Origin: Methanolobus mangrovi | GTDB taxonomy: Archaea > Halobacteriota > Methanosarcinia > Methanosarcinales > Methanosarcinaceae | DNA: 64,000 bases | Reading direction: 5' to 3' | Assembly (NCBI RefSeq): GCF_031312535.1 | Contig: NZ_CP133594.1 | Coordinates: forward strand, 1,054,001 to 1,118,000 | Shown: positions 1-64,000 of the stretch, piece after piece | Position numbering within the stretch: the first letter of the stretch is position 1 | How the letters are laid out: each line of letters begins with the position of its first letter | Position numbers and translations under genes: made by a program | Notes under the pieces: model-generated | Database searches by the model: none | The model's input: only the letters and a program-made list of their open reading frames with translations | What the model was told of the DNA's origin: nothing

Positions 1-84
1 AGTCCAATTAAATGGTTTTTCACAGAACATCCAAAACTATATCTTCCACAAAGTCATCATTTCCTGCTGTAAGGAGCCAACAAT

Positions 85-2439
85 ATGCGAATCGGAGTAT
101 ACATCTGTCACTGCGGACTTAATATCGCACATACCATAAACGTCAACTCACTTAGGGACAAGGTCAGCAAGCTGGGTGGTGTTGCAGTGGTAAAGGACAT
201 ACAGTTCATGTGTTCTGATTCGGGACAGGATTCAATTGTCCAGGATATAACGGACCTTGATCTTAATCACATACTTGTAGCAGCATGTTCTCCCCATCTG
301 CACGAGCAGACATTCAAGAGAGTGCTTGAAAAGGCGGGTCTCAATCCTTTCATGCTGGAAATGGTCAACATCCGTGAGCAATGCTCATGGGTTCACATGG
401 AAGACCCGCAGATGGCAACCCAGAAAGCATTCGACCTCATCAGGATGGGTATAGCCAGGCTCAAACTGCTGGACCCGTTGCAGCTAAAGAAAATACCTGT
501 GACAAAGGATGTACTAATTATCGGCGGCGGTGTTGCCGGAATAGAGGCTGCACTTACTCTTGCAAACTCAGGTTATCAGGTTCATATGGTTGAAAAAGAG
601 CCTACAATTGGTGGAAAAATGGCACTGCTCAACGAAGTGTTTCCCACCAACGACTGCTCTATTTGCGTGCTCGCCCCCAAGATGACAGATGTTCACCAGC
701 ACCCGAATATCGACCTTATCACACTTGCAGAGGTTACTGAGGTCACAGGCCCAGTAGGTAATTTCAATGTTACAGTTACCAAAAAACCCAGATATGTCAT
801 AGAAGACAAATGCAAGGGCTGTGTGGACGAATGCGGTCGTGTATGCCCGGTGGAAATACCCAACAGATTCGACTGCGGGCTTGGAAAGACAAAAGCCATC
901 AACATGCCGATACCACAGGCAGTACCGCAGGTGGTCTATATAGACAACGAATTCTGTGTGGGCTGCGGACTATGTAAACAGGCATGCCCGGCTGATGCAG
1001 TGGACTATCATCAGAAAGAGGAAACTCTTGAATTTACCGTTGGAGCCATAATACTGGCAACCGGATACAGTCATTTTGATGCTTCCCGCAAGCAGGAGTA
1101 TGGTTATGGCATCTACCCTGATGTAATTACCAATATGGAACTCGAGCGCCTGCTTAACGCAGCCGGTCCGACACGGGGCAAAGTACTTTCCCCGGCAACA
1201 ATGGAAGTACCGAAAAAAGTTTCCTTCATCCAGTGCGTTGGTTCAAGGGACGAAAAGGTCGGCAACCCTTACTGTTCCAGAGTATGCTGCATGTCCAGCA
1301 TGAAGAATGCACAGTTGCTCAAGGAGCGCTATCCTGACATTGACATTACAATTCATTACATCGATGTACGTGCATCCGGTGAGATGTACGAGGAATACTA
1401 CATCCGCAGCCAGGAAATGGGCATCAATTTCATCCGTGGGAAAGTAGGAGAGATTCTACAGGACGGACAGGGTAAACTGAACCTGCGTTATGAAGACACT
1501 CTCAATGGTGAGATATACGAAGAACCATCTGACCTCGTTGTCCTTGCAACCGGCATGGAAAACGTAAGGGATGCAGACAGGATATCAAGAGTGCTGAACC
1601 TCACCAGACGTACAGACCGTTTCTTCTCTATAGCCCATCCCAAGATGCGTCCGGTCGATTCCCATGTGAAAGGCATATACATAGCAGGCTGTGCATCAGG
1701 CCCCAAGGAAATCCAGGTATCGATAGCACAGGGCAGTGCTACTGCCGCCAAAGCCATGCAGCTTCTGTCAAAAGGAGAACTGGAGATGGACCCACTCAGC
1801 GCCCATGTGAATCCGGATAAGTGTATCGGCTGCGGTATATGTGTGGATGTCTGCAAATTCAACAAGATCAATATAAGAGACCGCAAGGCAGTGGTCGATG
1901 AACTCTCGTGCATGGGCTGTGGTGCATGCAGTGCATCCTGTCCGGCTGATGCCATATGGATGCGTAACAGTACCGATGAACAGATAGTTGCCCAGATACA
2001 CGCTGCCACCGAAATCAAATCAGAATTCCCTCTTATCGTAGCTTTTCTTTGTAACTGGTGTAGCTACACATGTGCTGACCTTGCAGGCACATCAAGGATA
2101 CAATACCCCACAAACATCCGTGTCATCCGTGTCATGTGTGCCGGACGTGTAGACCCTTCCTTTGTGCTTGAAGCTCTTGACAGCGGCGCAGATGGTGTTC
2201 TTGTTGCAGGATGCAGGCTTGGGGAATGCCACTATATCTTTGCCAATTACAACGCAAAACACAGGATGGAAGCCCTGAAGGAAGTGCTTGCAGATGTCGG
2301 TATAGACCCCGGAAGACTCAATGTTGAATGGATATCGGCTTCCGAGGGAGAGAGATTCGCCAATTCTATTGAAGACTTTGTTGAATATCTGGAAAAGATA
2401 GGTCCTATAGGTACTGAACTCAAGGAGGCAGAACAGTGA
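85..2439 (+). CDS. hdrA: CoB-CoM heterodisulfide reductase subunit A with C-terminal MvhD domain
   Basis: HdrA is the FAD-containing subunit of cytosolic heterodisulfide reductase, which carries electrons to HdrBC and is the proposed site of flavin-based electron bifurcation. The 784-residue product has an N-terminal CHCGxN motif (residue 8), a flavin-binding GGGVAGIEAA motif near 147, a CSIC pair at 191-194, and ferredoxin-type cysteine clusters near 243-255, 291-301 and in the 580-630 region. From about residue 645 to the end it matches MvhD/FlpD, with CNWC, MCAGR and GCRLGECHY motifs, so the electron-input subunit is fused here. Fused HdrA-MvhD proteins are known in Methanosarcina. The gene overlaps the following polyferredoxin gene, an arrangement reported for hdrA1. 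A Shine-Dalgarno-like AAGGAG lies just before the ATG. The family assignment is secure; the physiological partner is inferred. Confidence 0.95.
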   Translation: MRIGVYICHCGLNIAHTINVNSLRDKVSKLGGVAVVKDIQFMCSDSGQDSIVQDITDLDLNHILVAACSPHLHEQTFKRVLEKAGLNPFMLEMVNIREQCSWVHMEDPQMATQKAFDLIRMGIARLKLLDPLQLKKIPVTKDVLIIGGGVAGIEAALTLANSGYQVHMVEKEPTIGGKMALLNEVFPTNDCSICVLAPKMTDVHQHPNIDLITLAEVTEVTGPVGNFNVTVTKKPRYVIEDKCKGCVDECGRVCPVEIPNRFDCGLGKTKAINMPIPQAVPQVVYIDNEFCVGCGLCKQACPADAVDYHQKEETLEFTVGAIILATGYSHFDASRKQEYGYGIYPDVITNMELERLLNAAGPTRGKVLSPATMEVPKKVSFIQCVGSRDEKVGNPYCSRVCCMSSMKNAQLLKERYPDIDITIHYIDVRASGEMYEEYYIRSQEMGINFIRGKVGEILQDGQGKLNLRYEDTLNGEIYEEPSDLVVLATGMENVRDADRISRVLNLTRRTDRFFSIAHPKMRPVDSHVKGIYIAGCASGPKEIQVSIAQGSATAAKAMQLLSKGELEMDPLSAHVNPDKCIGCGICVDVCKFNKINIRDRKAVVDELSCMGCGACSASCPADAIWMRNSTDEQIVAQIHAATEIKSEFPLIVAFLCNWCSYTCADLAGTSRIQYPTNIRVIRVMCAGRVDPSFVLEALDSGADGVLVAGCRLGECHYIFANYNAKHRMEALKEVLADVGIDPGRLNVEWISASEGERFANSIEDFVEYLEKIGPIGTELKEAEQ

Positions 2440-3755
2440 CAGAAGAATGCAGGGAAGGTTCACTCTGTGTCGATAAGGACATGGATATAGACGGTTCCCA
2501 TTTCACCTATCGCCAGATAAGCAATCAATCTATTAAATTCCTTGATTACAATTACAAGAGATGCGTAGGTTGTGGTATCTGTGTTGGCCTTTGTCCCGCA
2601 AAGGCTCTGGAACTTGGCCCTATGCAGGAGATCTCCACAGGACTCGATGCTCCACCTGTAATGATGGACCTTGAGAAATGCACATTCTGCTCCATGTGCG
2701 CCAACTTCTGCCCGGTGCATGCCTTTAAGATGACAGAAGAAGGTGATTTCCCGGAGAAGGATGAGTTCCCAGTATATGACTCCTATGTCACTATGAACGA
2801 GAAATGCCTTCCATGCGCACTTTGTAAGGCCGCATGCCCGGAGGATGCCATAGAAGTGGAATTCACTTTCAGGAAAAAAGAGGAGATAGCGCCTTTCAAG
2901 GAAGATGTCGAGGGCGAGATAGAGATAGATACCGATAAGTGTAATTTCTGCGGGTTGTGTGCAGAGTTCTGTGATGCCTTCCTGCTTGTGGAAAAAGAAG
3001 CAACACCTACAGATCCCATACCATTTGACCTGTTGCTGGTGGACGAGGACAAATGTGATTACTGCGTGCTCTGCCAGGACCTATGTCCTGAGGATGCCAT
3101 AAAGGTAAAAGGCGAGAAAAGAGGCGAGGCTCCTGAGATAGAAGGTATCGTTACAGTGGATGATGAGAAATGTACCCGGTGTACCTGGTGCCAGGTGGTT
3201 TGTCCCTATGATGCAGTTGATATCAAAAAGCAGTTTGAGGGTGAGCTTACCCTTATAGATGTTAACGTCGATAAATGTGATCCGCAAGGATGTCATGGGT
3301 GTTTCAACGTTTGCCCCTCACATCTCTGGTACGTACCTGAGGATGGGACAAAGATTGCAATAAAGGCTGATTACTGTACCTACTGTGGTGCCTGTGTCAA
3401 TGCATGTCCCAAGGATGTAATGAAAGTTACCCGTACAAAGGTGCATCATACGGACATACCAGATTCTCCCTGGGCCAGCCAGTGGAGAGATGCAGTGGAT
3501 TCCATGGTCACTGAAAAGAGGAACTACCCGGATGTTTCCAGAACTCTTGAAGTGGAAAAAGAAGCGCACAAAGAGCATGTTGAGGTAGAATTTCCGCAGA
3601 TTGACGGTTCACTCCTTAGACTTGCAAAGGAACGTATCGAAAAAACAAAACCACTGCTTGACAATATCAAAATAAGGAAGATGCTTGAGAACGATCTTTC
3701 TGGTACCATGAAGGAAGAGTTCCATAAAAGAATACAGAAGCAAAGCGAACAATAA
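2436..3755 (+). CDS. Polyferredoxin with eight [4Fe-4S] motifs
   Basis: This is an electron-wire protein expected to pass electrons to or from the HdrA encoded just upstream. Eight cysteine motifs of the CxxCxxCxxxC type are visible (one is the variant CDPQGCHGCFNVCP), beginning with CVGCGICVGLCP near residue 42 and ending with CTYCGACVNACP near 313, so eight [4Fe-4S] clusters are predicted. The last 110 residues contain no cysteine and look helical and charged. The GTG start overlaps the hdrA stop by four bases and has AGGAGG about eight bases upstream, so translation is probably coupled. Polyferredoxins beside hdrA are known in Methanosarcinales. I see no signal peptide or membrane segment, so it is probably cytosolic. 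Confidence 0.93.
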   Translation: MTEECREGSLCVDKDMDIDGSHFTYRQISNQSIKFLDYNYKRCVGCGICVGLCPAKALELGPMQEISTGLDAPPVMMDLEKCTFCSMCANFCPVHAFKMTEEGDFPEKDEFPVYDSYVTMNEKCLPCALCKAACPEDAIEVEFTFRKKEEIAPFKEDVEGEIEIDTDKCNFCGLCAEFCDAFLLVEKEATPTDPIPFDLLLVDEDKCDYCVLCQDLCPEDAIKVKGEKRGEAPEIEGIVTVDDEKCTRCTWCQVVCPYDAVDIKKQFEGELTLIDVNVDKCDPQGCHGCFNVCPSHLWYVPEDGTKIAIKADYCTYCGACVNACPKDVMKVTRTKVHHTDIPDSPWASQWRDAVDSMVTEKRNYPDVSRTLEVEKEAHKEHVEVEFPQIDGSLLRLAKERIEKTKPLLDNIKIRKMLENDLSGTMKEEFHKRIQKQSEQ

Positions 3756-3839
3756 CTATATACATGCTTGTGCGTTTTGTTGTGTAAATATCCTATAACA
3801 ATTAATTGCAATTATTCATTTATATCGGTGAGATTTTCC

Positions 3840-5741
3840 ATGAGTGATAAATTCAACTATGCTGAACTTGGCCTGAAATGCGGGCTTGAAATTCACCAGC
3901 AACTTGACTCAAAACATAAGTTGTTCTGCAAATGTCCTACAAAAATAAGGAACATCGAGGAGTACAACCACGAATTCTTCCGCTATCTTCGCCCTACGGC
4001 AAGTGAGATGGGAGAAACAGACAGGGCCGCACTGGAACAGTCCAAGCTCAGGCGCAAGTATGTTTACAAGGCATACGACAGCACATGTCTAGTGGAGAAT
4101 GATGATGAGCCACCTACAGAGGTAAACAGGGAAGCTCTTGAAATAGCGCTCAGCATCATAAAGCTCATGAACATGGTGCCTGTGGATCAGGTACATATGA
4201 TGCGTAAGATAGTGGTTGACGGCTCCAATACATCAGGTTTCCAGAGAACTGCTTTCCTTGCAAAGGACGGTTATCTTGACACATCCGTCGGTCCTGTTGG
4301 TGTCGGTGTGCTCTGCCTTGAAGAAGAAGCATGCCAGAAGATAGAGGATAAAGGAGATTCTATAATATACTCTCTTGACCGTCTGGGTATCCCACTGGTT
4401 GAGATCGGAACTGACCCTGACATCATTTCCCCGGCACACGCTAAGGAAACCGCACAGCAGATAGGTATGCTGCTGCGTTCCACAGGAAAAGTGAAGCGTG
4501 GGCTTGGAACCATACGCCAGGATGTCAACATATCCATTGCAAAGGGTGCCCGTGTTGAACTTAAAGGTGTTCAGGCTCTTGATATGATAGAGACCATGGT
4601 TGAGCTTGAGGTAGAGCGCCAGGTCAATCTCCTTGCAATAAGGGATGAGCTGCTTGAACGCGGTGCATCAGTATGTGATACTATTTTTGATGTAACTGAA
4701 TTGTTCAAGGAAACTCAGTCCAAGGTTATCAAGAAGACAATCAAGAAAGGCAAGGTCTATGCCATCCTGCTTCGTGGATTTAGTGGATTTGTCGGCAGAG
4801 AGGTACAACCGGGAAGACGTCTTGGTACCGAATTCTCAGACCGTGCAAAGACATCAGGTGTTGGAGGTATATTCCACACAGACGAACTTCCGAACTATGG
4901 TATTACCGAAGGAGAGGTTCAGGCACTGCGTATGGAAGTTGGTGCCGGTGAGAATGATGCTGTTATCATGGTTGCAGACCGCGAGGAGCGTGCCAGAGGC
5001 GCTATGATAAGCGTGATAATACGTGCAAAGGAAGCACTTGAAGGCGTTCCTGAGGAAACACGCAGGGCACTTCCGGATGGAAACAACTCTTACCTGAGAC
5101 CTCTGCCCGGCGCTGCAAGAATGTATCCTGAAACAGATGTTCCGCAGGTGAACATTTCTCCTGAATACTTCAATGCTATCGAAAAACCCGAACTACTCAC
5201 AGAAAGGGCAAAACGCTTTGAATCAGAGTTCGGACTTCACATGGAACTTGCCGGAAAGATAGCATATTCAACATACCTCCCTCTTTTTGAAGAGATAATG
5301 CAGCTACTTGGTGCTAATCAGACCGTTAACGCAACACTTGTAGTAAGGACACTTACCGGAACACTGCCGGAACTGAAACGTGACGGTGTGGAAATTGACA
5401 GGTTAGAGGACGGCCACTTCATAGATATTTTCAATTTCATCGCAGAAGGCGGAGTTTCAAAGGAAGCCATTGATGACCTGTTGCGTGCCATAGCCGATGA
5501 ACCTGCACTGTGCGCAAAGGATGCTGCTTCAAAAATGGGACTTGGAAGCCTTGATATATCCGAGGTTGAAAGAATAGTTGAAGCAATCATCGAGGAACGC
5601 CAGGATTTCGTAAAGGAGAAGGGAATGGCAGCTGTGGGTCCTGTCATGGGAATTGTAATGAAAGAAGTAAGAGGAAAGGTTGATGGAAAGGTTTTAAGTG
5701 AGATGCTTAAACAAAAGATTAATAAATATATAAATATATAA
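3840..5741 (+). CDS. gatE: Glu-tRNA(Gln) amidotransferase subunit E
   Basis: GatE is the archaea-specific subunit of GatDE, which converts Glu-tRNA(Gln) to Gln-tRNA(Gln). The protein begins with a GatB/E-type core ([22 protein letters not shown]), followed by the conserved [11 protein letters not shown] and CLEEEACQ segments. A GAD-type insertion follows around residues 290-400, and a C-terminal tRNA-binding YqeY-like tail closes it. The open frame extends to 3768, but the ATG at 3840 gives the usual family length (633 residues) and has GGTGA ten bases upstream, so I prefer it. The partner gatD is not in this window. It stands alone between the hdr pair and the propeller gene and is probably transcribed on its own. 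Confidence 0.95.
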
Positions 5742-5751
5742 TATATTATTT

Positions 5752-6825
5752 ATGTGGTTGCCTTTTAAAATTCAATTTAGAGGATCTTTAAGCAGGGCTT
5801 TTATCCTGCTTACTTTTTTGATTTTATTAATATCATATTCATCTGCTGCTGTGAACATAGATAGCGATGAAAAGCTCACCAACATTACAAATGCCAATCA
5901 TCCATCATGGAGTCCCGATGGGAAAAAGATCGTCTATGCTGCCAACCAGGCAATATGGATCATGAACAGTGATGGTTCCGGACAAAAGAAGCTATATGAC
6001 GGGATGGCCTGGGAAGGGGAACCTGAATTTAATGATGATGGTACAATGATCTATTTTGCTGCTGAAAGCAAAAAAGCATATTCTGCACGTTATATTAGTA
6101 TCCATGTTATGAATACTGATGGTAGCAACGGCCAGAAACTCACCGAGACTGCTGATTCCAGGGCACCATCAGTAAGTCCTGACGGTACAAGAGTGGCATA
6201 TGCCTCACGTGTTTCAGGGAATTACGATATATGGACCATGGCAACTGACGGAACAGATCAGGTCCGACTGACGGATGCTACTGGCGATGAGAGTTCGCCC
6301 TCATGGAGTAATGACGGGAACACGATAGTCTATTCTTCAGCAGGCGACATATTCACTATCGGCATTAATGCTGTAAAACCAGTTGAACTCACACATGACA
6401 CATATAACAATGTTGAACCAGCCTATAGTCCTGATGGAAACATGATAGCCTATGCTTCTGATATCGGCGGGGATTATGACCTCTGGATAATGGATTCAGA
6501 GGGTAATTCCGAAATTAAAATAACCAGTGATCGTTCATCAGAGAGAGCACCAGCATGGAGTCCTGATGGCAGGAAGATTGCTTATGTGTCTAACAGGGAC
6601 GGGGAATACAATATATGGGTCATGACCCTTGGAAACGAGGTGATCGAATTTGAGGTCCCTGAAAAAGCGATAGAAATAGAAGAGAATTCAATAAGCAACA
6701 CCCATATTGTAAAATTGCGTGAGTATGCAATCAGTAAGCCCAGAGAGTTCATAGGTATAGTACTTTTGGTATCATTTGTATTTGTTGTAACTATTGTGGG
6801 ATCTTTTTTGCGTAAGATCTCATAA
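5752..6825 (+). CDS. Secreted, C-terminally anchored TolB-like beta-propeller protein
   Basis: The 357-residue product has an N-terminal hydrophobic signal (about residues 14-33), then five to six repeats of the WD40-like/PD40 type containing SPDGxxIxYxS and IWxMxxDG, as in TolB propellers. A single C-terminal membrane segment (about 330-350) is followed by a short basic tail. The expected topology is a propeller outside the cell held by one transmembrane helix. Such domains usually bind proteins or ligands; no catalytic residues are apparent. It starts only 10 bases after gatE, in an AT-rich junction, and 94 bases separate it from carA. The exact role is unknown. The start ATG is the only one that keeps the signal sequence. 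Confidence 0.8.
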   Translation: MWLPFKIQFRGSLSRAFILLTFLILLISYSSAAVNIDSDEKLTNITNANHPSWSPDGKKIVYAANQAIWIMNSDGSGQKKLYDGMAWEGEPEFNDDGTMIYFAAESKKAYSARYISIHVMNTDGSNGQKLTETADSRAPSVSPDGTRVAYASRVSGNYDIWTMATDGTDQVRLTDATGDESSPSWSNDGNTIVYSSAGDIFTIGINAVKPVELTHDTYNNVEPAYSPDGNMIAYASDIGGDYDLWIMDSEGNSEIKITSDRSSERAPAWSPDGRKIAYVSNRDGEYNIWVMTLGNEVIEFEVPEKAIEIEENSISNTHIVKLREYAISKPREFIGIVLLVSFVFVVTIVGSFLRKIS

Positions 6826-6871
6826 TATTCCTGTTTTTGCTTTACTTTCTACAAAAAATAAACAAATCCAT

Positions 6872-6884
6872 CGCAATGCTTATA
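6872..6884 (+). promoter_or_regulatory. Probable TATA promoter of carAB-argG
   Basis: A TATA-like GCTTATAGCC lies about 40 bases before the carA ATG, in a 94-base gap after the propeller gene. It is the clearest promoter-like element for the carA-carB-argG run. The assignment rests on position and composition only. Confidence 0.4.
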
Positions 6885-6918
6885 GCCTATTCATCACATC
6901 TCTTCGCAGGTTCTAAAG

Positions 6919-8016
6919 ATGAATGCAGTAATAGGATTAGAAGATGGGACAATTATAAAAGGCACTGGTTTCGGTGCCGAAGGTATCGTTTCCGGGGAAC
7001 TTGTTTTCACAACTCAATATACTGGCTATGAGGAGGCTCTCACAGATCCTTCCTATAAAGGCCAGATTCTTATGTTTACTTATCCTCTCATCGGCAATTA
7101 CGGCGTCAGTGGCAACTGTTTTGAATCCGATGGTGTAAAAGCTGAAGGTCTTGTAGTGAGGGAGGCTTGTCCCGAGCCATCCCACCACATGTCAAAGAAG
7201 ACCATTTTCGAGCTTATGGAGGACGAAGGCAAGCCCGGCATTGCAGGCGTGGACACACGTATGCTAACTATAAAGACCCGTGAACACGGGACAATGCGCG
7301 CAGCCCTTATCAACGGAAGTGATGACGGTGAAGAGGCAGTGAGAATTGCCCGCGCACAAAAGAGCATTTCAGATATTGATTTTATATCACAGGTGACCTG
7401 TCCAAAACCGTTTAAACTGGAAAGCCCCAGCAGAGATCCAAATAACCCCCTCAATGTGGTCCTTGTGGACTGCGGTCGCAAACTGAGTATTGAAAGAAGT
7501 CTGCTGGCCAGAGGAATGGATGTGACAGTTGTACCGGGTAACTCCTCGGTTTCAACTATAGAATCCTACGATCCTGACCTCCTGTTCTTCTCAAACGGAC
7601 CGGGAGACCCAACGCAGGCACAGGATGCAATTGCAGCAGTGAAGCACTTCACAGGCGAATTGCCAATTGTAGGCATATGCCTGGGTCACCAGATCATCTC
7701 CCTTGCAATGGGAGCTGAGACATATAAACTGAAGTTCGGACACAGGGGTGCCAACCAACCGGTGAAGGACCTTGAAACAGGAATTGTGCATATCACATCC
7801 CAGAACCATGGTTTTGCGGTTGATGGCGATTCACTCGAAGAGGCAGAAGTGGCTGTAACACAGTATAATACTAATGATAAGACAGTGGAAGGTATTGCCC
7901 ATAAGTATCTGGACATATTCAGTGTACAATATCACCCGGATGCACATCCAGGTCCAATGGATTCTGAAAAATTGTTCTTTGATAAGGTGCTCAAACTTGC
8001 AGGAGGGAAAAAATAA
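6919..8016 (+). CDS. carA: Carbamoyl-phosphate synthase small (glutaminase) subunit
   Basis: CarA hydrolyses glutamine and channels ammonia to CarB for carbamoyl phosphate used in arginine and pyrimidine synthesis. At 365 residues it is normal length. It opens with the family N-terminal domain ([30 protein letters not shown]). Its class I glutamine amidotransferase domain carries the nucleophile motif GICLGHQ near residue 253, [10 protein letters not shown], and the His/Glu pair near QYHPDA. Its TAA stop shares one base with the carB ATG, which indicates translational coupling, and argG follows 26 bases after carB, so this is a carbamoyl phosphate/arginine operon. Confidence 0.97.
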
Positions 8017-11000
8017 TGCCAAAACGTGAAGACATTAAAAAAGTACTCCTGATAGGCTCAGGACCTATAATGATAGGACAGGGTGCAGAGTTTGACTTCT
8101 CAGGAAGTCAGGCATGCAGGTCCCTTAAGGAAGAAGGTTTGCAGGTTGTACTTGTAAACTCGAACCCTGCAACCATCATGACCGACCCTGAAATGGCAGA
8201 TGCAGTCTACATCGAGCCAATTGAAGTAAAATCAGTAGAGAAGATCATTGCCAAGGAAAGACCTGACGGTATCATTGCAGGTATCGGAGGTCAAACTGGT
8301 CTTAACATCACAAGTGAACTTGCAGAGCAGGGAATACTTGAAAAATACAACGTCAAGCTTCTTGGAACAAACCTTGAAGCTATCAAGAACACCGAGGACC
8401 GTGAGCTGTTCAAGCAGACCATGGAAAGGATCGGTGAGAAAGTACCTCGCAGCAAGGCTATATCAACACTCAAGGAAGCAGAGGAGCTTATAGATGAGCT
8501 GGGATTACCACTTATAATCCGTCCCGCATACACCCTTGGTGGTGCAGGTGGCGGTATCGCTCATTCAAGGGAAGAGCTCCTTGAGATCACAGAAAGGGGT
8601 CTTCGCCGCAGTCGTATCAGCCAGGTGCTTATCGAGGAAAGCGTACTTGGATGGAAGGAATTCGAGTATGAGGTCATGCGTGATGCGAATGACACATGTA
8701 TAGTAATATGTAACATGGAGAACCTCGACCCGATGGGAGTACACACAGGTGAATCCATTGTTGTCACACCATCCCAGACCCTTAATGATGAAGAGCACCA
8801 GATGCTCAGGACTGCTGCTATCAAGATCATCAGGACTTTCGGTATTGAAGGTGGATGTAATATCCAGTTCGCTGCCAAGGACGGTGACTATCGTATTGTG
8901 GAAGTTAATCCACGTGTATCAAGATCATCAGCTCTTGCATCAAAGGCAACAGGTTATCCGATTGCCAGGGTTACAGCAAAGATAGCTATTGGCATGACGC
9001 TGGATGAAATACTTAATGATGTAACTAAGAAAACTCCGGCATCATTTGAGCCGACCATCGACTACATTGTTACAAAGATCCCAAGATGGCCATTCGATAA
9101 ATTCGTCAACGCTGACAAGACCCTCACAACTGCAATGAAGAGTACCGGAGAGGTAATGTCTATTGGACGTACCATCGAAGAATCTCTCTTAAAGGCTGTA
9201 CGCTCCCTTGACATTAAAATGGACTTTGGAACAGATGAGTGGTCTAATAACGAGATCAAAACTCTTCTACAGACACCCACAAGCGAACGTCTCTTTGTGA
9301 TGTATCATGCCCTATGTAATGGTTTCACCATCGAAGATGTATCCAGCTTAACAGGTATTGATATATTCTTCATCAGGAAGCTCAAGAATATCATTGACAT
9401 GGAAGATATGATCAGGGAAGAAGGTTTCTCCGGCAATATTTCCGATGACCTGATGAGGGATGCAAAACGCATTGGACTTACTGATGCACGTATTGCAGAA
9501 CTTACCGGCAAGACCCGGGAGGAGATCAATGACCAGAGGCGTAATGCAGGTATCATATCCACCTACAAGATGGTAGATACATGTTCTGCGGAATTTGCTG
9601 CAGAAACTCCATATTATTACTCATGTTACGAGGAGATGTGTGAAGCAGAGCCTTCTGACCGTAAGAAAATACTGATACTTGGTTCAGGCCCTATACGCAT
9701 AGGACAGGGTATTGAGTTCGATTACTGTACGGTTCATGCTGTTGCAGCTATCCGTGAAGCAGGAATCGAAGCTCATATCATCAACAACAACCCGGAAACA
9801 GTATCAACTGACTATGATACCTCTGACAAGCTCTTCTTTGAGCCTCTCACACTTGAAGATGTGATGAATGTCATTGAAAAAGAAAATCCGGATGCAGTGC
9901 TTGTGCAGTTCGGAGGACAGACTTCGGTGAACCTTGCGCTTCCTCTTGAAAAAGAACTCAAAAGGCGCAGTGACCTGAAAACTGTTATCCTGGGTACTTC
10001 CCCTGAAGACATTGATGTTGCAGAGAACCGTGAGAAGTTCAACCTCAGGATGAGCAAGCTGGGAATCAACCAGCCGGATGCAGGTTATGCAACCTCACAG
10101 GACCAGGCAATCGAGATTGCTACAAGAATAGGTTATCCGGTACTGGTACGTCCATCCTATGTGCTTGGTGGCCGTGCAATGGAGATAGTTTACGACCAGA
10201 ATGACCTTGAGCGATACATGCGTGAGGCGGTTAAGGTATCCCCCGAACACCCAATCCTTATTGATGACTTCCTCGAGGGAGCCGTTGAAATCGATGTCGA
10301 TGCTGTGTGTGATGGCAAAGACGTGCTCATTGGTGCTATCATGGAGCACATCGAGGAAGCAGGTGTCCACTCAGGTGACTCTGCATGTGTCATCCCACCG
10401 CAGTCACTCTCAGAGGAAGTTCTTGAGATTGTACGCGATTATACCCGCAAGATTGCCCTTGCACTCAATGTGAAAGGTCTTGTGAATATCCAGATGGCAA
10501 AGAAGGGAGACAAGATCTATGTCCTTGAAGCAAATCCACGTTCAAGCAGGACTATCCCATTCGTATCCAAAGCAGTTGGTCTGCCTCTTGCAAAGATCGC
10601 AGCTCGTGTAATTATGGGACAAACTCTGGAAGAGTTGGGCTATTCAACATGCAACGAACCAAAGGTCAACCATGTATCCGTGAAAGAAGTACTCCTGCCT
10701 TTCGACAAGCTTCCAGGAGCAGACCCTGTGCTTGGTCCTGAGATGAAGAGTACCGGCGAGGTCATGGGTATCGATTACGATTATGGAAGAGCATTCTTCA
10801 AGGCACAGCTCAGTGCTGACAACTTGCTGCCTCTTATCGGAAAGGTCTTTGTGTCCGTAAAGGACGAGGACAGGGAACAGCTTCTCAATGTTGCAGGCAA
10901 ACTTAAAAGTGCAGGGATCGAACTGCTTGGTACCAAGGGTACTGCAGATTTCCTTTCAGAGCATGGTATTGAAATGGGCATTGTTAAGAAGGTGCATGAC

Positions 11001-11240
11001 GGCAGTCCAAATGTCATTGACATGATGCGCAGGTATGAGGTTGCTCTTGTGATCAATACTCCAAATGACAAACTCTCCCGTGAGGACAGTTCAAGGATAC
11101 GCCGTGCAGCAGTTGACTTTAAGGTACCTTACATCACCACTATCCAGGCGGCTATCGCAGCTTCTGATGCCATAGTCTCTATGAAGCAGGGTGAAGGAGA
11201 GGTTAAGTCAGTAAATGAATATCATAAGGAGATCGCATAG
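8016..11240 (+). CDS. carB: Carbamoyl-phosphate synthase large subunit
   Basis: CarB makes carbamoyl phosphate from bicarbonate, ammonia and two ATP. The 1074-residue protein shows the internal duplication typical of the family: two halves each starting with GSGPIxIGQGxEFD (near residues 14 and 549) and each containing an ATP-grasp domain with RPAYTLGG or [10 protein letters not shown]-terminal MGS-like allosteric domain (about 935-1065) carries GTKGTADFL. Length and motifs are complete, with no sign of damage. Many archaea split this gene, so the intact form is worth noting. It overlaps carA by one base and precedes argG. Confidence 0.97.
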
Positions 11241-11266
11241 ATCTCCTGCATCCAGGATCAGATATT

Positions 11267-12448
11267 ATGACAAAGAAAGTAGTACTTGCTTATTCAGGCG
11301 GGCTTGACACTTCCGTGTGCATCCCGCTGCTTAAAGAAGAATACGGTTACGACGAGGTAATCACAGTAGCAGTAGATGTTGGACAGCCGGAAGAAGATGT
11401 TAAGCAGGCTGAAGAGAAGGCACAGAAGATCAGCAACAAGCACTTCACACTCGATGTACGTGAGGAGTTTGTCAATGATTATATCTTCCCGCTTATCAAA
11501 GCCAATGGCGACTATGAAGGATATGTAATGGGCACATCCATCGCACGTCCCCTTATCGCTAAGAAGGTCGTTGAGATTGCAGAGAAGGAAGGTGCTGTTG
11601 CACTTGCACACGGATGTACCGGCAAGGGTAATGACCAGCTCCGTTTTGAAGCGGTTTTCCGCATGACCGACATGGATGTCATTGCACCAATGAGGGACAT
11701 GAACCTCACCCGTGAATGGGAGATCGAGTATGCTAAGAAACACGGCATACCTGTAAGTGTTACAACCGCAAAGCCATGGAGTGTTGATGAGAATATATGG
11801 AGCCGCAGTATCGAAGGTGGCAAACTGGAAGACCCCGGATTCATCCCACCAGAAGAGATCTACCAGTGGACCGTTTCCCCTGAGTCAGCACCTGCCGGAC
11901 AGACCGTGGTAATTGGTTTTGAGAACGGTGTTCCGGTATCCCTTGATGGCGAGAAGATGGACGGTGTAAAGCTTATCATCAAGCTCAACGAAATTGCAGG
12001 TTCCCACGGTATCGGCAGGACCGATATGATCGAGGACCGTGTTCTCGGGCTTAAAGCACGTGAGAACTACGAGCACCCCGCAGCTACAGTTCTGCTTACA
12101 GCCCACAAGGACCTTGAGAAGCTTGTGCTCACAAGGGCAGAGCTGAAGTTCAAGAGAGGTGTAGATGAACAGTGGTCAGAACTTGCCTACTATGGCCTTG
12201 TGGACGAACCGCTCTATGCAGACCTCAATGCTTTCATTAACAAGACACAGGAACGTGTAACCGGTACTGTAACAGTGAAACTGCACAAGGGCAGTGTCAT
12301 CATACTTGCACGTACATCCCCCTATGCACTTTACTCAGAAGACCTCGTGTCCTTTGACAGTGCAACCATCGATCAGAAAGATGCTGAAGGCTTTGCCAAG
12401 TATCATGGTTTCCAGGCAAGGATGTACAGGAAAGTTATTGAGAAGTAA
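11267..12448 (+). CDS. argG: Argininosuccinate synthase
   Basis: ArgG joins citrulline and aspartate using ATP, the penultimate step of arginine synthesis. The 393-residue product has the N-type ATP pyrophosphatase loop AYSGGLDTS at residue 9, the [10 protein letters not shown] citrulline/aspartate-binding stretch near 117, and the usual [10 protein letters not shown] region. Length is typical of the family. It follows carB by 26 bases, so carbamoyl phosphate supply and its arginine use sit in one transcription unit. Two hairpins follow before the convergent stress-protein gene. Confidence 0.97.
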
Positions 12449-12456
12449 AATCGTAT

Positions 12457-12470
12457 GCCGGGAAACCGGC
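12457..12470 (+). terminator. GC-rich hairpin with GAAA tetraloop after argG
   Basis: GCCGG-GAAA-CCGGC forms a perfect five-pair stem with a GNRA-type loop, nine bases after the argG stop, and is followed within 25 bases by pyrimidine-rich sequence. It may mark or stabilise the 3' end of the carAB-argG transcript. Confidence 0.5.
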
Positions 12471-12545
12471 AACTTATCTATTTTCTACTTTTCCCCTCAT
12501 AAAAATCAATTAGGATACATCTTTAATTAGCGTATGAAAAATAAA

Positions 12546-12568
12546 AGGTAACATCAGCGATGTTACCT
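12546..12568. repeat. Perfect 10-bp inverted repeat between convergent genes
   Basis: AGGTAACATC and GATGTTACCT are exact reverse complements separated by AGC. The element sits between the convergent argG and stress-protein genes, where a bidirectional terminator or 3'-end stabiliser would be expected. No T-run directly follows on either side, so the terminator role is uncertain. Confidence 0.5.
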
Positions 12569-12615
12569 CAAGATATTAAGAAGAATTTCCCGCTTTGACA
12601 GATACTCTTCAGACC

Positions 12616-13056
12616 TTATGGAATGACAAGTACCGGTCTTTTTGCATGTCTTACCACATTCTCTGCAACACTTCCAAGCAGGATATGACTGAGCCCTGTT
12701 ACACCTAGTGTTCCCATCACGATAAGGTTTGTGTCGTTCTCTTTGGCAAAATCCACGATACCGTCTGCGGGTGTCTTACCATCAATGATCACCGGCTCCA
12801 CTATTAAACCTGCTTTTTTACCAGCTTCAACTACATATGCAGTCGCTTTTTCGCCTTCATCCTTCAGGTGGTTTTCCAGTGCCTTTGACCACATCTCCCC
12901 ACGCATAGCAAGAGTAACACCGGTGTGAGGTACAACATAAAGAGCACTGACCTTAGCACCATTCGCTTTTGCCAGTCCTATACCCCATTCTACTGCGTTC
13001 ATTACGTTCTCAGAACCATCCGTAGCTATTGCTATAGTTTTTATTTCTGCACTCAT
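12616..13056 (-). CDS. Universal stress protein (UspA family)
   Basis: This is a small cytosolic nucleotide-binding protein of the UspA family with an alpha/beta Rossmann-like fold. The N-terminus has TIAIATDGSENV, and the C-terminal ATP-binding signature GTLGVTGLSHILLGSVAENV followed by RPVLVIP is intact, which suggests an ATP-binding member. The open frame reaches 13080, but the ATG at 13056 gives the normal 146-residue protein and is preceded by GGGGAT, so I use it. It stands alone, convergent with argG. Its specific role cannot be told from sequence. Confidence 0.92.
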   Translation of the reverse strand: MSAEIKTIAIATDGSENVMNAVEWGIGLAKANGAKVSALYVVPHTGVTLAMRGEMWSKALENHLKDEGEKATAYVVEAGKKAGLIVEPVIIDGKTPADGIVDFAKENDTNLIVMGTLGVTGLSHILLGSVAENVVRHAKRPVLVIP

Positions 13057-13143
13057 ACTTAATCCCCAATAAGTAATCAAGATTCAAGTAACATATAACT
13101 GACGAGTACAGTCTTATTAAATGGATGAACGCCTACATGAAGG

Positions 13144-14457
13144 TCAATTTATCATATGATTCGCGTCAAATCCTTCTATATTAGTATAAGTCGAATTGAA
13201 CTCAAACATGAAATAATTACCATCTGCTGGTGTTACGTTATACAGCCAGATCTCTGAATCATCTATGCCGTTTATGAGCACATTAGCATCTCCGTTCTCA
13301 CTGAAATATGTCTGGGAGAGATCAGATGGCAGGTAGTATGAAATTGTGGATTCAAAGTTATCTGCTTTGCTTATGTAAATGTTTGTTATATCGCCGGTTT
13401 CTTCAAGAACATTGTTCAAGTAGAAATCAACATTGAAGTCATATGCTGTAATCTGCCAGGAAACTCCAGAACCCCCTATGATAGCTTGACCGGATGGTTG
13501 CTGGCCATTCATCACAAACATGACATTATCATTATTTTTTATAGATTTTGTGACTCCATTGATAGTTATGGAGCTACCCCCACCTCCGGTCTTGAACTTG
13601 ATATAGTCTCCGTTTGCAACATACCCCCCGATATTGGCTTTCAGGAGATGCATATTAATTCCGGAACCATTGGCAGGTGTTGTTTCTGATATTACTGTCC
13701 ACGTCCATTCCAGTGAATCGGTGAGCAATTGGTCAGTGGTATTCTTTGCGACCAGAGTTAGAGTGTATGTGCCTGCGAAAGCACTTGTGTTTGTATAAAA
13801 TGGACTTGTCCCGTTGGACCATGCAAGATGCTGACCGTTCAGCAGAAACTCATTAATGGATGATTGGCTGCTGATTGCACTGAACGTTACAGACTGTGAT
13901 GTATTGCTCTGGTACGAAGTTAGCGGGTTCTGACCTGACAGGACCGGAGCTGTTAGTGTTGGTGTGGGTGTTGAACCATTGGTGGATGATATTACATTCG
14001 ATACATCACCAAGCAAGGTTCCACTTTTGAGCACGAAATTTGAATCAGTGGTTATCATGACAATACCAACGTAATCATTCTGACCTATACTGTCAGACCA
14101 CAATTCAGAAGTATTGATCCTGATGGTTTCACCCAGATTCCAGGCAGTATTACCTTTTATCTGTATCAATTCAGATGATGTGAGATCCCTTCTGGTTCCG
14201 TTGATGTTCAATACAATGCGAATTCCGGAAACATCAATTGTTTCTCCCCCGGTATGACGCAGGTAAATGGTATCAGAATCTACATCGGCCCATCCCTGAA
14301 TATCAGCATGCACCTTTTCCTGGGGGCTGGCATATGAGAATATAAAAACAGCAACAACAGAGAACGCAAGTACTGCAATTGCTGTCATTAATACCTCTCC
14401 TATGATCTCGGAGACAGCATCAGTATTTTCCAGGAAAGTGTTTCTTCGGCTGTTCAT
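13144..14457 (-). CDS. Large archaeal type IV pilin-like protein (class III prepilin N-terminus)
   Basis: The first 45 residues are a short charged leader (NSRRNTFLENTD) followed by AVSEIIGEVLMTAIAVLAF, the pattern of archaeal pilins of the DUF1628/PilA N-terminal family. Cleavage by a prepilin peptidase is expected close to the D-A junction near residue 13. The remaining ~390 residues are far longer than an ordinary pilin: a beta-rich first domain (about 50-160), a Thr/Ser/Pro-rich linker, an Ig-like segment with an NGQHLAWSNGT-type strand pair, and a last beta domain. It is therefore probably a surface-exposed pilin-like or minor adhesive subunit anchored by the N-terminal helix. It is divergent from the glycan operon starting at 14818. 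Confidence 0.8.
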   Translation of the reverse strand: MNSRRNTFLENTDAVSEIIGEVLMTAIAVLAFSVVAVFIFSYASPQEKVHADIQGWADVDSDTIYLRHTGGETIDVSGIRIVLNINGTRRDLTSSELIQIKGNTAWNLGETIRINTSELWSDSIGQNDYVGIVMITTDSNFVLKSGTLLGDVSNVISSTNGSTPTPTLTAPVLSGQNPLTSYQSNTSQSVTFSAISSQSSINEFLLNGQHLAWSNGTSPFYTNTSAFAGTYTLTLVAKNTTDQLLTDSLEWTWTVISETTPANGSGINMHLLKANIGGYVANGDYIKFKTGGGGSSITINGVTKSIKNNDNVMFVMNGQQPSGQAIIGGSGVSWQITAYDFNVDFYLNNVLEETGDITNIYISKADNFESTISYYLPSDLSQTYFSENGDANVLINGIDDSEIWLYNVTPADGNYFMFEFNSTYTNIEGFDANHMIN

Positions 14458-14576
14458 GCGGGACCTGCATCAGTAAATATTGTGTGCAATTCACATTCAA
14501 GCTATGAGTATTGCTCACTCAAGCATACCTTTTTGCTTATTCATGGCCACTACAAGCTTATAAAATAATAATATTG

Positions 14577-14598
14577 CACTCAATATATATAATGAGTG
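14577..14598. promoter_or_regulatory. 22-bp near-palindrome over a TATA-like sequence
   Basis: Two 11-base arms (CACTCAATATA and TATAATGAGTG) are reverse complements except for one position. The element lies in the divergent region between the pilin-like gene and the acetamido-sugar operon, about 120 bases upstream of the pilin-like start. It could be an operator controlling either side; the arms also share CTCATAATGAG-like content with the palindrome at 14739. Confidence 0.4.
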
Positions 14599-14738
14599 GT
14601 ATTTTATCACAAGCAAAAACAATCACTGTCTGATAAAGACGGCTGGGGGCTATATCTTTCCGTATTACAGGCACATGCCATTCCAAGAAACTTTGAACAA
14701 ACAAATTGATGAATGAAGTCCTGAATACTAAAAATATC

Positions 14739-14755
14739 ATTCTCATAATGAGAAT
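14739..14755. promoter_or_regulatory. Perfect 8-bp palindrome upstream of TATA box (candidate operator)
   Basis: ATTCTCAT-A-ATGAGAAT is an exact inverted repeat. It ends 16 bases before the TATA box at 14772, the zone where archaeal activators or repressors bind next to the BRE/TATA. It is a candidate operator for the operon starting at 14818. Confidence 0.45.
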
Positions 14756-14771
14756 ACAAAACCTGAATAAA

Positions 14772-14779
14772 TTTATATA
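14772..14779 (+). promoter_or_regulatory. TATA box of acetamido-sugar operon
   Basis: TTTATATA precedes the first gene of the operon. Transcription would begin roughly 22-27 bases downstream, near position 14800, which favours the ATG at 14818 over the in-frame GTG at 14800 as the start of the first gene. Confidence 0.6.
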
Positions 14780-14817
14780 AACAGAATGTCTTAAATGCAG
14801 TGAAGATTGGTGGGAGA

Positions 14818-15483
14818 ATGCGAAAAAATACATACATCCATAGAACTGCAAAACTTTATGGTTCCAGCAGCGTGGGAGAGGACTCTGTTATTCTTGAAAA
14901 TGTTACTTTAGGATACCCTCAGCACGGTATATTGATGGAGATAACAAAAGCAGGTTTTGAAATAGAAGATCATGATTTTATCGGCTCTACAATAGGAAGC
15001 AAGGCATTCATCCGAGCCGGCACTACTATTTTCAGTAACGTCAGGGCCGGAAATAATTTCAGGACCGGACATAATGCCATGATCCGAGAGAATACCACAA
15101 TTGGCGATAATGTGCTCATTGGTACCAATGTCATCATAGATGGTAATGTCAGCATCGGAAACAATGTCAGTATCCAGGGCAATGTTTACATCCCGACACA
15201 TGTGACAATAGAGGATAACGTGTTCATCGGACCATGTGCAGTACTGGCCAATGACAGGTACCCCATAAGAGGAGAATACAAGCCAGAAGGACCAATACTC
15301 AGGAAAGGAGCATCCATAGGAGCAAATGCTACCCTTATACCAGGGGTTGAGATTGGAGAAGGAACCATGGTGGCTGCTGGGGCATTGGTCACAAAGAATG
15401 TACCTGCATGGAAACTGGCTATCGGATGTCCTGCAAAGATAACAGACCTTCCTGAAAAACTGGAACTTTTAAATAACATATAA
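14818..15483 (+). CDS. Left-handed beta-helix N-acetyltransferase (WbpD-like, amino-sugar 3-N-acetylation)
   Basis: The 221-residue product is a hexapeptide-repeat acyltransferase: repeated [LIV]GxxxxI steps such as [26 protein letters not shown] run over most of its length and end with [19 protein letters not shown] and GAGAL-like turns. In this operon its likely substrate is a UDP-3-amino sugar made by the next two genes, as for WbpD of Pseudomonas and the acetyltransferase of the Methanococcus acetamido-sugar cluster. I chose ATG 14818, with GGTG five bases upstream, over GTG 14800 because the predicted transcript starts close to 14800. Cytosolic; the exact acceptor is inferred from context. 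Confidence 0.85.
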
Positions 15484-15539
15484 ATTTGCAATCTTAATAT
15501 GTAAATATAATTTATTTAAACAGGGATTTAAGTGATATC

Positions 15540-16625
15540 ATGATACCCATTGCAAAACCACAGCTTGACGATGCTGAAATACTGGCAGTCAGCGATGTGC
15601 TGCGTTCAGGAATAATAGCCGAAGGGCAGCGTGTGGCAGAATTCGAGCAGGCGTTCGCAGAATATACAGGCACAGAACATGCAGTGGCTGTGAATTCAGG
15701 TACCGCGGCCCTTCATGCTGCTTTACTTGCCCATGGCATAGGTAAAGGTGATGAGGTCATCACTAGTTCCTTTAGCTTCATAGCTACTGCAAATTCAATA
15801 CTTTTCACCGGTGCAAAACCAGTTTTTTCAGATATCAAAGCCGACACATTCAATCTGGACCCACAGCTTATTGAAGAGAAGATCACTCCTGCTACAAAGG
15901 CCATTATGCCTGTGCATCTCTATGGCCAACCTGCAGACATGGACCTCATGACAAACATAGCAGAGGACCACGGCCTTATCCTGATAGAGGATGCATGCCA
16001 GGCACATGGGGCTAAATACAATGGAAAGAAAGTTGGGTCTTTTGGCACCGGAGCATTCAGCTTCTACCCTACCAAGAACATGACCACCAGTGAAGGCGGT
16101 ATTATAACGACCAATAACAGGGAAGTTGCAGATAAAGCACGCATGATACGCTCACACGGTTCAAAACAGCGATACCTGCATGAAATGCTTGGATACAACC
16201 TGCGCATGACAGATATCGCGGCCGCTATTGGACTGATACAACTTAGAAAACTTCCGGAATATACTGCCAGAAGACAACACAATGCTAAGTTGCTCACTGA
16301 GAACCTCAAAGATATCGAAGGAATACAATGCCCCACTGTTGGAGAAGGATGCGAACATGTATTCCACCAGTACACAATTCTTACTACGAATCGTGATGCA
16401 CTTGCCGACCATCTTCGGAACGAAGGCATTGGCACAGGCATCTATTACCCCATACCAATCCATAAACAACCATATTACATGGAACTTGGATACAATGACA
16501 ACTTACCGGTAACCGAAAAGGCTTCCATGGAAGTGCTTTCCCTCCCGGTACATCCGGGAGTTACGGATGAGGACATTGCCACTATCAGCAATGTTATAAA
16601 AAACTGGAGCGGTTCAAAATGTTAA
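15540..16625 (+). CDS. DegT/DnrJ/EryC1 family sugar aminotransferase (WbpE-like)
   Basis: This is a PLP-dependent aminotransferase that puts an amino group on a nucleotide-linked keto sugar. The N-terminal [13 protein letters not shown], the [12 protein letters not shown] turn, the EDACQAHGA segment and the Schiff-base lysine region [14 protein letters not shown] (lysine near residue 181) are all present, and the length of 361 is normal. It sits between a hexapeptide acetyltransferase and a Gfo/Idh oxidoreductase; that trio makes a 3-acetamido group on UDP-GlcNAc-type sugars in known pathways. Its end overlaps the next gene by seven bases. Confidence 0.93.
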
Positions 16626-17557
16626 AAGTAGGAGTTATCGGCGCCGGAGCCATGGGTAAGAATCACATACGCATTTACAGTGAAATGCCAGGTGTGGAAC
16701 TTGTGGGAATCTCGGATATCGACAGGGAACTTGTGGAAGGACTTGCACAGCAATATAATACAAAAGCATTCACAGATTACATGGAACTCCTTGCAGAGGG
16801 ACTTGATGCCGTAAGCATCGTAGTTCCTACAAAGATGCACAGGAAGGTGGCTATTGATGCCATAGAAGCCGGAGCACATGTACTTGTGGAAAAACCAATT
16901 GCCGATACTGTTGAAAATGCAAAGGCTATCATTGAGGCTGCTGACAGTAACGGTCGCTTACTTATGATTGGACACATCGAAAGGTTCAACCCTGCTGTCA
17001 TCAAACTGAAAGAAATAATAGAAGAAGGCCTGCTGGGTAAGATAGTCTCGATATCCACCACAAGGGTGGGACCTTACAACCCCAGGATAAGGGATGTTGG
17101 AGTTATACTGGATATCGGAGTACATGACATTGACATAATATCATTCCTCTATGGCAGACCTGTGAACCAGGTATACGCTGTGGCAGGTGCAGATATCCAT
17201 TCTTTTGAGGACCATGCAACCATCCATATGCGTCTGGACCATGAGTTCTCCGGACTTGTGGAAGTGAACTGGCTGACTCCGCACAAGGTTAGAAAACTCA
17301 CAGCAGTGGGTGTTGGTGGTGTTGCCTATCTGGATTATATCGACCAGACCGTGGAACTGCATGACAGCGGCTGGGTAAGGAAAGCCAAGATAGAGCCGAA
17401 AGAACCACTTAAGAACGAACTTGAATACTTCATTGATTGCATTAACAAAGGTAAAAAGCCTGAACCTTGCGGAACAGATGGAAACCATGCACTAAAGGTC
17501 AGCCTGGCTGCCATCGAGTCCTACAAAAATGAAAAATTGATAGAGATTAAAGAGTGA
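16619..17557 (+). CDS. Gfo/Idh/MocA oxidoreductase, probable UDP-GlcNAc(A) 3-dehydrogenase
   Basis: This NAD-dependent sugar oxidoreductase has a Rossmann motif [12 protein letters not shown] at residue 5, the conserved EKPIA motif near 96 and the Gfo/Idh C-terminal domain with DIGVHDIDI. In this operon it most likely oxidises C3 of a UDP-GlcNAc derivative to give the keto substrate of the preceding aminotransferase, as described for WbpB and for the euryarchaeal UDP-GlcNAc 3-dehydrogenase of Methanococcus. The length of 312 residues is typical. It overlaps the aminotransferase gene by seven bases and nearly touches the next gene. Confidence 0.9.
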
Positions 17558-17562
17558 TCATC

Positions 17563-18996
17563 ATGAGTCAAAAACTTGAGGACATACTAAAAGAGAAAGG
17601 CCCCATCAAAAAGATAGGTGTTATTGGCATGGGATATGTGGGCATCCCTGCTGCAGTACTGTTTGCTGATTCGGATAAATTCGACCTTGTACTGGGATTC
17701 CAGAGGGATTCACCTTCTTCAGGTTACAAAATAGACATGCTCAACCGTGGCGAGAGTCCACTTAAGGGTGAAGAGCCAGGCCTTGAAGACCTGCTGAAAA
17801 AGGTAGTTGATGCGGGTAAGTTTGAATGTACACCTGATTTTTCAAGGATATCCGAAGTTGACGCCATCACACTGGCCATACAGACACCTTTTGCAGACTC
17901 AAAGGCACTTGAACCGGACTTTGGTGCGCTTAAAGAAGGTATCCGCAATGTAGGGAGATATCTGCGACCAGGAATGCTTGTTGTACTGGAATCCACGATA
18001 ACACCCGGAACCACAGAAACCATGGCAAAGGAGATACTTGAAGAGGAATCTGGCCTGAAAGCAGGAGAGGATTTCGCACTGGCACACGCTCCTGAAAGAG
18101 TAATGGTAGGCAGGCTACTCCGCAATATACAGGAACATGACCGCATTGTTGGTGGTATTGACCAGCCAAGTACTGACAGGGCAGTGGAGCTTTACAGCCC
18201 CGTGCTTACAAAGGGCAAGGTCATACCCATGAGCGCTACTGCAGCCGAAGTAACAAAGACTGCTGAGAACACCTTCAGGGACCTGCAGATAGCAGCTGCA
18301 AACCAGCTTGCACTCTACTGTGAGTCCATGGGTATCAATGTCTATGACGTCAGAGCCGGAATTGACAGCCTCAAGGGTGAAGGAATCACCAGGGCAATTC
18401 TCTGGCCAGGTGCAGGTGTTGGAGGTCATTGTCTGACCAAGGATACATATCACCTTGAACGCGGCGTTAAACTGGGAAGCGAGGCCCTTGATTATCCACA
18501 GGATGCAGAATCTATCTATGTCCTTGCACGCAGGGTCAATGATTTCATGCCAGTGCATATGTACAACCTGACAGTTGCTGCACTTAAGAGAGTTGGAAAG
18601 GATATCAATAGTTCAAAGATCGCTATGCTGGGATGGGCCTTCATCAACGATTCAGATGATGCACGTAACCCCCCTTCAGAACCTTATAGGGATATGGTTG
18701 TCGAAACAGGTGCTAATCTGCTTGTTCACGATCCACATGTGTTAAACTATCCTGAGGTAGAGATTCATAAGAATATAGACGAGGTTATTGAAGGTGCTGA
18801 TGCGGTCGTAATATTCACAGGACACAAAGAGTACTTTAACCTCAAGCCAGATGACATTAAGAAAATGACCGGCATGGAAAATACTGTGATCATTGACGGC
18901 AGAAATGTTATTGATCCTGATATGTTCATCAATGCTGGTTTTATCTACAAGGGAATAGGCCGTGGCGATAAGAATGGCCATGAGATAATTAACTGA
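17563..18996 (+). CDS. Nucleotide-sugar 6-dehydrogenase (WecC/WbpA-like)
   Basis: This enzyme oxidises the C6 hydroxyl of a UDP-acetamido sugar to a uronic acid. It shows an NAD-binding GVIGMGYVGIPAA motif near residue 20, the central-domain helix with TAENTFRDLQIA, and the catalytic cysteine motif GAGVGGHCLTKD near 285, followed by a UDP-binding domain. A GTG at 17554 is also in frame, but the GTGAT it belongs to can serve as Shine-Dalgarno for the ATG at 17563, so I prefer the ATG (477 residues). With the three genes before it, the operon would yield a UDP-diacetamido-uronic acid, a sugar used in archaeal N-linked glycans. Confidence 0.92.
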   Translation: MSQKLEDILKEKGPIKKIGVIGMGYVGIPAAVLFADSDKFDLVLGFQRDSPSSGYKIDMLNRGESPLKGEEPGLEDLLKKVVDAGKFECTPDFSRISEVDAITLAIQTPFADSKALEPDFGALKEGIRNVGRYLRPGMLVVLESTITPGTTETMAKEILEEESGLKAGEDFALAHAPERVMVGRLLRNIQEHDRIVGGIDQPSTDRAVELYSPVLTKGKVIPMSATAAEVTKTAENTFRDLQIAAANQLALYCESMGINVYDVRAGIDSLKGEGITRAILWPGAGVGGHCLTKDTYHLERGVKLGSEALDYPQDAESIYVLARRVNDFMPVHMYNLTVAALKRVGKDINSSKIAMLGWAFINDSDDARNPPSEPYRDMVVETGANLLVHDPHVLNYPEVEIHKNIDEVIEGADAVVIFTGHKEYFNLKPDDIKKMTGMENTVIIDGRNVIDPDMFINAGFIYKGIGRGDKNGHEIIN

Positions 18997-19015
18997 TTAA
19001 ATAAAAACAAACATA

Positions 19016-19624
19016 TCAATGATTGGGTTCTTCCCAATCATCCTTACTCTTTTTTCTTTGAAGATTTATAAGAATAAGTATCACGAAGATGATCTGTGCG
19101 ATGGTCACTCCAATCCCGTCAGCAAGCAGATCGTGTATACTGGAAGTACGGCCTGGTACGAATGACTGATGAAATTCATCTGTGATACCGTAGATTATGC
19201 CAAGCAGTACGGCAAAGATGGCTGCATACCTTTTCAATACAATGTTTTCGGAGTTCCTGAAGGTGAGATGTAGCAACACACCAAGACCAAAATAGAGGAA
19301 CATGTGGGCTACTTTGTCCATATTAGTATACGCATATTCTGCAATATCAATAATAGAAACTAAACCCATATTCTTCAAGATATCTGCCAGCTGATACATG
19401 AGTGGTATCTTGAACATAGAGGATGGCACGCTCAAGTTAGACTGGGATGAAAGGTAGAATATGAATCCTGCGTATAGTATTGTCAGGGCAATGAGAATGT
19501 TCTTTTTATTCCTTTTATAATCAAATTTCTGTATATGAGAAACAATATCAAGTAAGAATTGTAAAAAATATTGAGCGTAAAGTACCAGATAAGCAATATA
19601 TTTATTTTTTTTGAAGTTTTTCAT
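19016..19624 (-). CDS. VanZ-like membrane protein
   Basis: The 202-residue protein has four to five membrane segments and the VanZ-family signature: SSQSNL after the first segment, DKVAHMFLYFGLG, and DEFHQSFVPGRTSSIHDLLADGIG with its conserved acidic and histidine residues. VanZ proteins occur in many envelope loci; their biochemical role is unsettled. It is convergent with the sugar dehydrogenase gene (19 bases apart) and lies downstream of the epimerase gene on the same strand, so the two may be co-transcribed. Confidence 0.85.
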   Translation of the reverse strand: MKNFKKNKYIAYLVLYAQYFLQFLLDIVSHIQKFDYKRNKKNILIALTILYAGFIFYLSSQSNLSVPSSMFKIPLMYQLADILKNMGLVSIIDIAEYAYTNMDKVAHMFLYFGLGVLLHLTFRNSENIVLKRYAAIFAVLLGIIYGITDEFHQSFVPGRTSSIHDLLADGIGVTIAQIIFVILILINLQRKKSKDDWEEPNH

Positions 19625-19672
19625 ATTCTTGATTATATAATGCTGGTAAAAGTTGAAATATCTATCCGGTCT

Positions 19673-20572
19673 TCAACCTATGATCTCTTCAAGGCCTTTG
19701 TAAAGGTCAACCTTCGGTTCAAATCCTATATTTTGTGCCTTTGAAATGTCAGAGTAGCTGTCCTTTATGTCACCAGGCATTGGGTCTCTAAACTCTATAT
19801 CCATGTCCTTACCGAAGATATCAAGGACAATCTGTGCAAGCTCGTCTATGCGTGTGACCCTGCCTGTACCTACATTGTAGACCTCACCGTTGTCCCCTTG
19901 TCCATTGGCCAGCAACATAATCATGTTGACGACATCGTGGGCAGAAACGAAATCCCTGGTATTGGAACCGTCCCCGAAGATAATCGGAGGCATATCATCC
20001 CTTACACGGCCTATAAATTTGGATATGACACCGGAATAGGGATTGGAAGGATCCTGTCTTGGACTGTATATGTTAAATGGTCTTATGCAGACAGTTGGCA
20101 AACCATATGCATTATAATACATGCTGCAATACTTTTCACCACAGAACTTGCTGGCACCATAAGGTGACATTGGATTCTGAGGATGGTTCTCATCTATCGG
20201 AAGATATTCGGGATTGCCATAAATTGCAGCTGAACTTATGTAAATGAATCTCTCCAAGTTACCGGCACGTGCACCTTCAAGAAGATTGAGAGTTCCGAAT
20301 ACATTATTGTCAGCATCAAATACTGGATCATTCATAGACTTTGCAACGCTGATCTGAGCTGCCGTATGAATTATAATATCATGTTTACCAGCTAATTCTT
20401 TTGCTATAGGGGATCTGACATCCTCTTTTACGAAATGTACATGATTTGGTAATTCAGGCTCTTTGCCAGAGGAAAGGTTGTCAAGGACCGTAACATCATA
20501 GTCATCTTGCATCTTGTCAACAAGATAGCTGCCAACCTGACCGATACCACCGGTAATAAGAACCGTTTTCAT
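19673..20572 (-). CDS. NAD-dependent nucleotide-sugar epimerase/dehydratase (GalE-like)
   Basis: This extended short-chain dehydrogenase acts on nucleotide sugars. It starts with the NAD-binding GGIGQVGSYL, has SSAAIYGNP before the catalytic YGASK (tyrosine and lysine near 140-144) and the RPFNIYSPRQDPSNPYSGVI substrate loop typical of UDP-hexose 4-epimerases. The length of 299 fits. It probably supplies an epimerised sugar for the glycan genes on both sides. The substrate (Glc/Gal, GlcNAc/GalNAc or a uronic acid) cannot be told apart by eye. Confidence 0.9.
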   Translation of the reverse strand: MKTVLITGGIGQVGSYLVDKMQDDYDVTVLDNLSSGKEPELPNHVHFVKEDVRSPIAKELAGKHDIIIHTAAQISVAKSMNDPVFDADNNVFGTLNLLEGARAGNLERFIYISSAAIYGNPEYLPIDENHPQNPMSPYGASKFCGEKYCSMYYNAYGLPTVCIRPFNIYSPRQDPSNPYSGVISKFIGRVRDDMPPIIFGDGSNTRDFVSAHDVVNMIMLLANGQGDNGEVYNVGTGRVTRIDELAQIVLDIFGKDMDIEFRDPMPGDIKDSYSDISKAQNIGFEPKVDLYKGLEEIIG

Positions 20573-20694
20573 GTTTTTATGATTGTAAACTAAGTATAAT
20601 AAAATTACCCTGTACTGAAAAAATGTAATATACTAGGGAACTATATATAAATAATATATACTCAATATAAAAAATAAAAATAAGAAATCAGAAC

Positions 20695-20853
20695 TTAACA
20701 AACAGTTCTGACCGGACCTGATGTCCTGGAAGTAGTCACAAATGTTGCGCGTTCCATGCAGTGAAGAGTGCAGAACATCTCTTCACGGGCACAGTTCTCA
20801 TAAACATATATAGGACTACCACACATTGCGCATTTTTTCTCTAATAATTTCAT
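20695..20853 (-). CDS. 52-residue small zinc-finger-like protein
   Basis: I found this gene by reading the minus strand of the gap. A start ATG at 20853 is preceded by a strong AGGTGGT, and the frame runs 52 codons to TAA at 20695. The product contains CAMC near residue 8, a cysteine at 21, and CTLHC at 28-32, giving a treble-clef or zinc-ribbon-like set of four to five cysteines plus a histidine, and it ends in cysteine. A TATA-like sequence lies about 25-30 bases upstream. No function is recognised; small zinc-binding proteins of this type are common in methanogens. The strong ribosome site argues that the gene is real. Confidence 0.7.
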   Translation of the reverse strand: MKLLEKKCAMCGSPIYVYENCAREEMFCTLHCMERATFVTTSRTSGPVRTVC

Positions 20854-21186
20854 TCGTACCACCTACGCGTGCCCAATATAATATAGATAGCAGAGCACTA
20901 ATTAACATATAGTGACAATAACCCAATTGTCAACTTTATTTAGTTGAACCATACTATATAAATTTATGTCCGATGCAATAAATGATACTCATAATGATAA
21001 TTAGAAAATAATAGGACCCTATGGAGGAAATATTAGAATATGAAATAGCAAACATATAGCAAAATAATCAGAAAGACAAATAATGAAAACACTGGTTTGT
21101 TAGCGGTAAATTCATATATAATATTAAAGCATTGAGTGAATAGATTTTTAAGAAGATTATTTAATAAATAACAAAGGATTTAAATT
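20854..21186. promoter_or_regulatory. AT-rich control region between the small protein and the WecA-like gene
   Basis: The 333-base gap contains a perfect inverted repeat TCAACT-ttattt-AGTTGA (20930-20947), followed within a few bases by the TATA-like ACTATATAAATT pointing to the plus-strand gene at 21187. A TATA-like element near 20876-20886 faces the minus strand and suits the small zinc-finger gene. A transcript from the plus-strand TATA would carry a leader of about 200 bases with no recognised structure. I see no gene in the rest. Confidence 0.45.
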
Positions 21187-22167
21187 ATGTTGGATCTTGA
21201 ATCACCATCTACATTAGTGGCCTTAGTTCTTGCAAGTACCTTTTTGGCGCCATTTATAGTTACTTTTATTTCAATGCCATATTTCATCAAAAAACTGACA
21301 GAAAAAGGTATCATTGCCAGGGACTACTATAAAAGAGAAGTGACCATGATCCCGGAAAGAGGTGGCATTGCCATTCTTCTGGTTGCAATGGTATGTTTCT
21401 CATTGAACACGCTGTTCTTCAAGTTCGCAACAACAAACTATGTTGCCCTGATAGTGATAGCCATGTTCGGGCTGTTTGGCATACTTGACGATATGATAGA
21501 CATAGGCAGGGTGACAAAGCTTCTTCTTATGTACTACTGCTCCTATCCTTTGATACAATATGCAACCCATACTGCATTCACACTACCAAATGTAGGTGAT
21601 ATTGAATTAGGTATCCTTTACCTTCAGTTCATAGTACCTACTTACGTCTTGGTAGCCTCCAATCTTGTGAACATGCATTCAGGTTTTAATGGCCTTTCCT
21701 CGGGACTTTCGGTAATAGTCCTTATAGCACTCATTGTAAAATCAGTCCTCATAGGAGATGTTGACAACATCTTTGCAGTTGTGAGCATAACCGGAGCGAC
21801 CTTTGGTTACTACATGTATGACAGGTACCCCTCAAACATATTCTGGGGCAATATCGGCTCGCTTACCATAGGAGCTGCAATAGGAACCATGATAGTTATA
21901 CAGGGATTCATAATCAGTGGTTTCATCATGCTGATCCCACACACAGTTAATTTCCTGATGTATGTCTACTGGAGAGTTATGAAGTTCCCTGTTGCGAAAT
22001 TCGGGAAAGAAAGAGAAGACGGCACTCTGGAAGTACCTAATGCACTTACACTTAAATGGATACTGCCTTACTATCGCAGGGTTACAGAGAGACAGGCAAC
22101 ATGGGCAATGTATGCTTTAACAGGATTCTTCTGTTTGTTGGGGGTATTGTTGCCTGGAAGGATATGA
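21187..22167 (+). CDS. WecA/MraY-type sugar-1-phosphate transferase to lipid carrier (AglH-like)
   Basis: This polytopic membrane enzyme transfers GlcNAc-1-phosphate or a similar sugar phosphate from UDP to dolichyl or polyprenyl phosphate, the first step of N-glycan or polysaccharide assembly. About ten membrane segments are visible. Family motifs are present: the cytosolic FGILDDMIDIG acidic loop near residue 97, NLVNMHSGFNGLSSG near 158, GNIGSLTIGA near 220, and a later loop with PHTVNFLM. The archaeal member AglH does this in methanogens. It is transcribed alone from its own promoter, but its place between the UDP-sugar operon and the glycosyltransferase island fits a role in the same glycan. 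Confidence 0.88.
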   Translation: MLDLESPSTLVALVLASTFLAPFIVTFISMPYFIKKLTEKGIIARDYYKREVTMIPERGGIAILLVAMVCFSLNTLFFKFATTNYVALIVIAMFGLFGILDDMIDIGRVTKLLLMYYCSYPLIQYATHTAFTLPNVGDIELGILYLQFIVPTYVLVASNLVNMHSGFNGLSSGLSVIVLIALIVKSVLIGDVDNIFAVVSITGATFGYYMYDRYPSNIFWGNIGSLTIGAAIGTMIVIQGFIISGFIMLIPHTVNFLMYVYWRVMKFPVAKFGKEREDGTLEVPNALTLKWILPYYRRVTERQATWAMYALTGFFCLLGVLLPGRI

Positions 22168-22521
22168 GACTCTTTTCCTTTACTTTTTTGAAGTATGAGT
22201 GAGTAATGTAGAATGGTGAACCACATACATGTGTGTGCTATTAAATCCGTTCATTACTTATCTTTTTTAGAACTACGGATTAAGGAAAAACAAATGCCTT
22301 TTGGTTTATGTAGCTGATTGCTTAGCGTAGTATTTCTATTAATATTTGTGCAATGTGCCGCCTGCGGCGGGTAGATGCATCAGTTCTAATTCATGAACCG
22401 TTTATGCTTTCATGTCTAAAAAAAGGAAAAAAGTTATAGATATCTAATTTTGGGAATTAATCCGAATGAAAACACAAAAAATGAATTAAGCCCCTCGCAG
22501 AAGGAGCCATATGCTTCCTAA
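22168..22521. other. Convergent intergenic region with GC-rich hairpin
   Basis: This 354-base gap separates the convergent WecA-like gene and the giant surface-protein gene. A T-rich run after 22170 probably ends the first transcript. CCGCC-TGC-GGCGG (22358-22370) is a perfect five-pair hairpin that stands out in AT-rich sequence and may serve as a terminator or RNA stabiliser. No open frame or RNA gene is supported. Confidence 0.45.
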
Positions 22522-25500
22522 TTATACAGTTTCACCGAAGTGGCCTGCTACTATTGACAGATCCTGGATGTTCACAATACCGTCCTGATTCACGTCCCAA
22601 CGAGGCAGGTCGCCGGTGTAGCTTTGACCGTAGTTCTGACCTATGAGAGTTATATCAAGTACGTTTACGATACCATCCTCATTGACATCCCATCTTGGCT
22701 GCAGGTCGGTGACGGTCACGGTGCTTGAAGAGCTTATTTCGTCAATATCATCACTTACTATTACCTCAATGGTGTGAGTTCCTGCAGATTCATAGTCAAG
22801 GTTCCATGCATAGCTTGAAGCTATGCTGACCTGTGAATCATCGATCTTTATGACATAACTAAGACTCTGCCCATCCTCATCGGTTGCAACCACGTTCACA
22901 TTGACAGTGGAGCCTTCCTCGAAGACTGAATTGTCTGCAGGTTCAAAGAGGCTTATCATAGGAACGTGGTTCAGCTGACTTACTGCGATACTCACACTAA
23001 CTGTGTCTGTGAGATAACCATCTGTGACTTCGAAAACTGCTTCATAGCTTCCTGCATCCCCTTCCGAAGGGGTCCAGCTGAATGTGGCTGTGGCTACATC
23101 AAAGGATGCACCTGAAGGAAGTGAGGTGGCTGTATATGTGAGGTCATCCCCATCAGCATCTGTTGCGCCCACTGTGAAACTGAGGCTCTGGCCCTCATCC
23201 ACAGACTTTGCAGAAATGGATGTGAACTCAGGAGCAGTATCGACCAGAACCGTAGCATAGGACGCAGTGTATGCTGCAGGATTTGAGCTAGCATCACTTA
23301 AGATAACATTGGATAATTCAAGTTCAAGGATACCTGAGTCACTGCCTGCGATCATGTCCATTGTGGCCATGACACCTGCTTGTGAAACTGTACCTGAACC
23401 CACTATTGCAGAGTACACCTGGCTTAGAATTCCAAATGTATTATCAATGCTATCATACTCAAAGGTTGTAGCAAATATATCTGGTGAGAACAGATCACCC
23501 TCGTTCACTGAAGAGACACTTGCAAGCTGGCTATAGTGAAGATCGAACTGTGAACCTGTGAGAGATTGTACTGGATCTATGTACACGTCAAGGCTGAATG
23601 ATTCACCTGGTGCTACAGTGCTTACGGATGGAGATATAGTTATTGTGGAATATTGTGGTTCCGATACGATTACAGTCCATGTCCTTGAGATAGTTCCTGC
23701 AGCAGCAGTACCATCGAACCTGACCGTATGTGTACCTGCTGTATTCCAGTTTTCGACATAGGTTGTTGTGCCGCTTTCCACAAGGCCGCCATCAAGGTAC
23801 CAGAGAACGCTGGTGAATTCCTGACCAGAGTCTACGGTGAATGTTGTGGATTCGCTTTTGGTTGCTGTTAGTGAGGTTGCAGAGGGGGTGAATGAGAGGC
23901 CTGTACCTGAGGAAACAGGAGATTCAGTTTCATCCACTAGATCCCATACCTGTATAACTGAACCCACTGAATTCGAACCTTGGAATATAATGGAATGATC
24001 ACCATCTTCGGGAACCCAATCGTACGTCATGGAATTGGAAGCTACAAGCTCTCCATCAACATACCAGTTCATTACAATAAGATCTTCGTCAGCCCAGACT
24101 CTGAATGTTTTGGTTACACTAAGATTGGAGGGGTTATCTTCAGATGGAGCAAAACCTGTTATATGTGGACCTGTTGTGTTGTCAGGAATGACAGCTGTGA
24201 TAGTGTAAGTTGGAATATTTGAATCTTCACGATACCAGCTTGCATCCGGTGAAATATCAGAAAGCATTAGGTCAGGATAACCTAACACATTAACATTGAA
24301 ATCATATGTAAGAGATTCCTTTTTCAGAACTCCATTGTCACTGGTTAAGGCAAAGTCTGTCAGTACTATAGAATTGGTCAACTTAGATGAAGTGGGCAGA
24401 GACGTATGTCCATTAAGATCAGTTGTAGCAAAATCTAGTCCAAGTGCATTATACCATCTAGTGTGGGATCCACCTGTATACGTTGTGCTATGCGATGAAC
24501 TTGAATCATAGTTTGTGACACCACCCTGTCCTGGCCCTTTTGCATCAGAAATATAGGTTCTATACTCATATTGACTTTCAGCCGGAAATAACGGATTCGA
24601 TGATGTTGCAGATATAATTGCCCCCGAAATGGGATTTGAATTGCTATCTACCACCTTAATTGTTGCATAATATTTAGTTAATATTGATGCTTCATCATAA
24701 TCATAAGTTCCATCAAGCCTTTTATGACCACCTATAACAAGTTTCCCCTCGTCATATATACAGTTTAGCAATGCAAGTGTAGACCTTTCATTTTTGTCAT
24801 TGTATGTGACATAATATTCATATTTCAATGCTTTCATTGCAATTATATCTATGTTTGAAAGATCACTATCCTTAATTGTTGTTGCATTTTGTATCCATTC
24901 CCCACCTATTACCTTTAGATTTACTGAATCTTGCGGATCTATAAAAGTAATATTTTCGATTATATAGTTAGTTAAATCTATTCTCGGTACAATCCACAGT
25001 CCTTTTTCACCATATGATTGTCTTTTCTTTTGGTTAATATTCTCGTATCCACCCACTAAGGTATAATCACCATAATCTATGGAACTATGATTACTAAATA
25101 TGACATTTCTTATCGATACTTCATATGGTGCATCAAGAAAGAGATTACAAGTGTTATCGATTATTGAATTTTCAACTATGAAATGTCCACGGAAATCATA
25201 AGTTGGATTATATCTTTCATTAGAACCGGTGTCACTTAAGTATCTAGCATCTTCTGGATTATATATATTTTCAGATATTGAACTTGCAAAGTTCCATATC
25301 ATTGGATAATCAGTTGCAGTAATAATTGAATTTGTTATATTCAATTTAACAGCAGTTTTTGGATTTATACTTAGAGAACTAGATGAGGTGTCGACAATTA
25401 ATTTCTCATTGTTTATATTTAGTTCACTACCTTCTGTTATTGAAAGATTGGTCTTTAAGATTGCTATTCTATTATCAGCGTCATACGTAATTAAATTAGA

Positions 25501-27069
25501 ATTGTCGATTGTTTCTGAAATCTGCTGAAGAGTTAAGTTTTTACCAAATACTATTATTCCTTCATCGTCAACTGGCGAATAGAAACCGGTTGAAGGGTTT
25601 GACCTTTTCCACCATTTTGCATATGTTCCGTATTTAATAGCAGTTTCAGGATAAATATAACGATTCTCATAAATCTCAATACAATCCATTTCCAAAACAT
25701 CGTTTGCTACTAATGTTAATTTTGTGGCATCACCTAATGCTTCATCGAAGTTAGCATATGCATATGGTAGCAAATTACCATTTTCCCATACACTATACCA
25801 CCCATCTGGTGTTTTTATTATTGTTATTTCACGCCAGTGTTCACCATCAGATTTCCACCAATGCACACCTGGTGCTTGACCAAGCCATCTTCTTGATATT
25901 GGAATATATGCATTTGAAACTATGGAAAAATAATCATGGAACTCATTTGCCGTCCAATCTATATTCCAATTATATCCAGCCTTATCGGTAACTTTGAAAT
26001 ATGCACTGTCCAGAACACCAGGATTTCGTATTTTAAATTTATAAGTTCCGTACGTGATATCAAGTTTACACGTTAGCATATCGCTCAGACTTGAATCACT
26101 TCCAGTGTATACACCAGTTGCTATAAAATTGTCTTCTGCATCATATTGAGGAATTTTTCGACCCCAAGGATCTCCTATATATCCTGTTCTCCAATAGTTA
26201 TTTCTATCGGAAAAATATTCAATAAAATCAGGAGCTTGGTCTTCTGTTAGGCTTGATGTTAGCCATTCTCTGATTACTTCAGTATTATTTACATATGTAC
26301 CTACAACCCTTATTTCCCATATACAAGATGGGGGATTTGAAATATTCCCTGATGGCACAACAAATTTAAAATCATTTGAATCTACTGCTTGATCTTCTTT
26401 GTTTACATACCAAGTATATTTAGAAATATTCATTGCATCTGAAAGCATGATTGAAAAAGATATTTCTTCGCCTTCATCGACAATGAAAGAATATGATTCG
26501 CCTGTTTTGCTATTATAACCAATGTCAACATCAGGATCTTGCGGAGTTATAGACATATAGGGATGATTTTCAGCTGAATCTGTAGAACTAAATTTAAGAT
26601 AGTTAGCATAAGCAGGATGAATCATAAAAGAATAGTAACCAGGTTCATTTACAACAGAACTAACATTGAAAGATATCCAGTCTTCTTTTACTGGCATTGC
26701 AAAATCAATAGTCGTACTTCCCCACCCGTCGCTGATAGGTCTGTTGCTATCATATGTAATTGTATCTTCGCTCCAGTCTGTTGATACCCTTGCAATGCGT
26801 GCTTTGTCAGTGACATATCCAGATTCCAAGTATAGATTAACAGTTGCGCTTTCTGTGAACTCTGGAACATAAAATGTAAGGTATGAATCTACGCTACGCT
26901 CTGATGTAGATATTGAACTAAGATAAGGATATGTTCCATAATTCGAAGATGGAGACAAAGAGTCAATAAATGCATCATCTATAGGAGTTATTTCTAAGTT
27001 CTCTGCACCAGCAATGGTTGCAAAAAATAAAATAACGATAAGTGTACAAGTAATTTTCATCCAGGTCAT
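22522..27069 (-). CDS. Giant secreted multidomain protein with DNRLRE-like, Ig-like, cohesin and dockerin domains
   Basis: The ~1515-residue product starts with a signal peptide (hydrophobic core TLIVILFFATIAGA). Then come a DNRLRE/disaggregatase-like beta domain (about 30-165), a long lectin- or beta-helix-like central region, a carboxypeptidase-regulatory-like strand set, two Ig-like modules, a cohesin-type domain (about 1138-1276), a cadherin/He_PIG-like module and a further Ig-like module. A complete dockerin type I (about 1455-1515) ends it, with two Ca-binding repeats DVNEDGIVNVLD and DVNQDGIVNIQD. The frame opens at 27180, but ATG 27069 has AAGGA ten bases upstream and directly precedes the signal core. 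Cohesin binds dockerin, so the protein may self-assemble or scaffold others on the cell surface. No membrane anchor is visible. Confidence 0.85.
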   Translation of the reverse strand: MTWMKITCTLIVILFFATIAGAENLEITPIDDAFIDSLSPSSNYGTYPYLSSISTSERSVDSYLTFYVPEFTESATVNLYLESGYVTDKARIARVSTDWSEDTITYDSNRPISDGWGSTTIDFAMPVKEDWISFNVSSVVNEPGYYSFMIHPAYANYLKFSSTDSAENHPYMSITPQDPDVDIGYNSKTGESYSFIVDEGEEISFSIMLSDAMNISKYTWYVNKEDQAVDSNDFKFVVPSGNISNPPSCIWEIRVVGTYVNNTEVIREWLTSSLTEDQAPDFIEYFSDRNNYWRTGYIGDPWGRKIPQYDAEDNFIATGVYTGSDSSLSDMLTCKLDITYGTYKFKIRNPGVLDSAYFKVTDKAGYNWNIDWTANEFHDYFSIVSNAYIPISRRWLGQAPGVHWWKSDGEHWREITIIKTPDGWYSVWENGNLLPYAYANFDEALGDATKLTLVANDVLEMDCIEIYENRYIYPETAIKYGTYAKWWKRSNPSTGFYSPVDDEGIIVFGKNLTLQQISETIDNSNLITYDADNRIAILKTNLSITEGSELNINNEKLIVDTSSSSLSINPKTAVKLNITNSIITATDYPMIWNFASSISENIYNPEDARYLSDTGSNERYNPTYDFRGHFIVENSIIDNTCNLFLDAPYEVSIRNVIFSNHSSIDYGDYTLVGGYENINQKKRQSYGEKGLWIVPRIDLTNYIIENITFIDPQDSVNLKVIGGEWIQNATTIKDSDLSNIDIIAMKALKYEYYVTYNDKNERSTLALLNCIYDEGKLVIGGHKRLDGTYDYDEASILTKYYATIKVVDSNSNPISGAIISATSSNPLFPAESQYEYRTYISDAKGPGQGGVTNYDSSSSHSTTYTGGSHTRWYNALGLDFATTDLNGHTSLPTSSKLTNSIVLTDFALTSDNGVLKKESLTYDFNVNVLGYPDLMLSDISPDASWYREDSNIPTYTITAVIPDNTTGPHITGFAPSEDNPSNLSVTKTFRVWADEDLIVMNWYVDGELVASNSMTYDWVPEDGDHSIIFQGSNSVGSVIQVWDLVDETESPVSSGTGLSFTPSATSLTATKSESTTFTVDSGQEFTSVLWYLDGGLVESGTTTYVENWNTAGTHTVRFDGTAAAGTISRTWTVIVSEPQYSTITISPSVSTVAPGESFSLDVYIDPVQSLTGSQFDLHYSQLASVSSVNEGDLFSPDIFATTFEYDSIDNTFGILSQVYSAIVGSGTVSQAGVMATMDMIAGSDSGILELELSNVILSDASSNPAAYTASYATVLVDTAPEFTSISAKSVDEGQSLSFTVGATDADGDDLTYTATSLPSGASFDVATATFSWTPSEGDAGSYEAVFEVTDGYLTDTVSVSIAVSQLNHVPMISLFEPADNSVFEEGSTVNVNVVATDEDGQSLSYVIKIDDSQVSIASSYAWNLDYESAGTHTIEVIVSDDIDEISSSSTVTVTDLQPRWDVNEDGIVNVLDITLIGQNYGQSYTGDLPRWDVNQDGIVNIQDLSIVAGHFGETV

Positions 27070-27400
27070 CTTAACTTTTTCCTTGTATTTCATATTAACC
27101 GTATATACAGAGCAAAATATGTACACAAATATATACAACAAGGCCATAAAAACAAATTTCATGAACACTGATTTCGACACTTCTTAAGTTCAACATTAAA
27201 TAAGATGAGGAGGTTATTTCCATATGGTTGGAAATGCGTATTGAATTTCAGATGACAATGAAAAATACAATATTTTAATAATAAATATCATAACCATAAT
27301 AAGTATTTAAGTATCACGTTTATATAATTATTTTAAACAGTATAAATCAAACATAAACGCAAAGACAAACCTTTAAAGAGTAATAAATCATTTTTGATAC

Positions 27401-28384
27401 ATGAATAAAATTGAAGTAACCATTGTAGTGCCTACTTTCAATCGTGCTAATTCAATAAGTGATACAATTGAATCTTTATGTAACCAGACATACCCTCATG
27501 AAAAGTATGAAATTATTATTAGTGATGATAGTACAACAGACGAAACATACAAATTAGTTAATCAATTGATTCAAGAAAAAGATAACAATATCAGATACAT
27601 ACACGCAAACAGTATTACTAAAGGGCCTGCGAATGCAAGAAATGTAGGAATAGAGAATGCATCAGGAAAACTAATAGGGTTTACTGATGATGACTGTATT
27701 GTTTCAAATGACTGGGTTAAAAAAGCAGTGGATGTTTTTGATATGTCTACAAAGGATATTTCTGGATTATATGGCAAAGTTACGACAATAGGCAATTGCA
27801 AAAGTCGATATCGGATCTCAAGAGAAGTCAGTGTCGAAAATGATGATGGTTCTTATGTAACTCCTAACGTATTTTATAAAAAAGATGTATTGCTTGATGT
27901 TGGTTGTTTTGATGTAACTCAAAGATATCTTGAAGATATTGAATTAGGCTGGCGTGTTGAAAATGTTGGTGAGATTTTATTCTGCCCATCATTAAAAGTT
28001 AACCATAAGATTCTATGCCTTTCAATTAAAGATTATATTTCAAGACTAAAAGTCATTGAATATTGGGTTATGATGCATAGTAAACATCCAAATCATATTG
28101 GAAAGGGCAAATACATACATAAACGGATGCAAAGCATGAGACCACTATACATAGTATCATCTTTTATAGCAATCTTGTCTTTGATTTATTCTGCACATTA
28201 CGCTTATTTAATAGTAGGTATGACACTCTTGCTTTATTCATTTCAATATGTTTTTTTTGATCAAAAAGTACAAAAATATCCAAAACGTTTGTTAAAATTT
28301 CCGGTTGTATACATTGTAGATTTAATGAAATTATACTATTCAACAAAGGGAAGCATCAAATACAAATATTTCATGATGTACTAA
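27401..28384 (+). CDS. Family 2 glycosyltransferase with C-terminal membrane segments
   Basis: The GT-A fold is evident from VTIVVPTFNRANSI, a SDDSTTDE nucleotide-binding loop and the metal-binding TDDDC motif near residue 96. An acceptor-site-like YLEDIELGWRV follows near 187. After residue 250 two hydrophobic segments and a basic tail suggest membrane association. The protein is a paralogue of the enzyme encoded at 39290: both share YPHxKYEII, the DDDC motif and the closing YYxxKGxIKYK. Donor and acceptor are unknown. It is flanked by IS debris downstream and divergent from the giant surface-protein gene. Confidence 0.88.
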   Translation: MNKIEVTIVVPTFNRANSISDTIESLCNQTYPHEKYEIIISDDSTTDETYKLVNQLIQEKDNNIRYIHANSITKGPANARNVGIENASGKLIGFTDDDCIVSNDWVKKAVDVFDMSTKDISGLYGKVTTIGNCKSRYRISREVSVENDDGSYVTPNVFYKKDVLLDVGCFDVTQRYLEDIELGWRVENVGEILFCPSLKVNHKILCLSIKDYISRLKVIEYWVMMHSKHPNHIGKGKYIHKRMQSMRPLYIVSSFIAILSLIYSAHYAYLIVGMTLLLYSFQYVFFDQKVQKYPKRLLKFPVVYIVDLMKLYYSTKGSIKYKYFMMY

Positions 28385-28403
28385 ATCTCAGCAAATGATG
28401 ACT

Positions 28404-28815
28404 GAGAAATCTACTGCCAGAGTTCTTTTGTAATACTACGAAATTGTTGAAGCAATACCATAAAACTCACAGATAAAAGTACTACGTAATGGACAATGGT
28501 TACGATTCTGAGAGTATACATTTACTAACAAAAGATGCTCTAGAGGCAATAGCTATGATCCCCCTAAGACAGAGAAAAGGAAGAAGATCAAAAGTAAGCA
28601 TCGTAGAAAAATGGAATGGAAATTTGACAAAGAATTTTATCATAACAGAAACCTGGTTGAAACGATGTTCTCTGTTCTGAAAAAAAGTATGGGGAAGAAA
28701 TTAGATCAAAAAAGTATTGGAATCAAGTTAAAGAGGTTAAATTCAAGCTGCTAGTTCATAACCTTGACAGGTATGTCAAGGTTATATTTATTGTTCAAAT
28801 GAGGATTTCTACAAA
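28404..28815 (+). mobile_element. Decayed transposase 3' fragment (IS4/IS5-type DDE family), copy 1
   Basis: Pieces of one transposase can be read across changing frames: MDNGYDSESIHLL from 28489, then [17 protein letters not shown], then after a one-base shift [14 protein letters not shown] and [15 protein letters not shown]. The YxxE-type [11 protein letters not shown] stretch is the C-terminal signature of IS4/IS5-superfamily DDE transposases. No intact frame or N-terminal half remains. The end (ATGAGGATTTCTACAAAGCC) overlaps the next gene's terminus and recurs at 33744, 40404 and 41441 in altered form. Confidence 0.75.
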
Positions 28816-29549
28816 GCCAATTTTTTTATAAGTTTTTTAGTAAGCCAATATATATATAGTTCTACCTTATTAAAATGTTCAATTACTGCTTTGTTCCGTT
28901 CTTCTTGCAATAATTTGAAGGTTTGATCCAAACTACTAATACCACCTTCTCTATAAATGGCAATTACTTGTGGATAATAGCATGTAGTGAGATAATATTT
29001 GTAAAAAGCTCTTAATTCCCATTCATAATCTCCAGCTATCTTATAAGTATCATCAAACAAGCCTACCTTATCAAAACTTTTTTTAGTGAAAAATATTCCC
29101 TGTTGACATATTGCATTGTCTATAAAAAATGATTTTTCCACTCTATTATGAGATTTAACAAATGCTTCGTTTGTATCAGGATCCACTCTGATTATAGACC
29201 CATAAACGATTTCTGCTGCTACATTTCTATGAAAAAATCTAACAACATTCTCTATAACATTATAGTCATAAAATTGATCATCTGAATTCAGAAAATAAAG
29301 TATTTCCCCAGATGAGGCATTAATCCCTTTATTCATAGCATCATAAATACCTTTATCAGGCTCACTTAAAAAGAATGCGATTTTAGATTTATACTTGTTG
29401 ACGATGTCGATTGTATTATCTTTTGAAGCACCATCAATAATAAGGTATTCTATATTTTTATATGTTTGATTCAAAACGCTATTGATAGCACGTTCAATAA
29501 ATTCTTCGGCATTATAACAAACTGTAATAACAGAAACTTTTGGATTCAT
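28809..29549 (-). CDS. Family 2 glycosyltransferase (WcaA-like)
   Basis: This 246-residue soluble GT-A enzyme has [18 protein letters not shown] at the start, IDGASKDNT, and the metal-binding LNSDDQFYD (DxD variant) near 90-97. [17 protein letters not shown] and [14 protein letters not shown] supply the ED-like catalytic region. The form resembles enzymes that add one sugar in O-antigen-type loci. No membrane segment is present, and the C-terminus ends in a basic amphipathic helix. Its 3' end abuts the transposase relic just downstream, so the relic may have trimmed or moved neighbouring sequence. Donor unknown. Confidence 0.9.
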
Positions 29550-29639
29550 ATAGCACCTTTTGAAATAATAATCTCTAAATGATTTTTTAATTAAACTGTT
29601 AATACCTAATTATCATTGAAATAGAATATTAATTTTAAC

Positions 29640-29905
29640 AAATCATATTAAAAGTAGAACGGTTATGGTAAATAAATAAGCTGGTCATACAATGTAATCC
29701 ATTGCAATTTCCCTTTCGTTCTGTTCCAAAAGACCATCTTTGTATAATGCAATGTCTTAAATTTAATTAGATTATTTAAAGTATGGAGGAAACTTGCTTT
29801 CCAATTTGCTATATGGACGTACGCTATATTTTCGAACCATATTTTCTGCTTCATCCAATATTTTTTCAAGTAATTTGCTGTTTTTGATTATCATGTATCT
29901 GAATC
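29640..29905 (-). pseudogene. Possible decayed coding relic
   Basis: The 490-base gap between two glycosyltransferase genes holds two short overlapping minus-strand frames that read like one broken gene. One gives KLLEKILDEAENMVRKYSV and PYSKLESKFPPYF; it then hits stops, and another frame continues with DGLLEQNEREIAMDYI. Composition looks protein-like, but I recognise no family. The rest of the gap holds only AT-rich sequence with a TATA-like element before the gene at 30041. Confidence 0.3.
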
Positions 29906-30040
29906 CCCCAATGGTGCTGCTGGATATTTGTGTTCTCACTAACCAATAGGTTTAATAAAATTACAATCAATTATATGTCTTTAAAACCAAAAATTATATT
30001 GCAACACCACATAACAAATATTTATAAATAAGAGGAAACT

Positions 30041-31291
30041 ATGCATATTAAAGTTCTTCACGTAGTAGCTGGGGATTTAACAGAAGGAGCAGCAAAAGGC
30101 GCATATTGGCTTCATAAAGGTCTGTTGATGAAAGGCATTGACTCAAGGATGGTTGTTCAATATTACTATGGAAATGATGAAAATGATTCTACTATTGAAG
30201 CTATAAATCAAACCAATATTGGAAAGAGATTGAAATCACTAAGACACAAAATGGATATTTTCCCAACAAAACTATATCGAAACCGTGAAAAGTTTATTTT
30301 CAGTACGGGAATAAGTGGATATGATATTAGAAAACTAGATGCTTACCAATGGGCAGATATAATCCATTTACATTGGATTAATAATGGTATGGTTAAAATT
30401 AAAGCACTAAGCAAGATTGACAAACCAATTGTTTGGACTATGCGAGACATGTGGCCAATGACTGGGGGTTGTCACTATTCATTAGAATGTAAAAGTTATG
30501 AAAACGGATGTGGTTATTGCCCTCTATTAAAAAGTCACCATAAAAAAGACTTGTCATATATACTTACACTATATAAAAAAAGATATTATCCGAAGAATTT
30601 ATATCTTGTTGCAATAAGCAATTGGTTGGCAAAATGTGCCAAAAAAAGTTATTTATTTAATGATTTTAATATTGAAGTCATTTCTAACGCAATTGACACT
30701 CAGATTTTTTATGCAGTGGATAAAAAGATAGCAAGAGAAGCCCTTGGTTTGGATAAATACAAAAAAATTGTCCTTGTCGGTGCAACAAACATACATGATG
30801 AATATAAAGGTTTTAAGAAATTCCAAGATTCAATTCCTCATTTACATAATGATTATTTGTTCATCTTCTTTGGTAATGTAAATACTATGAAGCTTAATAG
30901 TCTTGGTATCAACTACAAAACACTAGGTTATCTAAATGACAGCATATCTTTAAGGTTAGCTTATTCTTGTGCAGATGTTTTTGTAGCTCCATCAACCCAA
31001 GAAGCATTTGGGAAGACATTGATTGAATCTATGGCCTGTGGTACACCGGTAGTCGCTTTTGATGCCACGGGTCCAAAAGATATTGTTGAGCATAAAGTAA
31101 CAGGTTATCTGGCAAAACCCTTTGATTCTTCAGATTTAGCTAAAGGAATAGACTGGATTTTTGAGAATCACGAAAAACCTCTATCCTTACAAGCAAGAAA
31201 CAGAGTTGAAAATAATTATACTATGGAATCGATAGCAAATAAGTATATCAACTTGTACTGTGAAATACTGTCTGAAAAATTACATAACTGA
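30041..31291 (+). CDS. Family 4 glycosyltransferase
   Basis: The 416-residue enzyme has two Rossmann-like lobes (GT-B). The N-terminal lobe begins IKVLHVVAGDLTEGAAKGAYWLH. The C-terminal lobe carries the retaining GT4 signature: APSTQEAFGKTLIESMACGTPVVAF with the E-x7-E pattern near 325-340. A cysteine-rich insert (CHYSLECKSYENGCGYCPL near 140-160) could bind a metal and is known in some GT4 enzymes with similar N-termini. It is transcribed alone, between relic-bearing gaps, and its AT-rich composition matches the island. Donor sugar not predictable. Confidence 0.9.
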   Translation: MHIKVLHVVAGDLTEGAAKGAYWLHKGLLMKGIDSRMVVQYYYGNDENDSTIEAINQTNIGKRLKSLRHKMDIFPTKLYRNREKFIFSTGISGYDIRKLDAYQWADIIHLHWINNGMVKIKALSKIDKPIVWTMRDMWPMTGGCHYSLECKSYENGCGYCPLLKSHHKKDLSYILTLYKKRYYPKNLYLVAISNWLAKCAKKSYLFNDFNIEVISNAIDTQIFYAVDKKIAREALGLDKYKKIVLVGATNIHDEYKGFKKFQDSIPHLHNDYLFIFFGNVNTMKLNSLGINYKTLGYLNDSISLRLAYSCADVFVAPSTQEAFGKTLIESMACGTPVVAFDATGPKDIVEHKVTGYLAKPFDSSDLAKGIDWIFENHEKPLSLQARNRVENNYTMESIANKYINLYCEILSEKLHN

Positions 31292-31447
31292 AATATGCTC
31301 TGTATATGTTTACGTATATTGGACATCCTCATAAGGACTTATTATTTAAGAAAACATTTAGTGCATCGAAACATATATTTTATAATAACTTAATCGGATT
31401 ACTTTGTTTACTTAAAATTATGGATAGTTAACTTTTAATTTGTTACC

Positions 31448-32119
31448 TCAAATGTTGAACGCTGACTTTGATCGTCCAATTGCAATTCCACCTTTTACAT
31501 AACTCTTGAAAAATTGTATTCCTAATTCTGTTTCCCACATTCCAATAATTTGTTCTTCACCTGAACGGTCAATGTCATCTAGAATGATACAGTAATCATC
31601 CGAGAGTTTGCTATGAATACAGGGAATTGCAGGGTATCTGCTCAAAGCTAAATCATTCAAATATGCTGGTGGACCATCAACAATTATCAAATCTACAGGG
31701 GTTATTATTTTTGAACGCACTATATTTTCATCATACCATTTACAATTGTCCAAACAAAACTTTGACTTGCTAAGGGGAGCAAAATTTACTGAAACAGACT
31801 TGTTTAAATTGTTTTCCTTCAATAATTTTGTTATAATATGAACCCAATTCTCATCGTGTTCAAATGAATTCAGTCTTCCTCCGTGTTCTTTTAGTAATTT
31901 TGCTATATATATAGTGGAAATGCCACTGCCGAACTCAACTATTTCTTTCCTGCCATTTATTATAATTTCATTTAGTATAGTTGTCACCGCACTGGGTCTC
32001 ATTGAAGAACTGGACCAAGGTACATAATTATCAGTAAGTGGGGAAAGTATTTGCAATGAATATATGTCCTCTAATTTCTTACGATAATTAAAGGCTAAAC
32101 GCTTATGTATCTTATTCAA
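31448..32119 (-). CDS. Class I SAM-dependent methyltransferase-like protein
   Basis: The SAM-binding motif I appears as IVEFGSGISTIYIAKLL near residue 60, followed by an acidic FEHDENW (motif II) and a LIIVDGPPAY segment near 143 typical of the Rossmann methyltransferase core. A DDIDRSGEEQII stretch follows. In a glycan locus it could methylate a sugar hydroxyl. There is no membrane segment or signal peptide; the length of 223 is normal for such stand-alone enzymes. Substrate unknown, and some relatives with this pattern have not been tested. Confidence 0.72.
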   Translation of the reverse strand: MNKIHKRLAFNYRKKLEDIYSLQILSPLTDNYVPWSSSSMRPSAVTTILNEIIINGRKEIVEFGSGISTIYIAKLLKEHGGRLNSFEHDENWVHIITKLLKENNLNKSVSVNFAPLSKSKFCLDNCKWYDENIVRSKIITPVDLIIVDGPPAYLNDLALSRYPAIPCIHSKLSDDYCIILDDIDRSGEEQIIGMWETELGIQFFKSYVKGGIAIGRSKSAFNI

Positions 32120-32251
32120 TAGTAACGCCTCATTAGACTACTTTATGCATCATATCAGTTGAATATTAATTACATTCCTAAATATACATACTACATTTAC
32201 TCTGATTGCTAATAAAATTGTTGATTTTATTTCTGTTATATAATCGAGATC

Positions 32252-32289
32252 ATCAAATTAGCTCATAATTTCCCTCATTCTAATTTGAT
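32252..32289. repeat. Inverted repeat beside the transposase relic (candidate IS end)
   Basis: ATCAAATTAG and CTAATTTGAT are exact 10-base reverse complements around an 18-base loop containing CATAATTTCCCTC. It lies 13 bases beyond the 3' end of the broken transposase. CTAATTTGAT recurs near 33540 beyond the other end, and a related stretch occurs alone at 41234. These positions suggest element termini, though exact boundaries and target duplications are not clear. Confidence 0.45.
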
Positions 32290-32301
32290 AAGCATTTTTC
32301 C

Positions 32302-33333
32302 TCAAATATAATTCGCAAACGAATTTGGATTTCTAACATTATTCTGCAAATTGGCAAGCAACATCAACTGGTACACCACAAAGTTCAGCGTAACATACAG
32401 TTGTCTGCTTTCTTTTCTGATCAATCGGACATCAAATTTGAGAATGTGTTTCAAGTGTTTATGTAATCTTTCACAATTTTGTCTTGTATCTTTCTTCTTC
32501 TGTAATTCTGCATCATTCATACCCTGATTTCTCAGATACATACCCACTTGTTTTTCTCTTCCATGATTGTAAAGGAATTTCAATTTTCTGTTTAGTGGAA
32601 AGTGGGGATCTCCTCCATTTTTCCACATTTTGTTATCCAATGATCAATTCGTTTCATTTTTCCTTCTGCACTGACAATAGCATCAGAAGGAAGCGATATT
32701 GTAGGATTTACATTCAAATAATTCCATATATCTGCATAATTAGTAAATGAATCATAAGCACCATCTAACGCATATGAATCAACTTCAATATTCAAATCTT
32801 TCAAGAATTCGATATGCGATTTTATTAGAGAGGAATCATGGGCTAATCCCTTTGTGTATGTCATATACAAAGGATAAGTTCCAATCAATGTGATGTGTGC
32901 TTTATCCTTTTTACATCCATAATGTGGATTCATAATGTGGATTATAATCGCTGTGTCTATCGTATCTTGAAGCTTCAAAAGGTGTAGAATCTGTATTCAG
33001 ATTTCTAAATTGTGTGAGCTTCAATATCCTTCCTGCTATTTTTTCCATAATTTTCTGGAATCCATCCTCCCCTAATCCGTATTTCACAAAATGGTGAAGT
33101 GTTGCACCTGTTGGTAACGAAATATTTCCATCTGCATCAACAAAACGAAGAAGCAGAGCTTCTTCATCGGTGAGTGATGAGATGGTTTTGTCAAACGAAA
33201 GTTTTCTGAAACATTTTACAATGGTGAGTTTTATCATAGAAGAAATACGATACTTAAAATGCCAGTCTTTATTGGAATAATGGTTATTTTCAACATGCTG
33301 TGCGATGTCTTCAATGTTAAGAAAATGTAACAA
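32302..33333 (-). pseudogene. Frameshifted IS transposase (IS4/IS5 superfamily-like)
   Basis: One transposase is spread over three frames, read from 33333 downwards. The N-terminal part (KYRISSMIKLTIVKCFRKLSF, DEEALLLRFVDADGNISLP, NTDSTPFEASRYD) ends where an exact 13-base tandem duplication (32918-32943) shifts the frame. The middle part (YGCKKDKAHITLIG, SYALDGAYDSF) carries the second acidic region. A further one-base shift near 32640 leads to the C-terminal part (NGGDPHFPLNRKLKFL, RKESRQLYVTLNFVVYQLM). Removing 13 bases and correcting one base would restore a single protein of about 340 residues. It is inactive as it stands. Confidence 0.8.
32918..32943. repeat. Exact 13-bp tandem duplication in transposase
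   Basis: The unit CATAATGTGGATT occurs twice in direct succession. Because 13 is not a multiple of three, the second copy breaks the transposase frame. With one copy the frame reads through from DRHSDYNPHY to GCKKDKAH. Confidence 0.85.
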
Positions 33334-33375
33334 TCAGCAAACTAGCACATTTTCCTTATCGCAATCGTTTCGAAT

Positions 33376-33396
33376 GGAGTCCTCGAAGAGGACTCC
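33376..33396. repeat. Perfect 9-bp hairpin GGAGTCCTC-GAA-GAGGACTCC
   Basis: Two nine-base arms are exact reverse complements with a three-base loop, 43 bases upstream of the transposase relic's first codon. It is unusually GC-rich for its surroundings and could be part of an IS end, a transcription barrier against read-in, or a folded RNA. Confidence 0.6.
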
Positions 33397-33627
33397 CTTA
33401 TACACAGTATAAATATCCTCCATGAGACTGCCCTAATTTAGGCTATATAAATATATTGGCAGAGCAGATAGCTTTTTTTGGGGGGGGAGGGGAAGCCGAA
33501 TCTTATGGAAAAAAGAGGTAACTTTTTAAATCAAAATTCTAATTTGATGGACTCATAATCATTGATCAGAAAATAAAATAGGGTATTTTGCCTCAATATG
33601 AGTCAATGTAATCAAGTATAGCCAAAA

Positions 33628-33780
33628 AGAAAATATGGAGAAGAAATTTGGGCAAAGAAATACTGGAATCAACTAAAAGAAGTTAAATTCAAACTATTAG
33701 TGCATAACCTTGATAGGCATGTCAAGGTTGCACTTATTGTTCATATGAGGATTCTACAGAGCCTTAATAGCTTCAAATAA
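33628..33780 (+). mobile_element. Transposase C-terminal fragment, copy 2 of the 28.4 kb family
   Basis: An open 50-codon piece reads [32 protein letters not shown] and VHMRILQSL before a stop at 33780, nearly identical in sequence to the end of the relic at 28689-28815. Everything upstream of it is missing. It is a truncated end of the same IS family, left beside the Wzt-like gene. Confidence 0.8.
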
Positions 33781-33809
33781 TATGGAAATTGTTTTCTATA
33801 AAATCGATA

Positions 33810-35111
33810 TTAGAGATTTTCACATGGATTTTCCATATACCCACCTATCTTTTTTATCGACCAGTTTAGAAGTGGCCTAATAACTCCACGCCTTGGTTCT
33901 GGATTATGTGTGCCTACTCCATTTAATGCTTCGATTTCAAGTTTTAAGATGTTATCTTCTGCAAAATGAACTTTTTTCATAGGAATTGTTGAAGAAATTC
34001 TTACATAATAAAACCCATTGTTCAATAAATTTCCAGGAATGAAACACTGCGTAATATAGATTCCTTCTGATTCTTTATTTGAGGAATCTAAGAAGTCAAT
34101 ATCATTAGAAGTGAAAACACAGGTTCCATCATCTGCAAATAACGTAACTCCAATTTTTGTTGTCGTAGCCTTTTTTAATAAAACATATTTAATTTCAATA
34201 ACAAATGAACTGGATATATCAGTGCATGAAATTATTTTATCAAACTCATTTTTTATAGCTACATGGATTAATTTTATAGTGTCGTCGCCTGGACTATTGT
34301 TTAGACAATCCCAAACTTTAAACCCTTCGCCTTCATTCCCCTCATTTATATATTTTGTAACGATATCATGTGTATCCCCTATTTGTCTAATTAATCCCGA
34401 TTGTAGCCATATTGCTTTGCTGCAAAGGTTATTTACAGCCCCCATGTTGTGACTTACAAATAGCACGGTTCTCCCACCCTCAGCTACCTCTTCCATTTTA
34501 CCCAGACACTTCTTCTGAAACGCTGCATCTCCAACGGCAAGTACTTCATCGACAATGAGTATCTCAGGATCTAGATGAGCTGCCACAGAGAAACCAAGAC
34601 GCACATTCATGCCACTGGAATAGCGCTTAACAGGGGTATCTAGAAATTTCTCAACGCCTGAAAACTTGACAATCTCATCAAACTTTTCATCAATTTCCTT
34701 CTTTTTCATACCAAGAATGGAACCATTAAAATAAATATTTTCTCTGCCCGTAAGTTCAGGATGAAAACCAGTACCTACTTCAAGAAGACTTCCTACACGA
34801 CCTCGCATCTTTATCTCACCTTCTGTAGGGTAGGTAATCCGCGAAAGAACCTTGAGGAGAGTACTCTTGCCAGCACCATTCCTACCAATAATACCAACAA
34901 CGTCTCCCCTTTCAACTTCGAAATTTACATCCTTGAGAGCCCAGAAAGCATTATTTGTTCGGAAACTGTTCTTTAACGTCATTAATGGATGTCTCACTGC
35001 ACAGGTTAAACTGTCTGAAAGCGTCTTGTATGTCTTGTCCATTCCAATAGAATACTGCTTAGAAAGGCCTTTAACCTCTATTATGGGTTCTTTTTTGCTT
35101 GACGCTACCAT
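33810..35111 (-). CDS. ABC transporter ATP-binding protein for polysaccharide export (Wzt-like)
   Basis: This is the cytosolic ATPase of an O-antigen/teichoic-acid-type exporter. It has Walker A GRNGAGKST near residue 75, signature YSSGMNVRLGF, Walker B PEILIVDEVLAVGD, and the switch SHNM. The extra 170 residues at the C-terminus form a Wzt_C-type beta-sandwich like those that recognise the end of the glycan before export. The 433-residue length suits such two-domain proteins. It lies directly after the permease gene with no gap (start codon adjacent to the permease stop), so the pair forms an operon. Confidence 0.93.
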   Translation of the reverse strand: MVASSKKEPIIEVKGLSKQYSIGMDKTYKTLSDSLTCAVRHPLMTLKNSFRTNNAFWALKDVNFEVERGDVVGIIGRNGAGKSTLLKVLSRITYPTEGEIKMRGRVGSLLEVGTGFHPELTGRENIYFNGSILGMKKKEIDEKFDEIVKFSGVEKFLDTPVKRYSSGMNVRLGFSVAAHLDPEILIVDEVLAVGDAAFQKKCLGKMEEVAEGGRTVLFVSHNMGAVNNLCSKAIWLQSGLIRQIGDTHDIVTKYINEGNEGEGFKVWDCLNNSPGDDTIKLIHVAIKNEFDKIISCTDISSSFVIEIKYVLLKKATTTKIGVTLFADDGTCVFTSNDIDFLDSSNKESEGIYITQCFIPGNLLNNGFYYVRISSTIPMKKVHFAEDNILKLEIEALNGVGTHNPEPRRGVIRPLLNWSIKKIGGYMENPCENL

Positions 35112-35948
35112 TTAAATCAAATCCGCAAAGTATTTTTCTGTACGTTTGAGATAGAGTATACCACTCACAAAAATAATGATTGTTAACACAGTTGAAATTG
35201 CAAGTCCAACAAAATCTACAGGAACATGACCAAGCAGGCATGCCCTATGAGCATTTATTAATCCTGTCATAGGGTTCAAGTAAAGTAACCATTGGAATTT
35301 CTCACCTACTACATCAACAGGGTAAATAACTGGTGATAAAAATAAAAGCATCTGGATGAAAAATGAGAGTATGAACTTTACATCCCTATATTTAATGCAA
35401 ATAGATGAAAGCCAGTACCCCATTCCTGATGAAAGTAGAATTGTAATTAATACTATGAAAGGTAACAGGATTATTTTACTATTCGGAACAATTTGGTAGT
35501 ATAGCATCATCAGTGCAATGATACTTGTAGCAATCACATAGTCAACAAGCGATGCAAGAACAGGAGCGGTTGGTATAAATATTCGTGGTATGTAGACCTT
35601 TGAGAGAAGACCACCACTACCAACAAGACTAAGGCTTGAAGCAGATAGTGAAGTTGAAAAATAAGTCCAGAGAATAAGACCGGAATACGAGAATAATGGA
35701 TAAGGAATTCCTTCAGACGGCATCTGCGCTAGCCCACCAAAGATCAGCGTAAAAACAATCATCGAAAAAAGAGGTTGTAGAACTGCCCATGATGCACCCA
35801 TGATAGTCTGTTTATACTTTATCTTAATTTCCCTTAAAGCAAGGAAGAATAAAAGCTCTCTGTACTCTACCAGTTCCTTCCAGTTCAGATCCAAAAACCC
35901 GTATTTTGGGCGGATTACAAGTTCGTAATTAGTTGTAGTTTCAGTCAT
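35112..35948 (-). CDS. ABC-2 type polysaccharide export permease (Wzm-like)
   Basis: This integral membrane protein of about six helices is the partner of the ATPase encoded next. After a short cytosolic N-terminus it shows the family stretch LFFLALREIKIKYKQTIMGASWAVLQPLFSM-like region (near 30-65), and later helices with YLNPMTGLINAHR near 240, conserved in TagG/Wzm permeases. The frame extends to a GTG at 35957, but the ATG at 35948 fits the family N-terminus better (278 residues). The pair would export a lipid-linked glycan across the membrane. Confidence 0.92.
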   Translation of the reverse strand: MTETTTNYELVIRPKYGFLDLNWKELVEYRELLFFLALREIKIKYKQTIMGASWAVLQPLFSMIVFTLIFGGLAQMPSEGIPYPLFSYSGLILWTYFSTSLSASSLSLVGSGGLLSKVYIPRIFIPTAPVLASLVDYVIATSIIALMMLYYQIVPNSKIILLPFIVLITILLSSGMGYWLSSICIKYRDVKFILSFFIQMLLFLSPVIYPVDVVGEKFQWLLYLNPMTGLINAHRACLLGHVPVDFVGLAISTVLTIIIFVSGILYLKRTEKYFADLI

Positions 35949-36079
35949 GGTAAACACATTTATACTTCCCCGTAGACAGTTTAGTATTCACTTATAATAT
36001 TCCACGATAAATATATTCCTATATTATATATAAATATCTAATTATATGTAGGCATAATCACACAGAAATGTATAAAAAG

Positions 36080-36691
36080 CTACCAATTAAATAGTCTAGC
36101 AACTTCAAATGCTTCAGCGTAGTCAACACCAATGACACTGCCTCTACTCCTAGCTAAACCCATTATCGAAAGTTTTTCCATATAACTTTTTTCTTTTTGT
36201 GATGAAAATACTTCAATGCACTTTAGTTTTTGTTCAAATACACCCGTAATATCCTTATAAGCTGTCGGTCTGAACTCTATAGTTGTTGAAGGAGACTCGT
36301 AGAAAAAAACACTATTTTTCATCTGCCTTGATGCAGAAAGAGCAGACAATGACATTGCAGCATGATCTTGGTGATAATCTTTAGGAGAATGTACATAAAT
36401 TATGTCTGGATTTAATTGATTGACATATTGATCTAATAAGCTTACAGTAATTCCGTCGTGTTTAATCATTGTATCTGGCAAATTCAAAAAATAAACATCC
36501 TTAACACCAATAATATCCATTGATTCCAAAGCTTCTTTCTGTCTAACAGCTTCATTTCCACTTTTTCCACCATTTGAACCTATGAGACAAAAAACACTAT
36601 CGTTCTCTTGAGCATGAGAACAAAGAGCACCACCACAACCTAACTCAATATCATCAGGATGAGCACCAATAGCCAATATGTTTTTTTTCAT
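36080..36691 (-). CDS. PIG-L/LmbE family deacetylase
   Basis: This zinc-dependent N-deacetylase family acts on GlcNAc-containing small molecules or lipids. The metal-binding GAHPDDIELGCGG motif is at residue 8 and the second metal-site histidines are in HSPKDYHQDHAAM near residue 100. The length of 203 is typical. In this island it probably removes an acetyl group from an amino sugar on a glycan precursor. It is transcribed apart from the ABC exporter genes (120-base gap) but on the same strand. Confidence 0.88.
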   Translation of the reverse strand: MKKNILAIGAHPDDIELGCGGALCSHAQENDSVFCLIGSNGGKSGNEAVRQKEALESMDIIGVKDVYFLNLPDTMIKHDGITVSLLDQYVNQLNPDIIYVHSPKDYHQDHAAMSLSALSASRQMKNSVFFYESPSTTIEFRPTAYKDITGVFEQKLKCIEVFSSQKEKSYMEKLSIMGLARSRGSVIGVDYAEAFEVARLFNW

Positions 36692-37304
36692 TCAATACCA
36701 CCTATAAATTCAAAAGAGCACATCAGTAAATTACTCTGTTTAGAGTGAGTAAAGTGAAAATACATTATAAATATGATGGTGTAATAAATCCTTAATATTC
36801 ACAAATATAAGGTTTATTACATTCAATTTACTTCGAACAGATAGATATTGATTTCATTTTTATTTTATAATAGTCTTATTTTTATTTTATAATCGTCTTA
36901 TTTTAATTATAAATATAGGCTAAAAATACCTACCAATATTATTTTATTGTTTAAATGATAATCTCTACAGAGATGGACTTTGATATCCGAAAAAGACTAG
37001 ACAGTAGAATACTCCAATCTCTATTCACTTTTGTAGTGGCATAAATTACTGATTCTTACATAAGTAAAAAATAAATAGTAAACAATATAATTATTTAGAA
37101 TATTTATGAAGAAAACTTTATACCATGAAATACTACTGTTATCGAAGCTAATTTTATATTATCCATCAATTCCAAACAAAAATAAGAACACTTTTATTAC
37201 TGTTGACTCCCCAAATAAGAAGATGAAATCCTGAAAACATAATAACTATCCTGAAATGAGTCCTAGTTGTAGAATCAAACCATATCAATACTGGTTGTAC
37301 TTTT
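36692..37304. other. 613-base AT-rich divergent gap with tandem repeat
   Basis: This region separates the divergent deacetylase and flippase genes. It contains two 22-base tandem copies (36855-36898, TTTTTATTTTATAATxGTCTTA, differing at one base) and a third, weaker partial copy. A short frame at 36955 gives MIISTEMDFDIRKRLDSRIL before stopping after 29 codons, perhaps the start of a lost transposase. No intact gene or RNA is supported. Confidence 0.5.
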
Positions 37305-38708
37305 ATGAAAACTGCGTACCATATAGCAAAAAATACATTTTTTATTGTATTCAGCAATGTTACAACTAAAATAATCGCCATTATAATAACAATTTACTTA
37401 GCACGATACCTAGGAGCTTCTGATTTTGGAAAATATACGTTTGTGATAACATACTTGATGATGTTTGGATTTATAGCAGGATTTGGTCTTGATCCAGTTG
37501 TAATAAAAAATATTGCAAAAAACACAACTACTGCTGAAAAAATGATGAGCAATTCTATATTAATTCGAATTCTCACTTCATCAGCATCAATTTTTCTGGC
37601 TGTTGCAGGAATACATATCTTGAATTATCCACCGGATACAATATACTATGTACAACTATTGTCTGGCATCCTCTTATTCCAAGGAATTAGTTATTTAATT
37701 GAATCTTTTTTTCAATCCCAATTGAAAATGCAATTTTCAGCAATTTCACAAATTTGTTCAAAACTTGTTCTTGGAATACTAATATATTATGCTGTTCAAA
37801 ACAAATGGGGATTAAGTGATATATTTTTAGCATATGTTTTTTCAGAGATGCTTAGAACATTTATATCATTCATTTACTCAAAAAGAATGTTACATTATAA
37901 GCTGCAATTTGAACCAAGATATTGCATGAATCTAATAAAGCAGTCATTACCTTTCGTATTTGGATATGGATTATTAGTTGTATTCAACCGTTTTGATATC
38001 CTAATGTTATCTATAATGAAAGAAGATATAGCTGTTGGTTTTTATTCTGCAGCTTTTAAGCTGACAGAATCAGTTCTATTTATACCTAGTGCATTATCTG
38101 CTACATTAATGCCCATAATGGCAAAACAATTCGATACGAACATTGAAAAATTGAAATGCACATATAAGATAGGAACAAAATATATATTTATGATTATTTT
38201 TCCGTTAATAGTTGGTGGCACCATACTAGGAGAAAAAATAATCATATATATATATACAGAAAACTTCAGCAATTCGATTTTTGTGTTTCAATTATTAACT
38301 TTAACTATCATTTTTAATTCATTAAATTCCATCCAGACTTCAATAATAGTTTCCGTAAATAAACAACAATTAAACAACTTGTCAATATCTATATGTATTA
38401 TTTTAAATATAATGCTAAATTTGATATTTATACCCAAATACAGCTATGTCGGAGCTGGTATTGCAACATTTGTATCTGCAATTGTTCTATATTTGTTTGG
38501 TTTTTATTTTATATATAAGATGCTTGACATACAACCTCTAAACTTTGAAATTATTAAACTGGTATTATCATCAATTTTTATGGCAATTATATTAATTAGT
38601 ACTAATTTAAGTTTGATAGGTGAAATATTAATGGGATTTACTATATATATGATAACTATAGTACTAACAAAGTGTATTAGTATGGATGACTATCGTATTT
38701 TAAAATAA
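37305..38708 (+). CDS. Wzx-like lipid-linked glycan flippase
   Basis: The 467-residue polytopic protein has about 12-14 hydrophobic segments with the polysaccharide-biosynthesis/MATE-like fold. It begins KNTFFIVFSNVTTKIIAIIITIYLARYLGASDFGKY, a typical Wzx N-terminus with ARYLGxxxFG, and shows another family feature in LPFVFGYGLLVVFNRFDILMLS near residue 210. The expected role is flipping lipid-linked oligosaccharides across the membrane. With the Wzm/Wzt pair, the island thus encodes two export routes, which implies at least two glycans or a past replacement. Confidence 0.9.
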   Translation: MKTAYHIAKNTFFIVFSNVTTKIIAIIITIYLARYLGASDFGKYTFVITYLMMFGFIAGFGLDPVVIKNIAKNTTTAEKMMSNSILIRILTSSASIFLAVAGIHILNYPPDTIYYVQLLSGILLFQGISYLIESFFQSQLKMQFSAISQICSKLVLGILIYYAVQNKWGLSDIFLAYVFSEMLRTFISFIYSKRMLHYKLQFEPRYCMNLIKQSLPFVFGYGLLVVFNRFDILMLSIMKEDIAVGFYSAAFKLTESVLFIPSALSATLMPIMAKQFDTNIEKLKCTYKIGTKYIFMIIFPLIVGGTILGEKIIIYIYTENFSNSIFVFQLLTLTIIFNSLNSIQTSIIVSVNKQQLNNLSISICIILNIMLNLIFIPKYSYVGAGIATFVSAIVLYLFGFYFIYKMLDIQPLNFEIIKLVLSSIFMAIILISTNLSLIGEILMGFTIYMITIVLTKCISMDDYRILK

Positions 38709-39289
38709 CAGTACCATAAAAACAATATTGTTGCGCAAAAAGTGCCTCTATTTGCTAACTCCCGTACTTTCCCTACATAGAAGATATTTCAAAACATATG
38801 GAATGTGAATTTTATAGCGACAAAAGTATTCTCCGCAGAAAAACCCTCAAAATGAAAATCATTCAAACAAAATGACATATTTTTTCAATATGTTACTGTA
38901 TATTTTCAATTAGTATTGACTTAGAATCACTATATCAGTGAGAGATGCTGTCAAATAAAATATTTATAATTGTATACATAAAGGTGTGAGTTTTCAGATG
39001 AATCTAGCATTGTATCAACAATCTTAAGCACCTATAAAGCAAAGTACCAGCATCTTGCTGTCGGTAGCAAATGATACCGGAGCTTTTTTATTGACATATT
39101 AAAATAAAAATATAGTCTATTTTTTACGAAGCTAAGAGAACCACAAATTTTATCATCTTTTAATTAAGTACATGCATAATAAGCTGTTACCTCTAGCAAA
39201 TAACATGTATTGGCTAATCAATTTAAAAAATGATAACATGAATTATTTGTTAAAACTGTGCATAAAAAAGTAGATAGAAAGGTGGATTG
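38709..39289. other. 580-base AT-rich gap with possible small RNA
   Basis: No intact gene is seen. Around 38962-38969 a TATA-like TTTATAAT is followed by AAGGTGTGAG and a 9-codon frame starting at 38998 (MNLALYQQS). One stop later the same frame stays open for 24 more codons, ending at 39104. The stretch 39037-39090 can fold locally (CAGCA-TCT-TGCTG) and ends in AGCTTTTTT, so an RNA with a T-run end is possible. The first 200 bases hold no recognisable signal beyond AT-rich sequence. Confidence 0.35.
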
Positions 39290-40282
39290 ATGGACGTTTC
39301 AATTATCGTGCCAACTTTTAATAGAAAAGATTCATTAAAAAAGACATTGCAATCTTTAATTAATCAAAAATATCCACATGACAAGTATGAGATTATTGTT
39401 TGTGATGACGGTTCCACCGATGATTCAGCAGATATGATTCATGACATTTCAACACGTTCGGATGTAGAGATCAAGTATATCACCCAAAAAAATAGTGGGC
39501 CTGCTGTTGCAAGAAATCTTGGAATTCCTTTATCAAAAGGAAAAGTAATTGGATTTATAGATGATGATTGTGTCGCAGTTCCTTGTTGGTTATATGCAGC
39601 TGTGAAGCAATTTGAGAACAAAAATATTGGTGGTGTACAAGGACCAACTTTACAGGCAAGCAAAATACCGCTTCGAAAAAAATTGTTTCATTATGCCAGG
39701 ACTTCAAATGTCACAGAACAAAACTATTTTTATGCATCGTGTAATATTTTTTACCGAAAAGATATACTTGATAAACTAGGTGGTTTTGACAGTAGCTTCC
39801 CAGTACCGTGTTGGGGAGAAGATACAGATTTAGGTAATAGGGTTCTGCTAGATGGTAATATCATTGTTTTTGATAATCAGGTGAAAGTTTATCATGATAT
39901 TCAATATATTCCATTTTTATCTTATCTAAAAAGTCTTAAAAAATATACATCCAGAGCATTACTTTTTAAAAAATATCCATTCATGCGAAAAAGGTCAATC
40001 CTTGGTTTTATTGGAATCAGATCTCATGTCTATCCTTTTTTTATCCTTTTTACTCTACTAGCATATTCTTTAAGCAAATTAATTGGTTTAAATGATTTTT
40101 ATTTTTATGCGACAGGGTTTTTTACTTTGGTATTATATCTTTGGGGAAGAATAATAACTGATTTGAACTATAAATTATATCCCCTGAGAATTATGTCATC
40201 CCCACGTTATTTTTTGATTGATTTAATTGGTTTATATTACACACTTAAAGGTGATATCAAGTACAAAACACTCTTATTATAA
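39290..40282 (+). CDS. Family 2 glycosyltransferase, paralogue of the 27.4 kb enzyme
   Basis: This GT-A enzyme begins DVSIIVPTFNRKDSL, with the donor-binding CDDGSTDDS, the metal-binding DDDCVAVP near residue 95, and an acceptor-site CWGEDTDLGNRVL near 182. Two hydrophobic segments occupy about 250-295, followed by a basic tail ending in GDIKYK. ATG 39290 has AAGGTGG four bases upstream, so it is preferred over the TTG three bases earlier. It shares end-to-end layout with the protein at 27401, suggesting duplication within the island. Sugar specificity unknown. Confidence 0.9.
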   Translation: MDVSIIVPTFNRKDSLKKTLQSLINQKYPHDKYEIIVCDDGSTDDSADMIHDISTRSDVEIKYITQKNSGPAVARNLGIPLSKGKVIGFIDDDCVAVPCWLYAAVKQFENKNIGGVQGPTLQASKIPLRKKLFHYARTSNVTEQNYFYASCNIFYRKDILDKLGGFDSSFPVPCWGEDTDLGNRVLLDGNIIVFDNQVKVYHDIQYIPFLSYLKSLKKYTSRALLFKKYPFMRKRSILGFIGIRSHVYPFFILFTLLAYSLSKLIGLNDFYFYATGFFTLVLYLWGRIITDLNYKLYPLRIMSSPRYFLIDLIGLYYTLKGDIKYKTLLL

Positions 40283-40403
40283 TTACTACACATCGACCAT
40301 AGAAAACCCATCTAAATCAACACAATCTAGATTTAGTAAATAAATTTTATCAATGTAATGCAGTACATTTCAACTAACTATTTATTATTAGTCTACAGAA
40401 CAT

Positions 40404-40424
40404 TGATGATTTCTACAGAGCCAT
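40404..40424. repeat. Short IS-end relic
   Basis: GATGATTTCTACAGAGCC resembles the terminal sequence next to both transposase fragments (ATGAGGATTCTACAGAGCC at 33744 and ATGAGGATTTCTACAAAGCC near 28800). It is probably a stray end left by the same element family. Confidence 0.4.
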
Positions 40425-40482
40425 AATAATATGTAGCTCTACGCAATTATAATTTTTATTTAAATTATATTTTTAAATATAT

Positions 40483-41163
40483 TTACTTATATTTATCACC
40501 CATAAAACCAGCATTCAGCAAAGCATCTAAAGATGTCATGTTAGGCATAAATCCATTATATTGCTGATCATAAATCGGATGCTTGAAATCTTGAAATATT
40601 AATTCAATTCCACACCTATCAAACTGCTCAATTTCCAAGTAATTCTTCCCACAAGATCCTGATAAATACTTATTCCCACCTACTGCATCTACAAGGTCTA
40701 ATATTTTAGATGTAGATTTCGAATTAAACCCAAATTCGCTAGAGCACACAATTTTTGTTTTTATATTAAATGAATCAGAAAGAAACTGAATCAATCGCAT
40801 ATTTAAATCAACTAAGAAATCATAATCTTCATTATATATGTTTTCAAGTTCTGTTATGAATTTTTGATAGAATGGTGCTTTTGAATAATTATTTTGAATG
40901 TCCCCTAGATGGCTAATATTCCATTTATTATTTCCAATAAGAAGATCATTCCGAATTCTTATTTTATTTATAGATATCAATTTTTTTTCAACAGGAACAG
41001 TCAGCCACTTTGAACCATTCGGAGTTCGAATTTTGTTTCGATGATGAAAATCACCTTTACTAAACTGGGCATCGTCATAAAGAATAAATATATCTGATTT
41101 TTTTAACTTATCAAAAAAACCAATGTATGGGAGGTAATTTGGCTGATGAATTCCTACAATCAT
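40483..41163 (-). CDS. WbqC-like family protein
   Basis: The 226-residue product matches the WbqC-like family found in polysaccharide loci. The family opening HQPNYLPYIGFFDKLKKSD, the following LYDDAQFSKGDFHHRNKI, and a C-terminal segment with GGNKYLSGSCGKNYL are present. Family members are soluble and their reaction is not firmly established, although links to dTDP-sugar modification have been proposed. It stands alone on the minus strand amid relic-bearing gaps and is as AT-rich as its neighbours. Confidence 0.82.
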   Translation of the reverse strand: MIVGIHQPNYLPYIGFFDKLKKSDIFILYDDAQFSKGDFHHRNKIRTPNGSKWLTVPVEKKLISINKIRIRNDLLIGNNKWNISHLGDIQNNYSKAPFYQKFITELENIYNEDYDFLVDLNMRLIQFLSDSFNIKTKIVCSSEFGFNSKSTSKILDLVDAVGGNKYLSGSCGKNYLEIEQFDRCGIELIFQDFKHPIYDQQYNGFMPNMTSLDALLNAGFMGDKYK

Positions 41164-41502
41164 ATATGTCTATTTTACCGCTTTTAATATATGGGTTTAC
41201 CTCTGCAGAAAATCAAGATTAACGAGCTTATCTAATTTGGGCATAATTTCCCCACCACAATTTGATCACTCAGTTAATTAAAATATTAGATTAAGATAAA
41301 TTATTTGATTTAAGGTTGTAAATTGGACTCTGTTGGAAACTATCTAACCAATATCACTCAACAAATGTGATGAATCCCCTCAATATTATAAAGTAATATA
41401 AAATATTTGAGAGCTTTAATTATTACCATTATAGTGAGGATCTTATAGAACCAAAATTAAAGACTTCAAATTGCAGATGAGCTATATATAACATACACCT
41501 TA
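41164..41502. other. 339-base gap with solitary IS-end-like sequences
   Basis: The stretch 41234-41266 (TTTGGGCATAATTTCCCCACC and flanks) closely resembles 32257-32289 beside the broken transposase. Near 41441, GTGAGGATCTTATAGAACC resembles the end of the other relic family. No transposase remains between them. No gene is seen; a TATA-like TATATATAAC precedes the plus-strand gene. Confidence 0.45.
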
Positions 41503-42660
41503 ATGATAATCATGCACAACAACTCAAACAATGTTATTTTGTCCATTTGTGACATACATCCATTAAGATATGGATCATTCGAATGTTTTTTATATGAACT
41601 ATCCAAAAGCTTAGAAGTAAATGGATTTAAACATGTTATTGTTTTTAGAGGAAATCCGATAAAATCAGTCAATACTGCCCTCTTATCAACAAATTCAGAA
41701 ATACTTATCTTTAGCCCCTCAAAACACAGCATCTTTGATTTTTTTAAATTATTCCGCCTGGTTAAGGATTATAACCCAAAAATTATTCATTTCCATTTTT
41801 ATCCACCTTATAGTATTCTCAACTTTATAAAATATATAAAAAATACTACTTTTTTGTATACAGACCATATGGGAATTAACCCGACGAATAATTATTGTAA
41901 GAAACTTATTAGAAAAATATACCATTACAGTAATTTTTTATTATTTAATAATCCAATCGATTCCATTATTTGTGTATCTGAAGTTATAAAATCAAAGTAT
42001 TTAAAAGAATATGGAATCAAATCAGATAAATTGATTGTAATCTATAACGGCATTGATACTAGTCGTTTTTCATATGAAGAAAATCAATTTTGCGCTAAAA
42101 CAAAATATGCCACGACAGAAGAAATAATAGTAAGCTGTATTGCTGGTTTAAGGATAGACAAAGGTGTTCAATGCCTAATAAAAGCTGCACCGATTATAAT
42201 AGAAAAAATCCCAAATGTTAAATTATTAATAGTCGGAGATGGGGATTATAAAAAAAAACTAGAAGAACTCACAAGTAACTTGAATTTAAAAGAAAAAATC
42301 ATGTTCACAGGGTTTAAAGACTCAACAGAAGAGATATATTCAATATCTTCATGCATTGCAATTCCTTCATTATCAGATGAATCATTTTGTTTTGTTGCTG
42401 CTGAAGCTATATCAATGGGTATCTCAGTTGTAGCCTTCGACTCTGGAGCAATAACTGAACTATTTGGTAAAATCAAAACTGTTAAGATTATACCACAAAA
42501 TCATGAGGTGTTGGGGAATTCTATTGTTGATATATTATTAAATTTGCCAACTGACACCGTTCTAAAGGAAGGAAGTAAAGTCATAAACGATAATTATTCC
42601 GTTAATGAATGTGTAAATAGACATATTAATCTTTATAAATATTACACAAACAAGAACTAA
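41503..42660 (+). CDS. Family 4 glycosyltransferase
   Basis: The 385-residue GT-B enzyme has an N-terminal lobe with HPLRYGSFECFLYELSKSL and the C-terminal retaining GT4 signature near residue 280: IPSLSDESFCFVAAEAISMGISVVAFDSG with the E-x7-E spacing. The linker carries VIYNGIDTSRF, another common GT4 element. Two starts are possible (41503 and 41512, both ATG); the second follows a TGATAATC that resembles ribosome sites elsewhere in the window. It is followed by a decayed IS. Donor unknown. Confidence 0.9.
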   Translation: MIIMHNNSNNVILSICDIHPLRYGSFECFLYELSKSLEVNGFKHVIVFRGNPIKSVNTALLSTNSEILIFSPSKHSIFDFFKLFRLVKDYNPKIIHFHFYPPYSILNFIKYIKNTTFLYTDHMGINPTNNYCKKLIRKIYHYSNFLLFNNPIDSIICVSEVIKSKYLKEYGIKSDKLIVIYNGIDTSRFSYEENQFCAKTKYATTEEIIVSCIAGLRIDKGVQCLIKAAPIIIEKIPNVKLLIVGDGDYKKKLEELTSNLNLKEKIMFTGFKDSTEEIYSISSCIAIPSLSDESFCFVAAEAISMGISVVAFDSGAITELFGKIKTVKIIPQNHEVLGNSIVDILLNLPTDTVLKEGSKVINDNYSVNECVNRHINLYKYYTNKN

Positions 42661-43011
42661 TCCTAGACACCATACAGGAATTTAGACTTTTATTTTATAA
42701 CCCAAGTTTTACAGTTTCACTCTTTCACTCTTTCCTAAAGAGAAGACCTCCCTTTATCCTTATTTTCTTTTTTTGTCAGGAAAAACTAGTTGACAGTTGA
42801 AACAATTTCGCTGCATCCCCTATGATTTAATCCATTTTTATCTAAAATCAGTTATTTATAGCATGAAAGTTAGCGCAAATGCACTTTTTTACCTGATTTT
42901 TCACGGAATAGGTGGTTACTGTCAAATTCAACAGGTTATCTTTAATGAATTTTATTGACTTATGCTTGAGTTCATCGAATTAATATTACATCAGTAATAT
43001 GAACAATTATG

Positions 43012-43640
43012 CAATGAATCCAATAATCACAGTTCCATTCTTGAAATAAGTATTGTCAGGTACATTACCTTTTTGGGCAGTAATCCCAATGGGTATGTTA
43101 ATAGGAGCTGCAAGTTCTGAAATGCCTAAAGTAATCTGTTTCTTATCTGGCCTGTAATCTCGCTGTACCCATGTTTTCCAAGAGGAGATTTATCCCCATA
43201 CAAAACAATGCTGGTCCAGTCCATGTTTATGTTGGTGTGTTCAAAATCATATAGAGTGAACAATCTACCCTGATATCGGAAACAATCGTTTCACGATTAT
43301 TTCCCAAGGTTTCAAGAATCCTGTACAAAGTTCTTCCACTAAATTTGAGAAGATTGAAAATGTCGAGAACCTCAAAACGGTTGATCCACAGATTAACTTT
43401 ATTATGCTGAAATTATCTGTGAACTTATAGCTCACAAGTGCTTCCATCAGGTCGTTGATATCAATACCATTCTTTTTGTATTTCCCAAAAACAGTGAAAA
43501 ATTGGGGAAATCATAGAGTTGGTTTACAGCTAGAATGGTTCCGATAGGAAAACATATACTCGCATTTGAAATAGTGCCAGACATTGTTATTTTTTATTGC
43601 ATGTTTGCCGACTACGACAAAATTAAGAACCATTTTATTA
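43012..43640 (-). mobile_element. Decayed IS1634-family transposase
   Basis: Reading down from about 43640, fragments in different frames match one transposase: a start with VLNFVVVGKHAIKNNNVWHYF, then MEALVSYKFTDNFSIIK, then TNINMDWTSIVLYGDKSPLGKHGY, and after a frame change YSRDYRPDKKQITLGISELAAPINIPIG. The pattern [ST]xxxYGxxxxLxxxGYSxDxRPDKKQ is the mark of the IS1634 group. The sequence stops after NVPDNTYFK, about midway through a normal transposase. At least three frameshifts make it dead. The flanking 42661-43011 holds no recognisable gene. Confidence 0.78.
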
Positions 43641-43674
43641 CTTTTGATTGGCAAACTTGGATTATAATTATCTA

Positions 43675-44793
43675 TCAACAAGTTTCATAAAATTCTATGT
43701 ACATATTCACGTAATCGCATATTACACGGTCCCAGCTGTAATTAAGAGCAAACTCCTTTTGTTGTTTAATCACACCCTCATCATAATCTTTCCCATAAAC
43801 TGCAGCAATTATATCACATATATTTTCAATAGTTGGTTCAAACGCATAAAGTTTATTGCTACTCATGAGTGTAAAATCATATATCCCTGCCTTTTTGGAA
43901 AAATAAACTGGACAGTTTGCACAGGCGAAAGCTTCAATATAAGAAAGTGGAAAGTTATCCCATAATGAAGGAAAGATAGCAGCATCTACTGTTTTTAGAT
44001 ATGATTTTATAATGTATTTACCTACATTTCCAAGTAAAATCACGTTATTCTGTAACTTCAAATCATAAATTAATTTTTCAAGATTTTTTTTTAGAGGACC
44101 CGTACCTGCAATATATAAAAAGGCATTACTTATTTTTCTTTTAGACATGAATCTATGAAATCCTTTTATCAAAATATCTACTCCTTTTTCTGCAGATAAT
44201 CTTCCATGATAAAAGAATTCCAATCCATCTTTTTTAAGCATTAACTCATGTTCTGGTGAGTACCAATAATTATCTAAAGCATTAGGAATTACTTTTGCAG
44301 TTTTGACTCCATAGTTTTCAGCAACCAAGTTTTTAAACAAATATGAATGGACAATAAGCTGATCTGCGCTTTTCAATAAAGAAGGTAAAAAAAAATAAGT
44401 TGGAATATAAGAGTAGTTAATTGATTTGTTGCTGTGATAATTCAATTCTACTTCCTTTCTAATATCGCCATGATAATTAAATATTAAAGGATATTTCTTT
44501 AATTTTGAATAAACATGCAACAGGAATTTACTATTGGGATAGATATGAGGACTGACTGGAATATGGACAATACTGTGTGGCACATCCATAATATTTTTTT
44601 CAGAATATATATTGACATCTTCGAACTTCATTTTTATATTAGCCTCGTATTTTGAAGGCGAAAATATTTCAATATCAGTAAAAGGTAATTTATCTCTTTT
44701 TTTGAGAAGATGTTCGAAAATACTTTGACCTACGGACGAAGGAGCGCCTTCACTGAATGGATAATAATAAACTAAGCTTAAATCATCTTTAAT
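43675..44793 (-). CDS. Family 4 glycosyltransferase with apparent ATT start
   Basis: The first ATG (44631) yields 318 residues that lack the start of a GT4 enzyme. The frame is open upstream to a TAA at 44806, and those codons encode the missing N-terminus: LSLVYYYPFSEGAPSSVGQSIFEHLL is the expected donor/acceptor lobe opening. No ATG, GTG or TTG occurs in that stretch. An AAGGGGG ribosome-like site lies seven bases before an ATT at 44793 (an ATA lies two codons earlier). With it the protein is 372 residues, normal for GT4. The C-terminal lobe has FYHGRLSAEKGVDILIKGF and FPSLWDNFPLSYIEAFACANCPV. It is last in the 43675-50696 operon. Either initiation is non-standard or the start codon is mutated. 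Confidence 0.8.
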   Translation of the reverse strand: MKDDLSLVYYYPFSEGAPSSVGQSIFEHLLKKRDKLPFTDIEIFSPSKYEANIKMKFEDVNIYSEKNIMDVPHSIVHIPVSPHIYPNSKFLLHVYSKLKKYPLIFNYHGDIRKEVELNYHSNKSINYSYIPTYFFLPSLLKSADQLIVHSYLFKNLVAENYGVKTAKVIPNALDNYWYSPEHELMLKKDGLEFFYHGRLSAEKGVDILIKGFHRFMSKRKISNAFLYIAGTGPLKKNLEKLIYDLKLQNNVILLGNVGKYIIKSYLKTVDAAIFPSLWDNFPLSYIEAFACANCPVYFSKKAGIYDFTLMSSNKLYAFEPTIENICDIIAAVYGKDYDEGVIKQQKEFALNYSWDRVICDYVNMYIEFYETC

Positions 44794-44915
44794 AAATATG
44801 CCCCCTTATGAAAATGTACGTCTTCGATTAGTAAGTAATAAATGAAATGTACATCACATGGAATTACGTTTAGTACCAGTAAGGAATATTATTATATAAA
44901 TTGAAAGCTCAACAG

Positions 44916-46469
44916 CTATTTATCATGATCAAAGTACCATATAGCCATCCTTGAACTATCGTATACTTTGCCATAATTCTGTTCCACGACCTTTGTCACA
45001 GGTTTAATGTAATATTTATCTTGAACAAAATATTTATACTCACTCAGTTGTTCCATATTTGTAGCTGCCTGTCTTAACCATTCCATGCGACCAGACACAG
45101 TAGTCCCACCTTTAACAACATAAGGTCCTTCAAAATAGAAGTCCTTTTGTAAGAAACTATTCTGGACATATTCTATTTCATCCTCCTTAATAAATCCATA
45201 AGCTAAATTGCCTGCACTAATAGTTGGTGTAATTGGATGACCTTCTGAAACAGCAAACAATCGTCCTGTTTCAAATGCAGTATCCAGACCATAAGAATTA
45301 TCAGGAATATAACTTTTACCCCATATGCCAGTTACATAAGTATCTTGAGTCATATACCAATATGCATCAGATTCTCCTGTACGATTATGGTTATAAAAGC
45401 CTGTAAAAGTCACACTCAATAATATCATCATGATAAAAATAACTGATGAAAACCTTTTGTTAATCGAAATCTCAGTAACATTAAAAAAAGATATACTAAT
45501 AAATAATACAATCAAAAGTAACAACAAATAAGCCCCATAAGCATGTAAGTAAATAGCCGGAATAAACAATGTAAAAAGAATAAGTAAAAGAAGTTCATTT
45601 ATTGACTTGTCTTTTTTGAATAGACCATAAATGAAACCTCCAATTGAAAGAACGAACAGGGGACCCGATTGCCTTACCAAGGATATTAAAGAAGTGATTA
45701 GCCAGCTATATCTGGATCCAGACTCCACAAGTGATCGATTAATAAAAGGCAAGATAATAGATATAACTATTATGGGTAAAATAATTAGGTACAAATTCAA
45801 CTGTATTGTATCAAAGTATTTTGTCCTTCTTAATAAAAGAAGGCACGTATAAACAACCATGATTGGGATAATAATAAAGGCAAGATGATGTATGGAAAAT
45901 TGGAAAACAAGCAATAAGAACAAGAGAATTATTTTTTTAAACAAATGTATTTCAGATATGAGCAAATAAATAAACAATGGTAAAAGAACTATAAACAGAC
46001 CTCTGGTACTTACTTCCCATGTAGAGAAAAGCATTACCCCAGGAGATGTTGAAAAAAATAAAGCAGCAAGATATTTAAATGTAAACTTTGAAGAAAATCT
46101 ACCTGCTAAAACATAAGCTGTAAATATAGAAAAAACGCCAGTAACTACACAATAGATTAAAATAATTACTTCCATCTCGATTGATAACAATTGATGCATC
46201 CCAGACAGGACAAAAGGTACTGCACTTGCATATGAATATGCGTAAAAACCAAAAACTGAAAGCCAGTTAATCCACCATTGTGCATCTCCAAAGATTGAAA
46301 TTGAATTTGCGAGAGAGTGTATAAAGAATGAATCGTAACCTTTCTCATGAGGAATGCTTGGAATGCGTAGTGCTAAATTGAGTAAAATCAATAATGATAG
46401 CAAACATACTTTGGCTTTCTTCCCAATTAAAAGAGAAGTTTTTATGGATGAACTTGTTTTTTGTTCCAT
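44916..46469 (-). CDS. Polytopic membrane protein, possible GT-C-type transferase or polymerase
   Basis: The 517-residue protein has about ten to twelve hydrophobic segments over its first 350 residues and an exposed C-terminal part of about 160 residues rich in aromatics (YWYMTQDTYVTGIWG, FYFEGPYVVKGGTT). The first external loop has RIPSIPHEKGYDSFF, where an acidic residue after the first helix is what GT-C glycosyltransferases use. That similarity is only a suggestion; I do not recognise a named family. In this operon a lipid-linked glycan polymerase or transferase is a reasonable guess. The GT2 gene before it ends two bases upstream of its start, so the two are translated together. Confidence 0.6.
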   Translation of the reverse strand: MEQKTSSSIKTSLLIGKKAKVCLLSLLILLNLALRIPSIPHEKGYDSFFIHSLANSISIFGDAQWWINWLSVFGFYAYSYASAVPFVLSGMHQLLSIEMEVIILIYCVVTGVFSIFTAYVLAGRFSSKFTFKYLAALFFSTSPGVMLFSTWEVSTRGLFIVLLPLFIYLLISEIHLFKKIILLFLLLVFQFSIHHLAFIIIPIMVVYTCLLLLRRTKYFDTIQLNLYLIILPIIVISIILPFINRSLVESGSRYSWLITSLISLVRQSGPLFVLSIGGFIYGLFKKDKSINELLLLILFTLFIPAIYLHAYGAYLLLLLIVLFISISFFNVTEISINKRFSSVIFIMMILLSVTFTGFYNHNRTGESDAYWYMTQDTYVTGIWGKSYIPDNSYGLDTAFETGRLFAVSEGHPITPTISAGNLAYGFIKEDEIEYVQNSFLQKDFYFEGPYVVKGGTTVSGRMEWLRQAATNMEQLSEYKYFVQDKYYIKPVTKVVEQNYGKVYDSSRMAIWYFDHDK

Positions 46470-46471
46470 AA

Positions 46472-47335
46472 TTAATCAAAGAATTCTTTATATTTATTCC
46501 TGTAGTAACATCGAACTTCAGGCATATCAATCTTTTCTCTAACCACTAGCACTCCATAGATATAACCGTATAAATAAGCAACTCCGATATAAAAGAAAGG
46601 ATACTTGATACAATATTTCAATGATTTTAATAGTACATAGATTGGATAGTAATCTCTGTAATAATCAGAAATACCTCTCACTTTATAGCCTTTCCATAAT
46701 CCTTCAGTGCTATTAGTAGGACGTGACGTTATTGCTATAATATCATTGTATTTTTTAATTTTCCAACCAGAAAGTATCGCCATGACATTTGACACAGAAT
46801 CTGCAGAATAACTTAATGGAAATCCACCGGATTCTTCGAAGCATTCTTTCCTCCAGACCCTCAACCCACCAATCGGATTTTGTGACCGGCCGTTTTCATG
46901 GACTAATTTATCCCCTAAATAGTATGCTGCTGAACCACTACATACACCCAGATCAGGATCAGTTTCAAACTGACCAAGTATCTTTTCAAAAAAATCCTTA
47001 TCCAGAACCATATCAGCATCTATCAAAGCAATGAATTCATGAGAAATAGCATTCTTGTCACAAAAATCAATTGAATACTTTATAGCACTATCAACTATTT
47101 GTGCATAGTGAAAACTCAAATCTCTTTTTGACTCTTTTTCACTAATTACGTAGACCCATTCAACTTTATTCTTCAAATTCTCTAAAATTAATGGCGTTGA
47201 ATCAGTACTACCATCATCTACTATGACCCAAAGGTTGGGTTTTATTGTATTATTAATAACTGAATCAATCAAGCTAGGTAACGATTCCTCTTCGTTTTTG
47301 CAAGGAGTCACTACAATATAATCATATTTTCCCAT
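46472..47335 (-). CDS. Family 2 glycosyltransferase (dolichyl-phosphate sugar synthase-like)
   Basis: The 287-residue enzyme begins DYIVVTPCKNEEESLPSLIDSV, with VDDGSTDSTP near 38 and a metal-binding ALIDADMVLD near residue 108, all GT-A features. NPIGGLRVWRKECFEESGGFP and DSVSNVMAI supply the acceptor part. One or two hydrophobic segments near 240-270 suggest peripheral or single-pass membrane attachment. It lies two bases before the membrane protein gene and after DUF354 in the minus-strand operon. Donor and acceptor unknown. Confidence 0.9.
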   Translation of the reverse strand: MGKYDYIVVTPCKNEEESLPSLIDSVINNTIKPNLWVIVDDGSTDSTPLILENLKNKVEWVYVISEKESKRDLSFHYAQIVDSAIKYSIDFCDKNAISHEFIALIDADMVLDKDFFEKILGQFETDPDLGVCSGSAAYYLGDKLVHENGRSQNPIGGLRVWRKECFEESGGFPLSYSADSVSNVMAILSGWKIKKYNDIIAITSRPTNSTEGLWKGYKVRGISDYYRDYYPIYVLLKSLKYCIKYPFFYIGVAYLYGYIYGVLVVREKIDMPEVRCYYRNKYKEFFD

Positions 47336-47361
47336 AAATACACCATACTGAACAATTATAT

Positions 47362-48396
47362 TTATTTACCAATTTCAAGTGTTTTTTCTATTGCCCCAAC
47401 AATGAATTCCACAATATCAACAGTATTGTTGTATAAATGTTGACTCTTCTCTTGCCATTTTAAATTTAAATCAGAATCCTCAAAAAGAGATTCCGCCTTC
47501 TGGATTGCAACATTCTTATCCTCAATTGTGTATACCAGATCATATTTACTTTCAAGTTCATTCAGATAGCCACGTTTGGTATTAGAGACATATATCGAAG
47601 GGACACCTAATATAGCAGACTCAGAAGCCATTGTCGCACCTTCACCAATATACATTTTTGCAAAGTACAATATATCATGTAAATCTTTGGGATTTATATT
47701 CAACCGATGCTTTTCGATGAGCTGCCAGTCATCAATCTCAGAAAATATAATAACTCGTCCATATCTTTCCAATACAGTTATCAAGTTTTGCAAATCATCT
47801 TCGGACTCAAAATTGAACCCACGTGCTCCAACATCATGATGAGAACCAAGAGCAGACAATCTTAATACAATATAATCATCCGTTAATTCATACTTGTCAA
47901 GAACGGACTCGTTTGGTGTAAAATACTTTGGGTGCAAGTATGCCATTTCATAGTATCCTTCAAAACGCTCTTGTTTTGGCCCCAAATCAATGAAAAAACT
48001 TGTTGATGTGTATATCTTATCCGTAAATGGAAATGTTAATTTCATTACAATTCCAGCGATCTCAGTATCAGGAAACGCAATATGTGGTTTTCCAAGCAAT
48101 CGGCTCACATGAGCAGAGTATGGTGAACCAGGACTCACAAATATATCTGGTTTGAAATCTTTTGAAAACTTGTATAATCGATAATCATTAATTGGTATTC
48201 CTAACGCTTTACCCAGAATGTGCGAATAATAATTGCATAAATGGTACTCAATGCCCAAATCATCAAGCATTCTCCTTGTATTCTCTTTAGCTCTCGCAAA
48301 CACTTGTACTTCATGTCCCTTATCGTTCAGCTCAGAGATGACACCTTTAAAAACATTGACATCCTTCGGATGACCAATATCAAACAACACCTTCAT
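47362..48396 (-). CDS. DUF354 family GT-B-like protein
   Basis: This 344-residue protein belongs to the DUF354 family, common in archaeal glycan loci and folded like UDP-GlcNAc 2-epimerase/GT-B enzymes. Visible features are FDIGHPKDVNVFKGVISEL at the start, PDIFVSPGSPYSAHVSRLLGKPHIAFPDTE near 88-117, and MYIGEGATMASESAILGVPSIYVSN near 245-270, similar to the nucleotide-sugar site of GT-B enzymes. The reaction has not been established as far as I know. Its start overlaps the acyltransferase stop by four bases, showing co-translation. Confidence 0.85.
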   Translation of the reverse strand: MKVLFDIGHPKDVNVFKGVISELNDKGHEVQVFARAKENTRRMLDDLGIEYHLCNYYSHILGKALGIPINDYRLYKFSKDFKPDIFVSPGSPYSAHVSRLLGKPHIAFPDTEIAGIVMKLTFPFTDKIYTSTSFFIDLGPKQERFEGYYEMAYLHPKYFTPNESVLDKYELTDDYIVLRLSALGSHHDVGARGFNFESEDDLQNLITVLERYGRVIIFSEIDDWQLIEKHRLNINPKDLHDILYFAKMYIGEGATMASESAILGVPSIYVSNTKRGYLNELESKYDLVYTIEDKNVAIQKAESLFEDSDLNLKWQEKSQHLYNNTVDIVEFIVGAIEKTLEIGK

Positions 48397-48836
48397 TTAT
48401 CAACATCTCCAATCTTTTTGGCAGGGACACCGGCAACTATTGAATAATCATCTACATTTTTGGTCACTACAGAGCCTGCACCGACCACAGCCCCTTCTCC
48501 AACAATTATATCCGGCATTATGATAGCTCCTGCACCAATCCATGCATCATCTTTGATGATGACTATTCCCCTCTGTATTTTTACATGAGGATAGATTTTG
48601 GAATTGTTAGGATCGGATGATGAAAGTAAGATCACATTTGGCCCTATTGCCACCCTATTACCAATGACTATGTTACCCTTATCTTCAAGTTTTTCTGCAA
48701 TTGTCAAACCTTCTGCAATATAGGTCTGATCCCCTATTTGATATCCACAATTTCGATACAAGAATAATCTCAGAGATGAGCAAGGGAGAGTTTTTGCAAG
48801 AAACTTAAATAGCTTTTTTCTGGATCTCCACAGCAT
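48393..48836 (-). CDS. Hexapeptide-repeat acyltransferase (WcaF/maltose O-acetyltransferase-like)
   Basis: This small left-handed beta-helix acyltransferase of 147 residues has repeated [IV]G-x4 turns, for example VIGNRVAIGPNVILLSS and DAWIGAGAIIMPDIIVGEGAVVGAGSVVTKNV, and ends VAGVPAKKIGDV, the usual tail. It would O- or N-acetylate a sugar. GTG 48842 is in frame, but ATG 48836 is preceded by GTGATC, the same pattern seen before other starts here, so I prefer the ATG. It overlaps DUF354 by four bases and adjoins the FemAB-like gene. Confidence 0.88.
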   Translation of the reverse strand: MLWRSRKKLFKFLAKTLPCSSLRLFLYRNCGYQIGDQTYIAEGLTIAEKLEDKGNIVIGNRVAIGPNVILLSSSDPNNSKIYPHVKIQRGIVIIKDDAWIGAGAIIMPDIIVGEGAVVGAGSVVTKNVDDYSIVAGVPAKKIGDVDK

Positions 48837-48842
48837 GATCAC

Positions 48843-49847
48843 TCACAACATTACCTTTTTATACACAGAAAGACCGATTCCTGCAATATTCTTCCTAATC
48901 CCGGAATGCACTTTCTCATACCTTCCAAAATTTACCATTTCCCCACCAAACCTTCTCTTAAACTCCCTCACACCATATGGTTTGTCGGGATGGCCGGCTC
49001 CTCCAAAATCGAATACTTTGTATTTACCAGCATTCTCTTTAAGAATGTGCCATACAAGAGCTTCATCTACATAATCAACACCTTGTTTCGAACCTGCGTA
49101 CCAGTCGTAGACCATGTCTTTGTAGTTCAGTGTTATTCTTGTGCCTACAGCCTCATCATCCTTTAAGGCAATGAAGAAGTCTGCAAGACCTATTGATGAT
49201 AGGTCATCGTAGGCAGCCTTAAAATGAGAAATATCTGCAATGGGAACCTTGAATCGTTTGTATGTTTCAAGCACCAGGTCATAGCATGACTGCAGCTCGT
49301 CTCTGCTGTCCACCTTTTTGATAGTTATGCCACTTTTCTCTGCACGATTTATACCCTTTCTGCGAGATTTCTGGATATCCTGCCATATATCCCCCTTGCT
49401 TCGGTTAAGATCGATGAGAAAATCAAGATGTGGCTCATAATCATATTCCATTGAACCAAATATCTGCAGGCAATTTTCCGTATCCCACATGTTCCTTATC
49501 TGAGTGTACACTATCCTTCTCCCTACAAGTTTATCGTAGTGTTCCATCATGCTCTGGACAGCTTCTCTTCCCTTATCTGAATCTACAAACAGAGGTCCAC
49601 CATGTAGGACAGCACGCGATGAAAATGAGGAAAGAATACCTTTCATTTCACAAATGATAACGCTTTGCATAACAGCCAGCAGATTATTTGAAACAGGGTC
49701 CTTTGCAGCAAGACAAATAGACTCATAGTTTTTGGTCTTGCCATACAAATCAGCCATCATGGAAGTCTGGAAAATGTTACCCTGCGGATGGTTGGATACA
49801 AAATCATCCCATTCATGTTTGTCAAGGGTTTCAGTTATTGTTACCAT
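48843..49847 (-). CDS. FemAB/GNAT-type aminoacyl- or acyl-transferase
   Basis: The 334-residue protein shows the double-GNAT arrangement of FemAB proteins: WDDFVSNHPQGNIFQTSMMADLYG at the start, KSRRKGINRAEKSGI near 160, and a second half with TRITLNYKDMVYDWYAGS and FDFGGAGHPDKPYGVREFKRRFGGE. Family members transfer amino acids from aminoacyl-tRNA in peptidoglycan bridges, but archaea have no such wall, so the substrate must differ. In bacteria relatives are regular members of exosortase-linked exopolysaccharide loci, and here an archaeosortase gene lies about 1 kb away. Cytosolic. Confidence 0.88.
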   Translation of the reverse strand: MVTITETLDKHEWDDFVSNHPQGNIFQTSMMADLYGKTKNYESICLAAKDPVSNNLLAVMQSVIICEMKGILSSFSSRAVLHGGPLFVDSDKGREAVQSMMEHYDKLVGRRIVYTQIRNMWDTENCLQIFGSMEYDYEPHLDFLIDLNRSKGDIWQDIQKSRRKGINRAEKSGITIKKVDSRDELQSCYDLVLETYKRFKVPIADISHFKAAYDDLSSIGLADFFIALKDDEAVGTRITLNYKDMVYDWYAGSKQGVDYVDEALVWHILKENAGKYKVFDFGGAGHPDKPYGVREFKRRFGGEMVNFGRYEKVHSGIRKNIAGIGLSVYKKVML

Positions 49848-49865
49848 TATTCAATCACTCTGACT

Positions 49866-50696
49866 TCAAGCCTTTATTTTCCGGTACTGTATAATACCAG
49901 CCTTGCCCACATTTTTCACATTCTGCATGACCAGTTCTTTTGTCCAGCCCAGCATTCTATCACACCATCTGTTGGGATGCGCAAGTATACATATCTGGTC
50001 CACTTCTTCTTTACTGATAAGGCTTATAACATCATTTGTACTTTTTATCGTTTTGCCATATCTAACACTTAATCCATTATCCGGAGATTCAAGAACATCC
50101 TTCACGCGTATGTTCCGGTCAGCCCATGTTCTGCCGGTATCAGTGAGATAGAGGACTTTTGAGTAATCTATAGAGAAATATGGCTCCCCTATGATTCCAA
50201 AATCTCTGAAGTCGTGATCTTTCCACATGTCCCTATTGGACCATGATGCAAGAGGATTTCCATGCATACATGCAGTGGTTACATCAGCATATTGACGCAA
50301 GTCCTCAAGTTCCTCTTTGAATATTTCAAGAGCTAAACGGACGTCTCCTTTGGCCTTGTCCATGACCTCGTAATGGAAACCAACTTCATGCCCCAGCTCA
50401 GCCACTTCCCGAATCGCAGCAGGAATGAAAACATCCCTGACATGCCTGAAGTAATACGTTGATCTGATACCAAACTCCGCCTCAAGCCGGGCCATTGCAA
50501 GATTTCGCTCCACAGCACGATCCACATCATGACGCATGATTATACATTTGCCCATAGGGGATGTAAGATAGTCGTGAATAGGTGTTGTGTCATAGTTAGT
50601 TAAAAGAATGGCTTCAATCAATTCCCTGTATTTGGATAATGTAAAATCTCTCAAATCAGTACCTCGGTTGGCGATTGACAAATCGTAGCCAATCAT
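49866..50696 (-). CDS. NodB-like polysaccharide deacetylase-family protein
   Basis: The 276-residue protein has the deacetylase core: IIMRHDVDRAVERN near residue 52 supplies the metal-binding aspartates, STYYFRHVRD follows, and HEVGFHYEV near 105 supplies the histidine motif. CILAHPNRWC near 245 resembles the C-terminal histidine site. This variant is common in glycan loci, where it may act on an intracellular or surface glycan. There is no signal peptide. It is the first gene of the seven-gene minus-strand operon and divergent from the archaeosortase gene. Confidence 0.85.
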   Translation of the reverse strand: MIGYDLSIANRGTDLRDFTLSKYRELIEAILLTNYDTTPIHDYLTSPMGKCIIMRHDVDRAVERNLAMARLEAEFGIRSTYYFRHVRDVFIPAAIREVAELGHEVGFHYEVMDKAKGDVRLALEIFKEELEDLRQYADVTTACMHGNPLASWSNRDMWKDHDFRDFGIIGEPYFSIDYSKVLYLTDTGRTWADRNIRVKDVLESPDNGLSVRYGKTIKSTNDVISLISKEEVDQICILAHPNRWCDRMLGWTKELVMQNVKNVGKAGIIQYRKIKA

Positions 50697-50872
50697 TATA
50701 CTTAATGACCATCAAAAACTCCCATTTATGGCATCATAGCCAATTAATGTTATAATCGAAATATAATTAAACTATGCTATATAAAGTTAGCACCCGGATG
50801 CAAAAATGATAATGATGATAGGCCTGGTCAACTATATATAACAGTTTAATGATTCGAATTATAGGTAAAAAA

Positions 50873-51700
50873 ATGCTGGATCAAAATAAAAACATAATAA
50901 TTATCCTTATAGTACTTGCACTTTTCACCGGAGCGACCATCGAGCTCAGTGAGGGTTCCACAACCATGGGCATAGTGCTCTTCATTGTAGCTGCATTGCT
51001 AATGTCAAGAATGACTCTCACAAGTAATGAAGGATTGAAAAGCTCGAGGAACTATTTGATAATAGGCGGCTTCATTGCAGCTGCAGACCTCATATATAAT
51101 TATGTCAACAAAAGTGATATCGGAACCCTTGACTCAATGGTCTTTTTCCTTGGTGTTTCACTCATGGCAATGGGAACTAACAAAAAGGACATTAAACAGA
51201 TGGGAGAATTGGGTTTCTACATATCCTCTGTGTTCACAGTACTATATCTGATTTTCTACTCATTATTTGGATTCTTTAACATTGACTTCCTGCATCTTTT
51301 TGACCATTACTTCGTCCTTATGCCCACAGTTGCCCTGATAAAATCCTTCGGCATCCCGGTGGAGATTATAGCCATCGAGACAGTTATCCTCTATGGAGCA
51401 GTACCCATGACCATAGTCATAGGAGGACCATGCTCTGGCCTTTACTCCATGTTCTTGCTCATAGGCATAGTGGCAGGATATTCAAGGATCGAACGAATGA
51501 ATATCAATCAATCTTCAAGACTTCTGGGACTGGCAGTATTGATCGCATACCTTGCAAATCTTGTCAGAGTAGTGATACTGTACATCACAGCATACCTTTA
51601 TGGCATGGATATTATGATGATGGTCCACACACACATAGGTTGGATTATCTTCGCCCTGACCGCAGGCGGCATAATGTACATTATGAACAGGAAGAAATGA
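50873..51700 (+). CDS. artC: Archaeosortase C (PEF-CTERM processing)
   Basis: Archaeosortases are polytopic membrane transpeptidase-like enzymes that cut and re-anchor proteins carrying a C-terminal sorting signal. This one has about eight membrane segments and the catalytic triad of the family: cysteine in IGGPCSGLYSMF (residue 187), arginine in YLANLVRVVILY (232) and histidine in MMVHTHIGW (252 or 254). The frame opens at 50849, but ATG 50873 follows a GGT-containing site and matches the family start. Archaeosortase C pairs with PEF-CTERM, and a PEF-CTERM protein is encoded at 55821. It is divergent from a NodB/FemAB glycan operon. Confidence 0.92.
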   Translation: MLDQNKNIIIILIVLALFTGATIELSEGSTTMGIVLFIVAALLMSRMTLTSNEGLKSSRNYLIIGGFIAAADLIYNYVNKSDIGTLDSMVFFLGVSLMAMGTNKKDIKQMGELGFYISSVFTVLYLIFYSLFGFFNIDFLHLFDHYFVLMPTVALIKSFGIPVEIIAIETVILYGAVPMTIVIGGPCSGLYSMFLLIGIVAGYSRIERMNINQSSRLLGLAVLIAYLANLVRVVILYITAYLYGMDIMMMVHTHIGWIIFALTAGGIMYIMNRKK

Positions 51701-51720
51701 AAAACATATGAAGAACGCAT

Positions 51721-51957
51721 CTAGCGTTCTATCAACCTTTTTTTGAATATTTTTGTGGCTACAAGAATAGTAACTATCAGGCCACCCATATACACAAAAG
51801 TGATACCGAATACAAGAAGGAACTTGAAATCCTTCAGTATGAATGTAATGGCCACAATGATGCCAAAAAGAACCACAGAGTAGGAAACAAAGCTGAATAT
51901 CAGTGCTTTTTGCCAGTCCATAAGACTTGTGTAAAGATAATTTATCTCAGAGAACAT
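51721..51957 (-). CDS. Small two- to three-pass membrane protein
   Basis: The 78-residue protein has hydrophobic segments near 17-40 and 45-68 and a basic C-terminal tail (KIFKKRLIER). I recognise no family. It begins nine bases after the M48-like gene on the same strand, so they form a transcription unit whose products are both in the membrane. That unit is convergent with the archaeosortase gene. A function in the membrane complex of its operon partner is possible but unsupported. Confidence 0.75.
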   Translation of the reverse strand: MFSEINYLYTSLMDWQKALIFSFVSYSVVLFGIIVAITFILKDFKFLLVFGITFVYMGGLIVTILVATKIFKKRLIER

Positions 51958-51966
51958 GATAGTACC

Positions 51967-52812
51967 TCAATTCAGTTCTACTCCCTCAACAGCCTTTAAA
52001 CGCTGCGAAATATCCGGTTTTGCTTCAAACAGGGATAGATGGACATCATAAAGTGAATTCACCTTAACTGGATTCATTGCAAAAAGGTGAACATGGCCGG
52101 GATTGAAATATTCAACAGAATTCAGATTAATGTCATTATGGACCCTCTTCAGGGCTGAAGTAAGATACTGTTTGCTCCCCAATGCCTTAGCAGCCATTAT
52201 ATCTGAATATAAGGTTGAATCCACCGATCCAAGATATACGACCAGCGAAGCTGGGAACATTACAAGACCCATTGCGACAAACCGTATGAACTTTGGTGCA
52301 GGATCGTCCTCCTGTCCGAAACCTCCAAGCAGAGACATCCACATGGCGATCGTGGAGAAAGAAGCAATGATACCCGCAACAAAGGCCACAAAAGTGTTAT
52401 GGGACACATTTCCCTCGGAGATGCGAGCCACCTCACGTGCGAGCATGGCTTCCAATTCATTATTACTTAAAAGCTCCAGAAGCCCATAGGACATTACAAT
52501 GTTATATTTTTTATTAGAGCCTACTGTAAAGATGATTGGGGTCGATGAATCAAAGATATTAAGCTTAGGGCATTTAACGGAAAAGTTCTCTGAAAGGTAC
52601 TTCAACATTTGGTGTGCATCTACGTATTCCCCTGGAGACATATATTCACACCTGTACAACCTCATCATTATTTTGGAAGCTGAAAGGTAGATCTGCCTGC
52701 TTAACAGATACAGAATAAGCAAGCTTACCAATCCAGCAGTGACACCTCCAAAATAGAATATCAGAGATACTATGGGCAGGGAGATTATGATAAACAGAAA
52801 ATATATCCACAC
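51967..52812 (-). CDS. M48-like membrane protein lacking the HExxH zinc motif
   Basis: The layout is that of HtpX/Ste24-type M48 peptidases: two N-terminal membrane helices (residues 3-20 and 24-42), a middle domain with NIFDSSTPIIFTVGSNKKYNIVMSYGLLELLSNNELEAML, and further helices near 140-190. But where the zinc-binding HExxH should stand, the sequence is R126-E-V-A-R130, so both metal-binding histidines are gone while the frame and the rest are intact. It is therefore most likely a non-catalytic relative (pseudoprotease). It adjoins the small membrane protein gene and lies 270 bases from the end of the archaeosortase gene. Confidence 0.82.
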   Translation of the reverse strand: MWIYFLFIIISLPIVSLIFYFGGVTAGLVSLLILYLLSRQIYLSASKIMMRLYRCEYMSPGEYVDAHQMLKYLSENFSVKCPKLNIFDSSTPIIFTVGSNKKYNIVMSYGLLELLSNNELEAMLAREVARISEGNVSHNTFVAFVAGIIASFSTIAMWMSLLGGFGQEDDPAPKFIRFVAMGLVMFPASLVVYLGSVDSTLYSDIMAAKALGSKQYLTSALKRVHNDINLNSVEYFNPGHVHLFAMNPVKVNSLYDVHLSLFEAKPDISQRLKAVEGVELN

Positions 52813-52894
52813 CTTATTTTTAATAGAGAACCCTCTTTTTATTTTAGTTGAAATGTGCCTGATTTAAGAAGCTGTAATATTATAGAACCCTATA

Positions 52895-52962
52895 CTTATA
52901 TATTTTAGCAAATAATTACACTCAGTTCATAAATAATTCATTATATATTAATCACCCTACAA
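52895..52962 (+). promoter_or_regulatory. TATA-rich divergent promoter region
   Basis: Between the M48-like gene and the DUF1616 gene, plus-strand TATA-like sequences occur near 52895 (TTATATATTTT) and 52940 (TATATATT), the second too close to the start at 52978 for a normal leader, so the first is the better candidate. No operator is evident. Confidence 0.4.
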
Positions 52963-52977
52963 GGATCTCGTGAACAG

Positions 52978-55692
52978 ATGTTCGGCTCTAATAAATGCGC
53001 GTATACCCAGGATCTTAAACTATTATTGGTTGCGTCGTTACTATCGGTTGTATTCATACTCATTCCACCGTTTAACGAGATAGCACTGGTAAGGATACTC
53101 TTTGCCCTATTGATCATATTTTTCATACCCGGATATGCATTTATATCAGCCTTGTTCCCGAGTAACAAGGAAATTTCAGGAATAGAACGATTTACCCTGA
53201 GTGTTGGTTTCAGTATTGTGATTATGGTCTTTGATGGATTTATTGTCAGCCTCACAGAATGGAAATTCAGACCAAATTCAATAACGTTATCGCTTGTCAT
53301 TCTTACGGCAATCTTCATCATACTTATATATATTTCCAGAAAACGCCTTCCTGAAAATGAACAATTCAGCTTTTCATACAGTGCTTTTATCCAGTCACTG
53401 AATTCTGACGATGAGGTCCATACAGAAGTTGAAGAAACAAAATATCAAAGCACAGAAATGGATAAGAGATTCTCTGCAAGTAATCGAAAAAAGATATCTT
53501 CGGTACGTAAAAAAAACCGCACAACCCCAACAGAACCCAATACAAACAGAATCCCCCCCGAGATCACAAAAGCACTCATGATAGCAATGGTGCTTTCCAT
53601 AATTATTGCAGGTGCTATGTTTGCCTATGCAAAAGCAACCAGGGAAAAAGAAAGTTTTACTGCACTATATATACTAGGACCTGATGGAAAGGCTGAGAAT
53701 TATCCAGAGAATTTCTCCACATCAAATCCTATCCACATAATTGCAGGCATAGAAAACTACGAACATGCTGATGTCAACTACATACTACAGGCAAAACTGG
53801 ATGGTAGTGTGCTGGACGAAATCGAAGTAACACTTGGACATGAAGATAAGTGGGAACAGGAACTTGTACTGACACCTACAAAATTCAAGCAGGGAAGGCA
53901 GAAACTCGAGTTTGCTCTTTACAAAGAAGAAATTGGATATTTCGCATACAGGTCAGTACATCTATGGGTAACTCAGGAAATAAGTACGGAAACTATTGAT
54001 ACAACAGATTCCAAAATAATAAACTTTATAGAAATGGAAAACCCTTCAATGGAATCTGATGGCGGTTGGACATTCATATCTAGTAATGAAACATCAGTAA
54101 TAGGTAATTACCTGAATGAATCAGGCATCTACACATCCAGGGCATTTATTATCAACAATACTTTTGAAGGGTATTGGGGACAAGGAGGTTATGAGCAGTA
54201 CTATCTACAGCAGGAGATATACAGTAACATAACAGAAGATGTGTTGCTTTCAGTTTATCTAAAGGATAACTACACAGGAGGAACTTCTGGTGAGGATGAA
54301 TACCAGTTCAAGAGAGTTACACTCAATAATCTAATAGTATGGTCAGATGGCATAAATGGCGATGAAGGGTGGCAACATGTAGTAGTACCTGTTACCATAC
54401 TAGAAGGGAAGAACACGCTAACATTTGCCCTAGCACAGAATCGTAACATGAATCTTAAAGCTGTCGAGTTTTCCATAGATGAAGTGAGTTTCATGCCGAT
54501 TTCATCTATATCCCCATACATGAAGGAAGATAACACTGTTGAATTTGATCTTCCAGTATCAAAAGTACTCCAGCTCCCACAAAGTGTGAACGAAAACAAG
54601 TTTGTAGTCAGTTGGAACGGAACCGATAAAGGTTCTGGCATTTATTATTATAATATAGATTACAGCACAGATGGCATTAACTGGAAGAGATGGTTAAGCA
54701 AAACTACATCAATCTCAGCAGAATTCGAAGGAGAAATGGGTAAGACGTACTACTTCAAATCAAGAGCTGTTGATAATGTCCTTAATGAAGAAATGGAGCA
54801 CCCTCTTGCTGATGCCAGTATAAAATTAGATAGTACAACACCACAAATAGAACTTGACATCACGCCAAACCCCACTAGTAGTACCACATATCTTACAGTA
54901 GAATCAAACAAACCTCTGATGGAAGTTAAATGCTTAATAACACCACACACTTTTGGCGAAGCAGAATATATAAAACTTTCAACTAGCGACAACATAAAGT
55001 GGACTGCTAAATACACCGTGAAATTAGAAGATGATTATGACGTAGAAATCTCTGCAAAAGACAACGCCAACAACACAGCTTACACATTTGGCACTATATA
55101 CACAGACATATCTGCGGAAGAACTATCAATAAATATCGATCCTGAAAAAACATCTGATGATGTAGAGATTAGCATTATCCCATCTATTGCCTTAAAGGAA
55201 GAACCACACGTAACAGTAACAGATGTATACGGACACTATTTAGATGTGAACCTTAAAAGTTCATCTGGCAATAAATACGTATATACAGTCGTGATGGATG
55301 ATATTATGAAGGATGGGGTAGCACGTGTGACTGTAACTGCAAAGACAGTGAATTCCCATAGCTTATATGAAACAGATACATTCATTATTGATAGGGTAGA
55401 ACCTACCATTAAGAGTTTCAACCCTAGTGATGGAGAGAACGTGAATACAAACAGCCCAGCAATCATAGCTTTGTTTTTTGATGATCGTTCAGGGATTGAT
55501 AAAAGTAAGATCGTCCTTCGGATTAATGGAATAGATGTAACGAAAGATAGCGAAATTACCGAGATAGATTATGTATCTATAACTTATCCTACAAGTGGAC
55601 TTGTCAATGGTGAAGTAGAAGTGTACCTGAGTGTTACAGATGAGGCAGGAAACACCAAGATAAAAGAATGGAGTTTTCACGTAATCTCATAA
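52978..55692 (+). CDS. DUF1616-family membrane protein with long extracellular Ig/Fn3-like region
   Basis: The 904-residue protein starts with four membrane helices and the DUF1616 signature PPFNEIALVRILFALLIIFF and FIPGYAFISALFP. A lysine/arginine-rich cytosolic loop and a further helix near 205-220 come next. The DUF1616 extracellular part follows (FTALYILGPDGKAENYP, VGIENYEHADVNY-type). From about 345 on comes a unique extension: a carbohydrate-binding-like beta domain, an Fn3-like module (SWNGTDKGSGIYYYNIDYS) and several Ig-like modules with aspartate/glycine turns. It lacks a PEF-CTERM tail. DUF1616 proteins are common in archaeal envelope loci; a surface scaffold role is plausible. Confidence 0.82.
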   Translation: MFGSNKCAYTQDLKLLLVASLLSVVFILIPPFNEIALVRILFALLIIFFIPGYAFISALFPSNKEISGIERFTLSVGFSIVIMVFDGFIVSLTEWKFRPNSITLSLVILTAIFIILIYISRKRLPENEQFSFSYSAFIQSLNSDDEVHTEVEETKYQSTEMDKRFSASNRKKISSVRKKNRTTPTEPNTNRIPPEITKALMIAMVLSIIIAGAMFAYAKATREKESFTALYILGPDGKAENYPENFSTSNPIHIIAGIENYEHADVNYILQAKLDGSVLDEIEVTLGHEDKWEQELVLTPTKFKQGRQKLEFALYKEEIGYFAYRSVHLWVTQEISTETIDTTDSKIINFIEMENPSMESDGGWTFISSNETSVIGNYLNESGIYTSRAFIINNTFEGYWGQGGYEQYYLQQEIYSNITEDVLLSVYLKDNYTGGTSGEDEYQFKRVTLNNLIVWSDGINGDEGWQHVVVPVTILEGKNTLTFALAQNRNMNLKAVEFSIDEVSFMPISSISPYMKEDNTVEFDLPVSKVLQLPQSVNENKFVVSWNGTDKGSGIYYYNIDYSTDGINWKRWLSKTTSISAEFEGEMGKTYYFKSRAVDNVLNEEMEHPLADASIKLDSTTPQIELDITPNPTSSTTYLTVESNKPLMEVKCLITPHTFGEAEYIKLSTSDNIKWTAKYTVKLEDDYDVEISAKDNANNTAYTFGTIYTDISAEELSINIDPEKTSDDVEISIIPSIALKEEPHVTVTDVYGHYLDVNLKSSSGNKYVYTVVMDDIMKDGVARVTVTAKTVNSHSLYETDTFIIDRVEPTIKSFNPSDGENVNTNSPAIIALFFDDRSGIDKSKIVLRINGIDVTKDSEITEIDYVSITYPTSGLVNGEVEVYLSVTDEAGNTKIKEWSFHVIS

Positions 55693-55735
55693 GTAACTCA
55701 TAATTATGAGGATAACCATATAACGACATTTGCAA

Positions 55736-55748
55736 ATGTTTATATAGA
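55736..55748 (+). promoter_or_regulatory. TATA promoter of PEF-CTERM gene
   Basis: GTTTATATAGAAA is a strong TATA box. Transcription would start about 25 bases downstream, at or just before the tandem repeat 55771-55806, so that repeat would be at the beginning of the mRNA. Confidence 0.6.
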
Positions 55749-55770
55749 AAGATGCTACATTGAAACAATA

Positions 55771-55806
55771 TTAGACAATAATTATTAGTTAGACAATAAT
55801 TATTAG
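55771..55806 (+). repeat. Exact 18-bp tandem repeat in the leader of the PEF-CTERM gene
   Basis: The unit TTAGACAATAATTATTAG occurs twice with no gap. Each unit contains the palindrome AATAATTATT. It lies between the TATA box and the AGAAGGTGG ribosome site and could act as an operator pair or a leader element. Confidence 0.85.
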
Positions 55807-55820
55807 AAGGTGGTACGAAA

Positions 55821-56378
55821 ATGAAGAAATTAATAATACTAGCTATAGCCATGATTGCAATGATTGCAATGATTGGGACTGCAAGTGCATATCAAGCAGT
55901 TTTCTATGACGAAACTGGAAATGTTGTAAATCTTGAAAATCCATTGCAATTGAAACCAGGTGCATCAATAACCCTAAGTTATTATGCAAGCGGGATATCA
56001 GATAATGACGTAAATGATGATTTCTATTACAAGATAATTAAAAGTAATGTGTCGTTAGAATCACCAGTACCTGCTTCCGACAACGATATCGAGGTAATAT
56101 TGAATAACGTAAAGTTCAACCCTGCTGGGGCAAATGCATACATGGACATTGGCGCTGTAACAATAAAAGTAAAGGATACAGCACCCGAAAAAGCATTGTA
56201 TACTGTAGAAGTAGGTGCAGGAAATCCAGATGGTACCAACATCCCCTCGAGTGCAATAACAGAATTCCAAACTGTTTCAAAATCAGTTCAGCTTATCCCA
56301 GAATTCCCAACAATTGCACTCCCAGTAGCTGCAATACTCGGCCTTGCATTCTTCATGCAGCGCCGTAAGGAAGAGTAA
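55821..56378 (+). CDS. Secreted PEF-CTERM surface protein, archaeosortase C substrate
   Basis: The 185-residue product has a signal peptide (KKLIILAIAMIAMIAMIGTASA, cleavage after about residue 23), one beta-rich domain of roughly 130 residues, and a C-terminal sorting signal: the motif PEFPT near residue 160, a hydrophobic stretch and a closing QRRKEE. That is the PEF-CTERM tripartite signal recognised by archaeosortase C, whose gene lies 4.1 kb upstream. A strong AAGGTGG precedes the ATG. The mature domain has no recognisable family. The T-rich AATCTTTTTTTATTCTTTG after the stop probably ends transcription. Confidence 0.88.
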   Translation: MKKLIILAIAMIAMIAMIGTASAYQAVFYDETGNVVNLENPLQLKPGASITLSYYASGISDNDVNDDFYYKIIKSNVSLESPVPASDNDIEVILNNVKFNPAGANAYMDIGAVTIKVKDTAPEKALYTVEVGAGNPDGTNIPSSAITEFQTVSKSVQLIPEFPTIALPVAAILGLAFFMQRRKEE

Positions 56379-56501
56379 GTTAACTAACTTACTCCAATCT
56401 TTTTTTATTCTTTGTTCTAATTCTCAAATTCTTTTTCTTACTCTAACACTTATATTCTTTTAACCCCATACTTTCCTGAATAACATCAGAAGATGATCAT
56501 C

Positions 56502-57548
56502 ATGGAAGAATTAATCACTAAATTGTCAAATGCCCATGGCATATCCGGTAGCGAAGGGAATATCAGGACCATCCTCGAAGAAGAGCTAAAGCCATATGTG
56601 GATGAGATGAGAGTAGACAAGATGGGCAATCTCATCGCCGTCAAAAAAGGAGAAGGACCTTCCATAATGCTTGCAGCACACATGGATGAGATCGGACTGA
56701 TGGTCAAATACGTTGATGACAATGGATTCCTTAAGTTTGTGAAGATTGGTGGATGGTATGACCCAACACTGCACAGCCAGAGGGTTGTTGTCCATACAAC
56801 AAAGGGACCTATTCCGGGAGTAATTGGATCAAAGCCACCACATGTCATGAAGGAAGAAGACAGGAAAAAGCCTCCAAAAGCAGAGGATATGTTCATTGAT
56901 GTTGGTGCTAAGGACAAGGAAGATGCCACAAATATGGGAATCATCATAGGAACCCCTGTTTCCATGGACCGTGAGGTCAAGAAGCTTGCAAACGGCAAGA
57001 TAACAGGAAAGGCATTTGACAACAGAGCAGGTTGTGCCATAGTCATCGATGCTATGAAGCAGATAGCAGAACTGGACATTAAAGCAACCGTTTATGCTGT
57101 AGGCACAGTGCAGGAAGAAGTTGGCCTTAAGGGTGCACGCACATCAGCATTCGGGCTCAACCCCGACATTGCAATAGCAATTGATACAACCATACCAGGA
57201 GATCACCCGGGTATCAGTAAGAATGAGTCTGTACTTGACATCGGTAAAGGTGGAGCTATAACCATAGCTGATGCAGCAGGCAGAGGCATAATAGCTTCAC
57301 CACAAGTAGTCAAATGGCTTGTGGAAACAGCAGAGAAGAACGAGATCCCATACCAGACAGATGTTGGAGATGGCGGTACAACTGATGCAACGGCCATTCA
57401 TCTTACAAGAGAGGGCATTCCATCCACAGTCCTGAGTGTTGCAACAAGGTATATACACTCACCTGTAGAAGTTCTGGACCTTGCAGACCTGAAGCACTGC
57501 TCAAACCTCGTGGCAAAGGCAGTTCTCAGTGTCAACGACTATTTCTAA
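56502..57548 (+). CDS. M42 family aminopeptidase (TET/glutamyl aminopeptidase type)
   Basis: This is a cytosolic dinuclear-metal aminopeptidase, usually assembled as tetrahedral dodecamers that degrade peptides. Metal-binding and catalytic motifs are intact: AAHMDEIGLM near residue 54, GKAFDNRAGC near 169, the catalytic QEEVGLKGA near 202 and DTTIPGDHPG. The C-terminal RYIHSPVEV closes the metal site. A start at 56493 is possible, but ATG 56502 is the usual family start (348 residues). It stands alone and is followed by a hairpin plus T-run. Confidence 0.93.
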   Translation: MEELITKLSNAHGISGSEGNIRTILEEELKPYVDEMRVDKMGNLIAVKKGEGPSIMLAAHMDEIGLMVKYVDDNGFLKFVKIGGWYDPTLHSQRVVVHTTKGPIPGVIGSKPPHVMKEEDRKKPPKAEDMFIDVGAKDKEDATNMGIIIGTPVSMDREVKKLANGKITGKAFDNRAGCAIVIDAMKQIAELDIKATVYAVGTVQEEVGLKGARTSAFGLNPDIAIAIDTTIPGDHPGISKNESVLDIGKGGAITIADAAGRGIIASPQVVKWLVETAEKNEIPYQTDVGDGGTTDATAIHLTREGIPSTVLSVATRYIHSPVEVLDLADLKHCSNLVAKAVLSVNDYF

Positions 57549-57550
57549 GC

Positions 57551-57581
57551 AGGGAAGGATTTTTTTCCCTTACTTTTTTTT
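57551..57581 (+). terminator. Hairpin with T-run after the M42 gene
   Basis: AGGGAA and TTCCCT pair around an eight-base T-rich loop, directly after the stop codon, followed by a run of eight T. This looks like an intrinsic-type terminator. Confidence 0.6.
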
Positions 57582-57739
57582 GATAGGTTATCAGATCAGT
57601 AAAACCACCACGTAACCGTCTCTTTTCACTTCCCGGATGTGAATTTATTTCCAATCATTCAAAAAAGACATTATACTACGAACTGAGCATCAGGAAAATA
57701 ACATGGCATCCTCATGACGAATCATGATAAATTAATCGT

Positions 57740-57807
57740 TATACATATATAGCACTTCAGTGTACTTCCCTAAGCTGCTACTAAGTAGCAGACAAATATT
57801 GTGAGGG
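57740..57807 (+). promoter_or_regulatory. Promoter and structured leader of cimA/leuA-ilvBNC
   Basis: A TATA-like TATACATATATAGC at 57741-57754 predicts transcription from about 57770-57778. The short leader would contain a perfect hairpin CTGCTAC-TAA-GTAGCAG (57775-57791), then a ribosome-like GTGAGGG at 57801-57807. The hairpin ends nine bases before that site, so folding could affect initiation. No T-run follows the hairpin, so attenuation by termination is unlikely. Confidence 0.5.
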
Positions 57808-59286
57808 ATTGTATTATTCGAAAATGTCCGGTTTTTAGACACAACTCTTAGAGATGGCGAACAGACACCAGGTGTAGCACTTACCAGCGAGGATAAGGTA
57901 ACTATTGCTACAAAGCTTGATGAACTTGGCGTAAATGTAATAGAAGCAGGCTCAGCCATCACCTCAGAAGGTGAGCGCGAATCCATAAGAGCCGTGGTTG
58001 CCGAAGGACTGAACGCAGAGATATGCAGCTACTGCAGGATCATGAAGCCAGATGTAGACTATGCACTGGCATGTGATGTGGATTCCATTCACCTTGTAGC
58101 TCCCGTATCAGACCTTCATATCAATGTAAAGCTTAAGAAAGACAGGGAAACCGTAAAGCAGATGGCTGTAGACGTAACAGAATACGCAAAGGAACACGGC
58201 CTCATTGTAGAACTCAGCGGAGAAGATGCTTCAAGGGCAGACATTGATTTCCTGAAGTCACTATACAATGACGGAGTAGAAGCAGGAGCTGACAGATTAT
58301 GCTTCTGTGATACCGTAGGATTACTTGTCCCAGAGAAGACAGAAGTCGTCTTCAGCGACATATGCTCTGCAGTAAAGGCACCGGTCAGCATCCACTGCCA
58401 TAATGACTTTGGTCTTGGAACAGCCAACACCATTGCAGCCTTAAAGGCAGGCGCGCAACAAGCCCATGTAACGATAAACGGCATTGGCGAAAGAGCTGGT
58501 AACACGGCCCTGGAAGAAGTTGTGATGACCATCGAATGGCTATACAAATGTAAGACCGGAATCAATACAAAAGAGATCTTCAAGACCTCTAGGCTTGTAA
58601 GCAGGCTCACAGGACTACCTGTGGCACCAAATAAATCACTTATCGGCGGCAATGCATTTACCCATGAGGCTGGCATCCACGTGCATGGACTGCTGGCAGA
58701 TACAAGCACATATGAACCTATTAACCCTGAGGTGCTTGGCAGGGAAAGAAAGATCGTGCTTGGAAAACATGCAGGCAAAAGTTCGGTTACACTGGCAGTC
58801 AAAGAAATGGGATTCGAAGTCGATGACCCACAGCTCCATGAAATTCTCAACCGCGTCAAGGAACTTGGAGACCACGGAAAGAAAGTCACCGATGCAGACC
58901 TGCAAGCAATCACCGAAACAGTGCTCGATATCCAGAGAGATGTAAGAGTCGCCCTTGAAGAGTTCACGGTCGTATCAGGTAACAAAGTAACCCCAACCGC
59001 TTCTGTCAAACTTATGGTTGACGGAAAAGAAGTTGTGGAGGCAGCTACCGGAGACGGACCTGTGGATGCAACACTTGCAAGTATCAAAAAGGGTATATCA
59101 GGCATTGCAGATGTGCAGCTTGAAGAATATCACGTAGATGCTATCAGTGGAGGAACCGATGCTCTTGTAGAAGTATTGGTGAAACTCTCAAAGAACGGAA
59201 AGATGGTAACATCCAGAGGATCACGCACAGATATAGTCATGGCTTCTGTGGAAGCAGTCCTTAATGGAATAAACCGCCTTATCTGA
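57808..59286 (+). CDS. cimA: (R)-citramalate synthase / 2-isopropylmalate synthase with apparent non-standard start
   Basis: This enzyme condenses acetyl-CoA with pyruvate or 2-oxoisovalerate. The N-terminal catalytic motif FLDTTLRDGEQTPGV, then GSAITSEGERE, the HCHNDFG metal site, NGIGERAGNTALEEV, and a C-terminal regulatory (LeuA dimer) domain are present. The first in-frame GTG (57994) would remove the RDGEQ catalytic motif. Upstream codons encode the conserved FENVRFLDTTLRDGEQ, back to a TGA at 57802, with no ATG, GTG or TTG among them; ATT 57808, GTA 57811 or TTA 57814 could be the start. I set it at 57808 (492 residues), the usual family length. Similarity to citramalate synthases is strong, but leuA is not excluded. 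ilvB, ilvN and ilvC follow. Confidence 0.85.
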   Translation: MVLFENVRFLDTTLRDGEQTPGVALTSEDKVTIATKLDELGVNVIEAGSAITSEGERESIRAVVAEGLNAEICSYCRIMKPDVDYALACDVDSIHLVAPVSDLHINVKLKKDRETVKQMAVDVTEYAKEHGLIVELSGEDASRADIDFLKSLYNDGVEAGADRLCFCDTVGLLVPEKTEVVFSDICSAVKAPVSIHCHNDFGLGTANTIAALKAGAQQAHVTINGIGERAGNTALEEVVMTIEWLYKCKTGINTKEIFKTSRLVSRLTGLPVAPNKSLIGGNAFTHEAGIHVHGLLADTSTYEPINPEVLGRERKIVLGKHAGKSSVTLAVKEMGFEVDDPQLHEILNRVKELGDHGKKVTDADLQAITETVLDIQRDVRVALEEFTVVSGNKVTPTASVKLMVDGKEVVEAATGDGPVDATLASIKKGISGIADVQLEEYHVDAISGGTDALVEVLVKLSKNGKMVTSRGSRTDIVMASVEAVLNGINRLI

Positions 59287-59402
59287 AGTGTCAGATTGTC
59301 AGAAACTTTTAAGATAGATACTGGCAATTTACACGCAGATTTGATTTGAAAATTTGATTTACCAGTTTAACTACCAATTTAACTAATATTTAGAGGTTTT
59401 AT

Positions 59403-61100
59403 ATGACTGAATCGACGGAAAAAATGACAGGTGCAAGAGCCTTCATCGAGTGCCTGTACAGAGAAGGTGTTGATACCATCTTCGGGTATCCGGGAGGCGT
59501 ACTGCTCCCCATATACGATGAACTTTATGATGCGGATATCCGTCATATACTAGTCCGCCACGAACAGGCTGCAGTCCACGGAGCAGAAGGGTATGCAAGA
59601 GCTACCGGAAAGACAGGAGTCTGCCTGGCAACTTCAGGACCCGGGGCAACAAACCTTGTAACAGGCATTGCAAATGCATACATGGATTCCATACCAATGG
59701 TAGTCTTTACCGGACAGGTACCAAGTAGCCTTCTTGGAAATGACGCTTTCCAGGAAGCGAATATTACCGGCATCACAATGCCAATTACCAAGCATAATTA
59801 CCTTGTACAGGATGCAAACGACCTTCCAAGAATAATCAAAGAAGCATTCCATATAGCATCCACCGGCAGACAGGGACCTGTACTCATAGACCTTCCAAAG
59901 GATATCACTGTTCAGGAAATTGATTTCTATTACCCTGACAAAGTAAATCTGAGAGGATACAAACCCACATATCAGGGCAATCTCCAGCAGATAAAAAAAG
60001 CAGCTTCAGAGATAGGAAGATCAAAGAATCCGGTCATATATGCAGGTGGCGGAGTCATCAGTTCAGAAGCAAGCAAAGAACTTCGTGAATTTGCAGAGAA
60101 GATCAACGCGCCTGTAACAACAACCCTTACAGGCATGGGCGGGTTCCCCGTGGAACACCCACTGTTTTTGGGAATGCCCGGTATGCATGGAACCAAGTAT
60201 GCCAACTATGCCATTCAGGAATCAGACCTTTTGATCGCAGTAGGAGCAAGGTTCGATGACAGGGTCACAGGCAAGCTCAAGGCATTTGCATCAAATGCGA
60301 AGATAATCCACATCGACATCGACCCTGCAGAGATATCAAAGAATGTAAAGGTCGATATACCAATTGTCGGAGATGCAAAGTGGATACTGCAAAAGCTTTT
60401 GAAATACGCATCACCATCACAATCCGAAGCATGGATCAAAAGGATAGACCACTGGAAGAAAGACAATCCTCTCTACTATGTAGAACCTGCAACTGGTGAT
60501 GGAATCAAACCCCAGTACATCATCGAGCAGATAAGCGAAGCATGCAAGGATGCAATCATAGTTACAGAAGTAGGACAGCACCAGATGTGGGCTGCCCAGT
60601 ACTTCAGGTTCAGCGAACCAAGGACCTTTATCACATCCGGAGGACTTGGAACCATGGGTTACGGATTCCCTGCATCCATCGGTGCCAAAATTGCAAGACC
60701 TGATAAAATAGTCTTTGACATTGCAGGTGACGGTTCATTCCAGATGAACTCACAGGAACTTGCAACGGCAGTTCAGGAAAATGTGCCTGTAATAGTAGCG
60801 ATTTTCAATAACGGCTACCTTGGAATGGTCAGGCAATGGCAGGAACTGTTCCATGACAAAAGATATTCCTCAACCTGTATACAGAACAGCGTTGACTTTG
60901 TAAAACTTGCAGAAGCCTACGGTGCACTGGGACTTCGAGCCACCAAACGTGAAGAAGTACGCCCAGCAATTGAGGAGGCCATCGCATCAGGAAGACCTAC
61001 TGTAATTGACTTCATTGTCGAATGCGAAGAGAATGTCTCACCGATGGTACCGGCAGGTGCTGCAATTAACGAAATACTTGATCTGGAGAAGAAAGAATGA
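59403..61100 (+). CDS. ilvB: Acetolactate synthase large subunit
   Basis: This thiamine-diphosphate enzyme makes acetolactate or acetohydroxybutyrate, the first common step of valine, leucine and isoleucine synthesis. At 565 residues it has normal length. The catalytic glutamate region [14 protein letters not shown] and [17 protein letters not shown] are at the N-terminus, and the ThDP/Mg motif GDGSFQMN...NNGYLGMV is near 440-470. It overlaps ilvN by four bases and follows cimA/leuA by 116 bases. In that gap a TTTTAAGA element and several short repeats (for example TTTAACTA twice) suggest a second promoter. Confidence 0.96.
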
Positions 61101-61582
61101 GACATACACTTGCAGTTCTGGTTGAGAACAAATACGGAGTACTCTCAAGAGTCGCAGGCATGTTCTCAAGAAGAGGTTACAATATCGACAGCCTTACAGT
61201 AGGAGTTACTGACGACCCAACCATTTCCCGCATGACTATCGTAGTAATGGGAGATGATGATGTCCTTGAGCAGGTCATGAAACAGCTCAACAAACTCATT
61301 GATGTCATCAGAGTCAGTGATCTTAAATCAGAAGAGTCTGTTGACAGGGAACTGGCCCTCATAAAGGTTAACTCTGAAGTAGCCAACCGTTCCGAGATAA
61401 TGCAGATTGCAGACATATTCCGTGCCCGCATCATAGATGTTGGTTCAAAGTCCATGATAATTGAAGTTACAGGTGACGAAGGCAAGATAACTGCTATTGA
61501 GCAGCTACTAAAGCCATTTGGGATCAAGGAAATGGTAAGGACCGGAAAAGTTGCCCTGCGAAGAGGACAGAAGAATTCTTAA
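61097..61582 (+). CDS. ilvN: Acetolactate synthase small (regulatory) subunit
   Basis: This subunit activates IlvB and makes it sensitive to valine feedback. The ACT domain is at the N-terminus ([28 protein letters not shown]), with the following [17 protein letters not shown], and the C-terminal ALS-small domain carries FRARIIDVG and MVRTGKVAL. Its 161 residues are the usual length. It overlaps ilvB by four bases, which indicates translational coupling, and ilvC follows after 44 bases. Confidence 0.96.
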
Positions 61583-61626
61583 TTATTCAAGCACTTATAG
61601 ATATTTCAATTAAAGAGGTACATAAA

Positions 61627-62634
61627 ATGGCAGAAATGTATTATGATAACGATGCAGACCTTAACTTACTGAAAGGTAAAAAGATCGCAGTGATGGGTTA
61701 CGGAAGCCAGGGACATGCACAGGCACAGAACCTGCATGATTCAGGACTTGATGTGACCGTCGGCCTTAGAGAAGGCAGCAGACGCTGGAAACAGGCAGAA
61801 GAAGATGGACTTAAGGTCATGACAGTTGCAGATGCAGCAAAGATGGCCGATGTCATCCAGATACTTCTTCCTGATGAAGTACAATCACAGGTTTACTACA
61901 GCGAGATCGAGCCAGGACTTGAAGCAGGCAATGCAATTGTATTCTCACACGGATTCAATATCCACTACAACCAGATCATCCCACAGAAGGACATCGATGT
62001 ATACATGGTAGCTCCAAAAAGCCCAGGCCACCTCGTCAGAAGGACCTACAGGGACGGAGCAGGCGTACCCGGACTTATCGCAGTCTATCAGGACGCAACA
62101 GGCAACGCAAAGAACCTTGCCCTTGCACACGCAATGGGAGTAGGATGTACACGTGCCGGAGTATATGAGACATCATTCCGTGAGGAAACCGAGACTGATC
62201 TTTTCGGAGAACAGGTAGACCTCTGTGGTGGAGTAGCTTCCCTTATTAAGACTTCATTCGAAGTACTTGTTGAAGCTGGTTACCAGCCGGAAATGGCATA
62301 CTTTGAGACATGCCACGAACTGAAACTCATCGTTGACCTTATCCACGAGGGCGGCCTTGACAAGATGTGGTACTCAGTATCCAACACTGCAGAATACGGT
62401 GGAATGACAGTTGGTCCTAAAGTCATCAACGAGCTTTCCAGAGAAGCCATGTACGAAGCACTTGAGAGAATACAGAACGGAGAGTTCGCTCGCGAGTTCG
62501 TACTTGAGGGCAAGGCAAACAGACCAGTCCTTACTGCAATGGAAAGACAGGACAGGGAACACCCTCTCGAAGTCATCGGTAAGCAGATCAGAGCTAAGAT
62601 GCCCTGGCTTAACAGTGAATTGAACGAAAAGTAG
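61627..62634 (+). CDS. ilvC: Ketol-acid reductoisomerase
   Basis: IlvC isomerises and reduces acetolactate to dihydroxyisovalerate. It is a class I enzyme of 335 residues. The Rossmann motif [10 protein letters not shown] near 22 is followed by NADPH-selecting [11 protein letters not shown], and the C-terminal knotted domain supplies the two Mg sites ([12 protein letters not shown] near 195, [14 protein letters not shown] near 220). An AAGAGGTA site lies just before the ATG. It is last in the branched-chain operon and ends in a strong terminator. Confidence 0.97.
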
Positions 62635-62660
62635 ACCATCTGGTCTACACAATCTTTTTT
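62631..62660 (+). terminator. Terminator overlapping the ilvC stop
   Basis: GTAGACCA and TGGTCTAC form a perfect eight-pair stem with a two-base loop and include the TAG stop of ilvC. A run of seven T follows at once. This is a textbook hairpin plus T-run. Confidence 0.7.
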
Positions 62661-62703
62661 TATTATTTAATGGATTAGAATATTCGCAGTATCCACTTCT
62701 TAA

Positions 62704-62928
62704 TTAGAATGAATTGAGCAATCTTTCATTAAGCTTGTATCTTTCATCTTTAATATCCGCTATCTCACACTCAATTCTGCCCTTTTGACGTATCAGTTCC
62801 ACTTTTTCGTCTACATTGGTAGTATTTTCTATGCCCTCAATAATAATATCTAATTCATCTTCCAGAGCCATGAGTTCATAACCTAACCTAGTTGCCCTTT
62901 TACCGAGTTCATTAATATCTTCGTCCAT
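62704..62928 (-). CDS. Small coiled-coil protein of unknown function
   Basis: The 74-residue product is charged and helical: heptad-like DINELGKRATRLGYELMALEDELDIIIEGI followed by a second helix rich in glutamate and lysine. It contains no cysteine or membrane segment. I recognise no family. ATG 62928 is preferred over a TTG at 62943, which lies directly against the stop of the neighbouring gene. It shares direction with that gene and probably a transcript, suggesting a small partner. Confidence 0.7.
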   Translation of the reverse strand: MDEDINELGKRATRLGYELMALEDELDIIIEGIENTTNVDEKVELIRQKGRIECEIADIKDERYKLNERLLNSF

Positions 62929-62943
62929 CGTAGCCCGTCCCAA

Positions 62944-63990
62944 TTATATTTTAAATGCCAGTAATTTAATAAAATCAATTCTCGGAGAATATAGTGCACC
63001 TGCACCCCTCAATGCAGCAATAGCATTCGATAACTCGAAAGGAGTAAGCAAAGACATTGTTTCAACATCTTTCATGGAGATTACCACATCAATACCAAAA
63101 TTATCCTCTAGTTGCAGATACAATTGCGCTGCTTCTGCAGGCAAACGGAATATGTCCCTTGGAGATAGATTGGATTTCTGAAACTTAGAAGCATGTGCAA
63201 ACATATCCATCCAGATATCAAAGCCTTCACGTACATTGGCAACGGTAACTTCATTGCTGAAGTTCATTCGGGCAATACTTGACCCTAGTTTAGGAGCAGC
63301 GTCACCAAGATCCTGCTTATAAACAAAATTATGTGAGTTCGTGAATGTCTCAGTCATATCATATATCCGCTCGGTCAAGCATTTTTCTGCTTTTTGAGTA
63401 ATCTCCGGTTGAAACATCAAAGCATCCAGAAGATGAGCCCTTACAAAGGGAATCTCAAAAGATACATCTGCAGAATAAGCGGACTTTGGACGCATTTCAG
63501 CATCAAAAACTATAGGTACATGCACAAATGTCTCTTTGGGCATTAATATTGAAAGATTTACCTCCATGCTGCCTAAGGGGTTTATTTTATTTTCAACCTC
63601 AGAAGAACTATAAAAATAAGGCGACTTTACACTTTTAAATTCCCGGGGAACTAGTTTCTGTAAAGAAAGAAAGGAATCCCATCCACTTTTCTTTGCAATT
63701 ATTCCGGAATCAATACCACCTTTTTCATTGATACCAATTGCATTCGATGAAACGGAACACATTGCAAGACACTGAGAAATATTATCAATGTTTTCGTCTG
63801 CCCTATTAAATGGATGCTTAAAGAAATTAACGTATTCTTCCTGATCCATTACTTTTCTGTGAAGAAGTTTATTTGGATCGATTTTTGTCCATGCTTTAAC
63901 ATACCGGACATCAATATTAACAAGATTATCAAATGTGCCCTTTACAACCCTCTCTATTTCAAATGATGTGACTTTTATCAGATCATTCAC
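62944..63990 (-). CDS. Unknown 348-residue protein (5' end may lie beyond the window)
   Basis: The frame is read from a GTG at 63990, but no stop precedes it before the window edge, so the true start could be outside. The product is mixed alpha/beta and soluble, with no cysteine clusters. The segment PFELSNAIAALRGAGALYSPRIDFIKLL at the C-terminus looks like a small helical domain. I do not recognise the family. It is followed by the coiled-coil protein gene with a 15-base gap. It may belong to an accessory or regulatory module; nothing further can be said. Confidence 0.7.
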   Translation of the reverse strand: MNDLIKVTSFEIERVVKGTFDNLVNIDVRYVKAWTKIDPNKLLHRKVMDQEEYVNFFKHPFNRADENIDNISQCLAMCSVSSNAIGINEKGGIDSGIIAKKSGWDSFLSLQKLVPREFKSVKSPYFYSSSEVENKINPLGSMEVNLSILMPKETFVHVPIVFDAEMRPKSAYSADVSFEIPFVRAHLLDALMFQPEITQKAEKCLTERIYDMTETFTNSHNFVYKQDLGDAAPKLGSSIARMNFSNEVTVANVREGFDIWMDMFAHASKFQKSNLSPRDIFRLPAEAAQLYLQLEDNFGIDVVISMKDVETMSLLTPFELSNAIAALRGAGALYSPRIDFIKLLAFKI

Positions 63991-64000
63991 GTTTGGTGTC

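Follow-up and report, generated by a model that had tools for sequence, protein, structure and literature searches.

Archaeosortases were reportedly defined by Haft in 2012, in a paper whose title is said to tie exosortases and archaeosortases to surface modification. For bacteria, the link between exosortases and surface modification had already been argued, together with an association of exosortase with a deacetylase (PMC1569441), and a FemAB-like gene was described as part of the same association later (PMC7468200). In Porphyromonas, the sortase PorU joins the C-termini of its cargo proteins to an amino-acid-modified 2,3-diamino sugar, which is made by Wbp enzymes together with VimE, a CE4 deacetylase, and VimA, a protein related to TIGR03019 (PMC7468200). 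The same linking-sugar idea was suggested there for bacterial exosortase loci; archaea were not discussed (PMC7468200). In Haloferax, anchoring by ArtA depends on PssA and PssD, whose genes were picked out as neighbours of artA in Methanosarcina, and the amine of archaetidylethanolamine was proposed as the nucleophile (PMC7157517).

ArtC, PEF-CTERM proteins and the bacterial version of the linking-sugar idea are already known; the archaeal module described here and the prediction of an acceptor for ArtC appear to be new. A literature search, outside of which the defining 2012 paper lay, returned no earlier report of the coupling of archaeal artC to NodB-like, FemAB and glycan genes, of artC inside an operon in Archaeoglobi, or of the M48 and DUF1616 partners. 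As the molecule to which ArtC attaches its substrates, the module points to a specific candidate that can be tested, an aminoacylated amino sugar.

The archaeosortase C locus and its predicted proteins

The window, i.e. the whole 64-kb stretch of DNA that was analysed, is part of a single 2.62-Mb contig, a Methanolobus chromosome. A sequence-only reading had described an archaeosortase C gene divergent from a seven-gene glycan operon headed by NodB-like and FemAB genes, and both profile matches and gene order confirmed this arrangement. Of the span that it had drawn, 49866-51700, artC and the NodB-like gene lie inside and the FemAB gene (48843-49847) just outside. The genes of the locus are:

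50849..51700, plus strand: ArtC, archaeosortase C, a membrane cysteine transpeptidase/protease of the exosortase superfamily (TIGR03762, PF09721)
49866..50696, minus strand: NodB-like putative sugar de-N-acetylase, divergent CE4; first gene of the glycan run
48843..49847, minus strand: FemAB-family putative aminoacyl/acyl transferase (PF02388, 56 bits; PF13480; TIGR03019, 48 bits)
48393..48842, minus strand: hexapeptide sugar O/N-acetyltransferase (PF00132; NeuD-like at 67 bits, below the cut-off)
47362..48396, minus strand: DUF354 GT-B-like protein (PF04007, 56.6 bits; synteny)
46472..47335, minus strand: GT2 glycosyltransferase (PF00535, 63 bits)
44916..46469, minus strand: 517-aa membrane protein with a predicted GT-C fold, oligosaccharyltransferase-like (predicted structure)
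43675..44631, minus strand: GT4 glycosyltransferase (PF00534, 80 bits)
51721..51957, minus strand: 78-aa membrane protein, cluster c8, conserved beside ArtC in 30 genomes
51967..52812, minus strand: HtpX/M48-like membrane protein in which HExxH is lost (RExxR); HtpX models up to 95 bits, below the cut-off
52978..55692, plus strand: DUF1616 membrane domain with an Ig-like extracellular region (PF07760, 197 bits)
55821..56378, plus strand: PEF-CTERM protein, predicted ArtC substrate (TIGR03024, 38 bits; cut-off 23)

The NodB-like, FemAB, acetyltransferase, DUF354, GT2, GT-C and GT4 genes form a minus-strand run from 50696 to 43675, divergent from artC; DUF354 was found in nearly all related cassettes. 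The gene for the PEF-CTERM protein lies 4 kb downstream of artC, and the protein ends in the tail IPEFPTIALPVAAILGLAFFMQRRKEE. A further large polysaccharide locus (21187-42660) borders the artC region, with an MraY-like transferase at 21187-22167, left of the glycan run, a Wzm/Wzt-type ABC exporter at 33810-35957, a Wzx-type flippase at 37305-38708 and several GT2 and GT4 genes.

The window ArtC matches TIGR03762 at 332.4 bits (cut-off 100; E 2.8e-99) and PF09721 at 61.5 bits; against the exosortase A model TIGR03109 it scores 23.7 bits, below the cut-off of 208. All 70 aligned relatives share residues Cys195, Arg240 and His260 without exception. Four PEF-CTERM proteins above the cut-off are encoded in the source genome, one of them inside the window (55821-56378), and their cleavage is the putative function of ArtC, as predicted from the sequence. 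Enzyme and substrate of the window thus both match the curated models of the archaeosortase C/PEF-CTERM system (TIGR03762, TIGR03024) above the cut-off. The source genome has a second, short archaeosortase-family gene (G000:C1:453150-453593, locus L101), adjoined by genes for repeat-rich large secreted proteins and with neither NodB nor FemAB nearby. PEF-CTERM proteins also occur in genomes in which artC was not detected: six in G138, a complete Methanolobus-group genome in which no exosortase-family gene of any kind was found, and others in G083, G097, G168 and G173. Either another enzyme processes the PEF-CTERM proteins of such genomes or artC was recently lost from them.

The NodB-like protein of the window matched no Pfam or NCBIfam family, and its nearest named relatives are from Methanolobus species. 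Among 27 relatives, the Pfam family matched most often was PF01522 (Polysacc_deac_1), weakly and below threshold (8 of 27, best E 0.011). An AlphaFold model built on 27 relatives (pLDDT 87, pTM 0.86) was compared with the PDB. The top-ranking matches include CE4 structures alongside unrelated TIM-barrel-type folds, and the TM-scores are low (0.33-0.44 by query); sequence searches of the PDB with the NodB and GT-C profiles gave no usable match. The motifs HDVD, GHExGxH and LAHP (LAH-P) are invariant or nearly so among the relatives. H108 is invariant, and the second His of CE4 motif 2 is not evident. On its motifs and modelled fold, the protein is probably a divergent and active CE4 de-N-acetylase. 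Translation probably begins at the TTG at 50654 and not at the ATG at 50696, because RDFTL is where homologs begin and the model has low confidence over residues 1-13; the ATG start would add 14 non-conserved residues.

For the window FemAB protein, the best NCBIfam model is TIGR03019 (FemAB family XrtA/PEP-CTERM system-associated protein), at 48 bits against a cut-off of 260. TIGR03019 is the best NCBIfam model for the archaeal FemAB proteins each time, at 48-61 bits. In genome G082 a canonical CE4 deacetylase takes the place of NodB, and family f5 has comparable genes close to artC; the best family of the canonical CE4 deacetylases of artC loci is TIGR03006 (XrtA system), at 68-77 bits against a cut-off of 276.

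The locus resembles the bacterial XrtA/PEP-CTERM system in that a membrane Cys-Arg-His sortase-like enzyme, CTERM substrates, a deacetylase, FemAB and glycosyltransferases are found together. Unlike that system, it has an archaeal host, a FemAB protein below the TIGR03019 cut-off, no PEP-CTERM and a NodB-like protein that does not match TIGR03006 even at E 10, for which orthology with the bacterial family was rejected. PrsK, PrsR and PrsT were not recognised either, in a survey that was not aimed at them. The bacterial-archaeal parallel drawn from the sequence is therefore one of broad kinds of families rather than of demonstrated orthologs.

Coupling of artC to deacetylase and FemAB genes

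A set of 186 genomes of the order was searched for artC, NodB-like, FemAB and all archaeosortase-family genes, and their neighbourhoods were compared. ArtC was found above the cut-off in 62 of the 186 genomes (69 genes). Of these 69 genes, 32 have NodB of the artC type within 2 kb, compared with 1 of 82 other archaeosortase-family genes, and 27 have FemAB within 2 kb. That any archaeosortase shows the coupling was rejected, since only one of the 82 others has NodB or FemAB within 2 kb, and that gene (in G063) is a divergent artC-like one.

Two NodB subfamilies were distinguished, the artC-type NodB-I (at least 260 bits) and the paralogous NodB-II. Of the genomes that have NodB-I, 42 also carry artC and 2 do not (Fisher odds ratio 128, p 6.6e-24), whereas NodB-II shows no association with artC at the genome level (odds ratio 1.2, p 0.59). 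Because synteny can be shared by descent, the analysis was stratified by genus. With genus partly filled in from genome numbering and the counts hence approximate, the within-genus Mantel-Haenszel odds ratios are 56 for NodB-I (p 5e-15) and 39 for FemAB-I (p 1e-9), and NodB-II again shows no association with artC (1.2, p 0.88). ArtC and NodB-I occur in exactly the same genomes of Methanosarcina (8 of about 30) and of Methanococcoides (4 of 11). Of 16 well-assembled genomes, 12 have NodB at most 2 kb from artC, against 0.04 expected by chance from the genome-wide positions of matches. When 92 NodB-like proteins were placed on a tree, closeness to artC as a character required 11 changes, compared with a mean of 30 after shuffling.

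The sequence-only reading had called for a survey of Methanosarcinales, in which NodB-like and FemAB-like genes should be enriched near artC. Such enrichment was found; it is strong in Methanosarcinaceae, where 29 of 39 artC genes have both a deacetylase and FemAB within 10 kb, and is seen again, in a different arrangement, in Archaeoglobi. In the co-occurrence statistics that it had also proposed, the coupling survives stratification by genus, and the controls with the paralog and with other archaeosortases are negative. The opposite picture, no enrichment of both families near artC in other genomes, is not what was seen. In the other families of the order, a deacetylase and FemAB are near 4 of 30 artC genes, many of these on short MAG contigs.

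The view that artC is confined to the order holds within the class and is wrong at the level of the phylum, where about 25 further genomes carry it. In the Archaeoglobi (family f10, including Geoglobus ahangari), artC lies inside a co-directional glycan run composed of PIG-L deacetylase, ArtC, PEF-type protein, DUF354, FemAB, acetyltransferase and a second FemAB. All 11 of these Archaeoglobi loci have a deacetylase near artC, and 7 of the 11 have FemAB there. The two FemAB proteins of genome G312 have TIGR03019 as best family, at 50 and 61 bits, and in Geoglobus ahangari a NodB-like gene is directly downstream of artC. The PEF-type protein is encoded next or close to artC (L185 13271-14317; L206 10518-11438), and TIGR03024 misses both examples; ArtC and the adjoining PEF-type protein look like a dedicated sortase-substrate pair. 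The arrangement seen in Methanosarcinales recurs in genome G349, where a canonical CE4 gene broken by IS200/IS605-like genes lies between NodB and artC (L183 7931-10133). In family f11 and others, many of them represented by short MAG contigs, a deacetylase and FemAB are near 1 of 14 artC genes. NodB-FemAB-DUF354 cassettes without artC were found in G041, G044, G046 and one Thermoplasmata MAG. The pairing of NodB with FemAB is not specific to artC in general; this candidate was rejected on the artC-less cassettes and on FemAB adjoining 13 of 61 NodB-II genes. The link of artC to deacetylase and FemAB genes is strong and recurrent, and weak or absent in several MAG-dominated families; it is not universal, because of this weakness in other families and because of the cassettes without artC.

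These data bear on whether artC and the glycan operon are simply surface genes of one variable region, which would travel together without a joint function. The M42 peptidase and amino-acid genes flanking artC are also conserved within Methanolobus, the 21-43 kb part of the window is a further polysaccharide locus, and NodB-FemAB cassettes exist elsewhere without artC, all of which would fit such an inherited neighbourhood. Yet artC and NodB-I are gained and lost together within genera, neither the paralogous NodB subfamily nor the 82 other archaeosortase-family genes show the association, and the Archaeoglobi have a separate arrangement, in which the operon encloses artC and has another type of deacetylase. 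Shared inheritance alone is therefore considered improbable.

Constant core and variable glycan tail

Comparison of the loci revealed a constant core and a variable glycan tail. In the core, ArtC is flanked by FemAB and NodB to one side and by the small membrane protein, M48, DUF1616 and PEF-CTERM proteins to the other. In one form, the tail consists of DUF354, acetyltransferase, GT2, GT-C and GT4; in another, of DegT aminotransferase, WbqC, PIG-L deacetylase, formyltransferase, Wzx flippase and ATP-grasp. Among relatives, distances of the M48 and DUF1616 proteins correlate most closely with those of ArtC (0.91 each), followed by NodB (0.56), FemAB (0.34) and DUF354 and the acetyltransferase (0.16-0.17). 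Because its evolution follows that of ArtC (r 0.91), the HtpX/M48-like protein may be a pseudoprotease partner of ArtC. Its zinc motif reads RExxR in many Methanolobus and HNxxQ in family f5, and is kept as HExxH in Methanosarcina. In G107, artC and the PEF-CTERM gene lie on one contig and the NodB-FemAB-glycan, M48 and DUF1616 genes together on another; the locus can thus split in two without either part being lost.

The 517-aa protein of the tail matched no sequence family. Its AlphaFold model (pLDDT 80) matches AglB, STT3 and PglB, the top match being A. fulgidus AglB (3waj; E 1.8e-7, TM 0.58), and because of these matches the protein is, as modelled, a GT-C glycosyltransferase of the oligosaccharyltransferase type. 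Such a fold would suit a scheme in which the cassette glycosylates PEF-CTERM or other surface proteins along their length via the GT-C protein and ArtC only processes or lipid-anchors them, the two reactions being separate and sharing their targets. N-glycosylated ArtA substrates are known in haloarchaea, in support of this scheme, and so is the swapping of the glycan tail between species as ArtC, M48 and DUF1616 stay. It leaves unexplained that the constant genes nearest artC are the deacetylase and FemAB, and that the type of deacetylase varies with the slot being kept. We regard glycosylation along the length as somewhat unlikely to account for the locus.

A proposed sugar acceptor for ArtC

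The explanation that we put forward, tentatively and at a little under an even chance, is that this archaeal locus serves to anchor proteins to a glycan, and that the amine of a modified sugar would accept the PEF-CTERM protein from ArtC. Transfer through deacetylase, FemAB and ArtC is proposed because of the PssA/PssD and Wbp/Vim precedents and because the same two functions, deacetylase and FemAB, stand beside artC. We infer each chemical step, the order of the steps and the glycan amine as acceptor. The enzymes of the cassette would assemble a lipid-linked surface glycan, the NodB-like deacetylase would strip the N-acetyl group from one amino sugar, and FemAB would attach an amino acid, or another acyl group, to the amine exposed in this way. 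After export, PEF-CTERM proteins would be cut by ArtC at the PEF motif via Cys195, and the acyl-enzyme would be resolved by the amine of the modified sugar, so that the C-terminus of the protein is joined to the glycan. The proposal starts from the genes themselves, their conserved and specific coupling to artC, the catalytic residues of ArtC and candidate ones in the NodB-like protein; the CE4-like fold of the latter and the oligosaccharyltransferase-like GT-C fold are taken from predicted models. By analogy, this suggests that methanogens and relatives of Archaeoglobus may tie surface proteins to a modified sugar with chemistry as in the bacterial anchoring system.

Like the Wbp/Vim system, the module combines a putative CE4 deacetylase with a putative TIGR03019-related transferase, which would here make an amine acceptor for ArtC, and in some lineages 2,3-diamino sugar genes lie near artC. 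It differs in that PorU is an unrelated outer-membrane sortase whose linkage was established by mass spectrometry, whereas we infer that of ArtC. With the ArtA/PssA/PssD system of Haloferax and Methanosarcina it shares an amine acceptor predicted from neighbouring genes; there the acceptor is a phospholipid amine, whereas for ArtC a sugar amine is proposed.

Several findings were counted against anchoring to a sugar. The steadiest partners of ArtC are M48 and DUF1616 (r 0.91), above NodB (0.56) and FemAB (0.34). The association is patchy, cassettes occur without artC and PEF-CTERM proteins in genomes without artC, matches to TIGR03019 and TIGR03006 fall below the cut-offs, and the TM-scores of the NodB model are low. 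Following the ArtA precedent (PMC7157517), ArtC could instead use archaetidylethanolamine, with the NodB-FemAB cassette making an unrelated aminoacylated polysaccharide that retains PEF-CTERM proteins by charge, much as an association with exopolysaccharide is assumed for bacterial PEP-CTERM proteins (PMC1569441). However, pssA and pssD were not recognised in artC neighbourhoods, as surveyed without a dedicated search, and this route appears very improbable.

If the sugar-amine model is true, one acceptor chemistry would unite type IX anchoring in bacteria with exosortases and with an archaeal sortase. That a deacetylase-FemAB linking-sugar chemistry is common to PorU, exosortases and archaeosortase C, which are unrelated or distantly related, across both prokaryotic domains is a conceivable extension, of which we are rather doubtful. 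The artC module is found in genera with culturable members (Methanolobus, Methanosarcina, Methanococcoides and Geoglobus).

In genome G025, genes beside artC encode a UDP-GlcNAc 3-dehydrogenase (451 bits, above the cut-off), an aminotransferase, a NeuD-type acetyltransferase and an NDP-sugar dehydrogenase, the set needed for a diamino-uronic sugar. This is suggestive only, because such genes also serve ordinary archaeal N-glycans. Diamino-sugar (Wbp-type) genes are absent from the window's own operon and partly present in G026, G038, G039, G044, G046, G065 and the Archaeoglobi.
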